From a virus: a stretch of 56,125 nucleotides of DNA. Shown piece by piece: positions 1-56,125 of the stretch. The stretch is from positions 1 through 56,125 of IMG/VR virus record IMGVR_UViG_3300020463_000027; one strand, given 5' to 3'. The position numbers and the translations under genes are program-made. The notes beneath the pieces are model-generated. The model did no database searches. It saw nothing but the letters and a program-made list of their open reading frames with translations, and was not told the DNA's origin. Position 1 is the stretch's first letter. Every line of letters begins with the position of its first letter.

Positions 1-78
1 GTATTGAGGCAATCCAGCTGACCTAGTGTGCCAATTTAATTAGTGTCCACTATTTTCCCATATGCACTTCATAGGCAG

Positions 79-103
79 TATAATATGTGTATAACAAACA
101 AAT
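79..103 (+). promoter_or_regulatory. Early-type promoter/leader unit, copy 1
   Basis: TATAAT lies at 79-84 and ACAAACAAAT at 94-103, an offset of 15 bases; the same pair recurs three more times before 1110. A weak -35 (TTCCCA, 55-60) sits 18 bases upstream. The transcript would start near the A-rich stretch, leaving a short leader with no Shine-Dalgarno before the ATG at 116. The spacing and recurrence are seen; host sigma-70 recognition is inferred. Confidence 0.6.
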
Positions 104-115
104 TTTTAAATCAAC

Positions 116-283
116 ATGTTCAACAGAGACTTAACACCAATCTACAACGGAAGAGTATTAGTCAACGATTCAGCAATGCAGGATCCAGCAGTCAAGGCAG
201 CATTGACAGAGATGTCAAAGAGAAACTTTGAACCGCAGGAGATCAACAGGTACGGAGTCTGGTACATCTCAGACAGACATTAA
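116..283 (+). CDS. Small hypothetical protein, 55 aa (probable early gene)
   Basis: An ATG at 116 opens a 55-codon frame ending in TAA at 281-283. I chose it because it lies 22 bases after the ACAAAC of promoter copy 1, the same arrangement as the next transcription units; the longer overlapping frame from the GTG at 43 would begin upstream of the promoter -10 and reads poorly. The protein begins MFNRDLTPIYNG, has no membrane segment or cysteine, and ends in a polar, aromatic tail (YGVWYISDRH). I do not recognise a family. It looks like a short host-takeover type protein of the kind found in phage early regions, but no function can be assigned. Confidence 0.6.
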   Translation: MFNRDLTPIYNGRVLVNDSAMQDPAVKAALTEMSKRNFEPQEINRYGVWYISDRH

Positions 284-309
284 AAATGTACACTGAAGTC
301 AGCCGCCTT

Positions 310-331
310 GTGCCAATATTATTACTGGCAC
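310..331 (+). other. Intergenic hairpin before promoter copy 2
   Basis: GTGCCA (310-315) and TGGCAC (326-331) are a perfect 6-bp inverted repeat around a 10-base AT loop. There is no strict T-run after it, so it may be a weak terminator or transcript-end stabiliser for the preceding small gene. It ends about 30 bases before the next TATAAT. Confidence 0.4.
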
Positions 332-362
332 ATTTCCTATTCCATTTTCCCATATCAGGGAC

Positions 363-390
363 TATAATATAATCATAACAAACAAACAAA
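363..390 (+). promoter_or_regulatory. Early-type promoter/leader unit, copy 2
   Basis: TATAAT at 363-368 follows GAC, and ACAAAC begins at 378, offset 15. The ATG of the next gene is at 393, so the leader would be only about 15-20 bases with no Shine-Dalgarno. Upstream, TTTTCCCATAT (345-355) is also found in copy 1 (53-63), but at a different distance from the -10 box. Confidence 0.6.
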
Positions 391-392
391 TC

Positions 393-641
393 ATGCAAAC
401 AGCAATCAATCTCACAGACACACCAAGGACAGAGTACAACGGTTGGGCAGACTGGACAACTTGGAACTGTGCATTGTGGATAGGTGGGGACGAAGGTCTT
501 TACAACGAAGCAAGATTCTCTAGTTCATATGGAGAGTTCGTCCAGACTATGCAGGAGTATGGCATGACCAAGACACCAGACGGAGCAACATGGGACGAAG
601 CAGACTTTGACGAAATGCAGGAAATGATGGACGATTTATAA
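393..641 (+). CDS. Small conserved phage protein, DUF7249-like (82 aa)
   Basis: The 82-residue acidic protein carries near its N-terminus the Trp-rich segment NGWADWTTWNCALWI (about residues 16-30). That matches the NGW-x-x-x-x-TWN-x-ALWI signature of a small family common in phages and cyanobacteria (DUF7249, as I recall the name). The C-terminal half is rich in Asp, Glu and Met and ends MMDDL. It is the only product of promoter copy 2 and is followed directly by a small hairpin (AACTGT 641-646 / ACAGTT 650-655). The family is widespread but functionally uncharacterised; the motif is seen, the family name is from memory. Confidence 0.75.
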   Translation: MQTAINLTDTPRTEYNGWADWTTWNCALWIGGDEGLYNEARFSSSYGEFVQTMQEYGMTKTPDGATWDEADFDEMQEMMDDL

Positions 642-656
642 ACTGTCACACAGTTT

Positions 657-704
657 CCCTATTCTGTCAAAATAGGGACTATACTTAATATTATACAAAC
701 AAAT
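657..704 (+). promoter_or_regulatory. Early-type promoter/leader unit, copy 3, with hairpin
   Basis: A perfect 7-bp inverted repeat, CCCTATT (657-663) and AATAGGG (671-677), runs into a -10-like TATACT (680-685). ACAAACAAAT starts at 695, offset 15, as in copies 1 and 2. The ATG of the downstream gene is at 711. The -10 is one base off consensus. Confidence 0.55.
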
Positions 705-710
705 CAGATT

Positions 711-863
711 ATGTCATCACTAGTTAACGAATCAATTTTAGAAACACTCTTTGAGGAATGCTTAGAAGGAATAGAAAAAGCGGGTCTTGACTCTACCAGC
801 GAGGCAGCACATATAGTTGCAGAGATCAGAGCAAAGCAAATCTTTGAGGAGATGGCACAATGA
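711..863 (+). CDS. Small hypothetical protein, 50 aa
   Basis: An ATG at 711, 16 bases after the ACAAAC of promoter copy 3, opens a 50-codon frame ending at TGA 861-863. The protein is acidic, predicted helical and Glu/Ala-rich (for example FEECLEGIEKAGLD), with no membrane segment. It shares ATGA with the next gene (start 860), so the two are probably translationally coupled and form a two-gene unit. The family is not recognised. Transcription context suggests an early gene. Confidence 0.6.
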   Translation: MSSLVNESILETLFEECLEGIEKAGLDSTSEAAHIVAEIRAKQIFEEMAQ

Positions 864-1000
864 GAACATTAAACGTAACAGACGGACAACTTGAACTATT
901 ACAGGATCTAGTCATGTTCGCATATGAAATGGACGTCCCAGAGCAGAAAGGTTGGGACATTCAAACTTACGATAACCTTGTAGATGAGGTTATGAAGTGA
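860..1000 (+). CDS. Small hypothetical protein, 46 aa
   Basis: This frame starts at the ATG within the ATGA overlap with the upstream gene and ends at TGA 998-1000, giving 46 residues beginning MRTLNVTDGQLELL. The opening strand plus helix (NVTDGQLELLQDLV) resembles small phage proteins that start with a 'leaves/x-V-T-D-x-Q-x-x-L-L' helix, but that is only a resemblance. It is acidic and soluble. It is followed by promoter copy 4. The function is unknown. Confidence 0.55.
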   Translation: MRTLNVTDGQLELLQDLVMFAYEMDVPEQKGWDIQTYDNLVDEVMK

Positions 1001-1056
1001 CAGTTGAATTAGTGTCACAATGACCCGTAATATTCACTGTAACAATCCACAATTCT

Positions 1057-1093
1057 ACTTATTACCGACTATAATAAGTATATACAAACAAAT
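1057..1093 (+). promoter_or_regulatory. Early-type promoter/leader unit, copy 4, with hairpin
   Basis: TATAAT lies at 1070-1075 and ACAAACAAAT starts at 1084, an offset of 14. ACTTATTA (1057-1064) pairs with TAATAAGT (1072-1079), so here the inverted repeat overlaps the -10 box instead of preceding it. The downstream ATG is at 1109, without a Shine-Dalgarno. Confidence 0.55.
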
Positions 1094-1108
1094 TTAACAA
1101 ACTAGATT

Positions 1109-1273
1109 ATGATTCAAAAATTCATTGAAGTCCCTAATACACTAATCAAGGAACCAGTTCCAATGGGTTCATTCGCATACGATATGCTATTCAGTATGGC
1201 GGAAGAGTACGGCAAGGCGGAACTTGTCTGGTATTCTCTTAACGGATCTCGCATTGTAGAGGGTTCTTACTAA
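1109..1273 (+). CDS. Small hypothetical protein, 54 aa
   Basis: An ATG at 1109, 25 bases after the ACAAAC of promoter copy 4, begins a 54-codon frame ending at TAA 1271-1273. The product begins MIQKFIEVPNTLIKE and ends in a basic/aromatic stretch (ELVWYSLNGSRIVEGSY). It overlaps the next gene by one base (TAATG), so it is the first cistron of a three-gene unit running to 1702. I recognise no domain. Confidence 0.6.
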   Translation: MIQKFIEVPNTLIKEPVPMGSFAYDMLFSMAEEYGKAELVWYSLNGSRIVEGSY

Positions 1274-1464
1274 TGTCATTTTTCAAACACGTAGAACTTC
1301 ACAAATACGACCTAACAGACAAAGGCGTATCCGATGCATGCTATGACGAACTTTGCATAGATAACCCTTCACTTGAAGACGTACTCACAGCAGAACAAAT
1401 ACAAGTACTTGCTGATGACATGAGAGAAAAGTTCAAGGACTACATGAGACCTTTATTTGCTTAA
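1273..1464 (+). CDS. Small acidic hypothetical protein, 63 aa
   Basis: The start ATG overlaps the previous stop (TAATG). The protein is acidic and probably helical, with Asp/Glu throughout and an N-terminal MSFFKHVELHKYDL. The C-terminal segment LADDMREKFKDYM looks like a single amphipathic helix. There are two cysteines (CYDELC) and no membrane segment. It belongs to the early three-gene unit behind promoter copy 4. The family is not recognised. Confidence 0.6.
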   Translation: MSFFKHVELHKYDLTDKGVSDACYDELCIDNPSLEDVLTAEQIQVLADDMREKFKDYMRPLFA

Positions 1465-1468
1465 CCCT

Positions 1469-1702
1469 ATGCCTGAGAATACATACATCTATGATGCAGT
1501 CTGGGAAGAATACAGACATGAGCACGGATACACAGAGGACGAAATGAATGAACACGTTATGTTCTCTGAAGACCGCAGTGTATATGATGAACTTGAAGAA
1601 CGTGTGAAGCATACCAAGTGGCAAGAGGCACAGCGTATGCACTGGATGCAAGGCGAAGCACCAGAGTTTAAGAGGAGAGTCCCCGAAGACTGTCCATTCT
1701 AG
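1469..1702 (+). CDS. Small hypothetical protein, 77 aa
   Basis: I place the start at ATG 1469, five bases after the previous stop; an in-frame TTG at 1457 would add four residues and overlap the upstream gene, which is possible but less likely. The 77-residue product is rich in Glu, His and Trp (MPENTYIYDAVWEEYRHEHG at the N-terminus) and ends in a basic segment, FKRRVPEDCPF. It contains no membrane segment. It closes the early block, followed by a 341-base gap with a terminator. The family is not recognised. Confidence 0.6.
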   Translation: MPENTYIYDAVWEEYRHEHGYTEDEMNEHVMFSEDRSVYDELEERVKHTKWQEAQRMHWMQGEAPEFKRRVPEDCPF

Positions 1703-1871
1703 GTCATGGGCAATGCCAATAAGTCCCACCCTTGACCCGACCAGTCAACAGTGCACAGACCTGTAACTCTGATAAGCATGGAATTTGCTAGAGGGGATCG
1801 GTCAATCCCCTTGCCACCACACAAAACAAAGCGGGTCAGCAGATGTTCTTAAGTGACAGGTGCCTGACCCC

Positions 1872-1913
1872 AACCCCCACCCCTGACAGTGTTTGTAATG
1901 TTGGGGGTTTTTT
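1872..1913 (+). terminator. Rho-independent terminator after the early block
   Basis: AACCCCCA (1872-1879) pairs perfectly with TGGGGGTT (1902-1909) and the run of T continues to 1913. The loop is long (22 bases), but an 8-bp G/C-rich stem followed by six T is a typical intrinsic terminator. It separates the early small genes from the downstream late genes. Confidence 0.75.
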
Positions 1914-1976
1914 AAGGGGTTGCCGAGCGATGGGACTCCTAACCCTTTCCTAACCTACAAAAGTATCCAAACGAGA

Positions 1977-1984
1977 GATAAATA
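1977..1984 (+). promoter_or_regulatory. T4-type late promoter box
   Basis: GATAAATA differs by one base from the T4 late promoter consensus TATAAATA. It lies 60 bases before the first gene of the next block and just downstream of the terminator, so it could drive the 2044-5523 genes late in infection. Confidence 0.45.
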
Positions 1985-2043
1985 TAATTGAAAATGAAAT
2001 TTCAAAAACCCCAAAACCCAAAAAATTTTCCTGGTAAAAAATC

Positions 2044-2310
2044 ATGAAAAAAGTCGCACACCAATTCTTTGAAGACGACGGATTAGATTATGAAGACATG
2101 CTAAGTGACTTTGATAGTTTCTGTGACCAATTTGAAGATCGTGCATCTAACGCATATCATAAAGGAGACCAAAATAATGGAAGAGTTACTAAAGAAATTG
2201 AACGAGCAGGAACAGACGCTCCTATGGCTGTCAGAGAAGTTGAACAACTTGGAATCTCGGATGGAGAAATTGGGCAAACCATCATTGATGTATCACCGTC
2301 CGACATCTGA
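2044..2310 (+). CDS. Hypothetical acidic protein, 88 aa, long 3' overlap
   Basis: The N-terminal half (residues 1-45, very acidic, beginning MKKVAHQFFEDDGLDYEDM) looks like real coding sequence. From about residue 45 the frame overlaps the next gene by 134 bases, an unusual length for this genome, where overlaps are usually 1-40 bases. The overlapped tail has lower-quality composition and may be an extension after loss of an earlier stop, or a sign of a frameshift joining it to the next frame. The start ATG at 2044 follows an A-rich leader without a clear ribosome site. The family is not recognised. Confidence 0.5.
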   Translation: MKKVAHQFFEDDGLDYEDMLSDFDSFCDQFEDRASNAYHKGDQNNGRVTKEIERAGTDAPMAVREVEQLGISDGEIGQTIIDVSPSDI

Positions 2311-2404
2311 AGAATACGAGACAGTTGCCCAGACTCTTGATTACTTACATAATAACGTAGAAGGTTTGAAAACAGATTTACTTAAAGTTGCTAAGGCAGT
2401 ATAA
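2177..2404 (+). CDS. Small coiled-coil protein, 75 aa
   Basis: I start it at ATG 2177, which has a good ribosome site (AAGGAG at 2162-2167); the longer frame from 2105 lacks one. The N-terminal half is a clear coiled coil with heptad leucines (MEELLKKLNEQEQTLLWLSE, then KLNNLESRMEKL), followed by a short linker and a second helix ending LLKVAKAV. Similar short coiled-coil proteins are frequent in cyanophage structural regions; the function is unknown. It overlaps the next gene by one base (TAATG). Confidence 0.65.
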   Translation: MEELLKKLNEQEQTLLWLSEKLNNLESRMEKLGKPSLMYHRPTSEEYETVAQTLDYLHNNVEGLKTDLLKVAKAV

Positions 2405-2904
2405 TGCAGATTATAGATAATGTTCTGTCTCAGAAAAGATTTGATGAACTGTATGAATCTATAACTGATCATGGTTTCCCATGGCATTTGCAAAATACTG
2501 GTGTGTCTATGGAAGGAGATGGTTCTTTTCAGTTTACACATCAATTTTGTGATCAGACAGGATGGAGAAGTCCTTTTGATTCATTAATGAAACCTATGTA
2601 CTATCGTCTTGGTGTGAATAAGTTATATCGTTGTAAGGTTAACTTAACTCTTAAGACTAAGAAGACTTATGAGTTTCTTCCTTTACATGAGGATATTAGT
2701 TTTATAGATGGTAGTATACCTTTTGATTATAACACTGCAATCTTTTATTTGAATACGAATAATGGATATACTTTGTTTGAGGATGGTACTAAGATTGATA
2801 GTGTTGCAAATAGGATGGTAACTTTTACTGGTCCTACACTACATACAGGTGCAACGCAAACTGATGAAAGATTTAGATTTGTATTAAATTTTAATTATTG
2901 GTAA
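2404..2904 (+). CDS. 2OG-Fe(II) oxygenase-like protein, 166 aa
   Basis: The fold and ligands match a compact 2-oxoglutarate/Fe(II) dioxygenase (double-stranded beta-helix). His95 and Asp97 form an HxD pair (LHED), His147 (TLHTG) is the distal iron ligand, and Arg158 near the C-terminus is placed to bind the 2OG carboxylate. The FTGPTLHTG segment is typical of the strand carrying the distal His. The protein is short and has no signal peptide. Such proteins hydroxylate protein, nucleic-acid or small-molecule substrates; the substrate here cannot be told. It is the first of six such genes in the window. Confidence 0.7.
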   Translation: MQIIDNVLSQKRFDELYESITDHGFPWHLQNTGVSMEGDGSFQFTHQFCDQTGWRSPFDSLMKPMYYRLGVNKLYRCKVNLTLKTKKTYEFLPLHEDISFIDGSIPFDYNTAIFYLNTNNGYTLFEDGTKIDSVANRMVTFTGPTLHTGATQTDERFRFVLNFNYW

Positions 2905-2905
2905 T

Positions 2906-3055
2906 ATGCTGATAAACGTAACCAAAGAAGAACTTGAAGTAATTGTACTGCAGTTATGGAAAAGTCGTAAGTCTGAAGAGAAAGTACGAGTGGTATACGA
3001 GAAGATGGAACCACTTCTAAATATTTGTAACTGTCAGGAAAAGAAAAATGCCTAA
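2906..3055 (+). CDS. Small hypothetical protein, 49 aa
   Basis: ATG 2906 follows the upstream stop by one base and the frame ends at TAA 3053-3055, inside the next gene. The product is a single predicted helix (VTKEELEVIVLQLWKSRKS) followed by a short Cys-containing tail (NICNCQEKKNA). The tight packing on both sides and the 8-base overlap with the PAAR-like gene support it as a genuine gene. I do not recognise the family. Confidence 0.6.
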   Translation: MLINVTKEELEVIVLQLWKSRKSEEKVRVVYEKMEPLLNICNCQEKKNA

Positions 3056-3392
3056 TCTAGCAGCAGAGAATACATTTGATACTCAATCAGTAGATGGTAA
3101 CTGTACTTATCCTGCTACAGCATTGGGAGGTGCACCTACTATATCAGCAAACGTATTGATGAATGGTCAACCTTTACGATCATATGATAGTTCTAGTGTA
3201 GTATCACCAGTTCCTGGTGTATTGCCTTGTCCACCTGGTACTAGGGTGATCACTCCTACTGTTAACACGACAGTGTTTATCAATGGTAAGTTACCCGCAG
3301 TGCAAGGAGATAATGCATCATTGTTAGGTACACCAAGACCGTTGACAGGACCTTTCCAGCATGTTAATATAATGATAGGAAGTAACATATAA
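3048..3392 (+). CDS. PAAR-like tail-spike tip protein
   Basis: The 114-residue protein is Pro/Gly/Thr-rich with the pattern of PAAR-type proteins: ANVLMNGQPLRSYDS early, PCPPGTRVITP in the middle, then TVFINGKLPAVQGD, matching the recurrent 'V-x-I-N-G-K-x-x-A-x-x-G-D' segment. PAAR proteins cap the central spike of contractile tails (T4 gp5.4) and help pierce the host envelope. Its place shortly before gp25 and the wedge genes suits a baseplate part. The metal-binding His/Cys set of classical PAAR repeats is not obvious, so 'PAAR-like' is safer than PAAR. Confidence 0.6.
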   Translation: MPNLAAENTFDTQSVDGNCTYPATALGGAPTISANVLMNGQPLRSYDSSSVVSPVPGVLPCPPGTRVITPTVNTTVFINGKLPAVQGDNASLLGTPRPLTGPFQHVNIMIGSNI

Positions 3393-3395
3393 TAT

Positions 3396-3542
3396 ATGGC
3401 AAAAGCAAAAGGTGGATATGGTACTGCTGATACTATAGAAGCAACACCAAAGAAATCAAGACAAGGTACAGGATCACATACTAAGTATTCTGCGACTAGT
3501 AGAAATAAAGCAAAGAAGAGATCTAGAGGACAAGGTAAATAA
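3396..3542 (+). CDS. Small highly basic protein, 48 aa
   Basis: This 48-residue protein starts MAKAKGGYGTADTIEATPKK and ends KAKKRSRGQGK; nearly a third of its residues are Lys or Arg and it has no hydrophobic core. A short, basic family with a K-K-x-R-G-Q-G-K tail occurs beside baseplate genes in other marine T4-like phages, as I recall; no function is known. It sits between the PAAR-like gene and a 2OG oxygenase and overlaps the latter by one base (TAATG). It could bind nucleic acid or be a minor structural part; neither is shown. Confidence 0.65.
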   Translation: MAKAKGGYGTADTIEATPKKSRQGTGSHTKYSATSRNKAKKRSRGQGK

Positions 3543-4117
3543 TGCACAATTTCATCTGGGAAGGTGAGATAGACTTAGACATATGTGATAACCTCGTAGA
3601 GTTCTACGATACATGCACATACTTGACTAAGAAAAAATATGAGAGTAATCCTTTTAATGATGCTAAGGGTAATGGAAAGGATTCTCTTGACTTGCATTGT
3701 CATACTATGTTGGCAAAGAATGAGGAATGTTTGGATAATTATCTGAAGAAACTCATTCAGTGTGTAGACAAGTATTATCATGTATATCCACAGGCAGGAC
3801 AGATTGATTGTCATATCTCTCCTTTGTTTAATATACAAAGGTATGAGCCTGGTGGAGGTTATAAGGTATGGCATTTTGAGAGAGGTGCACAACGTGAGAA
3901 TCGTGAGAGGTATCTGGTCTGGATGACCTACCTCTCCGATAACCCCGACGGTGGAACCGAATGGATGTATCAGGATAAGTACATCTCTGCTGAGAAAGGT
4001 AAGACTGTTATCTGGCCAGCAGAATGGACACATACTCATAGAGGTGTGATAGATGATAATCTATCAAAAACCTTAATTACTGGTTGGATAGATATTGCGG
4101 GTGGTTTTGTTAACTAA
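3542..4117 (+). CDS. 2OG-Fe(II) oxygenase, prolyl-hydroxylase-like, copy 1
   Basis: The 191-residue protein has a double-stranded beta-helix core in its second half. His111 and Glu113 (WHFER) give an HxE pair instead of the commoner HxD; the distal His is in THTHRG (His166, or 164), and Lys176 (KTLITGW) replaces the usual Arg for 2OG binding. The block LVWMTYLSDNPDGGTE, with GKTVIWPAEW, is typical of P4H-like phage enzymes. The likely reaction is hydroxylation with 2OG and O2 as co-substrates; the target is unknown. It is clearly paralogous to the next gene. Start ATG overlaps the previous stop. Confidence 0.8.
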   Translation: MHNFIWEGEIDLDICDNLVEFYDTCTYLTKKKYESNPFNDAKGNGKDSLDLHCHTMLAKNEECLDNYLKKLIQCVDKYYHVYPQAGQIDCHISPLFNIQRYEPGGGYKVWHFERGAQRENRERYLVWMTYLSDNPDGGTEWMYQDKYISAEKGKTVIWPAEWTHTHRGVIDDNLSKTLITGWIDIAGGFVN

Positions 4118-4698
4118 TGGATAGATTCATATACGAAACTAAGTTTACTAAAGATATCTGTGATGGTCTGATAGATTTTTACAATACATCAGATCAGTTT
4201 CAGAAACATGAAGGGCAGATTAGTAATCGTAAGGTAAATTCTAAGAATCAAAAAGAATCTTTGGATATGAGCATACCAATGCAGTATATTGACTTTGATA
4301 CTCGTTTAGAGAATTACTTCAGTTCTTTGCATCAGACGTTCATAACATACTTTGAGAAGTTTGAGCAATCTAGACTTCCTTGTAAGATGTCTGATGTCTT
4401 TAATATCCAATGGTATCCTAAAGGTGGTGGATACAAGATATGGCACTTTGAGAGGACGAACAATAAACATGCGTTGCGTAGACACCTTGTATGGATGACG
4501 TATCTTACGGATAATCCGAACGGTGGTACGGAGTTTTACTTTCAAGATCTCCACATCCCTGCGGAAAAGGGGAAGACAGTCATATGGCCAGCAGAGTGGA
4601 TGTATACACATAGAGGTCGTGTAGACAATGAAAACGAGAAGATGATTATCACAGGTTGGATGGAATTTATATCAGAAGGTATGGGTAAAAACACATGA
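4117..4698 (+). CDS. 2OG-Fe(II) oxygenase, prolyl-hydroxylase-like, copy 2
   Basis: This 193-residue paralogue of the preceding gene keeps the whole core: His110/Glu112 (WHFER), LVWMTYLTDNPNGGTE, GKTVIWPAEW, distal His165 (YTHRG) and Lys175 (KMIITGW). The N-terminal halves differ more than the C-terminal catalytic halves, as expected if substrate recognition has diverged after tandem duplication. The two genes overlap by one base (TAATG), so they are made together. HxE is less usual than HxD but occurs in active family members. The substrate is unknown. Confidence 0.8.
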   Translation: MDRFIYETKFTKDICDGLIDFYNTSDQFQKHEGQISNRKVNSKNQKESLDMSIPMQYIDFDTRLENYFSSLHQTFITYFEKFEQSRLPCKMSDVFNIQWYPKGGGYKIWHFERTNNKHALRRHLVWMTYLTDNPNGGTEFYFQDLHIPAEKGKTVIWPAEWMYTHRGRVDNENEKMIITGWMEFISEGMGKNT

Positions 4699-5354
4699 AC
4701 TTAATTTGTAATCTCCCTGCTGAGAAAGTATGGGTACGAAAAGAATACTTAACTGACCATAAGAGTGGTCATGGTGAATTTGTAGAAGGTGTATGGGTTG
4801 CTGCAAAGAGTTTACCTGGTCGTGCGTTTTATTTTGAGACGTATCTACCTGAGTATGGTGCGTTGTATGATAAGTTACCTATAAGTGCCTTTCTCCGAGC
4901 ACCGAAAACACCGACGCCCGATATGAGTCTAGAGAATCTGCAATTTTGGAATTGTATGGACTATGGTGTGATGGCAATCAATAAAGGTTTCATATCTTCT
5001 ATGGATGCTGAAATACGAACAAGAGACCACGGGTTGATAAAAGGACAATATATATTTACAATTGATAACTATCATGCAGATATAAATGTGATAGATAATA
5101 ATGTAAGTGAAGTGCCACAAGAGCATAAGTCTCATAACTGTATACAACTAGAGAATGGGCAGTATGCACTGTATCCAAATAACAGGATGCGTCTGTATGA
5201 CCTCTCTATAACCCCACAAGAACCGAAAACACCTGACTTTAAGGTTTCTACCATAGAGTATCAAGTTGAGAATGGGACTGAATGGGGTAGACTAGGAGAT
5301 ACTGACGATTATTTCTGGGAAACACCTAAAGAAAAGGAGAACAATGGTAATTAA
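4695..5354 (+). CDS. Conserved hypothetical protein, 219 aa
   Basis: A 219-residue soluble protein with no signal peptide or membrane segment, beginning MNLICNLPAEKVWVRKEYL and containing a beta-rich first half (GVWVAAKSLPGRAFYFETYL) and a hydrophilic tail. The phrase FETYLPEYGALYDKLP and the later KSHNCIQLENGQYALYPNNR suggest a compact beta domain. I believe homologues exist in other cyanomyoviruses just before gp25, but I cannot name a domain. It overlaps the preceding oxygenase by 4 bases (ATGA) and the next small gene by 11. Confidence 0.65.
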   Translation: MNLICNLPAEKVWVRKEYLTDHKSGHGEFVEGVWVAAKSLPGRAFYFETYLPEYGALYDKLPISAFLRAPKTPTPDMSLENLQFWNCMDYGVMAINKGFISSMDAEIRTRDHGLIKGQYIFTIDNYHADINVIDNNVSEVPQEHKSHNCIQLENGQYALYPNNRMRLYDLSITPQEPKTPDFKVSTIEYQVENGTEWGRLGDTDDYFWETPKEKENNGN

Positions 5355-5523
5355 AGTAGACAAATCTGAAGAATTTAAGAAGAGTGGTAAAAAACTCATC
5401 TCAGAGTACGATGCACAGGAATGGTTAGATAAAATTGAGAAGAATGACGAAAGAGAATTGTTTGAGATGAAGAGAAAGAAGGAATTCCTTGACGAGTGCA
5501 CTAAGTTTAGAAAAGATGGATAA
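5344..5523 (+). CDS. Small charged helical protein, 59 aa
   Basis: ATG 5344 lies inside the end of the upstream gene; the frame of 59 codons ends TAA 5521-5523. The product is mostly Lys and Glu and almost certainly one long helix or a helical hairpin (DAQEWLDKIEKNDERELFEM). It has a single Cys and no membrane segment. Its stop overlaps the late promoter box of gp25. The family is not recognised. Confidence 0.6.
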   Translation: MVIKVDKSEEFKKSGKKLISEYDAQEWLDKIEKNDERELFEMKRKKEFLDECTKFRKDG

Positions 5524-5526
5524 ATA
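5519..5526 (+). promoter_or_regulatory. T4-type late promoter box for gp25
   Basis: GATAAATA, one base from TATAAATA, ends 21 bases before the gp25 ATG at 5548 and overlaps the stop codon of the upstream gene. The position fits a late promoter opening the wedge operon. Confidence 0.5.
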
Positions 5527-5547
5527 ATAGCAGCCTATGCTGTCTAT

Positions 5548-5940
5548 ATGCCACAACAGTCAACATTTAAAGATTTGAGTGTAGTATTCAAAAAACATCC
5601 TGTCACTGATGATCTAGTCACAGTGAAGGATAAGGTTGCTATTGCCCAATCAATCTCTAATTTGTTGCAGACAAATTCTGGTGACCGACCATTCAAACCT
5701 GATTTAGGTTCTGGTATTCGTGAACTATTGTTTGAACAAGCAGACTGGGGTACTGCTGCTGCTATAAGTGGTCGTGTCAGAGAATGTCTTGTTAAATACG
5801 AACCTAGAATTAATGTATTGACCGTCAATGCAGATCCTGATTTTGATAACAATGGTTTTGACGTTTCAATAGAATATGAAATTCTTGGTAGAGACGATGG
5901 CAGAATAGTTGCTGATGTATTTCTAGAACGTACAAGATAA
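5548..5940 (+). CDS. 25: Baseplate wedge subunit gp25
   Basis: The 130-residue protein matches T4 gp25/GpW-family wedge proteins in length (T4 gp25 is 132) and in its conserved features: NLLQTNSGDRPFKPDLGSGI near residue 40-58, followed by the EPR signature in YEPRINV. It ends in a beta region with EYEILGRDDG. gp25 is the lysozyme-like-fold sheath-initiator part of the baseplate wedge, binding gp6 and starting tail sheath polymerisation. It is first in the wedge operon, behind its own late promoter, and overlaps gp6 by one base (TAATG). Confidence 0.95.
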   Translation: MPQQSTFKDLSVVFKKHPVTDDLVTVKDKVAIAQSISNLLQTNSGDRPFKPDLGSGIRELLFEQADWGTAAAISGRVRECLVKYEPRINVLTVNADPDFDNNGFDVSIEYEILGRDDGRIVADVFLERTR

Positions 5941-7736
5941 TGCCTTATACACAGGTTTCAAATTTAGACTTTAATCAAATCAAGACTTCTCTCAAAGAGT
6001 ATATGAGAGCTCAGTCAGATTTTACTGATTACGATTTTGAAGGGTCTACTCTTTCTGTACTTCTTGACACACTTGCCTATAATACTTACTACACAGCATT
6101 TAATACCAATATGGTAGTCAATGAGTTATTCATTGATTCAGCAACATTAAGAGACAACGTAGTAGCATTAGCAAAGCAATTAGGATATAGACCAAAGAGT
6201 GCAACATCACCTACAGCATATGTTTCATTTACTGTTACGTATACTAATGCAACAAATGATACAGAATTATTATTAAAGAAGGGAACTGGATTTACAGCAA
6301 CGTATGATAACAACATTTACAATTATGTTGTATTAGATGATGTAAAAGCACAAGTAGCAAATGGTGTTGCAACCTTTACAGATGTTGCTGTAAATGAAGG
6401 AACACAACTTACTAATACTTTTGTTATAAATTCAGCAAGCAAATCACAAAGATTTATTCTTGATAATCAAAACATAGACACTAATACAATTAGAGTTAAA
6501 GTATATCCTACTGGTGGATCGTTTAGTGAACCATATCTAATTGCAGATAACATACTAGGAGTTGATGGTACATCAAAAGTATTCTTCTTAGATGAAGTAG
6601 AAGACGAGAGATATGAGATATTAATGGGTGATGGTGTACTCGGTAAAAAATTAGAGAACAATGCAAGGATAGAAGTATCCTATTTGATAACATCAGGTCC
6701 TGAAAGTAATGGTGTAAGAACATTTGTATTTTCTGGTGTACTAGAGAATCCTAATAACATATCACCCACTTCTTTCTCAGTTACAATTAACTCTACTGTT
6801 GCAGCATCGGGCGGTGAAGAGATAGAAAGCACTGCTAAGATAAAATACACTGCTCCAAAAGCATATGGCACACAGGAGCGTGCAGTAACCTCAGAAGACT
6901 ATGAAGCAATTGTAAGAAAAGTATATCCAGCAACAAGTGACATTATCATATTTGGTGGAGAGGATCAAGTACCACCACAATATGGAAAAGTATTCATCGT
7001 ATTAAAACCAACTGATGCAAGTTACCTTACATCATTAACAAAAAACAAAATTGTCGCAGATCTTAAGAAATATGTTGTTGCATCTGTAGAACCACAGATT
7101 GTAGATCCTTCTATTCTATACGTTGAGATGAATAGTAAGATATACTACAACAGTCTAATTACAGATCAAACACCATCACAAATTAGAGATGATGTTATTG
7201 GTTCTATACAGTCTTATATTGATACAAGTGATACTGAAAAATTTAATGGTAAGTTTAGATATAGTAAGTTTGTAGGTGTAATTGATGATGCTGACAAGAG
7301 TATCAATTCTAATCTCACGAGTCTCACAATGAGAAAAGATTTTTATCCTTCTCTTAATTCTACCTTCTATTATGAGGTATGTTTTCAAAATGCCTTTGAT
7401 GAAGACTGTGATGATCCAGTCTTGTCATCTACTGGTTTTAGAGTAACTGAGTATCCTAATTTTGATGTCTATGTTGAGGACAGAAATAAGAAAATTGTCC
7501 TATATAGAGTAGATACCGTAACTGGTGAGAAGGTTGTTCTTGACAGTGATATTGGTGACATAGATTATGTAACAGGTGAGTTGAAGATGTATGCCTTAAC
7601 AATTATTAAAGGTAGTTTCTTTGACAATCGTATTTCATTAAGAGTAAAACCCCTATCAAACGATATCAAGGCAATGCGTGAAGTTTATCTTGATGTTGAT
7701 GTTGCAAATTCATCATTCACTGCGTATAAAGAGTAA
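5940..7736 (+). CDS. 6: Baseplate wedge subunit gp6
   Basis: The 598-residue protein begins with the typical cyanophage gp6 N-terminus (FNQIKTSLKEYMRAQSDFTD), followed by YDFEGSTLSVLLDTLAYNT and NELFIDSATLRDNVVALAK, the conserved baseplate J-like core. A middle beta region and the segment TSEDYEAIVRKVYP also fit J-like proteins. T4 gp6 is 660 residues, so the size is normal. gp6 forms the continuous ring around the inner baseplate that joins wedges and transmits sheath contraction. It lies between gp25 and the giant protein in the gp7 position. Confidence 0.93.
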   Translation: MPYTQVSNLDFNQIKTSLKEYMRAQSDFTDYDFEGSTLSVLLDTLAYNTYYTAFNTNMVVNELFIDSATLRDNVVALAKQLGYRPKSATSPTAYVSFTVTYTNATNDTELLLKKGTGFTATYDNNIYNYVVLDDVKAQVANGVATFTDVAVNEGTQLTNTFVINSASKSQRFILDNQNIDTNTIRVKVYPTGGSFSEPYLIADNILGVDGTSKVFFLDEVEDERYEILMGDGVLGKKLENNARIEVSYLITSGPESNGVRTFVFSGVLENPNNISPTSFSVTINSTVAASGGEEIESTAKIKYTAPKAYGTQERAVTSEDYEAIVRKVYPATSDIIIFGGEDQVPPQYGKVFIVLKPTDASYLTSLTKNKIVADLKKYVVASVEPQIVDPSILYVEMNSKIYYNSLITDQTPSQIRDDVIGSIQSYIDTSDTEKFNGKFRYSKFVGVIDDADKSINSNLTSLTMRKDFYPSLNSTFYYEVCFQNAFDEDCDDPVLSSTGFRVTEYPNFDVYVEDRNKKIVLYRVDTVTGEKVVLDSDIGDIDYVTGELKMYALTIIKGSFFDNRISLRVKPLSNDIKAMREVYLDVDVANSSFTAYKE

Positions 7737-7739
7737 GAA

Positions 7740-10700
7740 ATGCCATCTGTAAAAACAAAAAGGATATCAACTCTAATTGAGTCACAACTTCCTGAGTTTA
7801 TTACTTCAGAGTATGAACTTTTCAGTAAGTTTATTCAGAAGTATTATGAACAACAGGAGGTACAAGGTGGTACATTAGATATTATTACTAATATTGAAAA
7901 ATATGCTGACATTGATTACTATGAACAAAACATACTTAGACAGTTTGATACTCTGGGCACTAGTATCTCTACTTCTGACGATACAATTGTATTGGAAGAT
8001 GCAACGAGTTTTCCAGAGAAAAACGGATACGTAAGAATAGATAACGAGATAATCTTCTATGAATCACGAACAGGAACAACTCTATCAGGAGCAATTAGAG
8101 GTGTTAGCGGTAACACAACTCTTGGTGATCTTTATAGCTCGTCAGAGTACACCAGCACAAATGCAGCATCACATAGCTCTGGTACGAAGGTTTTTAATGT
8201 AAGTAACCTTTTTCTATATTCTTTTATTAAAAGTTTTGAGAATCAATACTTAGGTTCTTTTCCTGAGAAATATCTTAAGGGTGAAGTTGATAAGAGAACC
8301 TTAATCAAGAATATACAAAAATTTTATAAAGCAAAAGGAACTAGTAGTTCTATTGAGTTTATATTTAATACTATTGTTGCTAAAGATCATACTAATAAAC
8401 CAGAAGTATATAAACCAAGAGATTTTACATATAAAGTATCTAATGCAGATTGGGTAAATGTATATGCAATAAAAGCAAAAGTTGTATCTGGTGATGTTAA
8501 GAGTTTAGTTGGAAAGAAGATAGTACAGACAGAGACTGAAGAATATGGATATGCAGATGCAACGGTAGATAACGTCTATGCCGATGGTACATCTGATGGT
8601 GAGCAAATTTATAATATTGTATTAGCACCAGAAACAGTCAATGGTGACTTTGGTGTCTCAACTAAGACTCGTCTTGAGACAACATTGACAGGAACTGCAA
8701 GTACAGGTGATAGGGTAAATGTTTTCTCTACAATAGGATGGGACAAAACAGGATCAATATTAATTGGAAGTGAGACAATTACATTTAGTTCTAAGACTGC
8801 TACTCAATTTATTATTGATAATAGAGTTGCTCAAAACGCAGTCATACACAGTGTTGAGGAGTCTGTATACAAACCTGTAACATTGGTAGGTAGTGGTGTC
8901 ACATTATTGACACTTGGAGTTGTATATAATGCACTACCAAAAGAAGGACAACCATTTTCTGATGTTGGTGATAAAATACAAATATCAAATCCTGGTTTTG
9001 AAACAGATGATTCTAAGATTGTAAATATAGGCACGAATCAGACTCGTTGGATTAAGAGTACATTTGGTGCTGTAAATGTTCCTACATTACCATCAGTTGT
9101 AACTTCATTAGATCAAGTTCCTACAGATGTATCTGGTATATTTGCAGATGATCAATATTATTACATTGCTAGCTCTAGTTTTCCATCACATAAGATTCTT
9201 GATGGAACTGCAGTTAATGAGGAAGTATTAGATCAAAAGTTATTAAAAATTATTAGAAAGGAAGCAACCAGAACTACAGAAACATATCCTATACCTAAAA
9301 CAGATATTGGTATTGGATTAAATGGTGTTCCCTTTTATTCTTACAAAGATCCAGAAAGTATTAGATTTGGTTTGTTGGAAGAAATTAGAGTTGATTTAAG
9401 AGGAACTGGATACATCAACCCTCCTTTTGTTCTAATTGATCAAGTTCCTAATAAAGCAAGAGCAGTTCTTGCAGGACAAGTTATAGAAAGTATAATCGTA
9501 GATACCACTGATATATTTCCTAGAACTCCTGATATTACAATTACATCAGGTCGTAATGCAGTTGTCAGTGCTGTTGTAACTGGTGGTAAGGTAACAAGTT
9601 TAACAATTGATAATCCTGGTGAATTTTATTCATCACCTCCACTCATTAATATTAGAGACAATGCTGGTAGAGGTAGGTTTGCTGAGTATGAATCAATAGT
9701 AAACACTGATGGACAGATAACAGGATTTAATAAGATAGGAGAAGGTAACTTCTATAATCAGAATACTGTAATAGTTGATGTGATTCCAATAGGTAATGGA
9801 GCAACTGGCACACCTCTTCTAAAAGAATGGAATTATAATAGATACAAAAAATTAGAAAGTAATTTAGATACAGAGAACGGATGTGTATTTGCAAACTATA
9901 ATAACGTCTTGGAATATGGTTATGGTTATGCTGCTAATCCAAAAGCACTTCGTGTTTCTCTAAATGATAATTTAAGTAATTCTGGAACAGAACCAGCATC
10001 TAAAACTCATTCTCCCATTATTGGATTCGCATATGATGGTAACCCCATATATGGTGCATTTGGATATCAAAATCCTCTAGATGTATCTTCTTCTATTATA
10101 AGAATGACGTCTAGTTACTCTATTAATGGAAGTCGTTCAAATGGTCCTTCGTTAACAACATACCCGATAGGATCTTTTGTTAATGATTACACATACACTC
10201 ACAAAAGTGGCACACTAGATCAGAACAATGGAAGATTTTGTATTACCCCAGAATTTCCGAAAGGAACTTATGCTTATTTCATTACTATTGATAGCAATCA
10301 AGTACCGCAGTACCCATACATTTTAGGAGAGAACTTCTACTCCTTGCCTGTTGATAGTAATTATAATTCTAATATTAGTCAGGATGATATTCCTAAGAAA
10401 TCAAAGAGACTTTATGAAGCAGGGATGCCTAGAAATGGAGAAGGGTTTACAGCAACAATATCTGACGTAAAACCAGGTACAGTTGATGCTATTAATGTGA
10501 TAGATACTTCCCCTAATTTTTCTATAAATTCTCAAATATATCTAAACAATAAAGGAACAGAAGGATCTGAGGCAGAAGCAATTGTTTCTTCTGTAAAAGG
10601 TAAGAGTGTAAATTACTTAGAATCAAAACAAACTAAAGTTGTTAAGTTAACAACAATACAATCTGCATATTTGTTTGCAGATGATACATTATCACAACCA

Positions 10701-13700
10701 TCATCTGGTGCATCTGGTACAATTGTTGGTACTGTTAGAAACGATAGTACAATTGTATTGAGAAATGTAAGTGGCACATTTGATAATACTGGAACATTTA
10801 GTGCTGCAATAAAAACATTTGATGTTTTACTAGACCAAAGAAGTTCTTATACTAAAGGTGCTACATTAAGTTTGACTGATGGTATCAATACACCTATTGC
10901 TACTGCTGAAGTATTAGAAGGAACATCCTCTCAAAACGTAGTCCAGATCAAGGTTCTCACTGGTACATGGGTTGTTGATGATACTTATTTTATACAATCT
11001 AATGATCTATTCAACACATCTGGAACTAGAATTGTAAGATTGACATCTTTGAGCGATGGTCTAGAACCATTTGAAGTTAATCAAAGTGTTGCTTTAATAG
11101 AGACTGCAGAAAATCATGGTCTTGGTATTGGCGATAAAATTACAATAGATATTAATCCTGATGATAGTACAACAACTAAAACTTATTATCTAAGAAAGAG
11201 ATTATATCAGGAAGCAATATTACTTGCTCCGTCAAGAAAAACAAATATTGATTTTACAGGAGTAGGAAGATATGAAATCCTCAATGGTGGTGCTGATTAC
11301 ACTAGCAACACTTACACTGGTGTTTCTCTTACAGGAGGATCTGGAAGTGGAGCAACTGCTACAATTGCTGTGTCTGGTGCTGGTGTAGTATCAAATGTTA
11401 CATTAGAGAATACTGGTGCTGGATATGCTAGAGGTGATTTATTATCAGTTGCTGACGAAGATCTAGTAAGGTCTGGTGCATCACAGTCTACATCAAGATT
11501 AACAATCTATGTTGGACATTCTGGTCTTGCTGCTGGTGGCACTAGTCTAGTTGTAGACAATGCAAATGGATTTGCTGAACAAGATTATGTGAAGATAGGA
11601 GATGAGATATTACAAATAACTTCTATTACTGATAGCACCTTTACTGTTATTAGAGGTCAACAGTCTACTTCAGATGTAGATCACTTTGATGGACAAGAAG
11701 TATCTTTATATCAAGCTAGATATAATTTTACATCTAACTTCCAAATTTTTTCTGGTGCAAATTCTGGTTATATTCAATCTTATGATTCTACAACACAAAA
11801 AATAGTAATAGTATATGACTATGGAACTTTATTATCAAATGCACAACAAGTAACTTTAAGTTCTAGTTTCTTTGACACTAGCACACCACAAAGACTAGTT
11901 GCTGTTAGTTCTGTTAGTTCTTCAATTAATAAGTTTGAATTCTCCGAAGATAATAGTACATTTGTACCTAATCCTAATATAGATCTACAAGAATTTTATA
12001 AGTATAAATTTGATACGTCTCATTCTAGTCTCACTGGGACTTACTTTGATATTAGTCCAAGTAATAATTTTAATCTAGTAACAATAGAAAAAACTGCATC
12101 TACAATATTACCTGGTAATGCAGGAGCATTTACAGATGTTAAGTTTGGATATGGTTATAGAGCTGGTAATACATATGAAACAAAAACAGGTACTGACTTT
12201 ACAAACTTCTATTACTTTGATAATAAAAATATTGTAAATGCTGGTAATGCGTATTTTAAAATTATAACAGATCCATTACAGTCAATAAGGACAGTAAATT
12301 ATGTTACACCAAATCGCTTTGTCTATGACATTCCAAGTGAACCTCTTTGGGATGGTTCTGGATCTATTTCTTACACAACTACTGGACAGTTTGCTATTGG
12401 AAAAATAAACACCGCAGATATTATTAACTTAGGAATAAATTATAAAAAAGTTCCTATAATTGTTGGTGCTGATCCTAACGAATCTTTTAGAGCAAGTGCT
12501 ACTGTATTATTTGATTCAGCAGCTGGTATTATAACTGGTGTAAACATTACAAATGAAGGATCTAACTATTCAAATCCTAAAGTTGTAATTACAAATGGTG
12601 ATGGTGTAGATGCAAGTTTTAATATTGTTGGAAGAGAGGGAAAAGTATTTTCTATTACTATAGAAAATGAAGGAAGAGGATACACATTTGCACCTGAGAT
12701 AATTATTGTAGAAGGTGACGTAGATGCATATGTTGATAGTGATAGTATTGGTGTTCCTAAGAGTATCAATATTATTAGAAATGGTGGAGCATTTCATTTA
12801 GATAAGACAGTAGCATCAACATTCACATCAAATTATGTTTTAAGTGTAAAACCAGTTAGTGGTTCTCTACCAACTTTTAGAAGAGGAGAAATAGTAGTAC
12901 AGAAAATTAATGACGTAGAGGTTGCTAGAGCAAGAGTATCAGAATGGAGAGATGGATCAAATCTTTTGAAAGTAGAAAATATAACTGGTATTCTTAGAGA
13001 AAATGTTTCTATAACAAGTATAATAAGAAGTGAAGTAACTGCTACTGTTACTCATATATTTGTAACTGTTTTTGATGAACAAATTTCTAGTTTCTATGAT
13101 AACTTAGGATTCTACCAATCAGATAAAGGGAAACTTGGCGTATCTAATCAAAAAATTACAGATAGTTTTTTCTATCAAGATTATTCATACGTTGTAAAAT
13201 CTAAAACATCTATTGAGCAATGGCGTGACTTAATTAAGTCTACAACACACCCTGCAGGATTTAAGTTATTTGGACAAGTAGATGTGGAAGCTACTGCAAG
13301 TTCTGAGATGCCAGTTGAAGTTCCAGAAGCATCTCACTTCAGTGTAATACAACTTTGGGATCCAAATAAAAATAGAATTACAGTTGAGAACTCTACTTAT
13401 GTTATTACTCAATCAGTACAGAAAGTTGAGAACCAAAGAATTCGTAAAGCATTTGGAACTGCTGCAACAAGTGAATTTAACTTCAATGAAGTTACTGCAT
13501 TTGAATTTACACTAAATGGATCTTTTGATGGTTATTATGATAATGATGGTAAGTTACAAGGAACTACATCATTCCAGATTTTAAAAGATGGAGTTGCATA
13601 TACACCAGCTTCTTCTAAAGGTTTGATAGTTACATTAGATGGTGTACTACAAGAACCTGATGTTGCATATACAATTTCTGGTGATTCAATTATATTCTCT

Positions 13701-16700
13701 GCTCCACCATTAGGAGATGGAACTAAAGCTGGTTCTTCTTACAAAGGTGTTAAGTTCTATGCAAAAGTATTTCAGTTTAAAGATGATCAATACAACACTA
13801 AACATCTAAGAAAAGTAAGAAACATATTCCAACGTGGTGGAACATGGATTGATGCTGCGAATCAAATAGAAAGAAATGTACAGTTTATTATTAACGAAAC
13901 TGTTGGATATGGTAAAGCAACATACTCATCATTAGATTGGAGTACAAAACAGGATGACTACGAATCAAATATTAGAGCATTATTAGATGCTTTCCAACAT
14001 GATCTTAGATTTGGTGGAAATGTAAAAACATTTGATTATACATCTATATTCAATTCAAGTAGTGACTACCTATACATTCAAAATAATAAAACAGAGTCTA
14101 TTGCTATATTTGAATATGCTAATAGATTAGCAAAATTAGCAATTAGAAATTGGGACTTTATTGATGTTGGAATTGCATATATTCAAGGACAGAAAGCAGT
14201 TACAGTTACAAGCACTAAGAATCTTGCTATTGGATTGTTTGTAAGTTCTGGTAAAGCATTCCCAGATGAAACTAAGATTGTATCTATTGACAGTGAGACT
14301 CAAGTAACACTAAACAATGCAGCACTAGCAAACTCTGGTGGTGGTGGTGGTGCACCAGCTGGTGTCACTCCTATAACTGGTACTGCTGCTGGTGGATCAT
14401 CTACAAACGCAACTAATACTGCTGCTGTTGCACCTGGCAATACATTTGATGTACCACCAGGTTCTACATTTATTGTACCTACATCATTCTCAGGAACTGA
14501 CCAAGCAAAATTTGGTTGGAGTGCATTAAACAATGGTATGTTCTATAAAGCAGGAGAGTTGATAGAGAAGAATACAACAGAAATTATTCAATTAGCATTG
14601 AATGCAACTCAAACTCAGTATCCAAACTTAGGTTGGGGTGGAGGTCCTGGCGTAGCACCATATTATCCTCTTCAAATGAGACCATTAGTAGAGGCATATG
14701 TTTATCATCTTAAGTTAGGTGGTAACTCTAAGATTGTAGATAATGCACAATTATATTACAGAGATTATGATTATCCTTATGGAGAGACATTATATTATGA
14801 TGCATCAACTTTAGGTTTACAGGGTAAAGGTATTACTGGAACTGTAGAATCAACACTTTACATAATGAATCAGGTCAAAATTGCTTGTATACAGGCAATG
14901 AGAAATCAGTTAAGTGTTACAGATCCTAATGTATTAGTTGACTCAAATTCTCCCACATGTGCAGAAGTAGAAAGTACACTTGAAACTTATCACAGTATTA
15001 ATGTTACTATTCTTGAAGAAGGTAGAAACTTAGTTGAGAAAACTGAGCAGAATAACAATAAAGTTGGTAACTGGACTAATTCTCGTACATATTCTAACTA
15101 TAATATTCTTGGAGATCCTTTAATTCCTGCACAGGAATGCACTACTGTAATTTCTGCAATGGATTCTTTACATGATAATTTAAGTGAGATAATAAATGAG
15201 AATTCAGTAACTAAATCTTTACCAGATTATATTGATGGTGAGACCACAGATTTTGAATTGTATTGGGATGATAATACTGAAGTAAATACAGAAGCAGATG
15301 AGAATCTATTCTTGAGTCTTAATGCTGTAATACAGAGACCTAAGTTTACAGAAAATTATCCATTATCAGATGCTTATTTCATAGACAGGACTGTAATTCC
15401 TAATGTTATCAAGTTTGATGTTCCTCCTATATGGGATCAAGACTTAGGTGCTAAGACTATTGGTGAACCAACTGCTGTAGAAAAAGTAACTGGTATAGGT
15501 GTTGGTAATTATAAGAGATTGACTATTGATAAAGACTTAGTTGACGGAGTTAGAAACGGACCTTTCTTAATTCTTGATGTAGAAGATCTTACTGTACAAA
15601 GTATAGAATCTGAAGACAATCTATATGTATTTTTAGATGGTGTATTACAGGTAAACGGAAAATCATATACTGTATCAGGTCCTAACATTACATTTTCTAC
15701 ATCTATCAAACCAGAGATGCAGATTGATATGAGATATCTCTATGGTAGAGATGTTGGACAGATATTGAACATATATGATTTTGCACCTGATACTTATTAT
15801 GCGACTGGTACATTCTCATTTGATACAGATGCGACAACCAAGACAAATCTATTGGGATACACTTGGATGGGAGATGCTCTTGGTGCACCTATTCATTTAT
15901 GGCAAGTCAGAGCAAATGGAACTTACAATGTTATTGGAGCATTGAGTAATGCATCATCAAGTGGTAACACAGTAACATTTGAAATTAGAGGTCAAAATGG
16001 ATCTGTAGAATCTGGATTAGATTTAGTATTTGCTCCTAAAGGTTATTATGATAGAACATTCACAATTCCAGATGCAGATATATCAAATGAGATATTGAAC
16101 TATAATGTAGATACTGATGGAAGAAAACTTCTAAAAGACGATAATGCTATCTGGGCAGGAACTAGCATTGGTAGGACATACAAACCACCATTTGTTTATC
16201 TTTCTAAAGACGATAAGATTAGAGTAGAAGGTGAAGAAGGATTTAGAAAAGTAAAAGAATTACCACAAACAGCAACCAGTAAAGATGGTAGACCATCAGA
16301 ACAGTTATCAGATGATATATTTGGTGCAGTCTCAATTGAGACTTATACTGGAATCACGAGAGGAGAAGGTCTATCAGTAGTTGCTACTGTTGAGAATGGT
16401 TCAGTTACAAAACTAACATGGAACCAAAGAAATTATGATCCTGTTACACAACCAACTGCATATCAATATTTTACACCTCCAGTATTAAAATTTATACCTA
16501 ATGATAGTACAGGTGGTGGTGCTAGAGCAAATGTACTAGTCAGCAAAGGTCAAGTAATAAGTGTTGATTTGATTGATGGTGGATCTGGATATACAGTTGC
16601 ACCAAAGGTAGTTACAACAAGAAGATTTGATATTCTTACTGAAAGAGATATTGGTGTATCCTTAATCAATATCGGATTCCAGACAAATATTACAACTGGT

Positions 16701-18875
16701 GGAATGACTGCTACATCAGTCATTAATGAAATTAGTGATGCTGGAGTAACTTCTGTAGAATCTAATTATGCATCTCTAAACATGGGAGAAAGTTTTGATC
16801 TTGCTGAAATTACTTTAGAGAGAGATTTAACTCCTGATGAGATAGAGGTATTCTCTATTGGTGGATCATTAGATCCAGAAAGAGATTTTCTAGAAATATT
16901 TACAAATAGACCTACTATTGCGAGTGAGGTTCAAGTATTTGATACTCATCAGCATAATGCTACTGTTGTATCTGCAGAGGTTCAAGATATTGTATCTCTC
17001 AATTCTATTTCTACTGTTTCTAAGGTAATCACAGCAACTACACAAATTGATATTCCTAACAATGCAATATCAAATATTAACTTCTTTGAGAATGCTGCAT
17101 TATTGGATCTTGACTTCTTTATTGGTGATGTTATTGCTTATATTGCTGACACTTCTAAGTTTGCTCCTATGGGTAAATTGATGATTGGTGATGAGATTGT
17201 ATATTATGAAAAGAAACTTAATGATAGATTCTACCAAATTATTAGAGGATATCAAGGAACAACAGAAAAAGATTGGGTTGCTGGAACATACCTCAGACAA
17301 ATTGAAGATGTAACAGTTATAGCTGCTGGATTACTACAGATTCAGTCTGAGAGTGATGTAAGCATGGTTAGTGCTTCTGCAGGGATTTCTGCATTAGAAA
17401 GAGTTGCACAAAGACAAATTGTTTCTGGTGATTTCTCTATAGCACAGAGAGAAACTCAAGTCACACTCATACCGCCTCCAACTGGTGCTATTGATCAATA
17501 TCAAGAAACAGTATTCTTAGTTGACCCAATTCCAACTAGATCTGGTAATACTACAGGTGGACATGATGGATCTGTAGATTTGATTGAAATTAATGGTGGA
17601 TATCATGTGGCAAGAAGATTGTCTACAGAAGTATTAATTGTTAACTCTGTATTTGGAAGAGACATACAGTATCAAGGAAATTATGTTGCTACAAACGTAG
17701 GTCATAATATAAGTCATTTTGATGGTATGTTTGAAGATGGATTTTCTGATGTTTCTGGAATTTCTATTGGTGATGTAGGTAGATACTTTGCTGATCTTAC
17801 AATAGGTGATTTCTCACGAAGAGGAGATTCTAGTTATCTTCTTTCTGGAACTAAGTTTAACTTAGCACCTCCATCAATACAAAATCCCGCACAAATTAGT
17901 CAGACTAGTGCAACTCCAATGCCATCTACAATTCAAGTTGCAACTACTACAGGATTCCCTGACTCAGGATATATTTTCCATAATACAAATGGAGTAATAG
18001 ATACTCAAGGTTATACATGGAATCAATACACATATGTTGATGGTATTCAAGATCTAGAAACTACTGCTGAGAAAAAGTTTGGAGCTAGATCTGTATTCCT
18101 TGATGAGAATGCAGGTACTGGAAATAATGGTAGTAAACTTTCTGCTGCTATCGGCACTGAGTTTGGAACAGGAGATTTTACAATTGACTTCTGGGCTAAG
18201 AAAGAGGTGGTTAATCAGGGAAACTCTAGTGCAGGATTATTAAACTATAGCTCTAATTTGTTACAAGGTGCATCTTGGAAAGTTTCATCTGGTTTTGGAA
18301 ATTGGTTCTTACCTACTTTTGGTTTCTCAATTTATTTGAATAGTGTATGGAGTTTTAATTTAACTAGTATAGTATTCTGGAATGGTGCAGATGATTCATA
18401 TACCAACTGCGGAAACTTGAGTATAAACTGGACTCATTTTGCAATTGTTCGTTCAAGTGGAACTATTAAAGTTTTTGTTGATGGTGTACAGAAAGCATCT
18501 AAACCTAATACTCAAGATTACAGTGTATCTGGTGCAGCTGCTGCTGGCAATGCATGGGGAACAGGTGCAAATGCTATGTTAAATATTGGTGATAATAACA
18601 TATCTACTGGTTTAGATACCTTTAATGGTTACATAGATGAAATTCACACAAGCAACATTGCTAGATATACATCTAATTTCACACCTCCTACTGTAAGGCA
18701 ACAACCTGATGCATATACCACATCATTTGATAATTTTGACTATCCCGTTGCATCTTATTCTGGTGTGATTAAGTACACTGGTAAAACTGCTAATACCTTT
18801 ACTGGTTGCACAGTACATAGTGGTAGTAATCAGATTGCGTCTGGATCTGAGATAATACCTACAACAATCGTATAA
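7740..18875 (+). CDS. Giant baseplate/tail protein in the gp7 position, 3711 aa
   Basis: At 11.1 kb this is the largest gene here, over three times T4 gp7 (1032 residues), which it replaces between gp6 and gp8. The first ~210 residues (PEFITSEYELFSKFIQKYYE and on) are the conserved cyanomyovirus N-terminus. Later parts include a YHYH domain (about 700-880; THSPIIGFAYDGNPIYG from 756), several G-x-GY-x-x-x-P beta repeats, two helical modules with DLRFGGN/LKLGGN (about 2030-2140 and 2310-2395) around a Gly/Ala/Thr-rich linker (about 2198-2245), and a LamG/concanavalin-like domain (about 3425-3650). The N-terminus probably anchors it in the wedge and the rest projects outward. The gp7 identity is by position, not by visible similarity. 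Confidence 0.8.
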   Translation: MPSVKTKRISTLIESQLPEFITSEYELFSKFIQKYYEQQEVQGGTLDIITNIEKYADIDYYEQNILRQFDTLGTSISTSDDTIVLEDATSFPEKNGYVRIDNEIIFYESRTGTTLSGAIRGVSGNTTLGDLYSSSEYTSTNAASHSSGTKVFNVSNLFLYSFIKSFENQYLGSFPEKYLKGEVDKRTLIKNIQKFYKAKGTSSSIEFIFNTIVAKDHTNKPEVYKPRDFTYKVSNADWVNVYAIKAKVVSGDVKSLVGKKIVQTETEEYGYADATVDNVYADGTSDGEQIYNIVLAPETVNGDFGVSTKTRLETTLTGTASTGDRVNVFSTIGWDKTGSILIGSETITFSSKTATQFIIDNRVAQNAVIHSVEESVYKPVTLVGSGVTLLTLGVVYNALPKEGQPFSDVGDKIQISNPGFETDDSKIVNIGTNQTRWIKSTFGAVNVPTLPSVVTSLDQVPTDVSGIFADDQYYYIASSSFPSHKILDGTAVNEEVLDQKLLKIIRKEATRTTETYPIPKTDIGIGLNGVPFYSYKDPESIRFGLLEEIRVDLRGTGYINPPFVLIDQVPNKARAVLAGQVIESIIVDTTDIFPRTPDITITSGRNAVVSAVVTGGKVTSLTIDNPGEFYSSPPLINIRDNAGRGRFAEYESIVNTDGQITGFNKIGEGNFYNQNTVIVDVIPIGNGATGTPLLKEWNYNRYKKLESNLDTENGCVFANYNNVLEYGYGYAANPKALRVSLNDNLSNSGTEPASKTHSPIIGFAYDGNPIYGAFGYQNPLDVSSSIIRMTSSYSINGSRSNGPSLTTYPIGSFVNDYTYTHKSGTLDQNNGRFCITPEFPKGTYAYFITIDSNQVPQYPYILGENFYSLPVDSNYNSNISQDDIPKKSKRLYEAGMPRNGEGFTATISDVKPGTVDAINVIDTSPNFSINSQIYLNNKGTEGSEAEAIVSSVKGKSVNYLESKQTKVVKLTTIQSAYLFADDTLSQPSSGASGTIVGTVRNDSTIVLRNVSGTFDNTGTFSAAIKTFDVLLDQRSSYTKGATLSLTDGINTPIATAEVLEGTSSQNVVQIKVLTGTWVVDDTYFIQSNDLFNTSGTRIVRLTSLSDGLEPFEVNQSVALIETAENHGLGIGDKITIDINPDDSTTTKTYYLRKRLYQEAILLAPSRKTNIDFTGVGRYEILNGGADYTSNTYTGVSLTGGSGSGATATIAVSGAGVVSNVTLENTGAGYARGDLLSVADEDLVRSGASQSTSRLTIYVGHSGLAAGGTSLVVDNANGFAEQDYVKIGDEILQITSITDSTFTVIRGQQSTSDVDHFDGQEVSLYQARYNFTSNFQIFSGANSGYIQSYDSTTQKIVIVYDYGTLLSNAQQVTLSSSFFDTSTPQRLVAVSSVSSSINKFEFSEDNSTFVPNPNIDLQEFYKYKFDTSHSSLTGTYFDISPSNNFNLVTIEKTASTILPGNAGAFTDVKFGYGYRAGNTYETKTGTDFTNFYYFDNKNIVNAGNAYFKIITDPLQSIRTVNYVTPNRFVYDIPSEPLWDGSGSISYTTTGQFAIGKINTADIINLGINYKKVPIIVGADPNESFRASATVLFDSAAGIITGVNITNEGSNYSNPKVVITNGDGVDASFNIVGREGKVFSITIENEGRGYTFAPEIIIVEGDVDAYVDSDSIGVPKSINIIRNGGAFHLDKTVASTFTSNYVLSVKPVSGSLPTFRRGEIVVQKINDVEVARARVSEWRDGSNLLKVENITGILRENVSITSIIRSEVTATVTHIFVTVFDEQISSFYDNLGFYQSDKGKLGVSNQKITDSFFYQDYSYVVKSKTSIEQWRDLIKSTTHPAGFKLFGQVDVEATASSEMPVEVPEASHFSVIQLWDPNKNRITVENSTYVITQSVQKVENQRIRKAFGTAATSEFNFNEVTAFEFTLNGSFDGYYDNDGKLQGTTSFQILKDGVAYTPASSKGLIVTLDGVLQEPDVAYTISGDSIIFSAPPLGDGTKAGSSYKGVKFYAKVFQFKDDQYNTKHLRKVRNIFQRGGTWIDAANQIERNVQFIINETVGYGKATYSSLDWSTKQDDYESNIRALLDAFQHDLRFGGNVKTFDYTSIFNSSSDYLYIQNNKTESIAIFEYANRLAKLAIRNWDFIDVGIAYIQGQKAVTVTSTKNLAIGLFVSSGKAFPDETKIVSIDSETQVTLNNAALANSGGGGGAPAGVTPITGTAAGGSSTNATNTAAVAPGNTFDVPPGSTFIVPTSFSGTDQAKFGWSALNNGMFYKAGELIEKNTTEIIQLALNATQTQYPNLGWGGGPGVAPYYPLQMRPLVEAYVYHLKLGGNSKIVDNAQLYYRDYDYPYGETLYYDASTLGLQGKGITGTVESTLYIMNQVKIACIQAMRNQLSVTDPNVLVDSNSPTCAEVESTLETYHSINVTILEEGRNLVEKTEQNNNKVGNWTNSRTYSNYNILGDPLIPAQECTTVISAMDSLHDNLSEIINENSVTKSLPDYIDGETTDFELYWDDNTEVNTEADENLFLSLNAVIQRPKFTENYPLSDAYFIDRTVIPNVIKFDVPPIWDQDLGAKTIGEPTAVEKVTGIGVGNYKRLTIDKDLVDGVRNGPFLILDVEDLTVQSIESEDNLYVFLDGVLQVNGKSYTVSGPNITFSTSIKPEMQIDMRYLYGRDVGQILNIYDFAPDTYYATGTFSFDTDATTKTNLLGYTWMGDALGAPIHLWQVRANGTYNVIGALSNASSSGNTVTFEIRGQNGSVESGLDLVFAPKGYYDRTFTIPDADISNEILNYNVDTDGRKLLKDDNAIWAGTSIGRTYKPPFVYLSKDDKIRVEGEEGFRKVKELPQTATSKDGRPSEQLSDDIFGAVSIETYTGITRGEGLSVVATVENGSVTKLTWNQRNYDPVTQPTAYQYFTPPVLKFIPNDSTGGGARANVLVSKGQVISVDLIDGGSGYTVAPKVVTTRRFDILTERDIGVSLINIGFQTNITTGGMTATSVINEISDAGVTSVESNYASLNMGESFDLAEITLERDLTPDEIEVFSIGGSLDPERDFLEIFTNRPTIASEVQVFDTHQHNATVVSAEVQDIVSLNSISTVSKVITATTQIDIPNNAISNINFFENAALLDLDFFIGDVIAYIADTSKFAPMGKLMIGDEIVYYEKKLNDRFYQIIRGYQGTTEKDWVAGTYLRQIEDVTVIAAGLLQIQSESDVSMVSASAGISALERVAQRQIVSGDFSIAQRETQVTLIPPPTGAIDQYQETVFLVDPIPTRSGNTTGGHDGSVDLIEINGGYHVARRLSTEVLIVNSVFGRDIQYQGNYVATNVGHNISHFDGMFEDGFSDVSGISIGDVGRYFADLTIGDFSRRGDSSYLLSGTKFNLAPPSIQNPAQISQTSATPMPSTIQVATTTGFPDSGYIFHNTNGVIDTQGYTWNQYTYVDGIQDLETTAEKKFGARSVFLDENAGTGNNGSKLSAAIGTEFGTGDFTIDFWAKKEVVNQGNSSAGLLNYSSNLLQGASWKVSSGFGNWFLPTFGFSIYLNSVWSFNLTSIVFWNGADDSYTNCGNLSINWTHFAIVRSSGTIKVFVDGVQKASKPNTQDYSVSGAAAAGNAWGTGANAMLNIGDNNISTGLDTFNGYIDEIHTSNIARYTSNFTPPTVRQQPDAYTTSFDNFDYPVASYSGVIKYTGKTANTFTGCTVHSGSNQIASGSEIIPTTIV
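18010..18690 (+). other. LamG/concanavalin-like domain in the giant protein
   Basis: The segment around residues 3425-3650 has the LamG-3 pattern: GARSVFLDENAGTGNNGS, TEFGTGDFTIDFWAKKE, INWTHFAIVRSSGTIKVFVDG, MLNIGDNN and GYIDEIHTSNIARYTSNFTP. Such domains are jelly-roll carbohydrate-binding modules, here at the C-terminal, probably surface-exposed end. Sugar binding is inferred. Confidence 0.75.
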
Positions 18876-18890
18876 ATAATCGTATAAATA
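18871..18890 (+). promoter_or_regulatory. Tandem pair of T4-type late promoters before gp8
   Basis: Two perfect TATAAATA boxes lie at 18871-18878 and 18883-18890, each inside a direct 12-base repeat ATCGTATAAATA. The first overlaps the stop codon of the giant gene. The gp8 ATG is at 18930, with a ribosome site AGGA just before it. Two adjacent consensus boxes at one gene are unusual. Confidence 0.75.
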
Positions 18891-18929
18891 ACTCAGGCAC
18901 ACTTTTAATTTACGTCGGAACAGGAAACA

Positions 18930-20744
18930 ATGGCTGCTATTATATCTGATAAGTTTAGGATTTTCAATGCTAAACAATTTCTAGAATCACTTTCTGAGGG
19001 TGCAACGGACACCAGTGCAGATAGATCTAGGATGTACTTCTTCGTGGGAAGACCACAACCGTGGAAAGCATATTTAGAAATTTACGCAAAAAATGCAACT
19101 GCATTTAGTGTAGGGGATGAGGTCTATGTAGGGACATATGGATCTACGAGTTTCCGTGCCACTATTTCTAAAGTTTATGACAGTGCCCTTTTATTAACCG
19201 ACGTCTTTGGAAGTGCTGGTGTTAACTCTGCTCCTGCTCTAGGTTCTTCTCTTAAAGGTAGAACTGGAGGTTCTGGAGGTTCTGACACAGGTGCCACAGC
19301 TAAATCTGGAATTTATCGTTATGCTACAGAGGATGTTCCACCTCTACCACTTGATAACCAAGATGAGAAAGTTGCTTTATATGACGAGCTTATTGCAGCT
19401 AAGCGTATTACTAGTTCTTTTGCAAGAACAGTTATCCGTCGTTACAACTGGGATCTAGTTGCTAACCCTAAGTATGATATGTGGAAACCTGGTTACTCTG
19501 CTACACCTGGTGGCGGTGGTCAAATAGGTAGACAGACAGCAACTGGTGCTACATCTATTGCAGATGCTAAGTTCTATGTAATGAACTCTGCATACGAAGT
19601 ATTCAAGTGTCTTTATAATGGAGAGAATCCATCTAACACAACTGGACAGAACGCAACAGAGGAACCAACCGTAGCTGGTGGTAACTATGATTCTGCAACT
19701 GGTATTTACACAGAGACAACTGGTGCAGGATACATCTGGAAGTATATGTACACTATTCCTACTGATGATGTTCTTAAGTTCTTATCATCAGATTTCATGC
19801 CAATCGTTCTTCCTGCTAACGCTTCTAGAACAACTGTTACTGGATTGGCAACTGATGGAGCAGTTGATGTTGCTCTTATTGAAGACGCTGGAAGTGGACT
19901 TCCTGCATCACAAACTCTATACACAAGTATTAAAGGTGACGGATCAAACGGTATTGTAAAATTTGTTACAAACGGTTCTGGTACTATCACATCTGCTGAG
20001 ATTCAAGCTCGTGGATCAGGTTACACATATGCTAACGTATTGTTTGCTAATGGTAATCTATTTTCTAATGCAGGACTATCATCTGCTGTAACAACTGGTG
20101 CATCTGCTGTTGGATCTATTAAACTAATTCTTCCACCAGAGGGTGGACATGGTTCTGATCATGAAACAGAACTTAATGGTAAGCGTGTTATGACAAATAT
20201 CCGTCTTACATATTCAGAAGGATCTGGAGACTTCCCTGTAGATAACGATTTCCGTCGTATTGGTATCATTGCTGATCCATTTAACTGGGGAACAACAACA
20301 TTCTCAACTGCTGACACTTTATCTGGATTGAAAGCAATTAAGATTACTGGTGCTAGTGCTGATTACACTGTTGATGAAAAAATACAACAGACTGTAACTG
20401 GTGGTACTGCATATGGTACAGTTGTATCATGGACATTAGATAGTGGTTCTACAACTGCTGGTGTTCTTAAGTATATCCAAACAAATGACCAACATACTGA
20501 CCAAGGTGTTGTTAGAGCATTTGAATCAAATGGTTCTAATGCAATTACTGGTGAAGAGTCAACTGCATCTGGTAATGTTTCAACAAGTTATGGTAGTGCA
20601 TTATTAGGAGTTACATTCTCTAGTGGTCTTGCTGCTCCAGAAGTTGAAAATAACTCAGGTGATGTTATCTATGTTGAAAACAGAAGACTAATTACTCGTG
20701 CACCTGATCAGATAGAAGATATCAAGTTAGTAATTGAATTCTAA
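18930..20744 (+). CDS. 8: Baseplate wedge subunit gp8
   Basis: The 604-residue protein begins like cyanophage gp8 (SDKFRIFNAKQFLESLSEGA, then RMYFFVGRPQPWK) and has the conserved FARTVIRRYNWD and TGAGYIWKYMYTIPTDD segments. T4 gp8 is 334 residues; cyanophage versions are longer because of a C-terminal beta-rich extension, here from about residue 300, with ARGSGYTYANV-type repeats. It ends with the typical ENRRLITRAPDQIEDIKLVI. gp8 dimers link the wedge parts of the baseplate. Ribosome site AGGAAACA precedes the ATG, and the tandem late promoter lies 40 bases upstream. Confidence 0.9.
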   Translation: MAAIISDKFRIFNAKQFLESLSEGATDTSADRSRMYFFVGRPQPWKAYLEIYAKNATAFSVGDEVYVGTYGSTSFRATISKVYDSALLLTDVFGSAGVNSAPALGSSLKGRTGGSGGSDTGATAKSGIYRYATEDVPPLPLDNQDEKVALYDELIAAKRITSSFARTVIRRYNWDLVANPKYDMWKPGYSATPGGGGQIGRQTATGATSIADAKFYVMNSAYEVFKCLYNGENPSNTTGQNATEEPTVAGGNYDSATGIYTETTGAGYIWKYMYTIPTDDVLKFLSSDFMPIVLPANASRTTVTGLATDGAVDVALIEDAGSGLPASQTLYTSIKGDGSNGIVKFVTNGSGTITSAEIQARGSGYTYANVLFANGNLFSNAGLSSAVTTGASAVGSIKLILPPEGGHGSDHETELNGKRVMTNIRLTYSEGSGDFPVDNDFRRIGIIADPFNWGTTTFSTADTLSGLKAIKITGASADYTVDEKIQQTVTGGTAYGTVVSWTLDSGSTTAGVLKYIQTNDQHTDQGVVRAFESNGSNAITGEESTASGNVSTSYGSALLGVTFSSGLAAPEVENNSGDVIYVENRRLITRAPDQIEDIKLVIEF

Positions 20745-20758
20745 TATTGGAAAACTTC

Positions 20759-20766
20759 GCTAAATA
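20759..20766 (+). promoter_or_regulatory. T4-type late promoter box
   Basis: GCTAAATA resembles the late box TATAAATA (two changes; CTAAATA is a recurring variant in this window). It lies 34 bases before the ATG of the DUF4815 gene and follows the gp8 stop. Confidence 0.45.
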
Positions 20767-20800
20767 ATATGACGAGAACTAGATATATTGGCGGAGTACA

Positions 20801-23800
20801 ATGCCTCAAAAGACGAATCTTAATGTAAGCCCATACTACGAAGATTTTGATGCGAATAAGAATTTTTATAAAATTCTATTTCGTCCAGGATTTTCTATAC
20901 AAGGCAGAGAATTAACACAAGTACAATCTATTCTTCAGAATCAGGTTGAAAGTTTTGGTAAATATGCTTTCAAACAGGGAGAGTTGGTAATACCTGGTGA
21001 AGTAGGATTAAATACAAAATTAGATTATGTAAAATTATCCTCAGTATCTGAGGTTGCAGTATCAGAAGGAAATGATATTGTTTACAAAAAATATGATATC
21101 TCTCAGTTGATTGGGCAACAACTACAGGGATTAACTTCTGGTGTTAAGGGTTCTATTCTTGCAACTAAGTTATCAACAGAAACATCTGCAGATACATTAT
21201 TTGTTAATTACATTAATAGTGGTTCGTCTAATACTGAGACTACTTTTAGACAAGGTGAGACTCTAGAAGTTATTGATGGTGTGAATACTCCTTTACTCGT
21301 TGTTGGTACTGATGGAAGTGTACTTCCCACTAGTATTTCTGTTACTAATCCTGATACTGGAGAAGTAACATCTTTAGAAAGTCCTGCAATGGGATTTGGT
21401 TCTGCTGTTAAAGTAGAAGAGGGTATATATTTTGTTAATGGATATTTTGTGAGGAATGAAGAAGAACTTTTAGTTATTGATGAGTATTACAACAAACCAT
21501 CTGCAAAAGTAGGTTTTGTAATTAAAGAAGAAATTGTAACTCCAGAAGAAGATGCATCTCTATATGATAATTCAATAGGTTCTGCAAACTATACTGCACC
21601 TGGTGCAAATAGATTAAAGATATCTCTTTCATTAAAAGAATTTGCACTTGGTGCGATTACTGATAAAAATTTCATACAACTCCTTACTGTATCTAGAGGA
21701 CTTGTACAGAGTAAAGTATCTACTACAGATTTTAGTGTATTAGAACAAACTCTTGCTCGTAGAACATTTGACGAGTCTGGTGATTATGTTGTAGAAAACT
21801 TTGATATTGATGTAAGAGAGTTAGCACAAAAAGATGGTAACAGAGGTATTTTTGGTGCTGATGAATTTGGATTATATAACGGATATACTGCTGGTGATGC
21901 ATCTAGAAAGATGATTGCTAGTATTGGACCTGGCAAGGCATATATTAAAGGTTATGAGATTGTCAATAAAGAGACTAAGTATCTTGAGATTAATAAAGCA
22001 AGAGAAAGTCTTTCTACTGACAATGTAACTTTAAAATCAAGAGGTCTGCCAACATATAATATTACTAATGTATACGGTAGTGTTCCTTTAAACAAAGAAG
22101 GATCTGATCTCACTGCATATCCAGACGTATTTTTGTACAACACATTTAATGATGGTTCTATTGGATTAAATAACACAGAGTTAAGTACAGATCACAGACA
22201 AACTATAGATAGAAGAGGAAAGACATTCTCATCTGATGATGGTGTTAAAACTATCACTATTCAAGTTTCAAGTGCTACAACATTAATTGGTGCAGTTACA
22301 GATACTACATTCCAAACACAATTTGGAACTTTATATTATATTAAAACTAGATCTGATGGCGGTTCACCTACAGCAATTGGTTCTTTCAAAACATTATCTT
22401 TTGCCACTACTAACAAACCACTTGTTAATTCATCAGAGTCTGTTCAGTATCTAGAAGTTACAATATTTGGTGCTAAAGATGAATTGGAACTATTGTTACT
22501 AGAGTATGATTTATCAGACGATGAATTTAAAAGAAAGATTTTTTTAACACAGAGTGCTGCACAAGCAAACTCTGGTGATGAGTTTGGATTTATTGTTGAT
22601 TACTCTGATACTATCACACCTGTAATTGGTAAATCAAAACCTAGTAATTTTACAGTAAAAGAACGAGGTAGTGGATTTAATCCAGATTCTGACGTAGTAT
22701 TATCAAAGGGACGTTTAGCAGCAGGAACAACTACTTACAATTCAACTTTTGGATATTCTTATTTTGATCCTCAGTTCTTTACTAAAATTATTTTACAGAA
22801 TACTCCTACAGGAACAAATGCATTTGATGAAGGTAGTTATGTATTTGGTATCAATAGTAAAGCGTATGGTGTTGTAGAGGGTTCATCAACTGGTAATTAT
22901 TCTACTGGTAAAATATTATTTGTAAAGACATTATCAGGTAAGTTTTTGTCAGGTGAGACAATACAAGATGAGGGAGGAAACACTGTAAGAATTGCACAAG
23001 ACAATACGATATCCCATTTTGTTGTTCAAAATAGGGGATTGGGATATGCAGATGGTGCTACTTTATTAATTAATGGACTGGAGTATGATAGTTCTAAAAT
23101 TTCATTATCTAGAACAAATGATGGAAAAATTTATAAGGCAGCAATAACAAATAGATCTGCTGTAAGTATTGAGTATGCTCAACCTCCTGCTATAACAGTT
23201 CAAAATCCAGCAAGTGCTGGTGCACCTAATGCAGCTGCATCTGTTGTACCTTGTTTATTCAGAAATACAGTCACTACATACACACCACAAAATGTTAAAT
23301 CTATTGGTTGTTCATATGGTGCTGGAAATGAGAATGTATTTACAGCAGACGTTGTTGTAGATAGTCAAAAGTATTCTGAAATTAAAACTGTAACTGACTA
23401 TACATTCTTTGGTGCAAAAGGATCTAACTTTATTGAATCTACAAGTTTCAGTGCAAATGCTTCTACTGTTGTACAACAAGGAGACTTAGTACAATTTTCT
23501 GATGATAGTAATAATCTTGTTAGAGCAGTTGTACAGTATGCAACAGAACAACAAGGATCATATAAATCTAGAATCTACTTAGATACAGCTTTACCAGGTG
23601 CAGTTACTAATGCTAGTATTGTAAGATTACGTCCAAAGGTGGACAATTCTACAAGTGGCACACTACTATACACAACTGGTAGTAAGCAAGTATCTCAAAT
23701 ATCTGCTGGTGGAGATGATACTAAGATTAAGTATTACTTCCGTAGAGATTTTGTAACTACAGCATCTAGTTCTGGTGGTACAATTACATTTGCTGCACAA

Positions 23801-26800
23801 TTACCGTTTGGTACTCAAAGATTTGCTGCATATCGTGAAGAGAACTTTATAATCACAATACTAGATCCTGGTGATGCACCTGATATTACAAAAGGTGATA
23901 TAATTTATGTTGAGTCTGATGATGTAGAAATTACTTCAGCTACCGATACTGCTAGTGGTTTAACATCTGGTAGTATTAGTTTACAATTACCATTAAATTA
24001 TTTTGGAACTATTGCAACTAATGGTGCTTTTCCTAAACTTAAGTTGACAGCAACACTAGAGGTATCTAATGCAAAACCAAGACTTAAGACTGCAATCAAG
24101 AACAAGAGAATTACAGTCACATCTGCTGGTGATCGCATAGTTCCATTAAGAGGAACTGATTACGATAGTGAGGCAGTAGAAATACTATCATATTCAGATG
24201 CTTACAAATTAAGATATGTATACGAAGGAACATCATCACAACCTCCTGAGATTGATACTGCTGGTAATCTAATTTCTGGTACTGATGTAACATCTAGATA
24301 TACATTTGATAATGGACAAAGAGATACAATATATGATGTTTCTAGAATAGTTTTGAAACCAGGTTTTGAAGAAACTACAGGTCAACTTGTTATTGCATTT
24401 GATTACTTTGAACATTCACAAGGTGACTTTGTTACTATAGACAGTTACTTACATGATGCTGGAGTTCCAGAAGATGAAATTCCAGACTTTAATTCTTCTG
24501 TATTAGGAATAGTAGAACTTAAAAATGTAATTGATTTTAGACCAAAAGTAGATAGCACTGCTATTATACCAGGTTTCTTGAACAAATCATTATTAGAAGT
24601 TACAGATAGTCCTTTTGCTGGTGCTGGTGCTGTAGTTTCTAGTACTCCTGCTCCTGATACAAACTTAGAATACACATTCTCATTCAGTCAGAAACAATAT
24701 CTAGATCGTATTGATGGAATATTTTTAGATAAGAAAGGTAAGTTTATAGTTAAAGAAGGTAACTCATCTCTTAACCCAACTAAACCAGATCCAATAGAAG
24801 ATGCAGTTCCATTATTCTATGCATACGTTCCTGCATTTACAAAGACAAGTAAAGATGTAAGACTTACTCCTGTAGATAATCGTCGTTATACAATGCGTGA
24901 CATTGGTAAGTTAGAAAAACGTATTGAAAGATTAGAATACTACACCACACTTAGTATACTAGAACAGCAAGCACTTAATATGCAAGTTAAGGATGAGATA
25001 GGTCTTGATAGATTTAAGTCTGGTTTCTTTGTTGATAATTTTGAGGCACATAAGGTTGGTAATCTTAGATCTCTTGATTATAAGTGTGCTGTAGATCCAC
25101 AACAATCAGTATTACGTCCACAATCTAAGGAAGATTCTATTCATCTTGTAGAAGTTAACACTAGAAATGATCAGAGAGCAGTTTCTGGATATAAGAAATC
25201 AGGACATATGATCACATTGCCATATCAATCATTATCTTTATTGGGAAATGACTTTGCTTCTTCTACATTAAATCCAAATCCATTTGTTGTATTACAATAT
25301 GTTGGTGATAGTCATGTATCTCCGTCAATAGATCAGTGGTATGATTCAAGTATAGAACCAGTTGTTGTAGATACAAATACAGATCTATTCAATATATTTT
25401 TAGCAAAGGAAAATGTAAAAGAAAGTTTCTCTAGTATTCATAACTCATTTATTGTAAACTGGGTGGGTGCTTCATCATCATTTACAAGTATCAATTCTTT
25501 AGGTGGTGTAAACTCACAGATTGCTAATACATCTGTACAAACTGCATCTGTTGGTAGTACATCCAACATCAGTCCACAGAATAATGAAGTTGGAAAAGGT
25601 GTACAAACTAAAACTGTTAATGGTAATTTAGTGTCAACATCATTATCACTATTTGCTAGGAGTGTTCCTATCAAATTTAATGTTGGTAGAATGAAACCAA
25701 ATACAAAAATTTATGTATTCTTGGAAGGTAGAGATATTAGTCGTTGGGTTAATCCTGATCTTAGATATACAGGTATCGCAGGAAACTCATTATCAGCATT
25801 TAACGGTACTGTAACAACTGATGAATATGGTAATGCTAGTGGTCTAATAGTTCTTCCATCTGGATATCCACCAGCTGAAAATGCTGTTTGGGGAGGAGAT
25901 ATTGATAGTTTATCTTATGACACAGATTCTGAGCAAATAACACTGACTACAGGAACTCTAACATTTAGATTTACATCCAGTTCTACTAATCAAGCAAAAG
26001 AAGAAGTAGATTCTTACACAGAAGTCAAGTATTATGCAACAGGTATTCTTCCACAGAATCCAGATAGTATCATCTCTACTAAACCAGCAATATTTAAATC
26101 AAATGAAGGTGTACAGTTAATAGAGAGTAATACTGATAATCCTGTAAGACCTAATCCTCTTGCACAAACATTCAAGGTTGAAAACTTTGATGGTGGTGTA
26201 TTTGTAACAGGATTAGATTTGTTCTTTAGTAAAAAGAGTACAAATATACCAATTAAAACTTACATTACAAATGTAAATGCTGAAAAACCAGGTAAGAGTA
26301 TCGTACCTGGTAGTGAAAAAACATTATCACCTAATACATTCATAAGATGTTTTGCTAGTGGTAATATGTCAATACTCAAAGGTGAGACTGTAACTGGTAA
26401 TTCTTCTGCTGCATCTGGTCCTATACTTCAAGTATTTGATAAGAACAATGTAGAATTAGTTGCTTCAGCAACTGGTAGATATAGTCTTACTAATGAGCAA
26501 GTATATACGGTTGTTATCAGTAATCATAATGGTAGATCTTTTACACCTAATGAAGGATTGACAATTCCATCTGTAACTCTTGCAAACGCAACTAATGGCA
26601 CAGATTTTATTTTAACAATTGCAAAAGATAGTGGTAAACTTTCTGATTTGAGAATTACAAATCCTGGTCTTAATTATGATAGTGCAATTCTAACAATAGA
26701 GAGTCCACAATTACCAGGTGGATCTACTGCTACAGCAAGTATAGAAGTTTCTGGTGGTCAGATTTATAATGCTGAGGTATCACTATCTGGATTTGGATAT

Positions 26801-28900
26801 ACAGAAGCACCATCAGTTGTCGTGAAAGGCGTTGGAAATGGTGCTGGAGGATGTGAAATACAAACCTTTATAGAAATAGATACACCAGCAGTTAGAATGG
26901 GTGTGGCGGTTGATACAGAGGGTGTGACAAACTCTACTATACCAACAAACTTTATGTTTGATTATCCAGTTTATTTACAAAATGATACTGAATATGCTCT
27001 TGTAGTAGAAACTGATTCTATTGATTATAAATTATGGTCATCTAAATTAGGAGAGACCGATATATCAACAAGTACGGTCATCACAACTCAACCTTCTTTA
27101 GGTTCGGTTTACCGATCACAAAATACTGAAAGTTGGACTGAAGATATATTTGAAGATCTTAAATTTACTTTATATCGTGCAGAGTTTGATATTGCTAGAC
27201 CAGCAGAATTACTACTTAAAAATGGTAGTACAGGATATGAGTTATTAGATGGACATCCATTTGAAACTAATGCAAGTGCAAATACAAATTCTACTTCTAA
27301 ATTATTTAAAAATAATAACTCTATATTAAAAGTAAATCATAGAGATCATGGATTTGAAGATAGTGGTAAATCATATGTGTTCTATAAGAATGCACTAGAA
27401 ACTGGTGGTATTACACAGTCAATTTTAAATAACAGACTATTCCAAGTAAGTAATTCTGGTATTGATTCATATAATATTATTTCTAGCTCTCAAGCTGCTG
27501 GTAATGCTATCGGTGGTGGAGATGTTGTTTATGCTTCTTACAATAGAAAATTTGAAACACTATATCCACAAATTCATTACTTAACATTTACTGGAACCAA
27601 ATTAGATACATCAGTCAAAACAACAGATGTTGTTCCTGTTGATTCAACAACAACAAATTATAACTCTTATTCACAATCAGATTATGAGAAAACATTCTTA
27701 AATGAACCACACTACTTTACTAATCAAAAATTTGTCGCATCTAGAATAAATGAAACTTTAAATAGTTTGACAGAATCTTTGGCATATAAAATGTCACTGT
27801 CGTCTACTAAGTCTTATTTGAGTCCAATAATAGACTTGTCAAGTGCTACTGTTAAAACATCTTCTAATAGAATAGAAAATGCTACAGGTCAGGAAGGTAG
27901 ATATGGTAGAAAGGATCAGATTATAAAATTCTATCCAGTTTATACACTCCAACTTGCTGGTAATGGTGGTACTCAGATACAAGCAGATCAATCAATAGTT
28001 GGATCTACAACTAAAACAACTGGAACTATTGCAAGAGTAAATGGAAATGTAGTTTATGTAAGAGTAAAGACAAGTCAATTCTTCCAAAAAGGAGAGACTG
28101 TGACTCTTGGAAATCAATCTACTTTAACAGGTGTAACTGTTGATTCTAATCCATCACAAATATTCTTTAGTATAGATCAAGCATCAACTATTGTTGCAAG
28201 AAATCCATCTATTATATTAGAGACATATGATAATATTATCACTGGTAAAACTACCATATGGAATAGTCAAACTCAACAGTTGACATTAAAGGTTGATGTT
28301 CAACCAATAAATGATGATTTTACTGGTAGAATAATTGATAATGTATTATACAATAGGAACTCTGTGACAACAGATCAAATTGCTGATATATTCCGTGTGG
28401 GTGATTTTGTTAAATATCCTACTCAAACAGATGAAGAAGCATCATATTTGGAAGTTGGTTCTGTAACATATGAAAGCGGTATTAACTTTGTTTCTGAAGA
28501 TACATCTAAAAACAGTTCTTCTATTGCTAAGTATGTAACTAAAGAAGTTTCAATACAAAGTCCTGCATCTGCTATTGATGTACATCTCTTAGTAAATGTT
28601 AAAGATATAAGTAATCTACAAGTTCTTTATAGATTCAAAAAAGCATCTAGTCAAGAGAACTTTGAGGATATTGATTGGGAGTATTTTAATGAAGATGGAA
28701 CACCTGATTCATTTGAGATTGCAACAAGTGAAAATTCAATATCTAGTATTGTAGAAAAACAATCATCATATCAAGACTTAAAATATAGTGTTGCTGATCT
28801 ACCAGAATTTTCATCATTTGCAGTTAAAGTTATCATGCGTGGTGTTGATCCATCGTTTGTACCTAAGATTCAAGACATAAGAGCAGTAGCCTCATTCTAA
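20801..28900 (+). CDS. DUF4815-type virion structural protein, 2699 aa
   Basis: The N-terminus (LNVSPYYEDFDANKNFYKIL, then RPGFSIQGRELTQVQSILQN) is the hallmark of the DUF4815 structural proteins of marine T4-like phages, which lie right after gp8. The GKYAFKQGELVIPGEVG and YFVNGYFVRNEEELLVIDEY segments agree. A coiled coil (GKLEKRIERLEYYTTLSIL, around residue 1368) is followed by a long beta-rich part with repeats such as GGQIYNAEVSLSGFGYTEAP. By position it stands where T4 has gp9/gp10, so it is probably a baseplate-to-fibre connector; that is inference. Ribosome site GGAG precedes the ATG. It is large even for the family. Confidence 0.85.
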   Translation: MPQKTNLNVSPYYEDFDANKNFYKILFRPGFSIQGRELTQVQSILQNQVESFGKYAFKQGELVIPGEVGLNTKLDYVKLSSVSEVAVSEGNDIVYKKYDISQLIGQQLQGLTSGVKGSILATKLSTETSADTLFVNYINSGSSNTETTFRQGETLEVIDGVNTPLLVVGTDGSVLPTSISVTNPDTGEVTSLESPAMGFGSAVKVEEGIYFVNGYFVRNEEELLVIDEYYNKPSAKVGFVIKEEIVTPEEDASLYDNSIGSANYTAPGANRLKISLSLKEFALGAITDKNFIQLLTVSRGLVQSKVSTTDFSVLEQTLARRTFDESGDYVVENFDIDVRELAQKDGNRGIFGADEFGLYNGYTAGDASRKMIASIGPGKAYIKGYEIVNKETKYLEINKARESLSTDNVTLKSRGLPTYNITNVYGSVPLNKEGSDLTAYPDVFLYNTFNDGSIGLNNTELSTDHRQTIDRRGKTFSSDDGVKTITIQVSSATTLIGAVTDTTFQTQFGTLYYIKTRSDGGSPTAIGSFKTLSFATTNKPLVNSSESVQYLEVTIFGAKDELELLLLEYDLSDDEFKRKIFLTQSAAQANSGDEFGFIVDYSDTITPVIGKSKPSNFTVKERGSGFNPDSDVVLSKGRLAAGTTTYNSTFGYSYFDPQFFTKIILQNTPTGTNAFDEGSYVFGINSKAYGVVEGSSTGNYSTGKILFVKTLSGKFLSGETIQDEGGNTVRIAQDNTISHFVVQNRGLGYADGATLLINGLEYDSSKISLSRTNDGKIYKAAITNRSAVSIEYAQPPAITVQNPASAGAPNAAASVVPCLFRNTVTTYTPQNVKSIGCSYGAGNENVFTADVVVDSQKYSEIKTVTDYTFFGAKGSNFIESTSFSANASTVVQQGDLVQFSDDSNNLVRAVVQYATEQQGSYKSRIYLDTALPGAVTNASIVRLRPKVDNSTSGTLLYTTGSKQVSQISAGGDDTKIKYYFRRDFVTTASSSGGTITFAAQLPFGTQRFAAYREENFIITILDPGDAPDITKGDIIYVESDDVEITSATDTASGLTSGSISLQLPLNYFGTIATNGAFPKLKLTATLEVSNAKPRLKTAIKNKRITVTSAGDRIVPLRGTDYDSEAVEILSYSDAYKLRYVYEGTSSQPPEIDTAGNLISGTDVTSRYTFDNGQRDTIYDVSRIVLKPGFEETTGQLVIAFDYFEHSQGDFVTIDSYLHDAGVPEDEIPDFNSSVLGIVELKNVIDFRPKVDSTAIIPGFLNKSLLEVTDSPFAGAGAVVSSTPAPDTNLEYTFSFSQKQYLDRIDGIFLDKKGKFIVKEGNSSLNPTKPDPIEDAVPLFYAYVPAFTKTSKDVRLTPVDNRRYTMRDIGKLEKRIERLEYYTTLSILEQQALNMQVKDEIGLDRFKSGFFVDNFEAHKVGNLRSLDYKCAVDPQQSVLRPQSKEDSIHLVEVNTRNDQRAVSGYKKSGHMITLPYQSLSLLGNDFASSTLNPNPFVVLQYVGDSHVSPSIDQWYDSSIEPVVVDTNTDLFNIFLAKENVKESFSSIHNSFIVNWVGASSSFTSINSLGGVNSQIANTSVQTASVGSTSNISPQNNEVGKGVQTKTVNGNLVSTSLSLFARSVPIKFNVGRMKPNTKIYVFLEGRDISRWVNPDLRYTGIAGNSLSAFNGTVTTDEYGNASGLIVLPSGYPPAENAVWGGDIDSLSYDTDSEQITLTTGTLTFRFTSSSTNQAKEEVDSYTEVKYYATGILPQNPDSIISTKPAIFKSNEGVQLIESNTDNPVRPNPLAQTFKVENFDGGVFVTGLDLFFSKKSTNIPIKTYITNVNAEKPGKSIVPGSEKTLSPNTFIRCFASGNMSILKGETVTGNSSAASGPILQVFDKNNVELVASATGRYSLTNEQVYTVVISNHNGRSFTPNEGLTIPSVTLANATNGTDFILTIAKDSGKLSDLRITNPGLNYDSAILTIESPQLPGGSTATASIEVSGGQIYNAEVSLSGFGYTEAPSVVVKGVGNGAGGCEIQTFIEIDTPAVRMGVAVDTEGVTNSTIPTNFMFDYPVYLQNDTEYALVVETDSIDYKLWSSKLGETDISTSTVITTQPSLGSVYRSQNTESWTEDIFEDLKFTLYRAEFDIARPAELLLKNGSTGYELLDGHPFETNASANTNSTSKLFKNNNSILKVNHRDHGFEDSGKSYVFYKNALETGGITQSILNNRLFQVSNSGIDSYNIISSSQAAGNAIGGGDVVYASYNRKFETLYPQIHYLTFTGTKLDTSVKTTDVVPVDSTTTNYNSYSQSDYEKTFLNEPHYFTNQKFVASRINETLNSLTESLAYKMSLSSTKSYLSPIIDLSSATVKTSSNRIENATGQEGRYGRKDQIIKFYPVYTLQLAGNGGTQIQADQSIVGSTTKTTGTIARVNGNVVYVRVKTSQFFQKGETVTLGNQSTLTGVTVDSNPSQIFFSIDQASTIVARNPSIILETYDNIITGKTTIWNSQTQQLTLKVDVQPINDDFTGRIIDNVLYNRNSVTTDQIADIFRVGDFVKYPTQTDEEASYLEVGSVTYESGINFVSEDTSKNSSSIAKYVTKEVSIQSPASAIDVHLLVNVKDISNLQVLYRFKKASSQENFEDIDWEYFNEDGTPDSFEIATSENSISSIVEKQSSYQDLKYSVADLPEFSSFAVKVIMRGVDPSFVPKIQDIRAVASF

Positions 28901-28909
28901 TTTCCGCAT

Positions 28910-29116
28910 ATGGATTATCTGAAGGTTGAAGGACATGATGGTCTTGTAAGAGACCAAAACACAGGTGCCATCTTGAATTTGGATGATTCTGCTATAGAGG
29001 CAAGAAGAAAGTCAAAACATCTAGGTTCCGCATTAGATGACATAAATATGTTGAAGAATGAAGTATCTGAACTTAAGTCCTTACTAAGAGAGTTAATCAA
29101 AAATGCCAGCAGTTAA
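28910..29116 (+). CDS. Small coiled-coil structural-region protein, 68 aa
   Basis: This short protein starts MDYLKVEGHDGLVRDQNTGA and has a coiled-coil C-terminal half (INMLKNEVSELKSLLREL). Proteins with the same N-terminal pattern sit between large tail genes in other marine T4-like phages, as I recall. It begins 9 bases after the DUF4815 gene and overlaps the next structural gene by 14 bases, so it is made with them. It may be a small virion part or an assembly factor; its function is unknown. Confidence 0.75.
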   Translation: MDYLKVEGHDGLVRDQNTGAILNLDDSAIEARRKSKHLGSALDDINMLKNEVSELKSLLRELIKNASS

Positions 29117-32100
29117 TGTCGCTAAGACGGATACCTTTGAGACTCAAAGGGTAAAAATAAATGAGATAGGTCAGTCCATATTTAATGTCACGGCTGGTGG
29201 TACTGATTTGTCTACTGGTAATTTGAGACTAGGTGATGGAACTAGACAATCTCCATCACTAGCTTTTACTTCTGATAATAAGTTAGGTATATACAAAGCA
29301 GATACAACAACACTTGGTTTTGTTGCATTAGAAAAGAAATTAATTGATATATCTGCAACAGACGTAAAATATTATAAAGATCTTATTATTCAGCAGAAAA
29401 AATTAGAAGATACTGGTCTTTTCATACAAGACGTTGGTCAGAATTATGATGCTGGTAGTTATACAGAAGTTCCTGTATTAGGTGGAACTGGTGATAATGC
29501 TTTACTTGATATTATAGTTGTTGACTATTCTGGATCAATTACCCAACAAGGTAAAAACTATACACCTGGTACTAACTTTAGTGGAATAGCATTAACTAGT
29601 AGTGGATCTGGAACAGGAGCAACTGCAAACTTTGAAATTCCTTCACTAGAAGGTTCAATAACAAATGCTGGTTCTGCATATGCACCTGATGTTTATAGTA
29701 ATGTTCCTCTCACAGGAGGTAATGGTAGCGGTGCAGAAGCAGAGATTACAATTACTGGTACTACAACTCTTCCAACAACTGTACAATCAGGTGGTTCTGG
29801 ATATGTAGATGGCACATATTCATCTATAGCATTTTATAATACTCCAACAACAACCTATACAGTAACAGTAATTGGAGGTCCTGGCACATATCAATATGTG
29901 ATTGATGGTGTTACAACACCAACTTTAAATTTAATTGCTGGTAATACGTATCGTTTTGATTTATCAGATTCTAGTAACAATACACACCCAATATATTTTC
30001 ATGGTGCTGGTGATGAATTAAACAACTTAGATACATCAAGTTATAAACAAGTTCCAGTAGGTGTAGAAGGAACTGCAGGAGCATTTACAGATTTAATTAT
30101 ATTTCCTAGTGCTGGTAACTCTGGTGTAGGTAGTGTTGGATATGCTTGTTCTAACCACTCAGGAATGGGTGGAACTATTAACCACACAACTGGATCACAA
30201 GGTGTATTTGGTAGAGATGCTTTTGGTGATGTTACTGTTTCTGGTGGTGCGGTAACAGATGTTTCAGTTACTACTTCTGGTACTGGATACAAACAAGGAG
30301 ATACATTTCAATCTGTAGCTATAGATCTTGGTGGAACTGGTTCTGGTTTTGTAGGTCTAGTTGGAACTCCAGTATTTACAGGTGCTGTGACTAATGTCAC
30401 TATCACTGCACAAGGACAAAACTATGAAGGTGGAGATATATTATCTGCAGCAGATGCAAATTTAGGAAATGGAGGAGGATCAGGATTTCAATATACTATT
30501 GGAGTAACGCCAGGTTTAATTTCTGAGTTTGAGTTTGCTACTTATGGAACTGGTCATCAGGTAGGTGATGTATTATCATTACCTGGTCAAACCAGTAATG
30601 TTAGTTGTTACATACCAGGTACTTTGAATGGTGTTCCAACAACTATTGGTACAGGAAATACATTTACAGTTCCTGATGGTACTAGATTAGAAGTTGGTAT
30701 GTCTTGCTTTGCTGAGGCAGGAAGCACTGGTGATCTTGGTCAAGGCATTACTATAACAGCAATAAATGGAAACGTAATCACAGTATCTCAATCTCCTGTT
30801 ACTGCTGGTGCTGCTACTATAACATTTACATCTGTTGATCCTTTAAATGTTCAATTATCAACTACACTAGGACTCTCAGCTGGAGATGTAATTGTAGTTA
30901 CATCTGGTGATGCAATTCTAAGTTCAAATACAACAATCAGTTCAGTTGATGCTAATAACAATATCATAACTCTATCTGGACAAGCAACAGAACCAGGTCA
31001 AGCAGTATTGCAATTTACTCCAGTATTTGGTATTGGTACACAAACATTCCAATATACAATTTCTAGATTAGGATCTATTGATTCAGCAGTTATTTCTGGA
31101 ACTAATGCTGGAAATGGATATTCAGAAAACGACGTTCTTACAGTTGATTCTACAAACTTAGTTGCTGCAGAAACTAAAGTTGTAACATATAAAAAGATTC
31201 AAACTCTTACATTTACTGGAACTGTTGCTGCTGGAACCTTTACAACATCACAAACATTAAATCTTCCAGATGGAACTATAGTTACTTTTATTCCTACAGG
31301 ATCAACAATTGTAGGACAAGCAAATGCAGATTATGGTGTAGTATCATCTACTGGTGGAAATGGTAGTGGAGCAACATTCAGTGTAACTAGAGATGCACAG
31401 GGTGTTTCTGCAGTTCAAGTGTCAGATGGTGGTTTTAATTATGAGGTTAATGATAGTTTAACTATTGTTGGTACTGATGTAGGTGGAACTTCTCCTGCAG
31501 ATGATATTACTATTCAAGTTGATAGTCTTACAGATTTTGATGACTATACTATTCTTCAAATAAATGAAAGTGGTGGCAATACAACAAATGTTATTATTGA
31601 AATAAATGATGTACAAACTGGATTTGCTGCCTCCAATACAATCAATAGGTCTGGTGGTGCAGGAAGTTATACAATTAATACATCTGTTGATGCTGATATA
31701 TTTTTAATAGATGACGTTTTCACTCCTAGTTTAACTCTTTATGTTGGTAGTACATATAGATTTGATCTAAATGATGGATCATTAGCATCAGATACTTTTG
31801 CTTTGAGTGCATTTGAAGGTGGACAATATGCACCTTCATTAGTACAGAATGTAGTGTCTTCAGTTCTTACTACAAGTAAAGTCCTTAGTGTAGCATCTAC
31901 TACTGGCATCGTAGCTGGAATGGAAGTGTTAGGAACTGGTGTTGGTAATCTTAATGCAATTACAAGAGTTGTAAGTGTAGACTCAGGTGCTAACACTGTT
32001 ACTATAGATGAATTTCCGCTAAGTGATGGTACCATAACTCTAACATTTCAAGGTGCAGAATATACAACTGGTGTTACTAGGGAAGCATCTGCTTTAGAAA

Positions 32101-34205
32101 TAAAAGTAGGATCTACTACACCAACTCTTTATTATTACTCTAAAGAACAAGCAGGATTAGGTGGATCTTCATCTATAACAATAGACGCTAATAACCCAAA
32201 AGTATTTGGTACTGGATTTAGTATTACAGTTCAATCAATTGCATCCACAGATATAATCATTGCTGATATTGATACAGGAATTTTATCTGCTGTAACTTTT
32301 TCTGGAACAGACTTTAGTGTTTCTAGTGGTGAAGTTACAGGAGTATTAACTGCACCAAGCATTACTGGTGGAATTGCTACTTTAGAACAAATAAATTCTA
32401 CAGCAAATTTAACTAGCACTGCAGTCAATATTGTAAACAATGGTAATTTCTTTATAGGATCTACACCACAAACAAATGTATTAGATGTTGTAGGAAATAC
32501 AGGAGCATTAACAACAAGTGGATTTGTTAAAACTTTAGACAAATTTAACAGTAATGATCAGATTGAGATTGAAGATAATGACATTAAATCTCTTTCTGGT
32601 TTTGATATTCTTATTACTCCAGCAGCAACAAGGGTTGCAAAAATAAATGCAACATCTGCTATCATTATTCCAGCTGGTGATAGTAATGCTAGACCATCTG
32701 CTGCTGTAGTGGAAAATGGTGCAATTAGATTTAACACAGACAGTGGACAGTATGAAGGATATAGTGCTTCAACAACTTCATGGTCATCACTAGGTGGTGT
32801 TAGAGACTTAGATGGTAACACATTCATTTCTGCTGAAGAAACTGTTGGTGCAAACGATAATAAATTATGGTTCTATAATGATGGTGACAATACAATCAGA
32901 GTTACACCAAATCATTTAGAATTTATTCAAATGAAGAAGGTGCGTTCTCTTAATACAGCAGCACCAACTTACACTGAATGGGCAGCAAACACTCCTGTAA
33001 CAGCAGGAACTTACGTTAAGTATAGAAACAACGTATTTGAAGTTACAGTCTCTGGAACGACAGCAACGTCAGGTAGTGAACCAACTGATATATCTGGTAC
33101 TCCATTTACAAACGGATCTGCAACACTACAGTATAATACCAGTGCTGTTGGATTATTAACATTTGAAGAATGTTCTGATATACAAATAGGACCTCTTGGT
33201 GATGTACCATTAACAATCAGTGGTGATCTAAGATTTCAGAACAATGAGATTACATCACTTATCAATGATATTGACATTAGACCTAATGCTGGTAAGAAAA
33301 TTGTATGTGATATAGACACAAGTTTAGTTGTTCCTTCTGGAACTACAGCACAGAGAGGATCTGCTGCTCAAGGATCTATCAGATATAATACTACAACTTT
33401 AACTTACGAAGGTTATGACGGAACTAACTGGGGTTCTCTTGGTGGTGTTAAAGACGTAGATCAGAATACTTATATCATTCCAGAATTATCTGCTGGATCT
33501 AACGAAAATATATTGTATTTCTATAACGATGGAAACAATACAATGCAGTTAACAACAACTGCGTTAGATTTCTTTGCTGTAGATACTATTAGATCTATCA
33601 CATCACAAGAGTTTGAAATTACTGCACAATTGATGACATTCAATAGTGCTGAAACAACTCTTGATAATACTGCTACTGATACAACATTCTTACATACCAG
33701 TAAGCAATACTTTGATCTAGGTCTTTCAGCTGGATTAAATGTTGATCCTGTTCTAAGACTTGACAATCAAGGTGATGTGTTCTTAAACGTAGGTTTTGGA
33801 ACTGGTGTATATGATGGAGTTAAAATATTTGATGGTGACTTGAAAGAGTTTGAACTTGCTGATGTTAAAATTTTATCTGAGAAAGTAGCATTGGTAAAAG
33901 GAACAGTAAATAATGGAGGGTCAAACATCTATGAACTTGCTACTCAAAATGGAGCAAAGGTTGTTATGGTTGCTGAAAACACAACTAACAATAATAAAGA
34001 ATTCTTTGAGTTTGGTGTTATAGATAATGGAACTGATATATTTCATACAGAATATGGAAATGTCAGGACTGGAGAACAATTAATTGTTCCTGTATTTGAA
34101 AAGACAGCAAGTGGATTTGCAAGAGTGAACTTTACAATAGGTTCTTCTGTCACAACAGCACATAATGTTGTAGTAACTATCGTATCCAACATCAATAAGA
34201 AATAA
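29103..34205 (+). CDS. Large tail structural protein with cupredoxin-like domains, 1700 aa
   Basis: The N-terminus (TFETQRVKINEIGQSIFNV, then LRLGDGTRQSPSLAF) is typical of a cyanophage tail protein encoded after the DUF4815 gene. Residues about 253-362 form a cupredoxin-like domain with candidate type 1 copper ligands His295, Cys349, His352 and Met355 (CSNHSGMGG). A second copy (about 862-1025) has lost them (SKEQAGLGG). Between them are many G-x-GY-x-x-G-D beta repeats and modules of the type VGMSCFAEAG/VVTSGDAI. Two repeats with YEGY and LGGVRDLDGNTFI / LGGVKDVDQNTYI come near residues 1215 and 1440. The C-terminal region, with FHTEYGNVRTGEQL, is a conserved cap found in several cyanophage fibres. 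A fibre or decoration role is inferred. Confidence 0.8.
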   Translation: MPAVNVAKTDTFETQRVKINEIGQSIFNVTAGGTDLSTGNLRLGDGTRQSPSLAFTSDNKLGIYKADTTTLGFVALEKKLIDISATDVKYYKDLIIQQKKLEDTGLFIQDVGQNYDAGSYTEVPVLGGTGDNALLDIIVVDYSGSITQQGKNYTPGTNFSGIALTSSGSGTGATANFEIPSLEGSITNAGSAYAPDVYSNVPLTGGNGSGAEAEITITGTTTLPTTVQSGGSGYVDGTYSSIAFYNTPTTTYTVTVIGGPGTYQYVIDGVTTPTLNLIAGNTYRFDLSDSSNNTHPIYFHGAGDELNNLDTSSYKQVPVGVEGTAGAFTDLIIFPSAGNSGVGSVGYACSNHSGMGGTINHTTGSQGVFGRDAFGDVTVSGGAVTDVSVTTSGTGYKQGDTFQSVAIDLGGTGSGFVGLVGTPVFTGAVTNVTITAQGQNYEGGDILSAADANLGNGGGSGFQYTIGVTPGLISEFEFATYGTGHQVGDVLSLPGQTSNVSCYIPGTLNGVPTTIGTGNTFTVPDGTRLEVGMSCFAEAGSTGDLGQGITITAINGNVITVSQSPVTAGAATITFTSVDPLNVQLSTTLGLSAGDVIVVTSGDAILSSNTTISSVDANNNIITLSGQATEPGQAVLQFTPVFGIGTQTFQYTISRLGSIDSAVISGTNAGNGYSENDVLTVDSTNLVAAETKVVTYKKIQTLTFTGTVAAGTFTTSQTLNLPDGTIVTFIPTGSTIVGQANADYGVVSSTGGNGSGATFSVTRDAQGVSAVQVSDGGFNYEVNDSLTIVGTDVGGTSPADDITIQVDSLTDFDDYTILQINESGGNTTNVIIEINDVQTGFAASNTINRSGGAGSYTINTSVDADIFLIDDVFTPSLTLYVGSTYRFDLNDGSLASDTFALSAFEGGQYAPSLVQNVVSSVLTTSKVLSVASTTGIVAGMEVLGTGVGNLNAITRVVSVDSGANTVTIDEFPLSDGTITLTFQGAEYTTGVTREASALEIKVGSTTPTLYYYSKEQAGLGGSSSITIDANNPKVFGTGFSITVQSIASTDIIIADIDTGILSAVTFSGTDFSVSSGEVTGVLTAPSITGGIATLEQINSTANLTSTAVNIVNNGNFFIGSTPQTNVLDVVGNTGALTTSGFVKTLDKFNSNDQIEIEDNDIKSLSGFDILITPAATRVAKINATSAIIIPAGDSNARPSAAVVENGAIRFNTDSGQYEGYSASTTSWSSLGGVRDLDGNTFISAEETVGANDNKLWFYNDGDNTIRVTPNHLEFIQMKKVRSLNTAAPTYTEWAANTPVTAGTYVKYRNNVFEVTVSGTTATSGSEPTDISGTPFTNGSATLQYNTSAVGLLTFEECSDIQIGPLGDVPLTISGDLRFQNNEITSLINDIDIRPNAGKKIVCDIDTSLVVPSGTTAQRGSAAQGSIRYNTTTLTYEGYDGTNWGSLGGVKDVDQNTYIIPELSAGSNENILYFYNDGNNTMQLTTTALDFFAVDTIRSITSQEFEITAQLMTFNSAETTLDNTATDTTFLHTSKQYFDLGLSAGLNVDPVLRLDNQGDVFLNVGFGTGVYDGVKIFDGDLKEFELADVKILSEKVALVKGTVNNGGSNIYELATQNGAKVVMVAENTTNNNKEFFEFGVIDNGTDIFHTEYGNVRTGEQLIVPVFEKTASGFARVNFTIGSSVTTAHNVVVTIVSNINKK
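29855..30190 (+). other. Cupredoxin-like domain, complete copper ligand set
   Basis: Residues about 253-362 of the 1700-residue protein run YRFDLSDSSNNTHPIYFH to YACSNHSGMGG. His295 fits the first type 1 copper ligand, and Cys349-x2-His352-x2-Met355 the C-terminal ligand loop of blue copper proteins (plastocyanin has C-x2-H-x4-M). Ligand spacing is seen; copper binding is inferred. Confidence 0.65.
31663..32190 (+). other. Degenerate second cupredoxin-like domain
   Basis: Residues about 855-1027 repeat the framework (LTLYVGSTYRFDLNDGS ... TPTLYYYSKEQAGLGG) but with Ser1013, Gln1016 and Leu1019 where the intact copy has Cys, His and Met, and no His in the first loop. A separate beta module is inserted in the middle. 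It should not bind copper. Confidence 0.6.
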
Positions 34206-34207
34206 AA

Positions 34208-34708
34208 ATGGCAACAACAATAGAAAAATTTGATTCCATGGGTGGATTTGCTGTAGGTAAAACTGTAGTTGTAGATGAACTAAGGAATGCAAAAGATCTT
34301 AATACTTTAGAGGTAAAAAATAGTAATTACACAGATAGTAGTTCTGTTAGTTATATCTTGCGTGGATTAAATACATCCACTCTTGACTTAGATGGCGTAG
34401 GTACACAAATTCCTATTACCAATAGCACTATGAATTTTATTACAGGTCATATTATGGCAGTCAATGATGTAGGAACTGTGTATTCTACAAAGTTTGAAAC
34501 ATCATTATATTGTGATAGTGTTGGTAACACAACTGTACAGTCTAGTTTTCAAACAGTTATTAAAGACGATGTTCCATCAGGAGAAACTTGGTCTGTTGAA
34601 CCAGTAGGAGCATCAAACAGGTTTAGTTATACAACAACTAGAGCTGGTACAACATCTACAATCAAATGGGTTTCTTATACCCAAGTTGTTAGCATTGCTT
34701 GGTCTTGA
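34208..34708 (+). CDS. Conserved virion-region hypothetical protein, 166 aa
   Basis: A 166-residue beta-rich protein that starts MATTIEKFDSMGGFAVGKTV and ends in the segment NRFSYTTTRAGTTSTIKWVS. The second half (GHIMAVNDVGTVYSTKFETS) resembles in style the conserved C-terminal cap of the preceding 1700-residue protein, so it may be a separate cap or head-fibre-like module. It follows that gene after two bases and ends just before a late promoter box. There is no signal or membrane segment. A minor structural protein is my best guess. Confidence 0.65.
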   Translation: MATTIEKFDSMGGFAVGKTVVVDELRNAKDLNTLEVKNSNYTDSSSVSYILRGLNTSTLDLDGVGTQIPITNSTMNFITGHIMAVNDVGTVYSTKFETSLYCDSVGNTTVQSSFQTVIKDDVPSGETWSVEPVGASNRFSYTTTRAGTTSTIKWVSYTQVVSIAWS

Positions 34709-34709
34709 T

Positions 34710-34717
34710 GCTAAATA
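34710..34717 (+). promoter_or_regulatory. T4-type late promoter box before the giant fibre gene
   Basis: GCTAAATA, the same variant as at 20759, begins two bases after the upstream stop. The first downstream ATG is that of an 8-codon leader frame at 34732. Confidence 0.45.
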
Positions 34718-34731
34718 TATCATAGGAAAAA

Positions 34732-34758
34732 ATGTCTAGGGATACTGCAGCACCATGA
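34732..34758 (+). CDS. Eight-codon leader ORF overlapping the fibre start
   Basis: ATG 34732 opens MSRDTAAP and stops at TGA 34756-34758, sharing ATGA with the ATG 34755 of the giant fibre gene. AGGAAAA lies just upstream of the leader ATG, while the fibre ATG has no well-placed ribosome site (AGGGA is 13 or more bases away). Translational coupling through the leader is a plausible reading; a remnant N-terminus is the alternative. Confidence 0.35.
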   Translation: MSRDTAAP

Positions 34759-37700
34759 GTTTTCATATTAATTCCGATAAAGAGAAAATAAGGGGAGTCA
34801 ACCCCAAACTTATCGGTGATAATGAAGTTACTATTCGCTCTGGCACGGGGTCAGGAGAGAAGGAGATTCTGCGTGCTCAGTTAGATTCTCAAACAAACTT
34901 ACCTCGTGTTGGTATTAATAGAACTGGACAGAGAGTTAACAATATTACTATTGATACTGCTGGTTCTGGATACACTGTAAACCCAACTGTAACAATTGGT
35001 GCTCCTAATGTTGCTGGTGGTATTCAAGCACTTGCTTCTGCTTTTATCTTTAATGGTAAAGTTGTTTCTATTGCTGTTAATGAACCAGGTAGTGGATATA
35101 CAACTGCTCCTGCTATAAGTATCACAGAAGGTGGTGGTGCTGGTGCTACTGCTACTGCTGTTCTTGATACTGTAGATTTTGAACTTGACATCAACGGTGC
35201 GATTAGAACTTCAACTTCTATCATTTCTGACACTGCGAGAATTCTAAACCTTGACATTGACAACTTTGTTACTCCTAACGCAGCATTTAGAGCACCTAAT
35301 TTAAAAACATATGCTAATAACACAGGAACACCTTGGTCTCCTAATGTTATTATACGAAAAGATCAATACAGGTACTTCGGTGCCAACATGTATCAGGCAC
35401 TGAATACTGGACAGACTGCAGCATCTGCACCTGAGCATACAGATGGAACAGTATTAAATGGTGAAGTAGAGTTTAAACATATTGGTTTCCGTGTGGTTGA
35501 TCCTACAGAATATCAATATAATACCTCACCCGAATCAGGAGAATTTCCAAGATCTATCACACCTCTACTTGGTGACAGATCAGATAAGATTGCAACTACA
35601 GAATACGTACTTAATCTAGCAACGAATGATGTTGGTGGTCGTGTTTATGTTTCGCAACAGATTGGTTCTGACCTTAACGATGGTAGATCTGCTGTAAACC
35701 CAGTAAGAACTATTAAGAAAGCAGCACAGGAAGCATGGAAAACACCTGGTGTTAAAGAAACTATTATTGTATCTGGTGGTGATTATGTAGAAGACAACCC
35801 AATATCTCTACCTCCAGATTGTTCAGTTGTTGGTGATAACTTAAGATTGGTTCTTATCAGACCTCAGAATCCTAACAAACACATCATGAAGTTCGGTGAT
35901 AAGAACTACGTGATTGGTGTTACATACCGTGACCAAATTGATTCTAATGGTGACCCTGTTGCTACTTGGGACTTTGCTATGGTCTTTGACGATAAGCAAA
36001 GAGTCATAATTGATAAAGAAGCAAACGGTGATTTTGGAACACAGTTTGAAGTAGGACATCAGATATTCGGACCTCAACAGTTCCGTGTTGTTTATCAACA
36101 AAACACTGGTCTATCAGGTCTAATAAGTGGATTAAAAGTAAAAGGTGTTAACACTGGTTCTAGAGCAAAAATTTCTAATGTTACATTTGCCGAAACTACG
36201 GGAGCAAGTGCATATGTCAATGGTACAGTTGATGTTGACTTAATCAGTGGTTCATTTGTTGCTGGTGAAAGATTTGAGTATATAACATCTGTTAGTCCTG
36301 GTTCAAATACAGGAATGACTGTAACGCAGCAGCAAGGTGTTAACACATTAAGACTTACATCAGATCCTACAGGCACAATTCCTGGCGGTACAACTGTACA
36401 GTTAGTAGCTACTCCTTCAACTGGTAATTCATTTACTGGATTTTATGAGATAGAAAGTATTGATTCTACTCAATCAGCAAGTAATATTTGGGATGTTAAA
36501 TTCTTCCCATTATTATCAGCTCCAGAGTGGAGTGGTACTGGCATTGGTGGAACCTATACAATTAATGCTGCAACACCTGTTGTTGAAACATTTGACACAT
36601 CAACAATTAAATCAATCAGAGCTGAGGGTGAAGTTGTATCTGTTGACGAAGATTATACTACAACTCTTCCTGTTTCTAGAATTGACTTCTCATTACAGGG
36701 TGATCCTAGTATTGCAACAGGTGGTTTCCAAAGTCCACAGTTTGGTAACGCAGAAGATCTTGGTGGTATTATATTCTACACGAACGCATTAGTTGGTAGA
36801 ACAAATACACATGAGTTTAAAGATGGTCAAGAAATTGAAATTAGTGGTTTATCAACATCTAATCCAGACTTATCCGTTCTTATGGGTAAGCAAAGAATTT
36901 ATAAAGTCTTAGAAGATGCTGATGGTCGTTGCAGAAGATTTGTAATTCCTAAAAAATTACCATCACTTACTCAATCTAACTACGATCCTGGTCAATTTGC
37001 ACAAGTAAAAAACCACTCAAAAGTAGTTCTATTATCATTACTTAACTCTCCAAACACTTTTCCATTAACATCTCCTGTAGAAAGAAGATTCCAAGATGCT
37101 TGTGTATTCCTTCGTAATAACAGGGAATTTATTGCGGATGAAGTTGTAGGAATAATTAATAATCAGTTTGCTAGAAATTACTATTCTGTATATAATATTT
37201 CTGGAAGTTCTTTTGACATATATCTTGGACAGACAACATCAACACATACGTATGTGTCTGGTGGTACAGTAACATTTGGTGGTACAGCATATAACGTATC
37301 TGGTTTCCTTTATGATAACATAGTAACTGGTGTTGCTACTGTAACAACAACATCTCCTGTTGCTAACTTAGGAGAAGATCAAACAATTAAACTTGAGAAT
37401 GTATTATTAGAATGTGATTCTGGTCAAAAATTATATCCTTCATATAGTTCTCCTGACTCAACATCTTCTATTAGTGATGGTGATGAGCAATGTCGTCAGG
37501 ATGTTAATCACTTTATCAATGCTCTTGTAAGAGATTTAGAATTTGGTTCTAACTTCAATATTATTGATGCAGCAAGCAAATATGTTATTAGTGATGATAT
37601 TGCATATATCAAAGATGAAATTATATACAATGTTCGTGCTATTGAATATGCTAGACAATTAGCAATTTTAGCAATGAGAAATTGGAGGACTGATACTGGT

Positions 37701-40700
37701 ACTACCAATGATCCAATATACGTTCCAAAATATTCCAGTGTACCAAGATACTTTGATGACACTGTAATTACATCTACAGCTTTATTAAATGCAGATGGTA
37801 GTGCTAACAATACTGGTTTTGCTTGCAATGATGTAAGAGCTGCAATTGATACTCTTTCTTTCCTTTGGGTTGATGTTATTACAAAAAATCAGAGTGGTAC
37901 ATATCTTGATGCTGCATACTTAATTTCTAGAAACAAACATCTAATTGCAGACCAAGCATTGTTAGATGCTGAAGCAAACTATCCACTATTAAATCTATCT
38001 GATCTTAATGAGAGAAAATGTCGTAGAGATATAAGATTAATTCTAGATGGTTTAGTAAAAGATTTAGTATTTGGTGGTAACGAAGGTGTAGTAAATGCTG
38101 CAGAATTATACTTTACAGGAACAGCATTAACAGGAGTTCCAGAAGCACAAAGACCAGCAACAATATTTGCAGTCAATAGAGCAAAGTATTACGCACAAGA
38201 ATGTATGCGTAACTGGACTGATGGTAATATTCTAGAAACAACTCCAAACACTGCAACATACGATGCACAGACTGGTGCTTTAACTGTAACAATACCTGAT
38301 CCTATTATTACTCCAACTACTGGAGATAGAGTTGCGTTTAAAGAAGATGCTTTAAATTGGTCTTGTAACTACAACGGAACAACAGCAAACCATGCAGGTC
38401 CTTCACAAACTGATCCTACTTATGGAAAGAGTCATGAGATCACAAACGTAACATCTTCTGGTGGTAGTACAACAATTAGTTGTAATGTAGGAAATGCTGG
38501 TGCTGGTGCATCATCTCCACACTCATTTGTAAGTGCTATAACAGATGCTACAATCTTAATTTACAATCCAACACCAATGTCTTCGGATATTCCGAAGTTT
38601 GAAGATTGGAATATTCTTATTGATCCACAAGCATCTGCTGCAAGTTCAGTATTTACTCCAACAGACGCTAGTTATAATGCAGCAAATGGTAGGTTAGAAT
38701 TAACACTAGGTGCTGGTCACGGTGTTACTACATCAGATACAGTTCGTATTACTCCAGATTCATTAGTAATGACTTGTGGTATGGATGCGAATGCTACTGA
38801 GCATAGTTATCCACAATCGGGTCATCCAGCATATGGTAATTACGTTAATGTTGAGTCAACAACTACAGGTACAATCACAGTTGATGTTGGGACACCTGGT
38901 ACAAACAAAAACTTCACACCAACTGACGCTACATATGATCCTGCAACTGGATTATTAGAACTCACAATTGGCACTGGTCATGGAATTGATATAGATGAGG
39001 GGTTAGTAATTAATCAAGATTCATTGACATTTACATGTACAATGGATGGCAACCAAAGTCAGAAAACATACCCAAGATTTGGAAAAGATTATTGGAATGG
39101 AAGGTCTCTTCCAACTGTAGCAGTATCAGACACTACTGTCACAGTCAATATAGGTACTTCTCCTGCAAATAAATTATTGACTGCTGTAACAGGCACGACA
39201 TATAATCCTAATACTGGAGATTTAGTTTTACAAGTAGGACAGCATGGTATTGGAGTAGGAAGAAATATTGTATTAGAAGATGGTGCTGTCACATTTACAT
39301 GTGATCAGGATAGTAATGGCACAACACATCCATATCCTCGTTCTACTGACCCTGCATCTGGAGCATCTCTAGCAATAACTGCTGTTGGAACTACATCACA
39401 TACAGCAACTGATGCACCATATAACGCACTTAATGGTGACATAGTATTTACTATTACAAACCATGGATTTGAGGTTGGTGATTACATCAAGATTGATGAT
39501 AATGCATTGACATATACATGTGTTCTTGATGGTAATACTGCACAGAAAACATATCCTCGTACTAATTATGATAGAGCAAGTGGAAAATGGTTACAAATAA
39601 CAAGTAAAACTCAAAATACATTTGTAATTAATGTTGGTACATCACCATATACTGGTACACATAGTTTTGTAAGTGCTGCTGCTGGAGGAATTAAGAGACA
39701 AGATGGAACATTAACAGTTAATGTTGGAACCTCTTCTAACACAACCACTCATACATTTACTACTGGTCTTGCAAATGGTGTTAAGTTCTTACCACAATCT
39801 ACACATACATTTGTAAGTGCTAACTCCAATGCAATTTCACATACTCCAGGATCTACTCACACATTTGTAAGATCTGCTAATTCATCAATCTCAATCTATG
39901 CTGCAGGAGCAAATACCTTATGTTCTGGTGTTAATAATACAATCAATACCCTCATGGATCTTCTTGAGGATATTCTAGATGGAACTATTGCACCAGGTGC
40001 TACAACAACTAACAATGGAACATTATATGATACTGCACAGATAATTTCATATCCAGATAATTTCATCTATGATCAAAATAATAATAGATTAGCAATTCGT
40101 GGTATCTTTGATGATTATCCAATCATTGAAGCATCTCCATATACACAGAACGCATCTGTTATATCCTTCTTAGGAGGTGGTGGTGCTCTAGTTGATGGAT
40201 CTAAAGTTAAACAACCCAACTGCCCATTTCCTGGTCTTGAATTAGATGGATCTGCATCCTTCCCTAATCAGGGTAAGTCAATGGTTGCATCTGCATTCAC
40301 GATTGTTTCCTTTGGTGGTACTGGTTACAAAGTCATCAACGATGGTTATACACAGTTAGTTTCTGTGTTCGTTATTTTCTGTGCTGATGGTGTTCTTGCT
40401 GAGTCAGGTGGTTATTGTTCTATCACCAACTCTGCTACAAACTTTGGTATCTTTGCATTAAGAGGTGTTGGATATAGAGCAGAATGCTATTCATTTGACC
40501 AAGGTACAGTTAGTAACGTATCTGCTACACCTACTGGTAGAACGATACTTACAGTTAGTGGATTAGGAAGAGAACCACTTGAGCATTATGTTGTTAAGAT
40601 TGATGGATATACAAATACCAATACAGACATAGAATACTTTGTTGATGTTGTTGCTGGCGTTACTGTAGGTCCTCCTTTCTCTGCACAGTTAACCATTGAT

Positions 40701-43700
40701 GATGGTACTGGTGGTTCAATGAACCTAACTGAGACTGCTACTGGTAATCCTGTATCTACAAGTGCTCTCTCAGGTAAAGTAATTAAATTACATAGACCAT
40801 CTATCGTTAACTCATCATCACACACTTGGGAATTTGCTGGATCAGGTACTAACTACCTAGCACTACCTGAGAACGGTGGTACTAAGACAGAAGCATACGA
40901 ACAAGTTTCTGAACAGTATGGTCGTGTATACGTCTCTGGTACTGACGAACTTGGAGACTTTAAGGTTGGTACATTTGCTAACATTGAAAACAGAACTGGT
41001 GCGATTACCTTTACTGGTACGGTTACAATCTCTGAAGTTGAATTCTTAAAACTAAAAGGTGGTGACGTTGTTGTTACTGGTTTTGATGCATCTAACACAT
41101 TAGGTGGTGCTAACTCTAGTGACTCTAAACTACCTACACAGAAAGCGGTTAGAGATTACATCACTAACTCTTTAGGACCTTACATCAACAAACCATACTC
41201 TACTAACGCAGTTCCTAGAGCACTGGTTGAATTGACTGACTCTGGTAAGATATCTATTGACCAGATTCCTGCTCTAAGACCTTTCCAAGTCTTTACAGTT
41301 GCTGATCAAGCAGAAAGAACATCTCTAGAAGGTGCACTTGCTGGTGATATCGCAATCCAACAAGATACATCTACATCGTTCATCTTGAACAATGACAACG
41401 ATAGTTTATTCTTATCATTTGCAGTAGATTCTGGATTAGCATTTACAATAGGTGACGTATTCACAGGAAGTCTAACAACAGGAAGAATACAAGCAACAGA
41501 ATATAGACAAGGTGTTCTTTATCAGATCAACGTATCAAATGGTGGTTCTGGATATACGGTTGCTCCTACTATAACAATCAGTGGTGGTAATCCATCAGCT
41601 GGTGCAGTAGCTGCACAAGCATCTTGTACAATTGCAAATGGAACAGTTGTTACTGTTACTATCAATAGTTTCGGTGGATACATAGGTGGTTTAGGATATA
41701 CTACACAACCCACAATCTCATTTGCTGCTCCTCCAGGTGCTGGTGTACAAGCACAGGGTACTGGTTTAATTGAAAGTAGACTCTATGGTAATATTGTTAA
41801 TAATGTCAAGATAGAAGATACTGATACTATTGATGATAGTACAACACCAAGTGCAAATACAGTCAATCTTACTAGAGTTATTAACACATCATCATTTGAT
41901 AATAACAACTGGGTATCTCTATCATCTAACCAGATTGCTGCATCAGATATTACATCAGGTGTTATTGAAACAGATAGATTAGCAACAGGTGGTGCTGCGA
42001 ACTCATTCACATTCTTAAGAGGTGATCAGAACTTTGCATTAGCAGTTCAGTCAGTCAAGGGTGCAGAGAGTAGATACTTTGCTAAATTAGCAGCACAGTG
42101 TAGTAGTGGATCATCACAAATGATCTTTACAACTAACTCTGATGTTCTTATAGGACATGAAGTTAAGAATACTATCAGTGGAATACAAAATAACACAAAC
42201 ATTAATGGTGTTGTTACTGCTGCTGGTCTAACAACTATCTCTTTAAATAACCCAGTCAACGCAACAATTCCTTTAGGAACTATCATTGAGTTTGAGCGTG
42301 GTGCATCCCCATTGACATTTGAATCTACCTTTACTCAAGGTGGATTTGTTGATGATGTTATCGTCGCAAACGGAGGATCAGGGTTTACAAATGGACAGTA
42401 TTTTGATATTCCTCTTACTGGTGGTTCGGGAACGGGATTAAAATGTAACATTGTTGTTGCTGGTAACGTAGTTACAGAATTAACAGTAACAGATGGTGGT
42501 AGTGGATATAGTGCTGACTTTACTGTAACATCAAATCCAACTCAGATTGGTTCTGGTTCTAGTCTTGTTTTAGGAGCAAAAGTTTCTACAGTTAACAGAC
42601 AGTATGCAAACGTATCTCTTGATGTTAACAGAGTTACAGATCTTACTATCTCTGCTGACCTTTATGGAACAATTGGTGTTGGAAGATATAAAAAATCACA
42701 ATTTAATATTGGAACATCTGGAAATGGATCTATAGAACTTAAGACTGGTGCTGATAGTGGACTAGATGCTGACTTACTTGATGGTGTACAAGGTTCTTTC
42801 TACTTAGACGCTAGTAATCTAAATCAAGGTTTTCTTTCTAAGGATAGAATGTCTGGAATTTATGACATTGATGTTTCTGGTCAGTCTGGTAATACAATTA
42901 GACTTCTTACTGGTACTAACTTACCATCTTCAGATCCTGCACCAAACAACTTTGCTTCTGGTATTGTTTCAAACACTGTATTCAATAGTGCAGTTGGATT
43001 AAATGATGGTGGTACTAGAACTCAGATTCTTACATTAAGACAAGGTGGTGCTGGTTTTGATACTGGATTTGGTGGTGTAAGACAACTTGCATTTACAGAT
43101 AATGATAACTTCTATATTCGTGGATCTGGAACTGGTGTATCATCATTTGGATCTTGGGGTAAGGTTTGGACATCACTTAACGATGGTGTAGATTCTGATC
43201 TAGATGCTGACAGATTAGACAATAGACAAGGTGACTGGTATCAGAACGCACTTAATATTAACTATGGAACTCTTTCAACAGAAAGATTGCCATCATGGAT
43301 TGAAGCAACTAGAGTTAGAGATTCTCTTACAGTCAAGTCTTACTTAGGAGATCCTAAGTATAAGATTTATTTCTCAGGACTTATTCTAGATACATCTGCA
43401 ACTGGCGTATTTGCACCAGGTAATCCAATCAACCTATACAACTCTAACGCACAGGGTGTTGGTAGCTTTACAATTGATAATGTTGTAACGAATGATGATA
43501 CTTCTGATAACTTTAATGATTATACAATCATTATTGGTAGACTTACATCTGGTAATTTTGTTGGTGCTATAACTGCTGGTACTGCATCAAATAGAGTTGC
43601 ATTTGATGACTTCTCTATTGAAGATGGTAACACAGTTGATGTTGGTAAATTAGAAAGTTCTGGTGGAACTGCATTATTAAAACTGGGTAGAATTGATGGA

Positions 43701-45137
43701 CAATCATCAAGTCCTGCAATTTACTTTAGATCATCACAAACAGTTCCTGCTAGTGCTGATGGACATAGAACAGCATCTATCACTGCATCTGGTGGTAACG
43801 CAACTGCAAACTCAGGAACATTAGAAGTATCTGTTGCTAATGCTGATGGTCTTACAATCAACGGTCAGAAGATATGGAACGAAGGTAATGTAATATTCAG
43901 AAATTTAAACGTAGCAGACTCTGCTGTTCTTCGTGATTCATCTGGTAACTTCTCTGCTGGTACAATCACTGCATCACTATCAGGTGCAGCATCAGCAAAC
44001 GTATTGAAGACTGGTGACACTATGACTGGAACCCTAACCATTACAGGTGCTGGTTCTAACTTTAATGTATCTGGTAATGCACAAGTTTCTGGAACAACTA
44101 CTCTTACTAATGACCTTGCAGTAGACACTGATACATTATTCGTTGACATATCAACAGACAGAGTTGGTATTAATGCTGGTGTTAACCCATCAGCAACATT
44201 ACATGTTAAAGGTGATGATGGTATATTCATTCACACACTTACTAATGCTGTTGGTGCTAAGATTAAATTTAGTGATAATGCACCAACACCTGGTCAAAAT
44301 GGTACAATTGAATACAAACATGCTGACAGTAGTTCACCAAACTCTGAGTATGGTGAAGGATTTACAATATCTGGTGATCAACCAGAACTATATCTTCGTG
44401 TTGTTGGTGATATTATTGCATCTAGAAAATTAGGTATCAATATAAATCGTGAACCAGATTACACACTTGAGGTTGATGGCGATGCATTAATCAATGCAAC
44501 ACTTAATATTGATAACAACAATGATAATGGTGGTGCAAGAATAAACTTCCGTGGTGCTTCATCCTATAGAAACTTTGTAGTTAGTAATCAGGTAGTAGGT
44601 AATGATCTATTCACAATCCAAGCATCTACTAATAATGGTGGAACAACTTGGAATAGTACACCAGCATTTACAATTAATGGTAGTACAAATAGAGTTGCTA
44701 TCAACACAACTAACACATCTGGTACTGATCCCTCTAATAATCAGAACAGAAATTATCAACTAAATATACAAGGAGACGTTAACTTTAACGGAACTCTTTA
44801 CCAAAACAATGCTGAGTTTGTTACTTCTCGTTGGACAGAATCACCTAACGGAGCTGATATTTACAGACCATCTAAAGTTGGTGTTGGATTCTCAAGTGCA
44901 AAGAATCCAGACGAAGCATTAGAGGTTGAAGGTAACATTGAAGTTAGTGGAACACTCAAAGCAAATGGTGATAGTATGTGGATTGACACCTATGGTGTTA
45001 TGAAAGCAAACAGAAACACTGTTTCTGAAAACATTACAATCCCAACTAACATTAACTGTGGTAGTTTCGGACCTCTTGAAATTACTAACGGTACAACAAT
45101 TACAATATCAAACGGGGCAGCCTGGAGCATAATCTAA
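34755..45137 (+). CDS. Giant tail fibre protein, 3460 aa
   Basis: Regions in order: a beta-rich N-terminus with two GSGYTxxPxxxI repeats (to ~150); a pectin-lyase-like, DUF1565-type start (about 297-390; VYVSQQIGSDLNDGRSAVNP); two helical modules with DLEFGSN and DLVFGGN (about 912-980 and 1087-1155); five tandem ~75-residue repeats with the core TC-x-x-D-x-N (about 1190-1650); a beta region with GTGYKVINDGY (about 1860); a segment with KLPTQKAVRDYITNSLGPYI; short-fibre-like repeats (DADLLDGVQGSFYLDASNLN; DADRLDNRQGDWYQNA); and the tip TITISNGAAWSII. This is the architecture of cyanophage long fibres, probably with the N-terminus at the baseplate. The start follows an 8-codon leader ORF. No intramolecular chaperone domain was seen. 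Confidence 0.85.
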   Translation: MSFHINSDKEKIRGVNPKLIGDNEVTIRSGTGSGEKEILRAQLDSQTNLPRVGINRTGQRVNNITIDTAGSGYTVNPTVTIGAPNVAGGIQALASAFIFNGKVVSIAVNEPGSGYTTAPAISITEGGGAGATATAVLDTVDFELDINGAIRTSTSIISDTARILNLDIDNFVTPNAAFRAPNLKTYANNTGTPWSPNVIIRKDQYRYFGANMYQALNTGQTAASAPEHTDGTVLNGEVEFKHIGFRVVDPTEYQYNTSPESGEFPRSITPLLGDRSDKIATTEYVLNLATNDVGGRVYVSQQIGSDLNDGRSAVNPVRTIKKAAQEAWKTPGVKETIIVSGGDYVEDNPISLPPDCSVVGDNLRLVLIRPQNPNKHIMKFGDKNYVIGVTYRDQIDSNGDPVATWDFAMVFDDKQRVIIDKEANGDFGTQFEVGHQIFGPQQFRVVYQQNTGLSGLISGLKVKGVNTGSRAKISNVTFAETTGASAYVNGTVDVDLISGSFVAGERFEYITSVSPGSNTGMTVTQQQGVNTLRLTSDPTGTIPGGTTVQLVATPSTGNSFTGFYEIESIDSTQSASNIWDVKFFPLLSAPEWSGTGIGGTYTINAATPVVETFDTSTIKSIRAEGEVVSVDEDYTTTLPVSRIDFSLQGDPSIATGGFQSPQFGNAEDLGGIIFYTNALVGRTNTHEFKDGQEIEISGLSTSNPDLSVLMGKQRIYKVLEDADGRCRRFVIPKKLPSLTQSNYDPGQFAQVKNHSKVVLLSLLNSPNTFPLTSPVERRFQDACVFLRNNREFIADEVVGIINNQFARNYYSVYNISGSSFDIYLGQTTSTHTYVSGGTVTFGGTAYNVSGFLYDNIVTGVATVTTTSPVANLGEDQTIKLENVLLECDSGQKLYPSYSSPDSTSSISDGDEQCRQDVNHFINALVRDLEFGSNFNIIDAASKYVISDDIAYIKDEIIYNVRAIEYARQLAILAMRNWRTDTGTTNDPIYVPKYSSVPRYFDDTVITSTALLNADGSANNTGFACNDVRAAIDTLSFLWVDVITKNQSGTYLDAAYLISRNKHLIADQALLDAEANYPLLNLSDLNERKCRRDIRLILDGLVKDLVFGGNEGVVNAAELYFTGTALTGVPEAQRPATIFAVNRAKYYAQECMRNWTDGNILETTPNTATYDAQTGALTVTIPDPIITPTTGDRVAFKEDALNWSCNYNGTTANHAGPSQTDPTYGKSHEITNVTSSGGSTTISCNVGNAGAGASSPHSFVSAITDATILIYNPTPMSSDIPKFEDWNILIDPQASAASSVFTPTDASYNAANGRLELTLGAGHGVTTSDTVRITPDSLVMTCGMDANATEHSYPQSGHPAYGNYVNVESTTTGTITVDVGTPGTNKNFTPTDATYDPATGLLELTIGTGHGIDIDEGLVINQDSLTFTCTMDGNQSQKTYPRFGKDYWNGRSLPTVAVSDTTVTVNIGTSPANKLLTAVTGTTYNPNTGDLVLQVGQHGIGVGRNIVLEDGAVTFTCDQDSNGTTHPYPRSTDPASGASLAITAVGTTSHTATDAPYNALNGDIVFTITNHGFEVGDYIKIDDNALTYTCVLDGNTAQKTYPRTNYDRASGKWLQITSKTQNTFVINVGTSPYTGTHSFVSAAAGGIKRQDGTLTVNVGTSSNTTTHTFTTGLANGVKFLPQSTHTFVSANSNAISHTPGSTHTFVRSANSSISIYAAGANTLCSGVNNTINTLMDLLEDILDGTIAPGATTTNNGTLYDTAQIISYPDNFIYDQNNNRLAIRGIFDDYPIIEASPYTQNASVISFLGGGGALVDGSKVKQPNCPFPGLELDGSASFPNQGKSMVASAFTIVSFGGTGYKVINDGYTQLVSVFVIFCADGVLAESGGYCSITNSATNFGIFALRGVGYRAECYSFDQGTVSNVSATPTGRTILTVSGLGREPLEHYVVKIDGYTNTNTDIEYFVDVVAGVTVGPPFSAQLTIDDGTGGSMNLTETATGNPVSTSALSGKVIKLHRPSIVNSSSHTWEFAGSGTNYLALPENGGTKTEAYEQVSEQYGRVYVSGTDELGDFKVGTFANIENRTGAITFTGTVTISEVEFLKLKGGDVVVTGFDASNTLGGANSSDSKLPTQKAVRDYITNSLGPYINKPYSTNAVPRALVELTDSGKISIDQIPALRPFQVFTVADQAERTSLEGALAGDIAIQQDTSTSFILNNDNDSLFLSFAVDSGLAFTIGDVFTGSLTTGRIQATEYRQGVLYQINVSNGGSGYTVAPTITISGGNPSAGAVAAQASCTIANGTVVTVTINSFGGYIGGLGYTTQPTISFAAPPGAGVQAQGTGLIESRLYGNIVNNVKIEDTDTIDDSTTPSANTVNLTRVINTSSFDNNNWVSLSSNQIAASDITSGVIETDRLATGGAANSFTFLRGDQNFALAVQSVKGAESRYFAKLAAQCSSGSSQMIFTTNSDVLIGHEVKNTISGIQNNTNINGVVTAAGLTTISLNNPVNATIPLGTIIEFERGASPLTFESTFTQGGFVDDVIVANGGSGFTNGQYFDIPLTGGSGTGLKCNIVVAGNVVTELTVTDGGSGYSADFTVTSNPTQIGSGSSLVLGAKVSTVNRQYANVSLDVNRVTDLTISADLYGTIGVGRYKKSQFNIGTSGNGSIELKTGADSGLDADLLDGVQGSFYLDASNLNQGFLSKDRMSGIYDIDVSGQSGNTIRLLTGTNLPSSDPAPNNFASGIVSNTVFNSAVGLNDGGTRTQILTLRQGGAGFDTGFGGVRQLAFTDNDNFYIRGSGTGVSSFGSWGKVWTSLNDGVDSDLDADRLDNRQGDWYQNALNINYGTLSTERLPSWIEATRVRDSLTVKSYLGDPKYKIYFSGLILDTSATGVFAPGNPINLYNSNAQGVGSFTIDNVVTNDDTSDNFNDYTIIIGRLTSGNFVGAITAGTASNRVAFDDFSIEDGNTVDVGKLESSGGTALLKLGRIDGQSSSPAIYFRSSQTVPASADGHRTASITASGGNATANSGTLEVSVANADGLTINGQKIWNEGNVIFRNLNVADSAVLRDSSGNFSAGTITASLSGAASANVLKTGDTMTGTLTITGAGSNFNVSGNAQVSGTTTLTNDLAVDTDTLFVDISTDRVGINAGVNPSATLHVKGDDGIFIHTLTNAVGAKIKFSDNAPTPGQNGTIEYKHADSSSPNSEYGEGFTISGDQPELYLRVVGDIIASRKLGININREPDYTLEVDGDALINATLNIDNNNDNGGARINFRGASSYRNFVVSNQVVGNDLFTIQASTNNGGTTWNSTPAFTINGSTNRVAINTTNTSGTDPSNNQNRNYQLNIQGDVNFNGTLYQNNAEFVTSRWTESPNGADIYRPSKVGVGFSSAKNPDEALEVEGNIEVSGTLKANGDSMWIDTYGVMKANRNTVSENITIPTNINCGSFGPLEITNGTTITISNGAAWSII
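38320..39700 (+). repeat. Five tandem ~75-residue repeats in the giant fibre
   Basis: The repeat cores, in order, are LNWSCNYNG, LVMTCGMDAN, LTFTCTMDGN, VTFTCDQDSN and LTYTCVLDGN, each followed by a Pro-containing stretch (SYPQ, TYPR, PYPR, TYPR in units 2-5) and strands with VNVGT or similar. Units 2 and 3 both open with FTPTDA. The first unit is most divergent. The fixed Cys in each unit is notable for a phage fibre. Confidence 0.8.
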
Positions 45138-45138
45138 C

Positions 45139-45993
45139 ATGAGCACACTACAAGTCAGAAATATTCAAGGACTTTCTAATTTTAGTAATGAAGTCACTCT
45201 CCCTAGTGGTCACTCACTAGTTATAGATGGTAGTTTAAGAGTTCCAACATGGAATAATACAACCCAACCTAGTAGTCCTTCTACTGGATTAATTGGGTAT
45301 AATACAGAAGAAGAAGCATTAGAAATTTATAATGGTACAGAATGGCAGTCTGCTGGTTCTGCTAAGTTGGATGGTTCTTCTCCAGATAAAGCATCTACAT
45401 CAGGACTGCAATTAGTAACAGATAATCCTACTTTAACTAGTGGTTTATATTGGATTAAATCTTCTAGTATGCCTAATGCATTACAAATGTATGTTGATAC
45501 ATCATATGATGGTGGTGGATATGACTTTTATGCTACAAAAGGATCAGGTCCTAGTGTAAGTTATATTACAGACACCCATGCAGGAGTTTCTTTAGGATTA
45601 GAGATGTGGGAAGGGAGATCTAGAAACTGTTGGTTAGCAGCAACTAATGCAGTAAACTCATTAGACTCAGGAAATTTTAACAGTTATTGGGAAGGAGTAG
45701 GGCATGTATACAAACCAAATGGTGGCGGTAACTACACTGGTTGTATCATGAGAAGTTCTTATTATGGTGGAAATAATTGTGCTGACTGGAGAGTAAAGAG
45801 TGGTAACAAATGGTGGATTAGAGATAGTACTCACTCAGAACCTAACGGTGACTATAGTGGTAACGGATTTCAAAGAATTTATAGTGGTAGTAGACCAAGC
45901 GTAGGAAGTGTATCAACTAGTATGGGATTTAACGATGGTGGTGCATATTCTATAGGAAATTATTATTTACTTTCCACAAACGCAAAAACGTGA
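45139..45993 (+). CDS. Small tail fibre/adhesin with fibrinogen-like fold, 284 aa
   Basis: The gene begins one base after the giant fibre stop. Residues 1-75 form a short attachment module ending in IGYNTEEEALEIYNGTEWQS, found also in the fibres at 53334 and 54577. After it, GLYWIKSS and MYVDTSYDGGGYDFY (117-131) align with the VWCDMTTQGGGWTL core of fibrinogen-like domains, but Cys is Val and Trp is Tyr, so this copy is derived. The Gly/Ser/Asn/Trp-rich remainder suits a receptor-binding tip. It likely forms the distal end of, or binds, the giant fibre. Confidence 0.7.
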   Translation: MSTLQVRNIQGLSNFSNEVTLPSGHSLVIDGSLRVPTWNNTTQPSSPSTGLIGYNTEEEALEIYNGTEWQSAGSAKLDGSSPDKASTSGLQLVTDNPTLTSGLYWIKSSSMPNALQMYVDTSYDGGGYDFYATKGSGPSVSYITDTHAGVSLGLEMWEGRSRNCWLAATNAVNSLDSGNFNSYWEGVGHVYKPNGGGNYTGCIMRSSYYGGNNCADWRVKSGNKWWIRDSTHSEPNGDYSGNGFQRIYSGSRPSVGSVSTSMGFNDGGAYSIGNYYLLSTNAKT

Positions 45994-45999
45994 TATAAT
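45971..45999 (+). promoter_or_regulatory. Sigma-70-like promoter inside the late region
   Basis: TATAAT (45994-45999) lies 17 bases after TTTCCA (45971-45976), a -35 with four of six matches to TTGACA. TG two bases before the -10 (45991-45992) could act as an extended -10. It overlaps the end of the upstream fibre gene and is followed by a small membrane-protein gene and 2OG oxygenases, which might thus be expressed earlier than the fibres. Confidence 0.5.
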
Positions 46000-46020
46000 A
46001 TAATTGAGTATAATTTTTTT

Positions 46021-46167
46021 ATGAAAGCTTACATAATTTACATCATCATAGGTATATTCTTCCTAACATTAATCAAAGGAACACTTAAGATTGATAGGAG
46101 TGAACGAAACCAAAGACTGTACAATGAACTATGTCAGATAGATAAAGATTATTGTGTAGAAGAATGA
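46021..46167 (+). CDS. Small single-span membrane protein, 48 aa
   Basis: ATG 46021 follows a T-run and begins MKAYIIYIIIGIFFLTLIKG, one hydrophobic helix of about 17 residues followed by a charged, probably cytoplasmic tail (KIDRSERNQRLYNELCQIDK). It has no cleavage site, so the segment is probably a membrane anchor. It overlaps the next gene by ATGA and lies behind the sigma-70-like promoter at 45971. A small phage membrane protein of this type may act in lysis or in the host envelope; neither is shown. The family is not recognised. Confidence 0.65.
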   Translation: MKAYIIYIIIGIFFLTLIKGTLKIDRSERNQRLYNELCQIDKDYCVEE

Positions 46168-46778
46168 ATCTAATTTTTGATTCTGAGCATGTCAAAGTTT
46201 ATGATGATGTGCTTCCAGAAGAGGATTTTGGGATGTTGTTTGAATGGTTTAATATAATACCCTTTATGAACATTCAAAAAACTGAGGGTGTATGGAATCA
46301 TGTTTGGAGTCCTGATGCAAAAGTATTAAAGGGACAACCAATATATTTTCCAGCAGGAAGAGTTCCTCCTCTTGATGGTATTGATAAATCTTTAATATCA
46401 ATTATAGAAAAAATTAATTCTATAATTAATGAAGGTAGAGTTACCATGACTCCATATTACTACATGCCAGAATCTGGACTAAATTGGCATAATGATCGTG
46501 CTCATCAAAAAGCATTTACTTTTTATTGTCACAAAAGTTGGTCACCAGAATGGGGTGGAGAGTTTCAAACGCTTGATTTGAAAGGTGAGGATAGGAAAAT
46601 AGTTTGGAAAATTTTTGACAATAAAGAATTATTTGATGCTATGATTGATAGAGGCATAGGACAATTCTTTCACCCTAAACCAAATAGATTAATTGTGAAC
46701 TCTGGTATAATGCATAAAATTAATACAACTAGCAAAGATAGTAGTGCTAGACTATCGTTACAAGGATTTATTGCTTAA
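46164..46778 (+). CDS. 2OG-Fe(II) oxygenase, 204 aa
   Basis: The start is ATG 46164 (ATGA overlap with the membrane-protein gene); an upstream TTG is in frame but unlikely. The catalytic set is textbook: His109 and Asp111 (LNWHNDR), distal His184 (IMHKI) and Arg196 (ARLSLQGF), with the conserved SPEWGGEFQTL between. The N-terminal third (FDSEHVKVYDDVLPEEDF) is typical of P4H-like phage enzymes. It should be an active hydroxylase needing Fe(II), 2OG and O2; the substrate is unknown. The neighbours are fibre genes and a second oxygenase two bases downstream. Confidence 0.82.
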   Translation: MNLIFDSEHVKVYDDVLPEEDFGMLFEWFNIIPFMNIQKTEGVWNHVWSPDAKVLKGQPIYFPAGRVPPLDGIDKSLISIIEKINSIINEGRVTMTPYYYMPESGLNWHNDRAHQKAFTFYCHKSWSPEWGGEFQTLDLKGEDRKIVWKIFDNKELFDAMIDRGIGQFFHPKPNRLIVNSGIMHKINTTSKDSSARLSLQGFIA

Positions 46779-46780
46779 TT

Positions 46781-47470
46781 ATGGAACATCAAATAATTGA
46801 ATTTTTTCCACAAGTTTGTGGAGTATACACATATCCAGAAGATAAAATTGTAAATATTAAATTAGTATGTCAAAAAATTAGAGATACTATAAAACCAGGC
46901 GATGAAAATTATAATCAGAATGCATTATGTGGTGATCTATTTCATTATTATAATGAATCTAACACAAACATATACGATTTTCATCCAGAGCTAGAAGATC
47001 ATAGAAAATGGGTTACTGAATGTGCTACTCATTTTTTTACTGAAGTTCATAACTATGTTCTATCAGATGAAAATGAATTATTGATGACTGATGCTTGGAT
47101 GAATTATTGTTTAGAGAGAGGACAGCAAACAGAACATAATCATCACAATTCGTTGATATCAGGAACATATTATGTTAACATGATAGATTGGGTTCATGCA
47201 CCTATTCAATTTATGAAGAGAGAACCAGAGTGTCATCCCTATATCGCTCACGCAAAAGACTGGGACTCCCCTAATAAATATAGTAGGTATGTTGAAGACA
47301 TTAGACCTAAAGAAGGAGATCTTCTACTTTGGAAGTCTCATTTATTACATGGTTATAATGGTAATCTCAACATGTGGGCAGATAGAACATCTATCTCCAT
47401 GAACTTTATGCCTAGGATACTAGACAATGGTAAATACTCATTTGTAATTAACAATAGAAACGATGGATAA
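46781..47470 (+). CDS. 2OG-Fe(II) oxygenase, PF13759-like, 229 aa
   Basis: This belongs to another branch of the superfamily, PF13759 type: TEHNHHNSLISGTYYVN (118-134) carries His residues at 119, 121 and 122 followed by the SGTYYV strand, and GDLLLWKSHLLHGYNGN supplies the distal His190, with Arg202 in RTSISMNF. The EDIRPKEGDLLLW segment precedes the distal ligand as expected. The N-terminal half is helical. It is widespread in cyanophages, with no known substrate. It starts two bases after the preceding oxygenase and overlaps the next gene by 8. Confidence 0.82.
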   Translation: MEHQIIEFFPQVCGVYTYPEDKIVNIKLVCQKIRDTIKPGDENYNQNALCGDLFHYYNESNTNIYDFHPELEDHRKWVTECATHFFTEVHNYVLSDENELLMTDAWMNYCLERGQQTEHNHHNSLISGTYYVNMIDWVHAPIQFMKREPECHPYIAHAKDWDSPNKYSRYVEDIRPKEGDLLLWKSHLLHGYNGNLNMWADRTSISMNFMPRILDNGKYSFVINNRNDG

Positions 47471-47750
47471 ATTTCCCAGAAAACGATCTGCCTTCAGAGT
47501 ATGGATAGAAGGTCGCAATAAAGAACTGCAAAATTACATTGCAAACAGAAAAATTAATTATCCAGAAATTGGAGAACAATTAGATGCCATATGGCATGAC
47601 ATTGATGATGGCATCTTACCTGGTAAAGAAGGAAGATTCTATAGAATACTGGCAGATAACAAAAGAAGATACAAATCTCCTAAGTGGGATGTGGATGAAT
47701 TTATAAAATATGATTTTTCTAAGGAACAGTTTGACGAAGACTTAGACTAA
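47463..47750 (+). CDS. Fibre-assembly-like small protein, 95 aa
   Basis: The segment YPEIGEQLDAIWHDIDDG (about residues 34-51) matches the Y-P-x-I-x-x-Q-L-D-x-x-W-H motif found in many phage fibre-associated or XkdW-like proteins. The rest is charged (FPRKRSAFRVWIEGRNKEL at the N-terminus; acidic C-terminus). Such proteins lie next to tail fibre genes and are thought to act in fibre assembly. Here the following gene is a fibre, and its late promoter box overlaps the end of this gene. The motif is seen; the assembly role is inferred. Confidence 0.6.
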   Translation: MDKFPRKRSAFRVWIEGRNKELQNYIANRKINYPEIGEQLDAIWHDIDDGILPGKEGRFYRILADNKRRYKSPKWDVDEFIKYDFSKEQFDEDLD

Positions 47751-47753
47751 ATA
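47746..47753 (+). promoter_or_regulatory. T4-type late promoter box
   Basis: ACTAAATA, a variant of TATAAATA, overlaps the upstream stop codon and lies 24 bases before the ATG of the fibre gene at 47778. A ribosome site AAGGAG (47758-47763) follows. Confidence 0.4.
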
Positions 47754-47777
47754 AGAAAAGGAGTCTAGTGTAAAAGA

Positions 47778-49145
47778 ATGGCGTCAACATTAAGAACTGA
47801 TAATATATCAACTCTGTCTGGAACAGGAGCAGTAAATATTGCACAGAGTGTTGGCATTCAAGGCAACATAGATTTTACTGGAAACTTGTTACAGAATGGA
47901 CAACCATTTGTTACTTTACCAGAACAATCTATAGAAACCATGGGTGCTACACTAGCATCTGATGGTATCACAGCATACTGGGCACATCCAAATACATTTG
48001 AAAATAATGCTGGTAGTACAAATATGCCACCAGGTGATGCAGATACAGGTGGTATAAACTTACAGAACCCAGTAACACCAGCTAACGGTTATCTACCTTT
48101 TGATGGAACTGGTAATTGGTATGACTATCAAGGAAATACTTATTCAATAAACGTAGGATCAGAATTTAAGTATAGAAGTATTTTTACACATGGGTTCTTG
48201 ATGGGTGGATATAGAGGAGCAAACCCATGGAGAACTGTTAACCAAACATTCCATGCTACAGACGTTACTATATGTCGTGGAGACCAATTAGATAGAGCAG
48301 CAACCTATGTTGATGGAAACTTTGGAGATTATAACGGATATGTTTATGGTGGTAACAACAGTTGGGGAGGAAACTCTGCACATACTTCTTCTATAAACTT
48401 ACACACAGGAACAGGGAGAACAGCTGGATCTTCACCATCTTATAACACAACTGATAACTATAGTACCACACCTGACACTATTGGTGTTGGTTGGGACTTA
48501 TATGGTTCTGTTAACGATTCTGGTGCTACATCAGGTCAGACTGTACAAAGAGGTTATGTTACAGGTGGTGGTGACCAAGGAAGTAGTTCTTGGGGTAGAA
48601 TGAACTTCTCATCAGAACTAATGTCTAGAGTTGGTGGAGGACATACATCTGACTTCTGTTCTGCCACTGAAGGAGAACTTAGAGGATATTCTTATTCTGA
48701 CACAGGTAACTCTAGATATATTGAGTTTGCATCTGAATCAACTGGAAACTGGAGTACATCTAATATTACTGGTGATGGTTGGAAAAAATCTTTATCTACA
48801 AAATGGAATATTGGTTATCATGGTAACGGTAATAATGTTCAGCAGCAATGGATGAAGTTTACACATAACTCTGGAGCATTTATATCAACCTTCAATCAGA
48901 TTGACGTTGATTCTGGTGAAGAGAATATGGAAATGGGTCAAGACTGGGGATACATGATGGGTAACTACTCAGGTGGTGGTGGATCTGGTAATGCTCGTCA
49001 GAACAATAGATGTATGAAAATATTCCATGCTAATGATAGTATGACTATGATGGGATATAAAACAGAACCAAAAGGACACCAAGGTCAATCATCAGGAGCA
49101 TGTGTCACAGCAGCATTTACTGTAACTGCTACAAGATATCAGTAA
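47778..49145 (+). CDS. Tail fibre/adhesin protein, 455 aa
   Basis: The N-terminus (STLRTDNISTLSGTGAVNIA) is the common short attachment segment of cyanophage fibres, followed by GNIDFTGNLLQNGQPF. The remainder is rich in Gly, Asn, Ser, Thr, Tyr and Trp with repeated short strands (HGFLMGGYRGANPW, YVYGGNNSWGGNSA, RGYVTGGGDQGSSSWG, WGYMMGNYSGGGG), suggesting a multi-bladed beta-propeller-like or other beta-repeat receptor domain. There is no fibrinogen core. It ends TAAFTVTATRYQ. A host-recognition role is inferred from composition and context. Confidence 0.75.
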   Translation: MASTLRTDNISTLSGTGAVNIAQSVGIQGNIDFTGNLLQNGQPFVTLPEQSIETMGATLASDGITAYWAHPNTFENNAGSTNMPPGDADTGGINLQNPVTPANGYLPFDGTGNWYDYQGNTYSINVGSEFKYRSIFTHGFLMGGYRGANPWRTVNQTFHATDVTICRGDQLDRAATYVDGNFGDYNGYVYGGNNSWGGNSAHTSSINLHTGTGRTAGSSPSYNTTDNYSTTPDTIGVGWDLYGSVNDSGATSGQTVQRGYVTGGGDQGSSSWGRMNFSSELMSRVGGGHTSDFCSATEGELRGYSYSDTGNSRYIEFASESTGNWSTSNITGDGWKKSLSTKWNIGYHGNGNNVQQQWMKFTHNSGAFISTFNQIDVDSGEENMEMGQDWGYMMGNYSGGGGSGNARQNNRCMKIFHANDSMTMMGYKTEPKGHQGQSSGACVTAAFTVTATRYQ

Positions 49146-49146
49146 T

Positions 49147-50082
49147 ATGAAAAAGAAACTTAATTTTATAGAAGAAAAAGCATTTGAGGTAGAATGGACT
49201 TCTAAGATACCATCACATATGGTATTGGATGAGGACATGCTACGTCCAGAATATGAACCATCACATCCACTTGAAATAGAAGTTAGAAAGTTTATTAAAG
49301 ATAAAGAAGACATACAGAAGGGATATATTATTATGGGTCTATGTGAAGAGGACCTTCGTTCTATGGAATTGAGACCACATGATACAACATATCATAATTG
49401 TTATAATTTTTATAACATATCAATTGTTAAAATGAAACGTGATGTATTTGAAACACTAAAATCTGGTCTTAAAAGATATATTGAATTTACTGAAAGAGAA
49501 CTACATGATGGTGTAAACTATGCTGGTGAAGTAAGACAATACTCAAAAGATTATATTGCTTCTATGGATGAGAGAGGACAAGTTCAATGGAATAAAGGTA
49601 AAGTTCCAATGAACTCTAAAAAAATTATTAATGCACTGTCTTGGATGAGAAAGTTGGCAATCTTAGTTATTGAAAGAGAATTTGAATTGAGATTTAAAAA
49701 CTTTAAAAATTGCCATGATGTAGAAAGTGAGTCATGGACATATCAATTACCAGAAGCAAGAGCATATAAAAACAGTTCAGATGCAGAAACACCTTTCTTA
49801 GATATACTTGCAATGACTAGAGGTATGAGAAAAGAGATATTGGTTGACAAAGTATTAGAAAAACATAATGAATATGTAAGAGCATACGCAGCACTCTTAG
49901 GTAAATATCATGCTATTCGTTCACAATTCAAACTTGCGGACAATATGTGGGACATGAATATCCTCTGGGAAGACTACCTAAATATAGGTATGCCACGAGT
50001 TCAAGCAACTAAGTTAGGACGAGTGGATGACAACATGAACAGATTGAACGGTGAAGTCGCATATGGAACATTCGGATTCTAG
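49147..50082 (+). CDS. Fibre-region protein with DUF4376-like C-terminus, 311 aa
   Basis: The start lies one base after the fibre gene. The N-terminal two-thirds are alpha-helical and charged, with no recognised domain. Around residues 196-265 the pattern ESWTYQLPEARAY, TPFLDILAMTRGMRKEIL and KHNEYVRAYAALLGKYHAI resembles the W-x-x-Q-x-x-EA ... TPLLD-x-LA-x-x-R-G pattern of DUF4376-type phage tail/fibre-assembly proteins. That suggests an assembly or scaffold role for the neighbouring fibre. It ends with a 20-base overlap with the next gene. The resemblance is by eye, not a search. Confidence 0.55.
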   Translation: MKKKLNFIEEKAFEVEWTSKIPSHMVLDEDMLRPEYEPSHPLEIEVRKFIKDKEDIQKGYIIMGLCEEDLRSMELRPHDTTYHNCYNFYNISIVKMKRDVFETLKSGLKRYIEFTERELHDGVNYAGEVRQYSKDYIASMDERGQVQWNKGKVPMNSKKIINALSWMRKLAILVIEREFELRFKNFKNCHDVESESWTYQLPEARAYKNSSDAETPFLDILAMTRGMRKEILVDKVLEKHNEYVRAYAALLGKYHAIRSQFKLADNMWDMNILWEDYLNIGMPRVQATKLGRVDDNMNRLNGEVAYGTFGF

Positions 50083-50917
50083 TATTGATTTAAGATCTAA
50101 ATTATCAAATTCTGATATTATAGATGCTGCAGTAAATTTGGAAATGGGACAGACAATGTATCAGAATGATACTTTTGTTGTTGGTTCTCAGATTACTCCA
50201 TACAAAAAAGTTCAACAAGCATTGTTGGAACTAGAAGCAAGACAACATGGGTATGTTGAATTACAGTACAAACATAAGTTATGTACAAACTCAAGAAAAA
50301 AATTAGAACGTGAGTTAGAAAAAGAAAAGAATAGACCTGACTCAGATGAATTGGAAGTAGAGAGAATAGAAATAGAATGGGACAAAGCAAAGTACGACGA
50401 GTCTTTGTTTGAGAAAAAGTATCTTACATATGAGAGAGAAATATCTGAGTTCTGTGATATGGTTCGCAACCACATGGACGATAAGAAAAGTATAGAATAT
50501 TATCGTATAACACAAGAAGACGAGGATAGACAGTATTGGATTACTAGAATGGCAAAACAAGCTGCAGTTGACGTACACAACTGTGGTAGGATTGGAAGTG
50601 GTAATTTAGATTCTATTTTAAATATGCCAGCAGAAGATCAGTTAACTGCTATACAAGGTGCTGTAGAACATGCTACAATGTTAACAGCAGGAGTAGAAAA
50701 AATGGCACAGCAATTGTTGCCAGAAGTTAGAAAAGTGATTGAAGGATCATTTCAAAATTATTCCGTTCCTAAACTTATGGCAGAGATATCTAAAGATATT
50801 GAACCTAAAAAACTTAAAAGTCCTATGACTCTTGAATTGAAAAGTCCTGTTGAAAAACAGATTTTAACAACCTTACCTAATGACAAGATCCGTCTTCAGT
50901 CTCCCAATAAATCCTAA
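50063..50917 (+). CDS. Helical coiled-coil protein, 284 aa
   Basis: I choose ATG 50063 (MEHSDSSIDLRSKL) over the in-frame GTG at 50051. The middle of the protein (about 50-150) is a long, charged coiled coil (SRKKLERELEKEKNRP, then LEVERIEIEWDKAKYD); the C-terminal third has a helical segment AIQGAVEHATMLTAGVEKMA and a Lys/Pro tail containing two L-K-S-P copies. I recognise no enzyme motif. The overlaps on both sides (20 and 38 bases) tie it to the DUF4376-like gene and the U32-methyltransferase gene. Confidence 0.6.
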   Translation: MEHSDSSIDLRSKLSNSDIIDAAVNLEMGQTMYQNDTFVVGSQITPYKKVQQALLELEARQHGYVELQYKHKLCTNSRKKLERELEKEKNRPDSDELEVERIEIEWDKAKYDESLFEKKYLTYEREISEFCDMVRNHMDDKKSIEYYRITQEDEDRQYWITRMAKQAAVDVHNCGRIGSGNLDSILNMPAEDQLTAIQGAVEHATMLTAGVEKMAQQLLPEVRKVIEGSFQNYSVPKLMAEISKDIEPKKLKSPMTLELKSPVEKQILTTLPNDKIRLQSPNKS

Positions 50918-52607
50918 ACTTGATAAACAGTTTACGGATGGAATGTTTATTCCATGGTTGACAAAATATAAAGTTTACATTAAAGACTTGTACTTTACAT
51001 GTAGAATGCCACCCTTCACTCAAGATGCGATGGGTGATGTTTTTGCTGGAGATATATCTCAGTTAGTTTTTAACTCTTTAGTAATATCAAGAGAGACAGA
51101 GATACCTATCTCAGCAACATTCAATAACATATATGTTAGACCTGATCAAGAAGGATTGGATTTATTCATTCATAATTTCAGACAAATATATGAAAATTAT
51201 AATGTTCGTATTGCTACGATACCACACACTACATGGGTATCGTCTGGTCAAATTCAGTCAGCATTTCCTGACTTAAAAATTAAGAATACTATACTGAGGA
51301 ATGTTTGTAAGGCAAACGATATCGTAAATCTTGCTAAGTCTGGCTTTCATTATATCAACTTAGATAGAGATATGATGCGTGATAAGACTGGATTACTAGA
51401 GATAAAAAAAGCAAAGGAATACTGCGAGAAAATTGGCAAACCAGTAGAGATTTCATTACTAGCAAACGAGGGTTGTTGGGGTGGTTGTACAATTATGGAT
51501 GAACATTATCATTTTAATAGTACGAGACAAGGTAAGTCTCCACAGTTCTTTATGGATCCTATCAGTACAAACTCTTGTTCTAAATGGGATATAGAAGATC
51601 CTTCTTCTGCATTGAAAGCAGCAAACTTACCTCCATGGAGAGAAGATTGGGAAGAGTTCCTTGACCTTGGCATAGATGTATTCAAGATGCATGGTAGGGA
51701 AAATATGATGAGACTTAAAGAGTCTATGGATATTATAGAGAGATGGGCAAAAGAAGATGAACTTCTATTCCCTGAGTTTGATGAGTATATGGATGACTTA
51801 AAAGTAAAGGATGCTCCGATAAACTTGTGGAGGGAAAAGATTAAAACATGTAAGTTTGACTGTTGGGATTGTAATTATTGTGAGTCTGTTGTAGAGTCAC
51901 ATCTTAAGAAAAAAGGAGAGACATTTGATGTAGAAGAATATACACAAAGGTGTATGGATGCTATTGATAATGCATCATCATTCAAATCTAATTTCGTATC
52001 AGATGGGTATGAAGTTCGTGGAATTACATCAGATAGAGTTAGACATTTTTTAAATAATCTCTGTTCTTATGATGACTCAGTATATCTTGAACTAGGAACA
52101 TTGATGGGCAGTACTTTTTTTGCTGCTACTATGGGTAATGATATAGAAAATATCGGTGTTGATAATTATTCAGAACCAGAATGCAAACCATTGACTAATA
52201 ATATTCAATGGAATGAAGTAGGTAATACTTTTGAAGAGTTTAAAAGATACTTTGATAAGTATGAAAATGGAAAATCAACATTTATAAAATCTGATATACT
52301 TGATTTAAAGGAAAAAGATTTTGAAGGTAAGAAACCAAATGTGGTATTCTATGATGCTAACCATGATTATGTTCAACAACTTAATTGTTTGAATCATATT
52401 GCACCTTTCTTAGCAGACAAATTTATTCTTATAATAGATGACGCTAACTTTGATGGGGTAATTGAATCGGCAATACAATTTGTCAAAGATAATAATTATG
52501 ATCTGTATTTTGAGAGAAAAATTCTTAGTGCGATCATAGAAAATCCAACACATTGGTGGAATGGTTTATTTGTAATGGTATTGGAGAAACCTAATGAAAG
52601 TAATTGA
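50880..52607 (+). CDS. U32-like Fe-S TIM barrel fused to class I methyltransferase, 575 aa
   Basis: Residues about 30-340 look like a divergent U32-family TIM barrel: VEISLLANEGCWGGC (Cys199, Cys203), Cys233, and VFKMHGREN, which stands where U32 proteins have KIEGR. A cysteine cluster C-x3-C-x2-C-x2-C follows (Cys324, 328, 331, 334). U32 proteins such as RlhA, TrhP and UbiU/V are not peptidases in the main but hydroxylation-type enzymes, several with a 4Fe-4S cluster. Residues about 375-570 are a class I SAM methyltransferase (VYLELGTLMGSTFFAATMG, then ENIGVDNYSEP and FILIIDDANFDG), like Methyltransf_24. A coupled hydroxylation-methylation is a hypothesis. The fusion is in one uninterrupted frame. 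Confidence 0.65.
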   Translation: MTRSVFSLPINPKLDKQFTDGMFIPWLTKYKVYIKDLYFTCRMPPFTQDAMGDVFAGDISQLVFNSLVISRETEIPISATFNNIYVRPDQEGLDLFIHNFRQIYENYNVRIATIPHTTWVSSGQIQSAFPDLKIKNTILRNVCKANDIVNLAKSGFHYINLDRDMMRDKTGLLEIKKAKEYCEKIGKPVEISLLANEGCWGGCTIMDEHYHFNSTRQGKSPQFFMDPISTNSCSKWDIEDPSSALKAANLPPWREDWEEFLDLGIDVFKMHGRENMMRLKESMDIIERWAKEDELLFPEFDEYMDDLKVKDAPINLWREKIKTCKFDCWDCNYCESVVESHLKKKGETFDVEEYTQRCMDAIDNASSFKSNFVSDGYEVRGITSDRVRHFLNNLCSYDDSVYLELGTLMGSTFFAATMGNDIENIGVDNYSEPECKPLTNNIQWNEVGNTFEEFKRYFDKYENGKSTFIKSDILDLKEKDFEGKKPNVVFYDANHDYVQQLNCLNHIAPFLADKFILIIDDANFDGVIESAIQFVKDNNYDLYFERKILSAIIENPTHWWNGLFVMVLEKPNESN

Positions 52608-53304
52608 TAGAAAACTTTTTTCTGTAGCACACCCATCTAGTTGGGAAGTAGAGCAAAAACACATAGGAAAACATAAAAATAGACTAGTAATAGTCAGAGA
52701 TTTTTTTCAATATCCTGATGAGTTAAAAGCATATGCACAATCCATAGATTATGTTTCCACATATCAAGGAGAGGTTACAAATCTACCAGGTTTCATTCAT
52801 TATATGAGCATACATAAGAAAGCTTTGTATGAACCAATGAAGTATGTGGCAACAAAATACTTTGAAGGTAGTGGTGAGATAATGAGATTTCCTGATGAGA
52901 CTAGGTTTGGATTTCAGATATATGATATGAAAGAGAAGTGTAGATATCAAAGTTTATTTCCACATACAGATGAAGTTAGGTATGCTGGTGTCTTGTCTTT
53001 CAATACAGAAGACGAATATGATGGTGATGATAATGGCACATCATTCTTTAGAAGTGAAGAGACAGGAGAAGAGACTACATTGTATGATAAAAACTATAGA
53101 GCAAAAAGATTATTAAATCCTGTACAGGCAATGGTAAACTTTGATCCATCTCAGGTAAAGCATAAAGAATGGACAAGGTATCATATAGAACCACATGAAT
53201 TTAACAAATTAATCATGTATGAGGGTAACCTTTGGCATTCAATTCATTTCCAACAAAAAAAGTGGAACGCAAATAGAATGACTTTTAATGCTTTTATACG
53301 ATAA
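52594..53304 (+). CDS. DUF6445-like 2OG-Fe(II) oxygenase-type protein, 236 aa
   Basis: The N-terminus (RLVIVRDFFQYPDELKAYAQ) and a later FPHTDEVRYAGVLSF segment match DUF6445-type proteins, a branch of the 2OG-Fe(II) oxygenase fold. His124 and Asp126 form the HxD pair, His215 (NLWHSIHF) is the distal ligand and Arg228 the 2OG-binding residue. The sequence FDPSQVKHKEWTRYHIEPHE precedes the distal strand. It overlaps the end of the U32-methyltransferase gene by 14 bases, so the two are probably co-translated. The substrate is unknown. Its stop is followed by a late promoter box. Confidence 0.72.
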   Translation: MKVIDRKLFSVAHPSSWEVEQKHIGKHKNRLVIVRDFFQYPDELKAYAQSIDYVSTYQGEVTNLPGFIHYMSIHKKALYEPMKYVATKYFEGSGEIMRFPDETRFGFQIYDMKEKCRYQSLFPHTDEVRYAGVLSFNTEDEYDGDDNGTSFFRSEETGEETTLYDKNYRAKRLLNPVQAMVNFDPSQVKHKEWTRYHIEPHEFNKLIMYEGNLWHSIHFQQKKWNANRMTFNAFIR

Positions 53305-53307
53305 ATA
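53300..53307 (+). promoter_or_regulatory. T4-type late promoter box
   Basis: GATAAATA, one base from consensus, overlaps the end of the upstream gene and lies 26 bases before the ATG at 53334 of a fibrinogen-like fibre gene. Confidence 0.5.
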
Positions 53308-53333
53308 CATAAGACAGATACTACCTAGACAAC

Positions 53334-54572
53334 ATGGGTATAATAAATGTAAATCAAGTTAGTGCTCAACAGGGAATAAAATTTCAAGGTTTTGCAAATG
53401 AAAACGCTTACCCAACAAATTTGGGAACAAGTGATGCTGGTTTTTTAATATACGATACTGCTTTAGCAGCATTAGTTATTTGGGATGGTGCAAACTGGAG
53501 TCAAATAAAAATGAAAGGTGCTGTCAATGATGGTACAGAATCATCTAAAGCAAACGGTTCTGCTATGATGATACTTGTAGATATTATAGCAGCTGGTGGA
53601 AGTTTGCAAGATGTCAGAGCATTGGAAGGACCTCTGTGGTTAAATCCTGCTTTATTTGGTGGAAGTAATGCAAGTGCAGCACCATTTCAAGTATGGTGTG
53701 ATATGACTACACAGGGTGGTGGGTGGACGTTATCTATTAAGTATGATAGACAACAAGTGGAATCTACCAACTGGAATGTTTATTCTTTAGAAGATAAGGG
53801 TGGTAGAGAATATTATAATAATCTAGGACTTGATACACTAGATGCAAATGGTCAAGTGTATGAAACTTTAAATATGAGAGATTTAATTAATTGTAATAAA
53901 GCTCTCGGTAATGGTTATGCTGGAAGATGGATGATGCACTGTTGCACAGATGCTGGATCTGGAATTGGAAGATTGGAATATACTGCAAATAATTTTAGCA
54001 CTGCTAATCAAGCATCAGAGAGTAGAACTGCAGGATCATCTACATCATTATCACATTCACCAATGTTTTCTCAATTTCATAAAAATGTTATTGAAGATCC
54101 TAATAGATTGTGGGATACAGATGGAGCTCAAGTAACAAACTCCAATAGTGCTAGTGTATCAACTTATCAAGATTATCAAGTTCCTAGTGATATTACTACA
54201 TATGGTGGAGGTAACTTTTATAAGTTAGGTGATGATGCAACAAATCCTTCAGAAGATTTTATTATGACCAATGCATCTTATATACCTAATAGTAGTGATA
54301 CTAATGGTAGAGTTCTAAGACAAGACCATTTAGATGGCAACTATATGTTCTCTGTTGGTAATAGAGAAGGTGGTGTATATTGTTCTGGAACTAATAACAC
54401 AAACTTGCGGGGTCACCAATCTCCTGCATTTAACTGGGGATTTCATTCAAAGGACAACACTCAGCAAACTTATGGTTATGGTTCTAATACTACCATAGGC
54501 ACACACTGTAATGCTAATAGTGGTGGTGCCTATAGACCAGGTAAAAGAATGAATTACATGTTTACAAGATAA
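53334..54572 (+). CDS. Tail fibre with fibrinogen-like C-terminal domain, 412 aa
   Basis: The first ~65 residues are the attachment module also seen at 45139 and 54577 (YPTNLGTSDAGFLIYDT, then LVIWDGANWSQIK). The fibrinogen-like domain begins near residue 100 (LWLNPALFGG) and has the hallmark VWCDMTTQGGGWTL (Cys122), with later strands and cysteines (MMHCCTDAGSGIG; YCSGTNNTNLRGHQSP). It ends YRPGKRMNYMFTR, a typical end for such domains. Fibrinogen-like domains bind glycans or acetylated sugars in many proteins, so this is a likely receptor-binding adhesin. It is driven by the late promoter box at 53300. Confidence 0.8.
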   Translation: MGIINVNQVSAQQGIKFQGFANENAYPTNLGTSDAGFLIYDTALAALVIWDGANWSQIKMKGAVNDGTESSKANGSAMMILVDIIAAGGSLQDVRALEGPLWLNPALFGGSNASAAPFQVWCDMTTQGGGWTLSIKYDRQQVESTNWNVYSLEDKGGREYYNNLGLDTLDANGQVYETLNMRDLINCNKALGNGYAGRWMMHCCTDAGSGIGRLEYTANNFSTANQASESRTAGSSTSLSHSPMFSQFHKNVIEDPNRLWDTDGAQVTNSNSASVSTYQDYQVPSDITTYGGGNFYKLGDDATNPSEDFIMTNASYIPNSSDTNGRVLRQDHLDGNYMFSVGNREGGVYCSGTNNTNLRGHQSPAFNWGFHSKDNTQQTYGYGSNTTIGTHCNANSGGAYRPGKRMNYMFTR

Positions 54573-54576
54573 TAAT

Positions 54577-55464
54577 ATGAGTCAAATTAATGCAGGAAAA
54601 TTTATTGCTAGTACGGGAGTAGAATTTCCTAGTTACACCAATAATAATAAACCAACAAACCTTGGTACAGGAGCAACAATATACAATTCTGATACTGAGA
54701 AATTGGAAACTTGGAATGGATCTGAATGGATGGTTATCGGTGGTGGATCTGAACCAGATGGATCTACTCAAGATAAAGCAGCAATTAGTGCTGCATCAAT
54801 TTTAGCAATAAATCCTGGAGCACCAGATGGTGTCTATTGGATTAACTTACCTACCGTTGGTGCTAAACAAGTATATTGTGCTATGAATTCAAACCATCTT
54901 GGAGGTGGTGGATGGATGTTAGCATGGAAGTGCACTAGAGGATCTACATTTCCCTATGATTCAAACTACTGGACTACAGCAAATGTATACAATGAAACGT
55001 CTGGATTAAATCTTAATGATGGCGATCATAAAAATCATGCATTTAATTATTATGTTGCAAGCACTCTAGCAGCAGTGTTTCCTGATTTAAACAATGGTGG
55101 ACAGTCAAGTGTACCATATAATGGTTGGACATGGAAACAAAGTGGAGTTGGACAAACTGCATTAACTAGGTTACAAAATAATCAACAGTTATCTAGTAAT
55201 CCTCGTGGAGAAAGTAGCATGTCTGGATCAGGTTGGTCTAATCAAAATGGATATCAGTGGTATGGATTTAATTATACAGGTAACAATAGTAACAGAGTTC
55301 GTTGGGGATTTGGTTGGAATAATGAAAACAGTCAAAACTCAAATGATGTTACTAGTGGTATAGCACCTGTAAGATCTGGAAATAGTGCAGGGGATCATAT
55401 CTATTGTTGTCAAGGAACTACTGGTGTAAATAGATCAGTAAGAGCTGAGATTTGGGTACAATGA
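54577..55464 (+). CDS. Tail fibre with fibrinogen-like C-terminal domain, 295 aa
   Basis: The protein shares the attachment module of the preceding fibre (KPTNLGTGATIYNSDTEKLE, then TWNGSEWMVIG) and then a fibrinogen-like domain: GVYWINLPTVGAKQVYCAMN with Cys101 and GGGGWMLAWKC. It is shorter than the upstream adhesin but similar in overall plan; the two genes are four bases apart. The C-terminus (HIYCCQGTTGVNRSVRAEIW) contains paired cysteines. Paralogous origin of the two genes is likely, and their divergence suggests different ligands. Its stop overlaps the next ATG (ATGA). Confidence 0.78.
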   Translation: MSQINAGKFIASTGVEFPSYTNNNKPTNLGTGATIYNSDTEKLETWNGSEWMVIGGGSEPDGSTQDKAAISAASILAINPGAPDGVYWINLPTVGAKQVYCAMNSNHLGGGGWMLAWKCTRGSTFPYDSNYWTTANVYNETSGLNLNDGDHKNHAFNYYVASTLAAVFPDLNNGGQSSVPYNGWTWKQSGVGQTALTRLQNNQQLSSNPRGESSMSGSGWSNQNGYQWYGFNYTGNNSNRVRWGFGWNNENSQNSNDVTSGIAPVRSGNSAGDHIYCCQGTTGVNRSVRAEIWVQ

Positions 55465-55835
55465 AACTGACACCAGAAGAGTATTTAAAAGTACTTCATA
55501 GAAGAAATGAAATAAAACTTACACCAGAAGAAGTTAAGTATGTAAAAGAAGAAAGATTAAAAGAACATACTGAGTGGAGTACATATTTACATTACCTTGT
55601 AAAAATATCACATCAGACTAACAATGTTGTTGCTGGTGCTGACATAGCAAAAAAAGTATTGATTGCTGGAAAGTCATTGAAAGTGGGAGATATTGATATT
55701 GGTCAATTTGAAAGAATGACATTATCATATGATGTAAAACAATATCCTGAGATAGGATACATTGTTAGACAGATAATAGAAGCATACAAAAACCCAGTTA
55801 TAGTCTCTCCAGTTACCGATATTCCACCCTTATAA
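55461..55835 (+). CDS. Hypothetical protein, 124 aa
   Basis: ATG 55461 (ATGA overlap) is chosen over an in-frame TTG nine bases upstream. The product is mostly helical and charged, beginning MKLTPEEYLKVLHRRNEIKL, with a middle ISHQTNNVVAGADIAKKVL and a C-terminal Pro-rich end (PVTDIPPL). The repeat LTPEE occurs twice in the first 22 residues. No known domain is recognised. Position between fibres and the neck genes suggests a structural or assembly role, but nothing direct supports it. Confidence 0.6.
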   Translation: MKLTPEEYLKVLHRRNEIKLTPEEVKYVKEERLKEHTEWSTYLHYLVKISHQTNNVVAGADIAKKVLIAGKSLKVGDIDIGQFERMTLSYDVKQYPEIGYIVRQIIEAYKNPVIVSPVTDIPPL

Positions 55836-55838
55836 ATA
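55831..55838 (+). promoter_or_regulatory. Consensus T4-type late promoter
   Basis: TATAAATA is an exact match to the T4 late promoter consensus. It overlaps the upstream stop codon and lies 24 bases before the ATG at 55863. Confidence 0.7.
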
Positions 55839-55862
55839 TAAGAAACATTCACTTTGATAATT

Positions 55863-56063
55863 ATGGATCCTACTAAATTAAAATCAAATTTTGAGGAGCA
55901 AATTTCTAAAACAGAAACTCAAATAAAAGAATTAGAAGACAGTTTAAAGAAAGCAACAGAATATAAAATTAAACTCATGGGAGGACTTGAAACACTTGGT
56001 CTGTTAGAGCAAGAAGAAGCACCAGCAGCAGACGCATCTCCAGCAAGTATTGAACCTTCCTAA
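55863..56063 (+). CDS. Small coiled-coil protein, 66 aa
   Basis: ATG 55863 is used, not the in-frame TTG at 55854. The first two-thirds form a clear coiled coil (EEQISKTETQIKELEDSLKK) followed by a short conserved patch (YKIKLMGGLETLGLL) and an Ala/Pro/Ser tail. Small coiled-coil proteins with a GGLETL patch are common in marine T4-like phages, as I recall, without assigned function. It has its own consensus late promoter just upstream. Confidence 0.65.
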   Translation: MDPTKLKSNFEEQISKTETQIKELEDSLKKATEYKIKLMGGLETLGLLEQEEAPAADASPASIEPS

Positions 56064-56066
56064 ATA
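56059..56066 (+). promoter_or_regulatory. T4-type late promoter box, weak
   Basis: CCTAAATA, a variant of the late box, overlaps the end of the small coiled-coil gene and lies 24 bases before the ATG at 56091. The same relative position recurs at 47746, 53300 and 55831. Confidence 0.35.
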
Positions 56067-56090
56067 GGAACGAAGGGATTATAGTATCTA

Positions 56091-56125
56091 ATGGCATCGC
56101 CCGCAAGTAAAACTGATCTGATTAC
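56091..56125 (+). CDS. Probable neck protein gp13, N-terminus only
   Basis: The last 35 bases encode MASPASKTDLI, cut by the window edge. From memory, cyanomyovirus gp13 neck proteins begin MASPASKTELxxY, and gp13 is a plausible next gene after the fibre block, before gp14, gp15 and the terminase. The start follows GAAGGGATTATAGTATCTA, a weak ribosome site. Eleven residues cannot prove the identity. Confidence 0.5.
   Translation, partial: MASPASKTDLI

Follow-up and report, generated by a model that had tools for sequence, protein, structure and literature searches.

Which reaction might be carried out by a viral protein in which a barrel resembling the U32 oxidases is joined to a methyltransferase, and on which target would it act? 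The question is raised by a gene of the 56-kb virus record IMGVR_UViG_3300020463_000027, analysed over its whole length of 56,125 nucleotides (the window). The gene lies at 50880–52607 on the + strand, as do all window features given with coordinates below except the large frames mentioned near the end of the viral section, and encodes a U32-like barrel fused to a SAM-dependent O-methyltransferase (575 aa). A preliminary description, made from the letters of the DNA, had proposed that one polypeptide performs both hydroxylation and O-methylation. It saw in this a new phage RNA-modification enzyme, with a small molecule or a virion protein as the alternative target. The domain homologies and the recurrent pairing of such barrels with O-methyltransferases favour the two-step idea, which would probably hold. 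As for the target, the evidence does not support RNA, and a viral surface protein is more likely than tRNA.

The Gene and Its Family

The reading frame opens with ATG, and this start is credible because conservation extends up to residues 4–6; in some GenBank records the start is placed later. The gene shares 38 bases with the one upstream of it and 14 with the one downstream. The protein is matched across nearly its whole length by phrog_1458 (E 3.5e-245), and the match to phrog_36869 is confined to the first 340 residues. The preliminary description recommended looking for the fusion in other phages, and it is indeed there: tblastn detected the gene in 123 of 50,697 phage records, all of them Synechococcus/Prochlorococcus phages, with at least 80% of the length matched in each. 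A profile scan confirmed the family in at least 552 IMG/VR stretches. The plasmids searched contained no relative.

The family itself is not new. P-SSM4 and Syn19 carry the gene as T4-GC354, labelled "hypothetical protein", and T4-GC354 is a catalogued cyanophage gene family whose function is not given (Sullivan et al. 2010, PMC3037559). Neither half is recognised in the annotations inspected. When the protein in full length, or a profile of it, was compared directly with PDB sequences, nothing was found, and literature searches turned up no paper on a U32–methyltransferase fusion in phages. What is already known is the family in cyanophage catalogues, the U32 oxidases and the COMT-like enzymes.

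A Divergent Branch of the U32 Superfamily

The barrel occupies residues about 1–345 (50880..51914). Pfam finds no domain in this N-terminal half, PF01136 has no match above cut-off in the fused protein or elsewhere in the window record, and weak PF01136 matches appear in only 4 of 23 homologs (best E 0.045). For this reason, deeper alignments were built. The AlphaFold model of the barrel, based on 40 relatives, shows eight beta strands in order (pLDDT 85, pTM 0.86). In Foldseek, the top matches are structures of MTHFR and the U32 protein MK0906 (5d88, TMt 0.67), with similar E-values, so the (beta/alpha)8 fold alone is not decisive. The comparison of sequence profiles does decide. With a shallow alignment, hhalign gave 70% for U32; with a deeper one, the comparison with U32, including E. 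coli TrhP, RlhA, UbiU and UbiV, reached 95.6–96.6% (E 1e-8 to 6e-10; controls MTHFR 5%, DHPS 0.1%). After Chloroflexota relatives were added, it rose to 97.9% (E 3.3e-13), with the TIM-barrel controls at 6.0% for MTHFR and 0.3% for DHPS. Identity of the barrel as an MTHFR, the top Foldseek family, is ruled out by this comparison. Against the PDB, the barrel profile gave weak matches only, with de novo barrels foremost.

The gap to Pfam was closed by bridge proteins. They come from a search of 400 genomes from the phylum of a Dehalococcoidia MAG (G002), with matches in 10. Three of the proteins, from among the more distant ones (L294, L296 and L297), pass PF01136 at 31.1, 57.7 and 44.3 bits, respectively (cut-off 22.4), reach E-values of 4e-25 to 2e-16 against the barrel profile and share with the barrel the CX3C pair and the C-terminal cysteine cluster. 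Since they pass both tests, the barrel is a divergent branch of the U32 superfamily, and the U32 homology proposed at the outset is borne out by profile search.

The landmarks named in the preliminary description are at the expected places. The C199-x3-C203 pair (51474..51488) lies within NEGCWGGC, and in the hhalign register it corresponds to the final CX3C of the U32 cluster. A third invariant cysteine, C233, is encoded at 51576..51578. The KMHGRE motif (residues 269–274; 51684..51701) aligns with the U32 motif KIEGR, and in the AlphaFold model KMHGR sits at strand 8 (267–269). Beyond it follows C324-x3-C328-x2-C331-x2-C334 (51849..51881), likely further Fe-S ligands. In an alignment of 55 sequences, nine positions never vary (C199, C203, H209, C233, K269, G272, R273, C324 and C328); C331 and C334 are conserved in 98%. 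The alignment takes in the bridge proteins that pass Pfam U32, and the C-terminal cysteine cluster is kept there. Near-invariance across 55 relatives means that the cysteine and KxxGR motifs are not chance occurrences.

A [4Fe-4S] cluster can be predicted from these seven cysteines, each at 98–100%. The classical U32 cluster pattern is CX6CX15CX3C (PMC6747719). In the barrel, this four-cysteine motif (CX6CX15CX3/4C) is half kept: only CX3C has a counterpart and the CX6C pair is absent, so that the other ligands would be C233 and C324–C334. Two other matches were considered and set aside. A radical SAM enzyme, suggested by the occurrence of CX3CX2C, is ruled out, because the barrel is in register with U32 and has the motif behind strand 8 instead of at strand 1. 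The weak NCBIfam matches of the barrel, YopJ-type ones among them, score far under the curated cut-offs, lie outside the conserved motifs and are attributed to chance.

The same comparison bears on the target. The hydroxylation of RNA bases needs the U32 proteins TrhP and RlhA, which speaks for RNA, and in TrhP an essential glutamate, E162, stands eight residues before the first cluster cysteine (PMC6599085). This position varies among the relatives of the phage barrel (E, K, L, A, M, T and others), and the conserved E197 of the family lies elsewhere in the motif. The TrhP/RlhA-type C-terminal domain, on the RNA side, is also absent according to Pfam; the barrel passes into the cysteine cluster and then into the methyltransferase. 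With the missing CX6C pair, these differences argue against RNA.

The Methyltransferase Half

The C-terminal part, residues about 380–575 (52017..52604), had been described as a class I methyltransferase with the motif LELGTLMGSTFFA, and so it proved: this is the SAM-binding motif of the Methyltransf_24 domain. Within the methyltransferase half (METHYLTRANSFERASE), residues 403–521 match Methyltransf_24 (PF13578) at E 2.3e-6 and 28.8 bits, above the cut-off of 26.3, and all 23 homologs examined match the same domain (E up to 10). Residues D492, D520, D521, N523 and E554 and the sequence WNG are invariant. A profile built from 18 versions, fused and separate, has a single significant match in the PDB, TrmR (YrrM) of B. 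subtilis (5zw3, E 1e-5). D492 and D520–D521 stand in register with acidic metal-site residues of TrmR; in the COMT family, such residues act as metal ligands. The match with the metal-site acids in register thus predicts a metal-dependent, COMT-like O-methyltransferase.

That TrmR is the best PDB match would also suit an RNA target, as would the operon that B. subtilis trmR shares with two U32 genes (PMC6599085) and the known TrhO–TrmR fusion of eukaryotes. Nevertheless, the match leaves the substrate unfixed, since the COMT family, to which TrmR belongs, is broad. The methyltransferase half is moreover acidic (pI 4.6, charge -14), which argues against RNA binding.

Recurrent Pairing of Barrel and Methyltransferase

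In cyanophages, the barrel and the methyltransferase form a single fused protein. In other viruses (L125, L126, L156, L159, L163, L169–L171 and L175–L183), the barrel is a separate protein of 352–361 aa, and in every representative read, the next gene overlaps it and encodes the same methyltransferase in about 200 aa. One of these loci (L181) also carries a subtilase gene (6794–8617; PF00082, E 7e-30) two genes downstream of the split pair. Of six Dehalococcoidia loci, three (L290, L292 and L293) have an O-methyltransferase gene immediately next to the barrel gene, and this one belongs to another family (PF00891/PF08100). That the barrel is paired with two O-methyltransferase families unrelated to each other argues that it would create a hydroxyl group.

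The Viral Neighbourhood

The surroundings of the gene suggest what might be modified. The presence of an adjacent DUF6445 oxygenase and of fibre-type genes, noticed from the start, was upheld by Pfam and phrog matches. The overlapping 3' neighbour (52594..53304) is a DUF6445 protein (PF20043, E 2.9e-13), a putative Fe(II)/2OG oxygenase in which an HTD...H...R motif can be read by eye. DUF6445 is not named in the literature searched. Upstream are the phrog_1409 protein (50051..50917) and the phrog_1604 protein (49147..50082), each linked to the barrel in 168 of the 175 viral loci with enough upstream DNA. They are preceded by a fibre-like "sericin 1 precursor-like" gene (T4-GC351; 47778..49145), whose product is a candidate substrate. 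Further upstream lie a 2OG-Fe(II) oxygenase (46781..47470; PF13759, E 1.5e-14) and an oxygenase-like protein (46152..46778) with an HND motif and a PF13640 match just under the cut-off (E 4.9e-5).

Relatives of the last protein (phrog_19810, phrog_274) are labelled "DNA endonuclease V", a label that is probably wrong for 46152–46778 to judge from its motif and domain match. Some P-SSM4-type neighbours annotated in the same way have no Pfam match, and for this reason not all of them are called oxygenases here.

In most viral loci, the order is a fibre gene, phrog_1604 and phrog_1409 in either order, the barrel with or without the methyltransferase, and then DUF6445 or a 2OG oxygenase. A fibre gene lies upstream of the barrel in most loci, and an oxygenase of the tested families lies downstream in 96 of 137. 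The barrel, phrog_1409 and the fibre gene each occur in 123 of the 50,697 phage records with equal organism tallies, compared as tallies. DUF6445 of the window type occurs in only 9 phage records. In a 111-kb virus contig (L220) with a barrel 37% identical to that of the window, DUF6445 overlaps the start of the barrel, which has no methyltransferase. In S-SM1 (L271 23497–26679), three annotated 2OG-Fe(II) oxygenases, one of them confirmed, occupy this place behind the T4-GC346 fibre gene, and the stretch examined holds no annotated member of the barrel cassette. The window contains no tRNA gene, and none of the genes next to the fused one was recognised as belonging to glycosyl transfer or to a small-molecule pathway.

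Three giant open reading frames lie upstream of the cassette, at 7740–18875 (3711 aa), 20801–28900 (2699 aa) and 34755–45137 (3460 aa). They are probably tail or fibre proteins and are possible substrates.

Bacterial Relatives

Barrels were found in 5 of 399 Campylobacterales genomes. In one (L188), the barrel is followed by genes for an outer-membrane efflux protein (OEP), a C39-type ABC transporter and HlyD; the end of the upstream gene was read by eye as that of what is presumably an RTX-type secreted protein, for which Pfam gives only a weak DUF5776 match. In another (L234), it is followed by DUF6445 (E 2e-22) and a radical SAM/SPASM protein, and in a third (L235), it lies near M50/HlyD, SecA and Trp_halogenase genes. 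These contexts, each from one genome, look like the maturation of secreted proteins or peptides, and none of them is typical of tRNA modification.

Two further loci were noted. In L233, the barrel (8852–9919, - strand) comes directly after type III CRISPR-like genes (Cas6/Cas10/Csm), read by eye. L236 encodes tandem proteins of about 540 aa (662–2323 and 2335–3954, - strand), in which an additional N-terminal part precedes a barrel that carries KISGR and the cysteine motifs.

In Dehalococcoidia (L288–L293), the barrels adjoin or lie near reductive dehalogenase genes. PF13486 was confirmed in L288, L289 and L291, and the other loci hold TAT-type proteins similar to reductive dehalogenases. This context suggests a small molecule or another target in these bacteria. 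In L288 and L294, the barrel adjoins a DAHP synthase, the first enzyme of the shikimate pathway.

Proposed Reaction and Target

In the explanation that we favour, the U32-like Fe-S barrel would hydroxylate the target, probably without O2 and, like the U32 oxidases already known, with oxygen taken from the shikimate-derived compound prephenate. The tethered, metal-dependent COMT-like methyltransferase would then cap the new hydroxyl on the same target as a methyl ether. When ubiquinone is made anaerobically, prephenate supplies the oxygen, and U32-dependent RNA hydroxylation requires it (PMC11574389). The DAHP synthase neighbours fit the use of prephenate and are suggestive only. By analogy with the U32 relatives, we infer Fe-S binding, hydroxylation and the donor, and likewise the order of the steps; the substrate is proposed from genomic context. 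The most likely target would be a virion protein of the surrounding tail-fibre cassette, on which the fused enzyme may work alongside the DUF6445/2OG oxygenases. A virion protein is favoured because of the cassette of fibre and oxygenase genes in viruses and the bacterial loci with secretion genes, radical SAM/SPASM and DUF6445. Of the alternative targets first named, it is the virion protein that fits better than RNA.

The confidence that can be placed in these proposals differs. Hydroxylation followed by O-methylation is probable, given the domain homologies and the pairing. That the same two-step enzyme acts on a virion (fibre) protein has a little less than an even chance. More tentative is the wider proposal that the whole branch with CX3C and C-terminal CX3CX2CX2C hydroxylates proteins independently of O2 and that the cyanophage fusion forms methyl ethers on tail-fibre proteins. 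Several observations weigh against the favoured reading. The classical CX6CX15CX3C motif is only half kept, phage synteny can be passive, the Campylobacterales contexts come from single genomes, and the CRISPR-like locus, the Dehalococcoidia dehalogenases and the rarity of DUF6445 among phage records fit it poorly. An O2-independent hydroxylase would also be hard to explain in a phage of oxygen-evolving hosts.

The barrel might instead use the U32 fold and its Fe-S ligands for a reaction other than hydroxylation, with the methyltransferase acting on the product. The cysteine set (CX3C, one more cysteine and CX3CX2CX2C) is unlike that of known hydroxylases, the glutamate essential in TrhP is not conserved, and published work has yet to settle how U32 proteins catalyse their reactions (PMC11574389). 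The repeated pairing with O-methyltransferases points to a new hydroxyl, however, and with the shikimate-pathway neighbours in two loci makes another reaction rather unlikely.

Unlikely as well is a small-molecule or glycan target, for example a sugar, quinone, lipid or pigment that the host would use or that would afterwards be joined to the virion. UbiU and UbiV do act on ubiquinone precursors (PMC6747719), COMT-like enzymes often use small molecules, and the Dehalococcoidia barrels adjoin a small-molecule-type O-methyltransferase and reductive dehalogenases; against this, the fused gene co-occurs with fibre genes, and in the window no such pathway genes next to it were recognised.

Least probable is a role on tRNA or rRNA in infected cells. 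There the barrel would hydroxylate a base, to 5-hydroxyuridine or to a different product, and the methyltransferase would form 5-methoxyuridine. The barrel motifs, the acidic methyltransferase half, a window free of tRNA genes and contexts of fibre, oxygenase and secretion genes speak against the new RNA-modification enzyme first envisaged.

Whichever target applies, a long-unassigned cyanophage gene family gains a testable function. The branch widens the U32 superfamily to hundreds of viral contigs, to Campylobacterales and to Dehalococcoidia, and it has its own cysteine pattern and is repeatedly paired with an O-methyltransferase. If the fibre-protein target is true, adhesion proteins of phages would be chemically modified in very common ocean viruses; to our knowledge, a protein-hydroxylating U32 branch would provide the first case of a U32 enzyme that modifies proteins, and of a virion modified in this way. 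If tRNA were the target, phages would rewrite wobble decoding.

Comparison with Known Systems

The fused protein belongs to the same gene family as phrog_1458 / T4-GC354, a catalogue entry without function. With the U32 oxidases (PF01136; TrhP, RlhA, UbiU–UbiV), the phage barrel shares the (beta/alpha)8 fold, KxxGR at beta 8, a CX3C pair of the Fe-S type and detectable profile homology. It differs from them in lacking the CX6C pair, the conserved glutamate of TrhP and the RNA-side C-terminal domain, in having its own C-terminal CX3CX2CX2C and in scoring below the Pfam cut-off by its sequence alone. TrmR, the ho5U34 tRNA methyltransferase of B. subtilis, is likewise a COMT-like O-methyltransferase associated with U32 proteins. 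However, TrmR is a separate protein in an operon with TrhP1/TrhP2, whereas the phage methyltransferase is fused to the barrel in cyanophages; the phage domain also differs in being acidic. Its alignment with TrmR spans some 90 residues (E 1e-5), with an Asp-Asp pair in place of the Asp-Asn of TrmR. The O-methyltransferases of the TylF/NovP type belong to the same Pfam family as the phage domain (Methyltransf_24, PF13578), and NovP has what we take to be the same pattern of metal ligands, Asp...Asp-Asp. Unlike these enzymes, the phage domain is fused to, or encoded in overlap with, a U32-like barrel.
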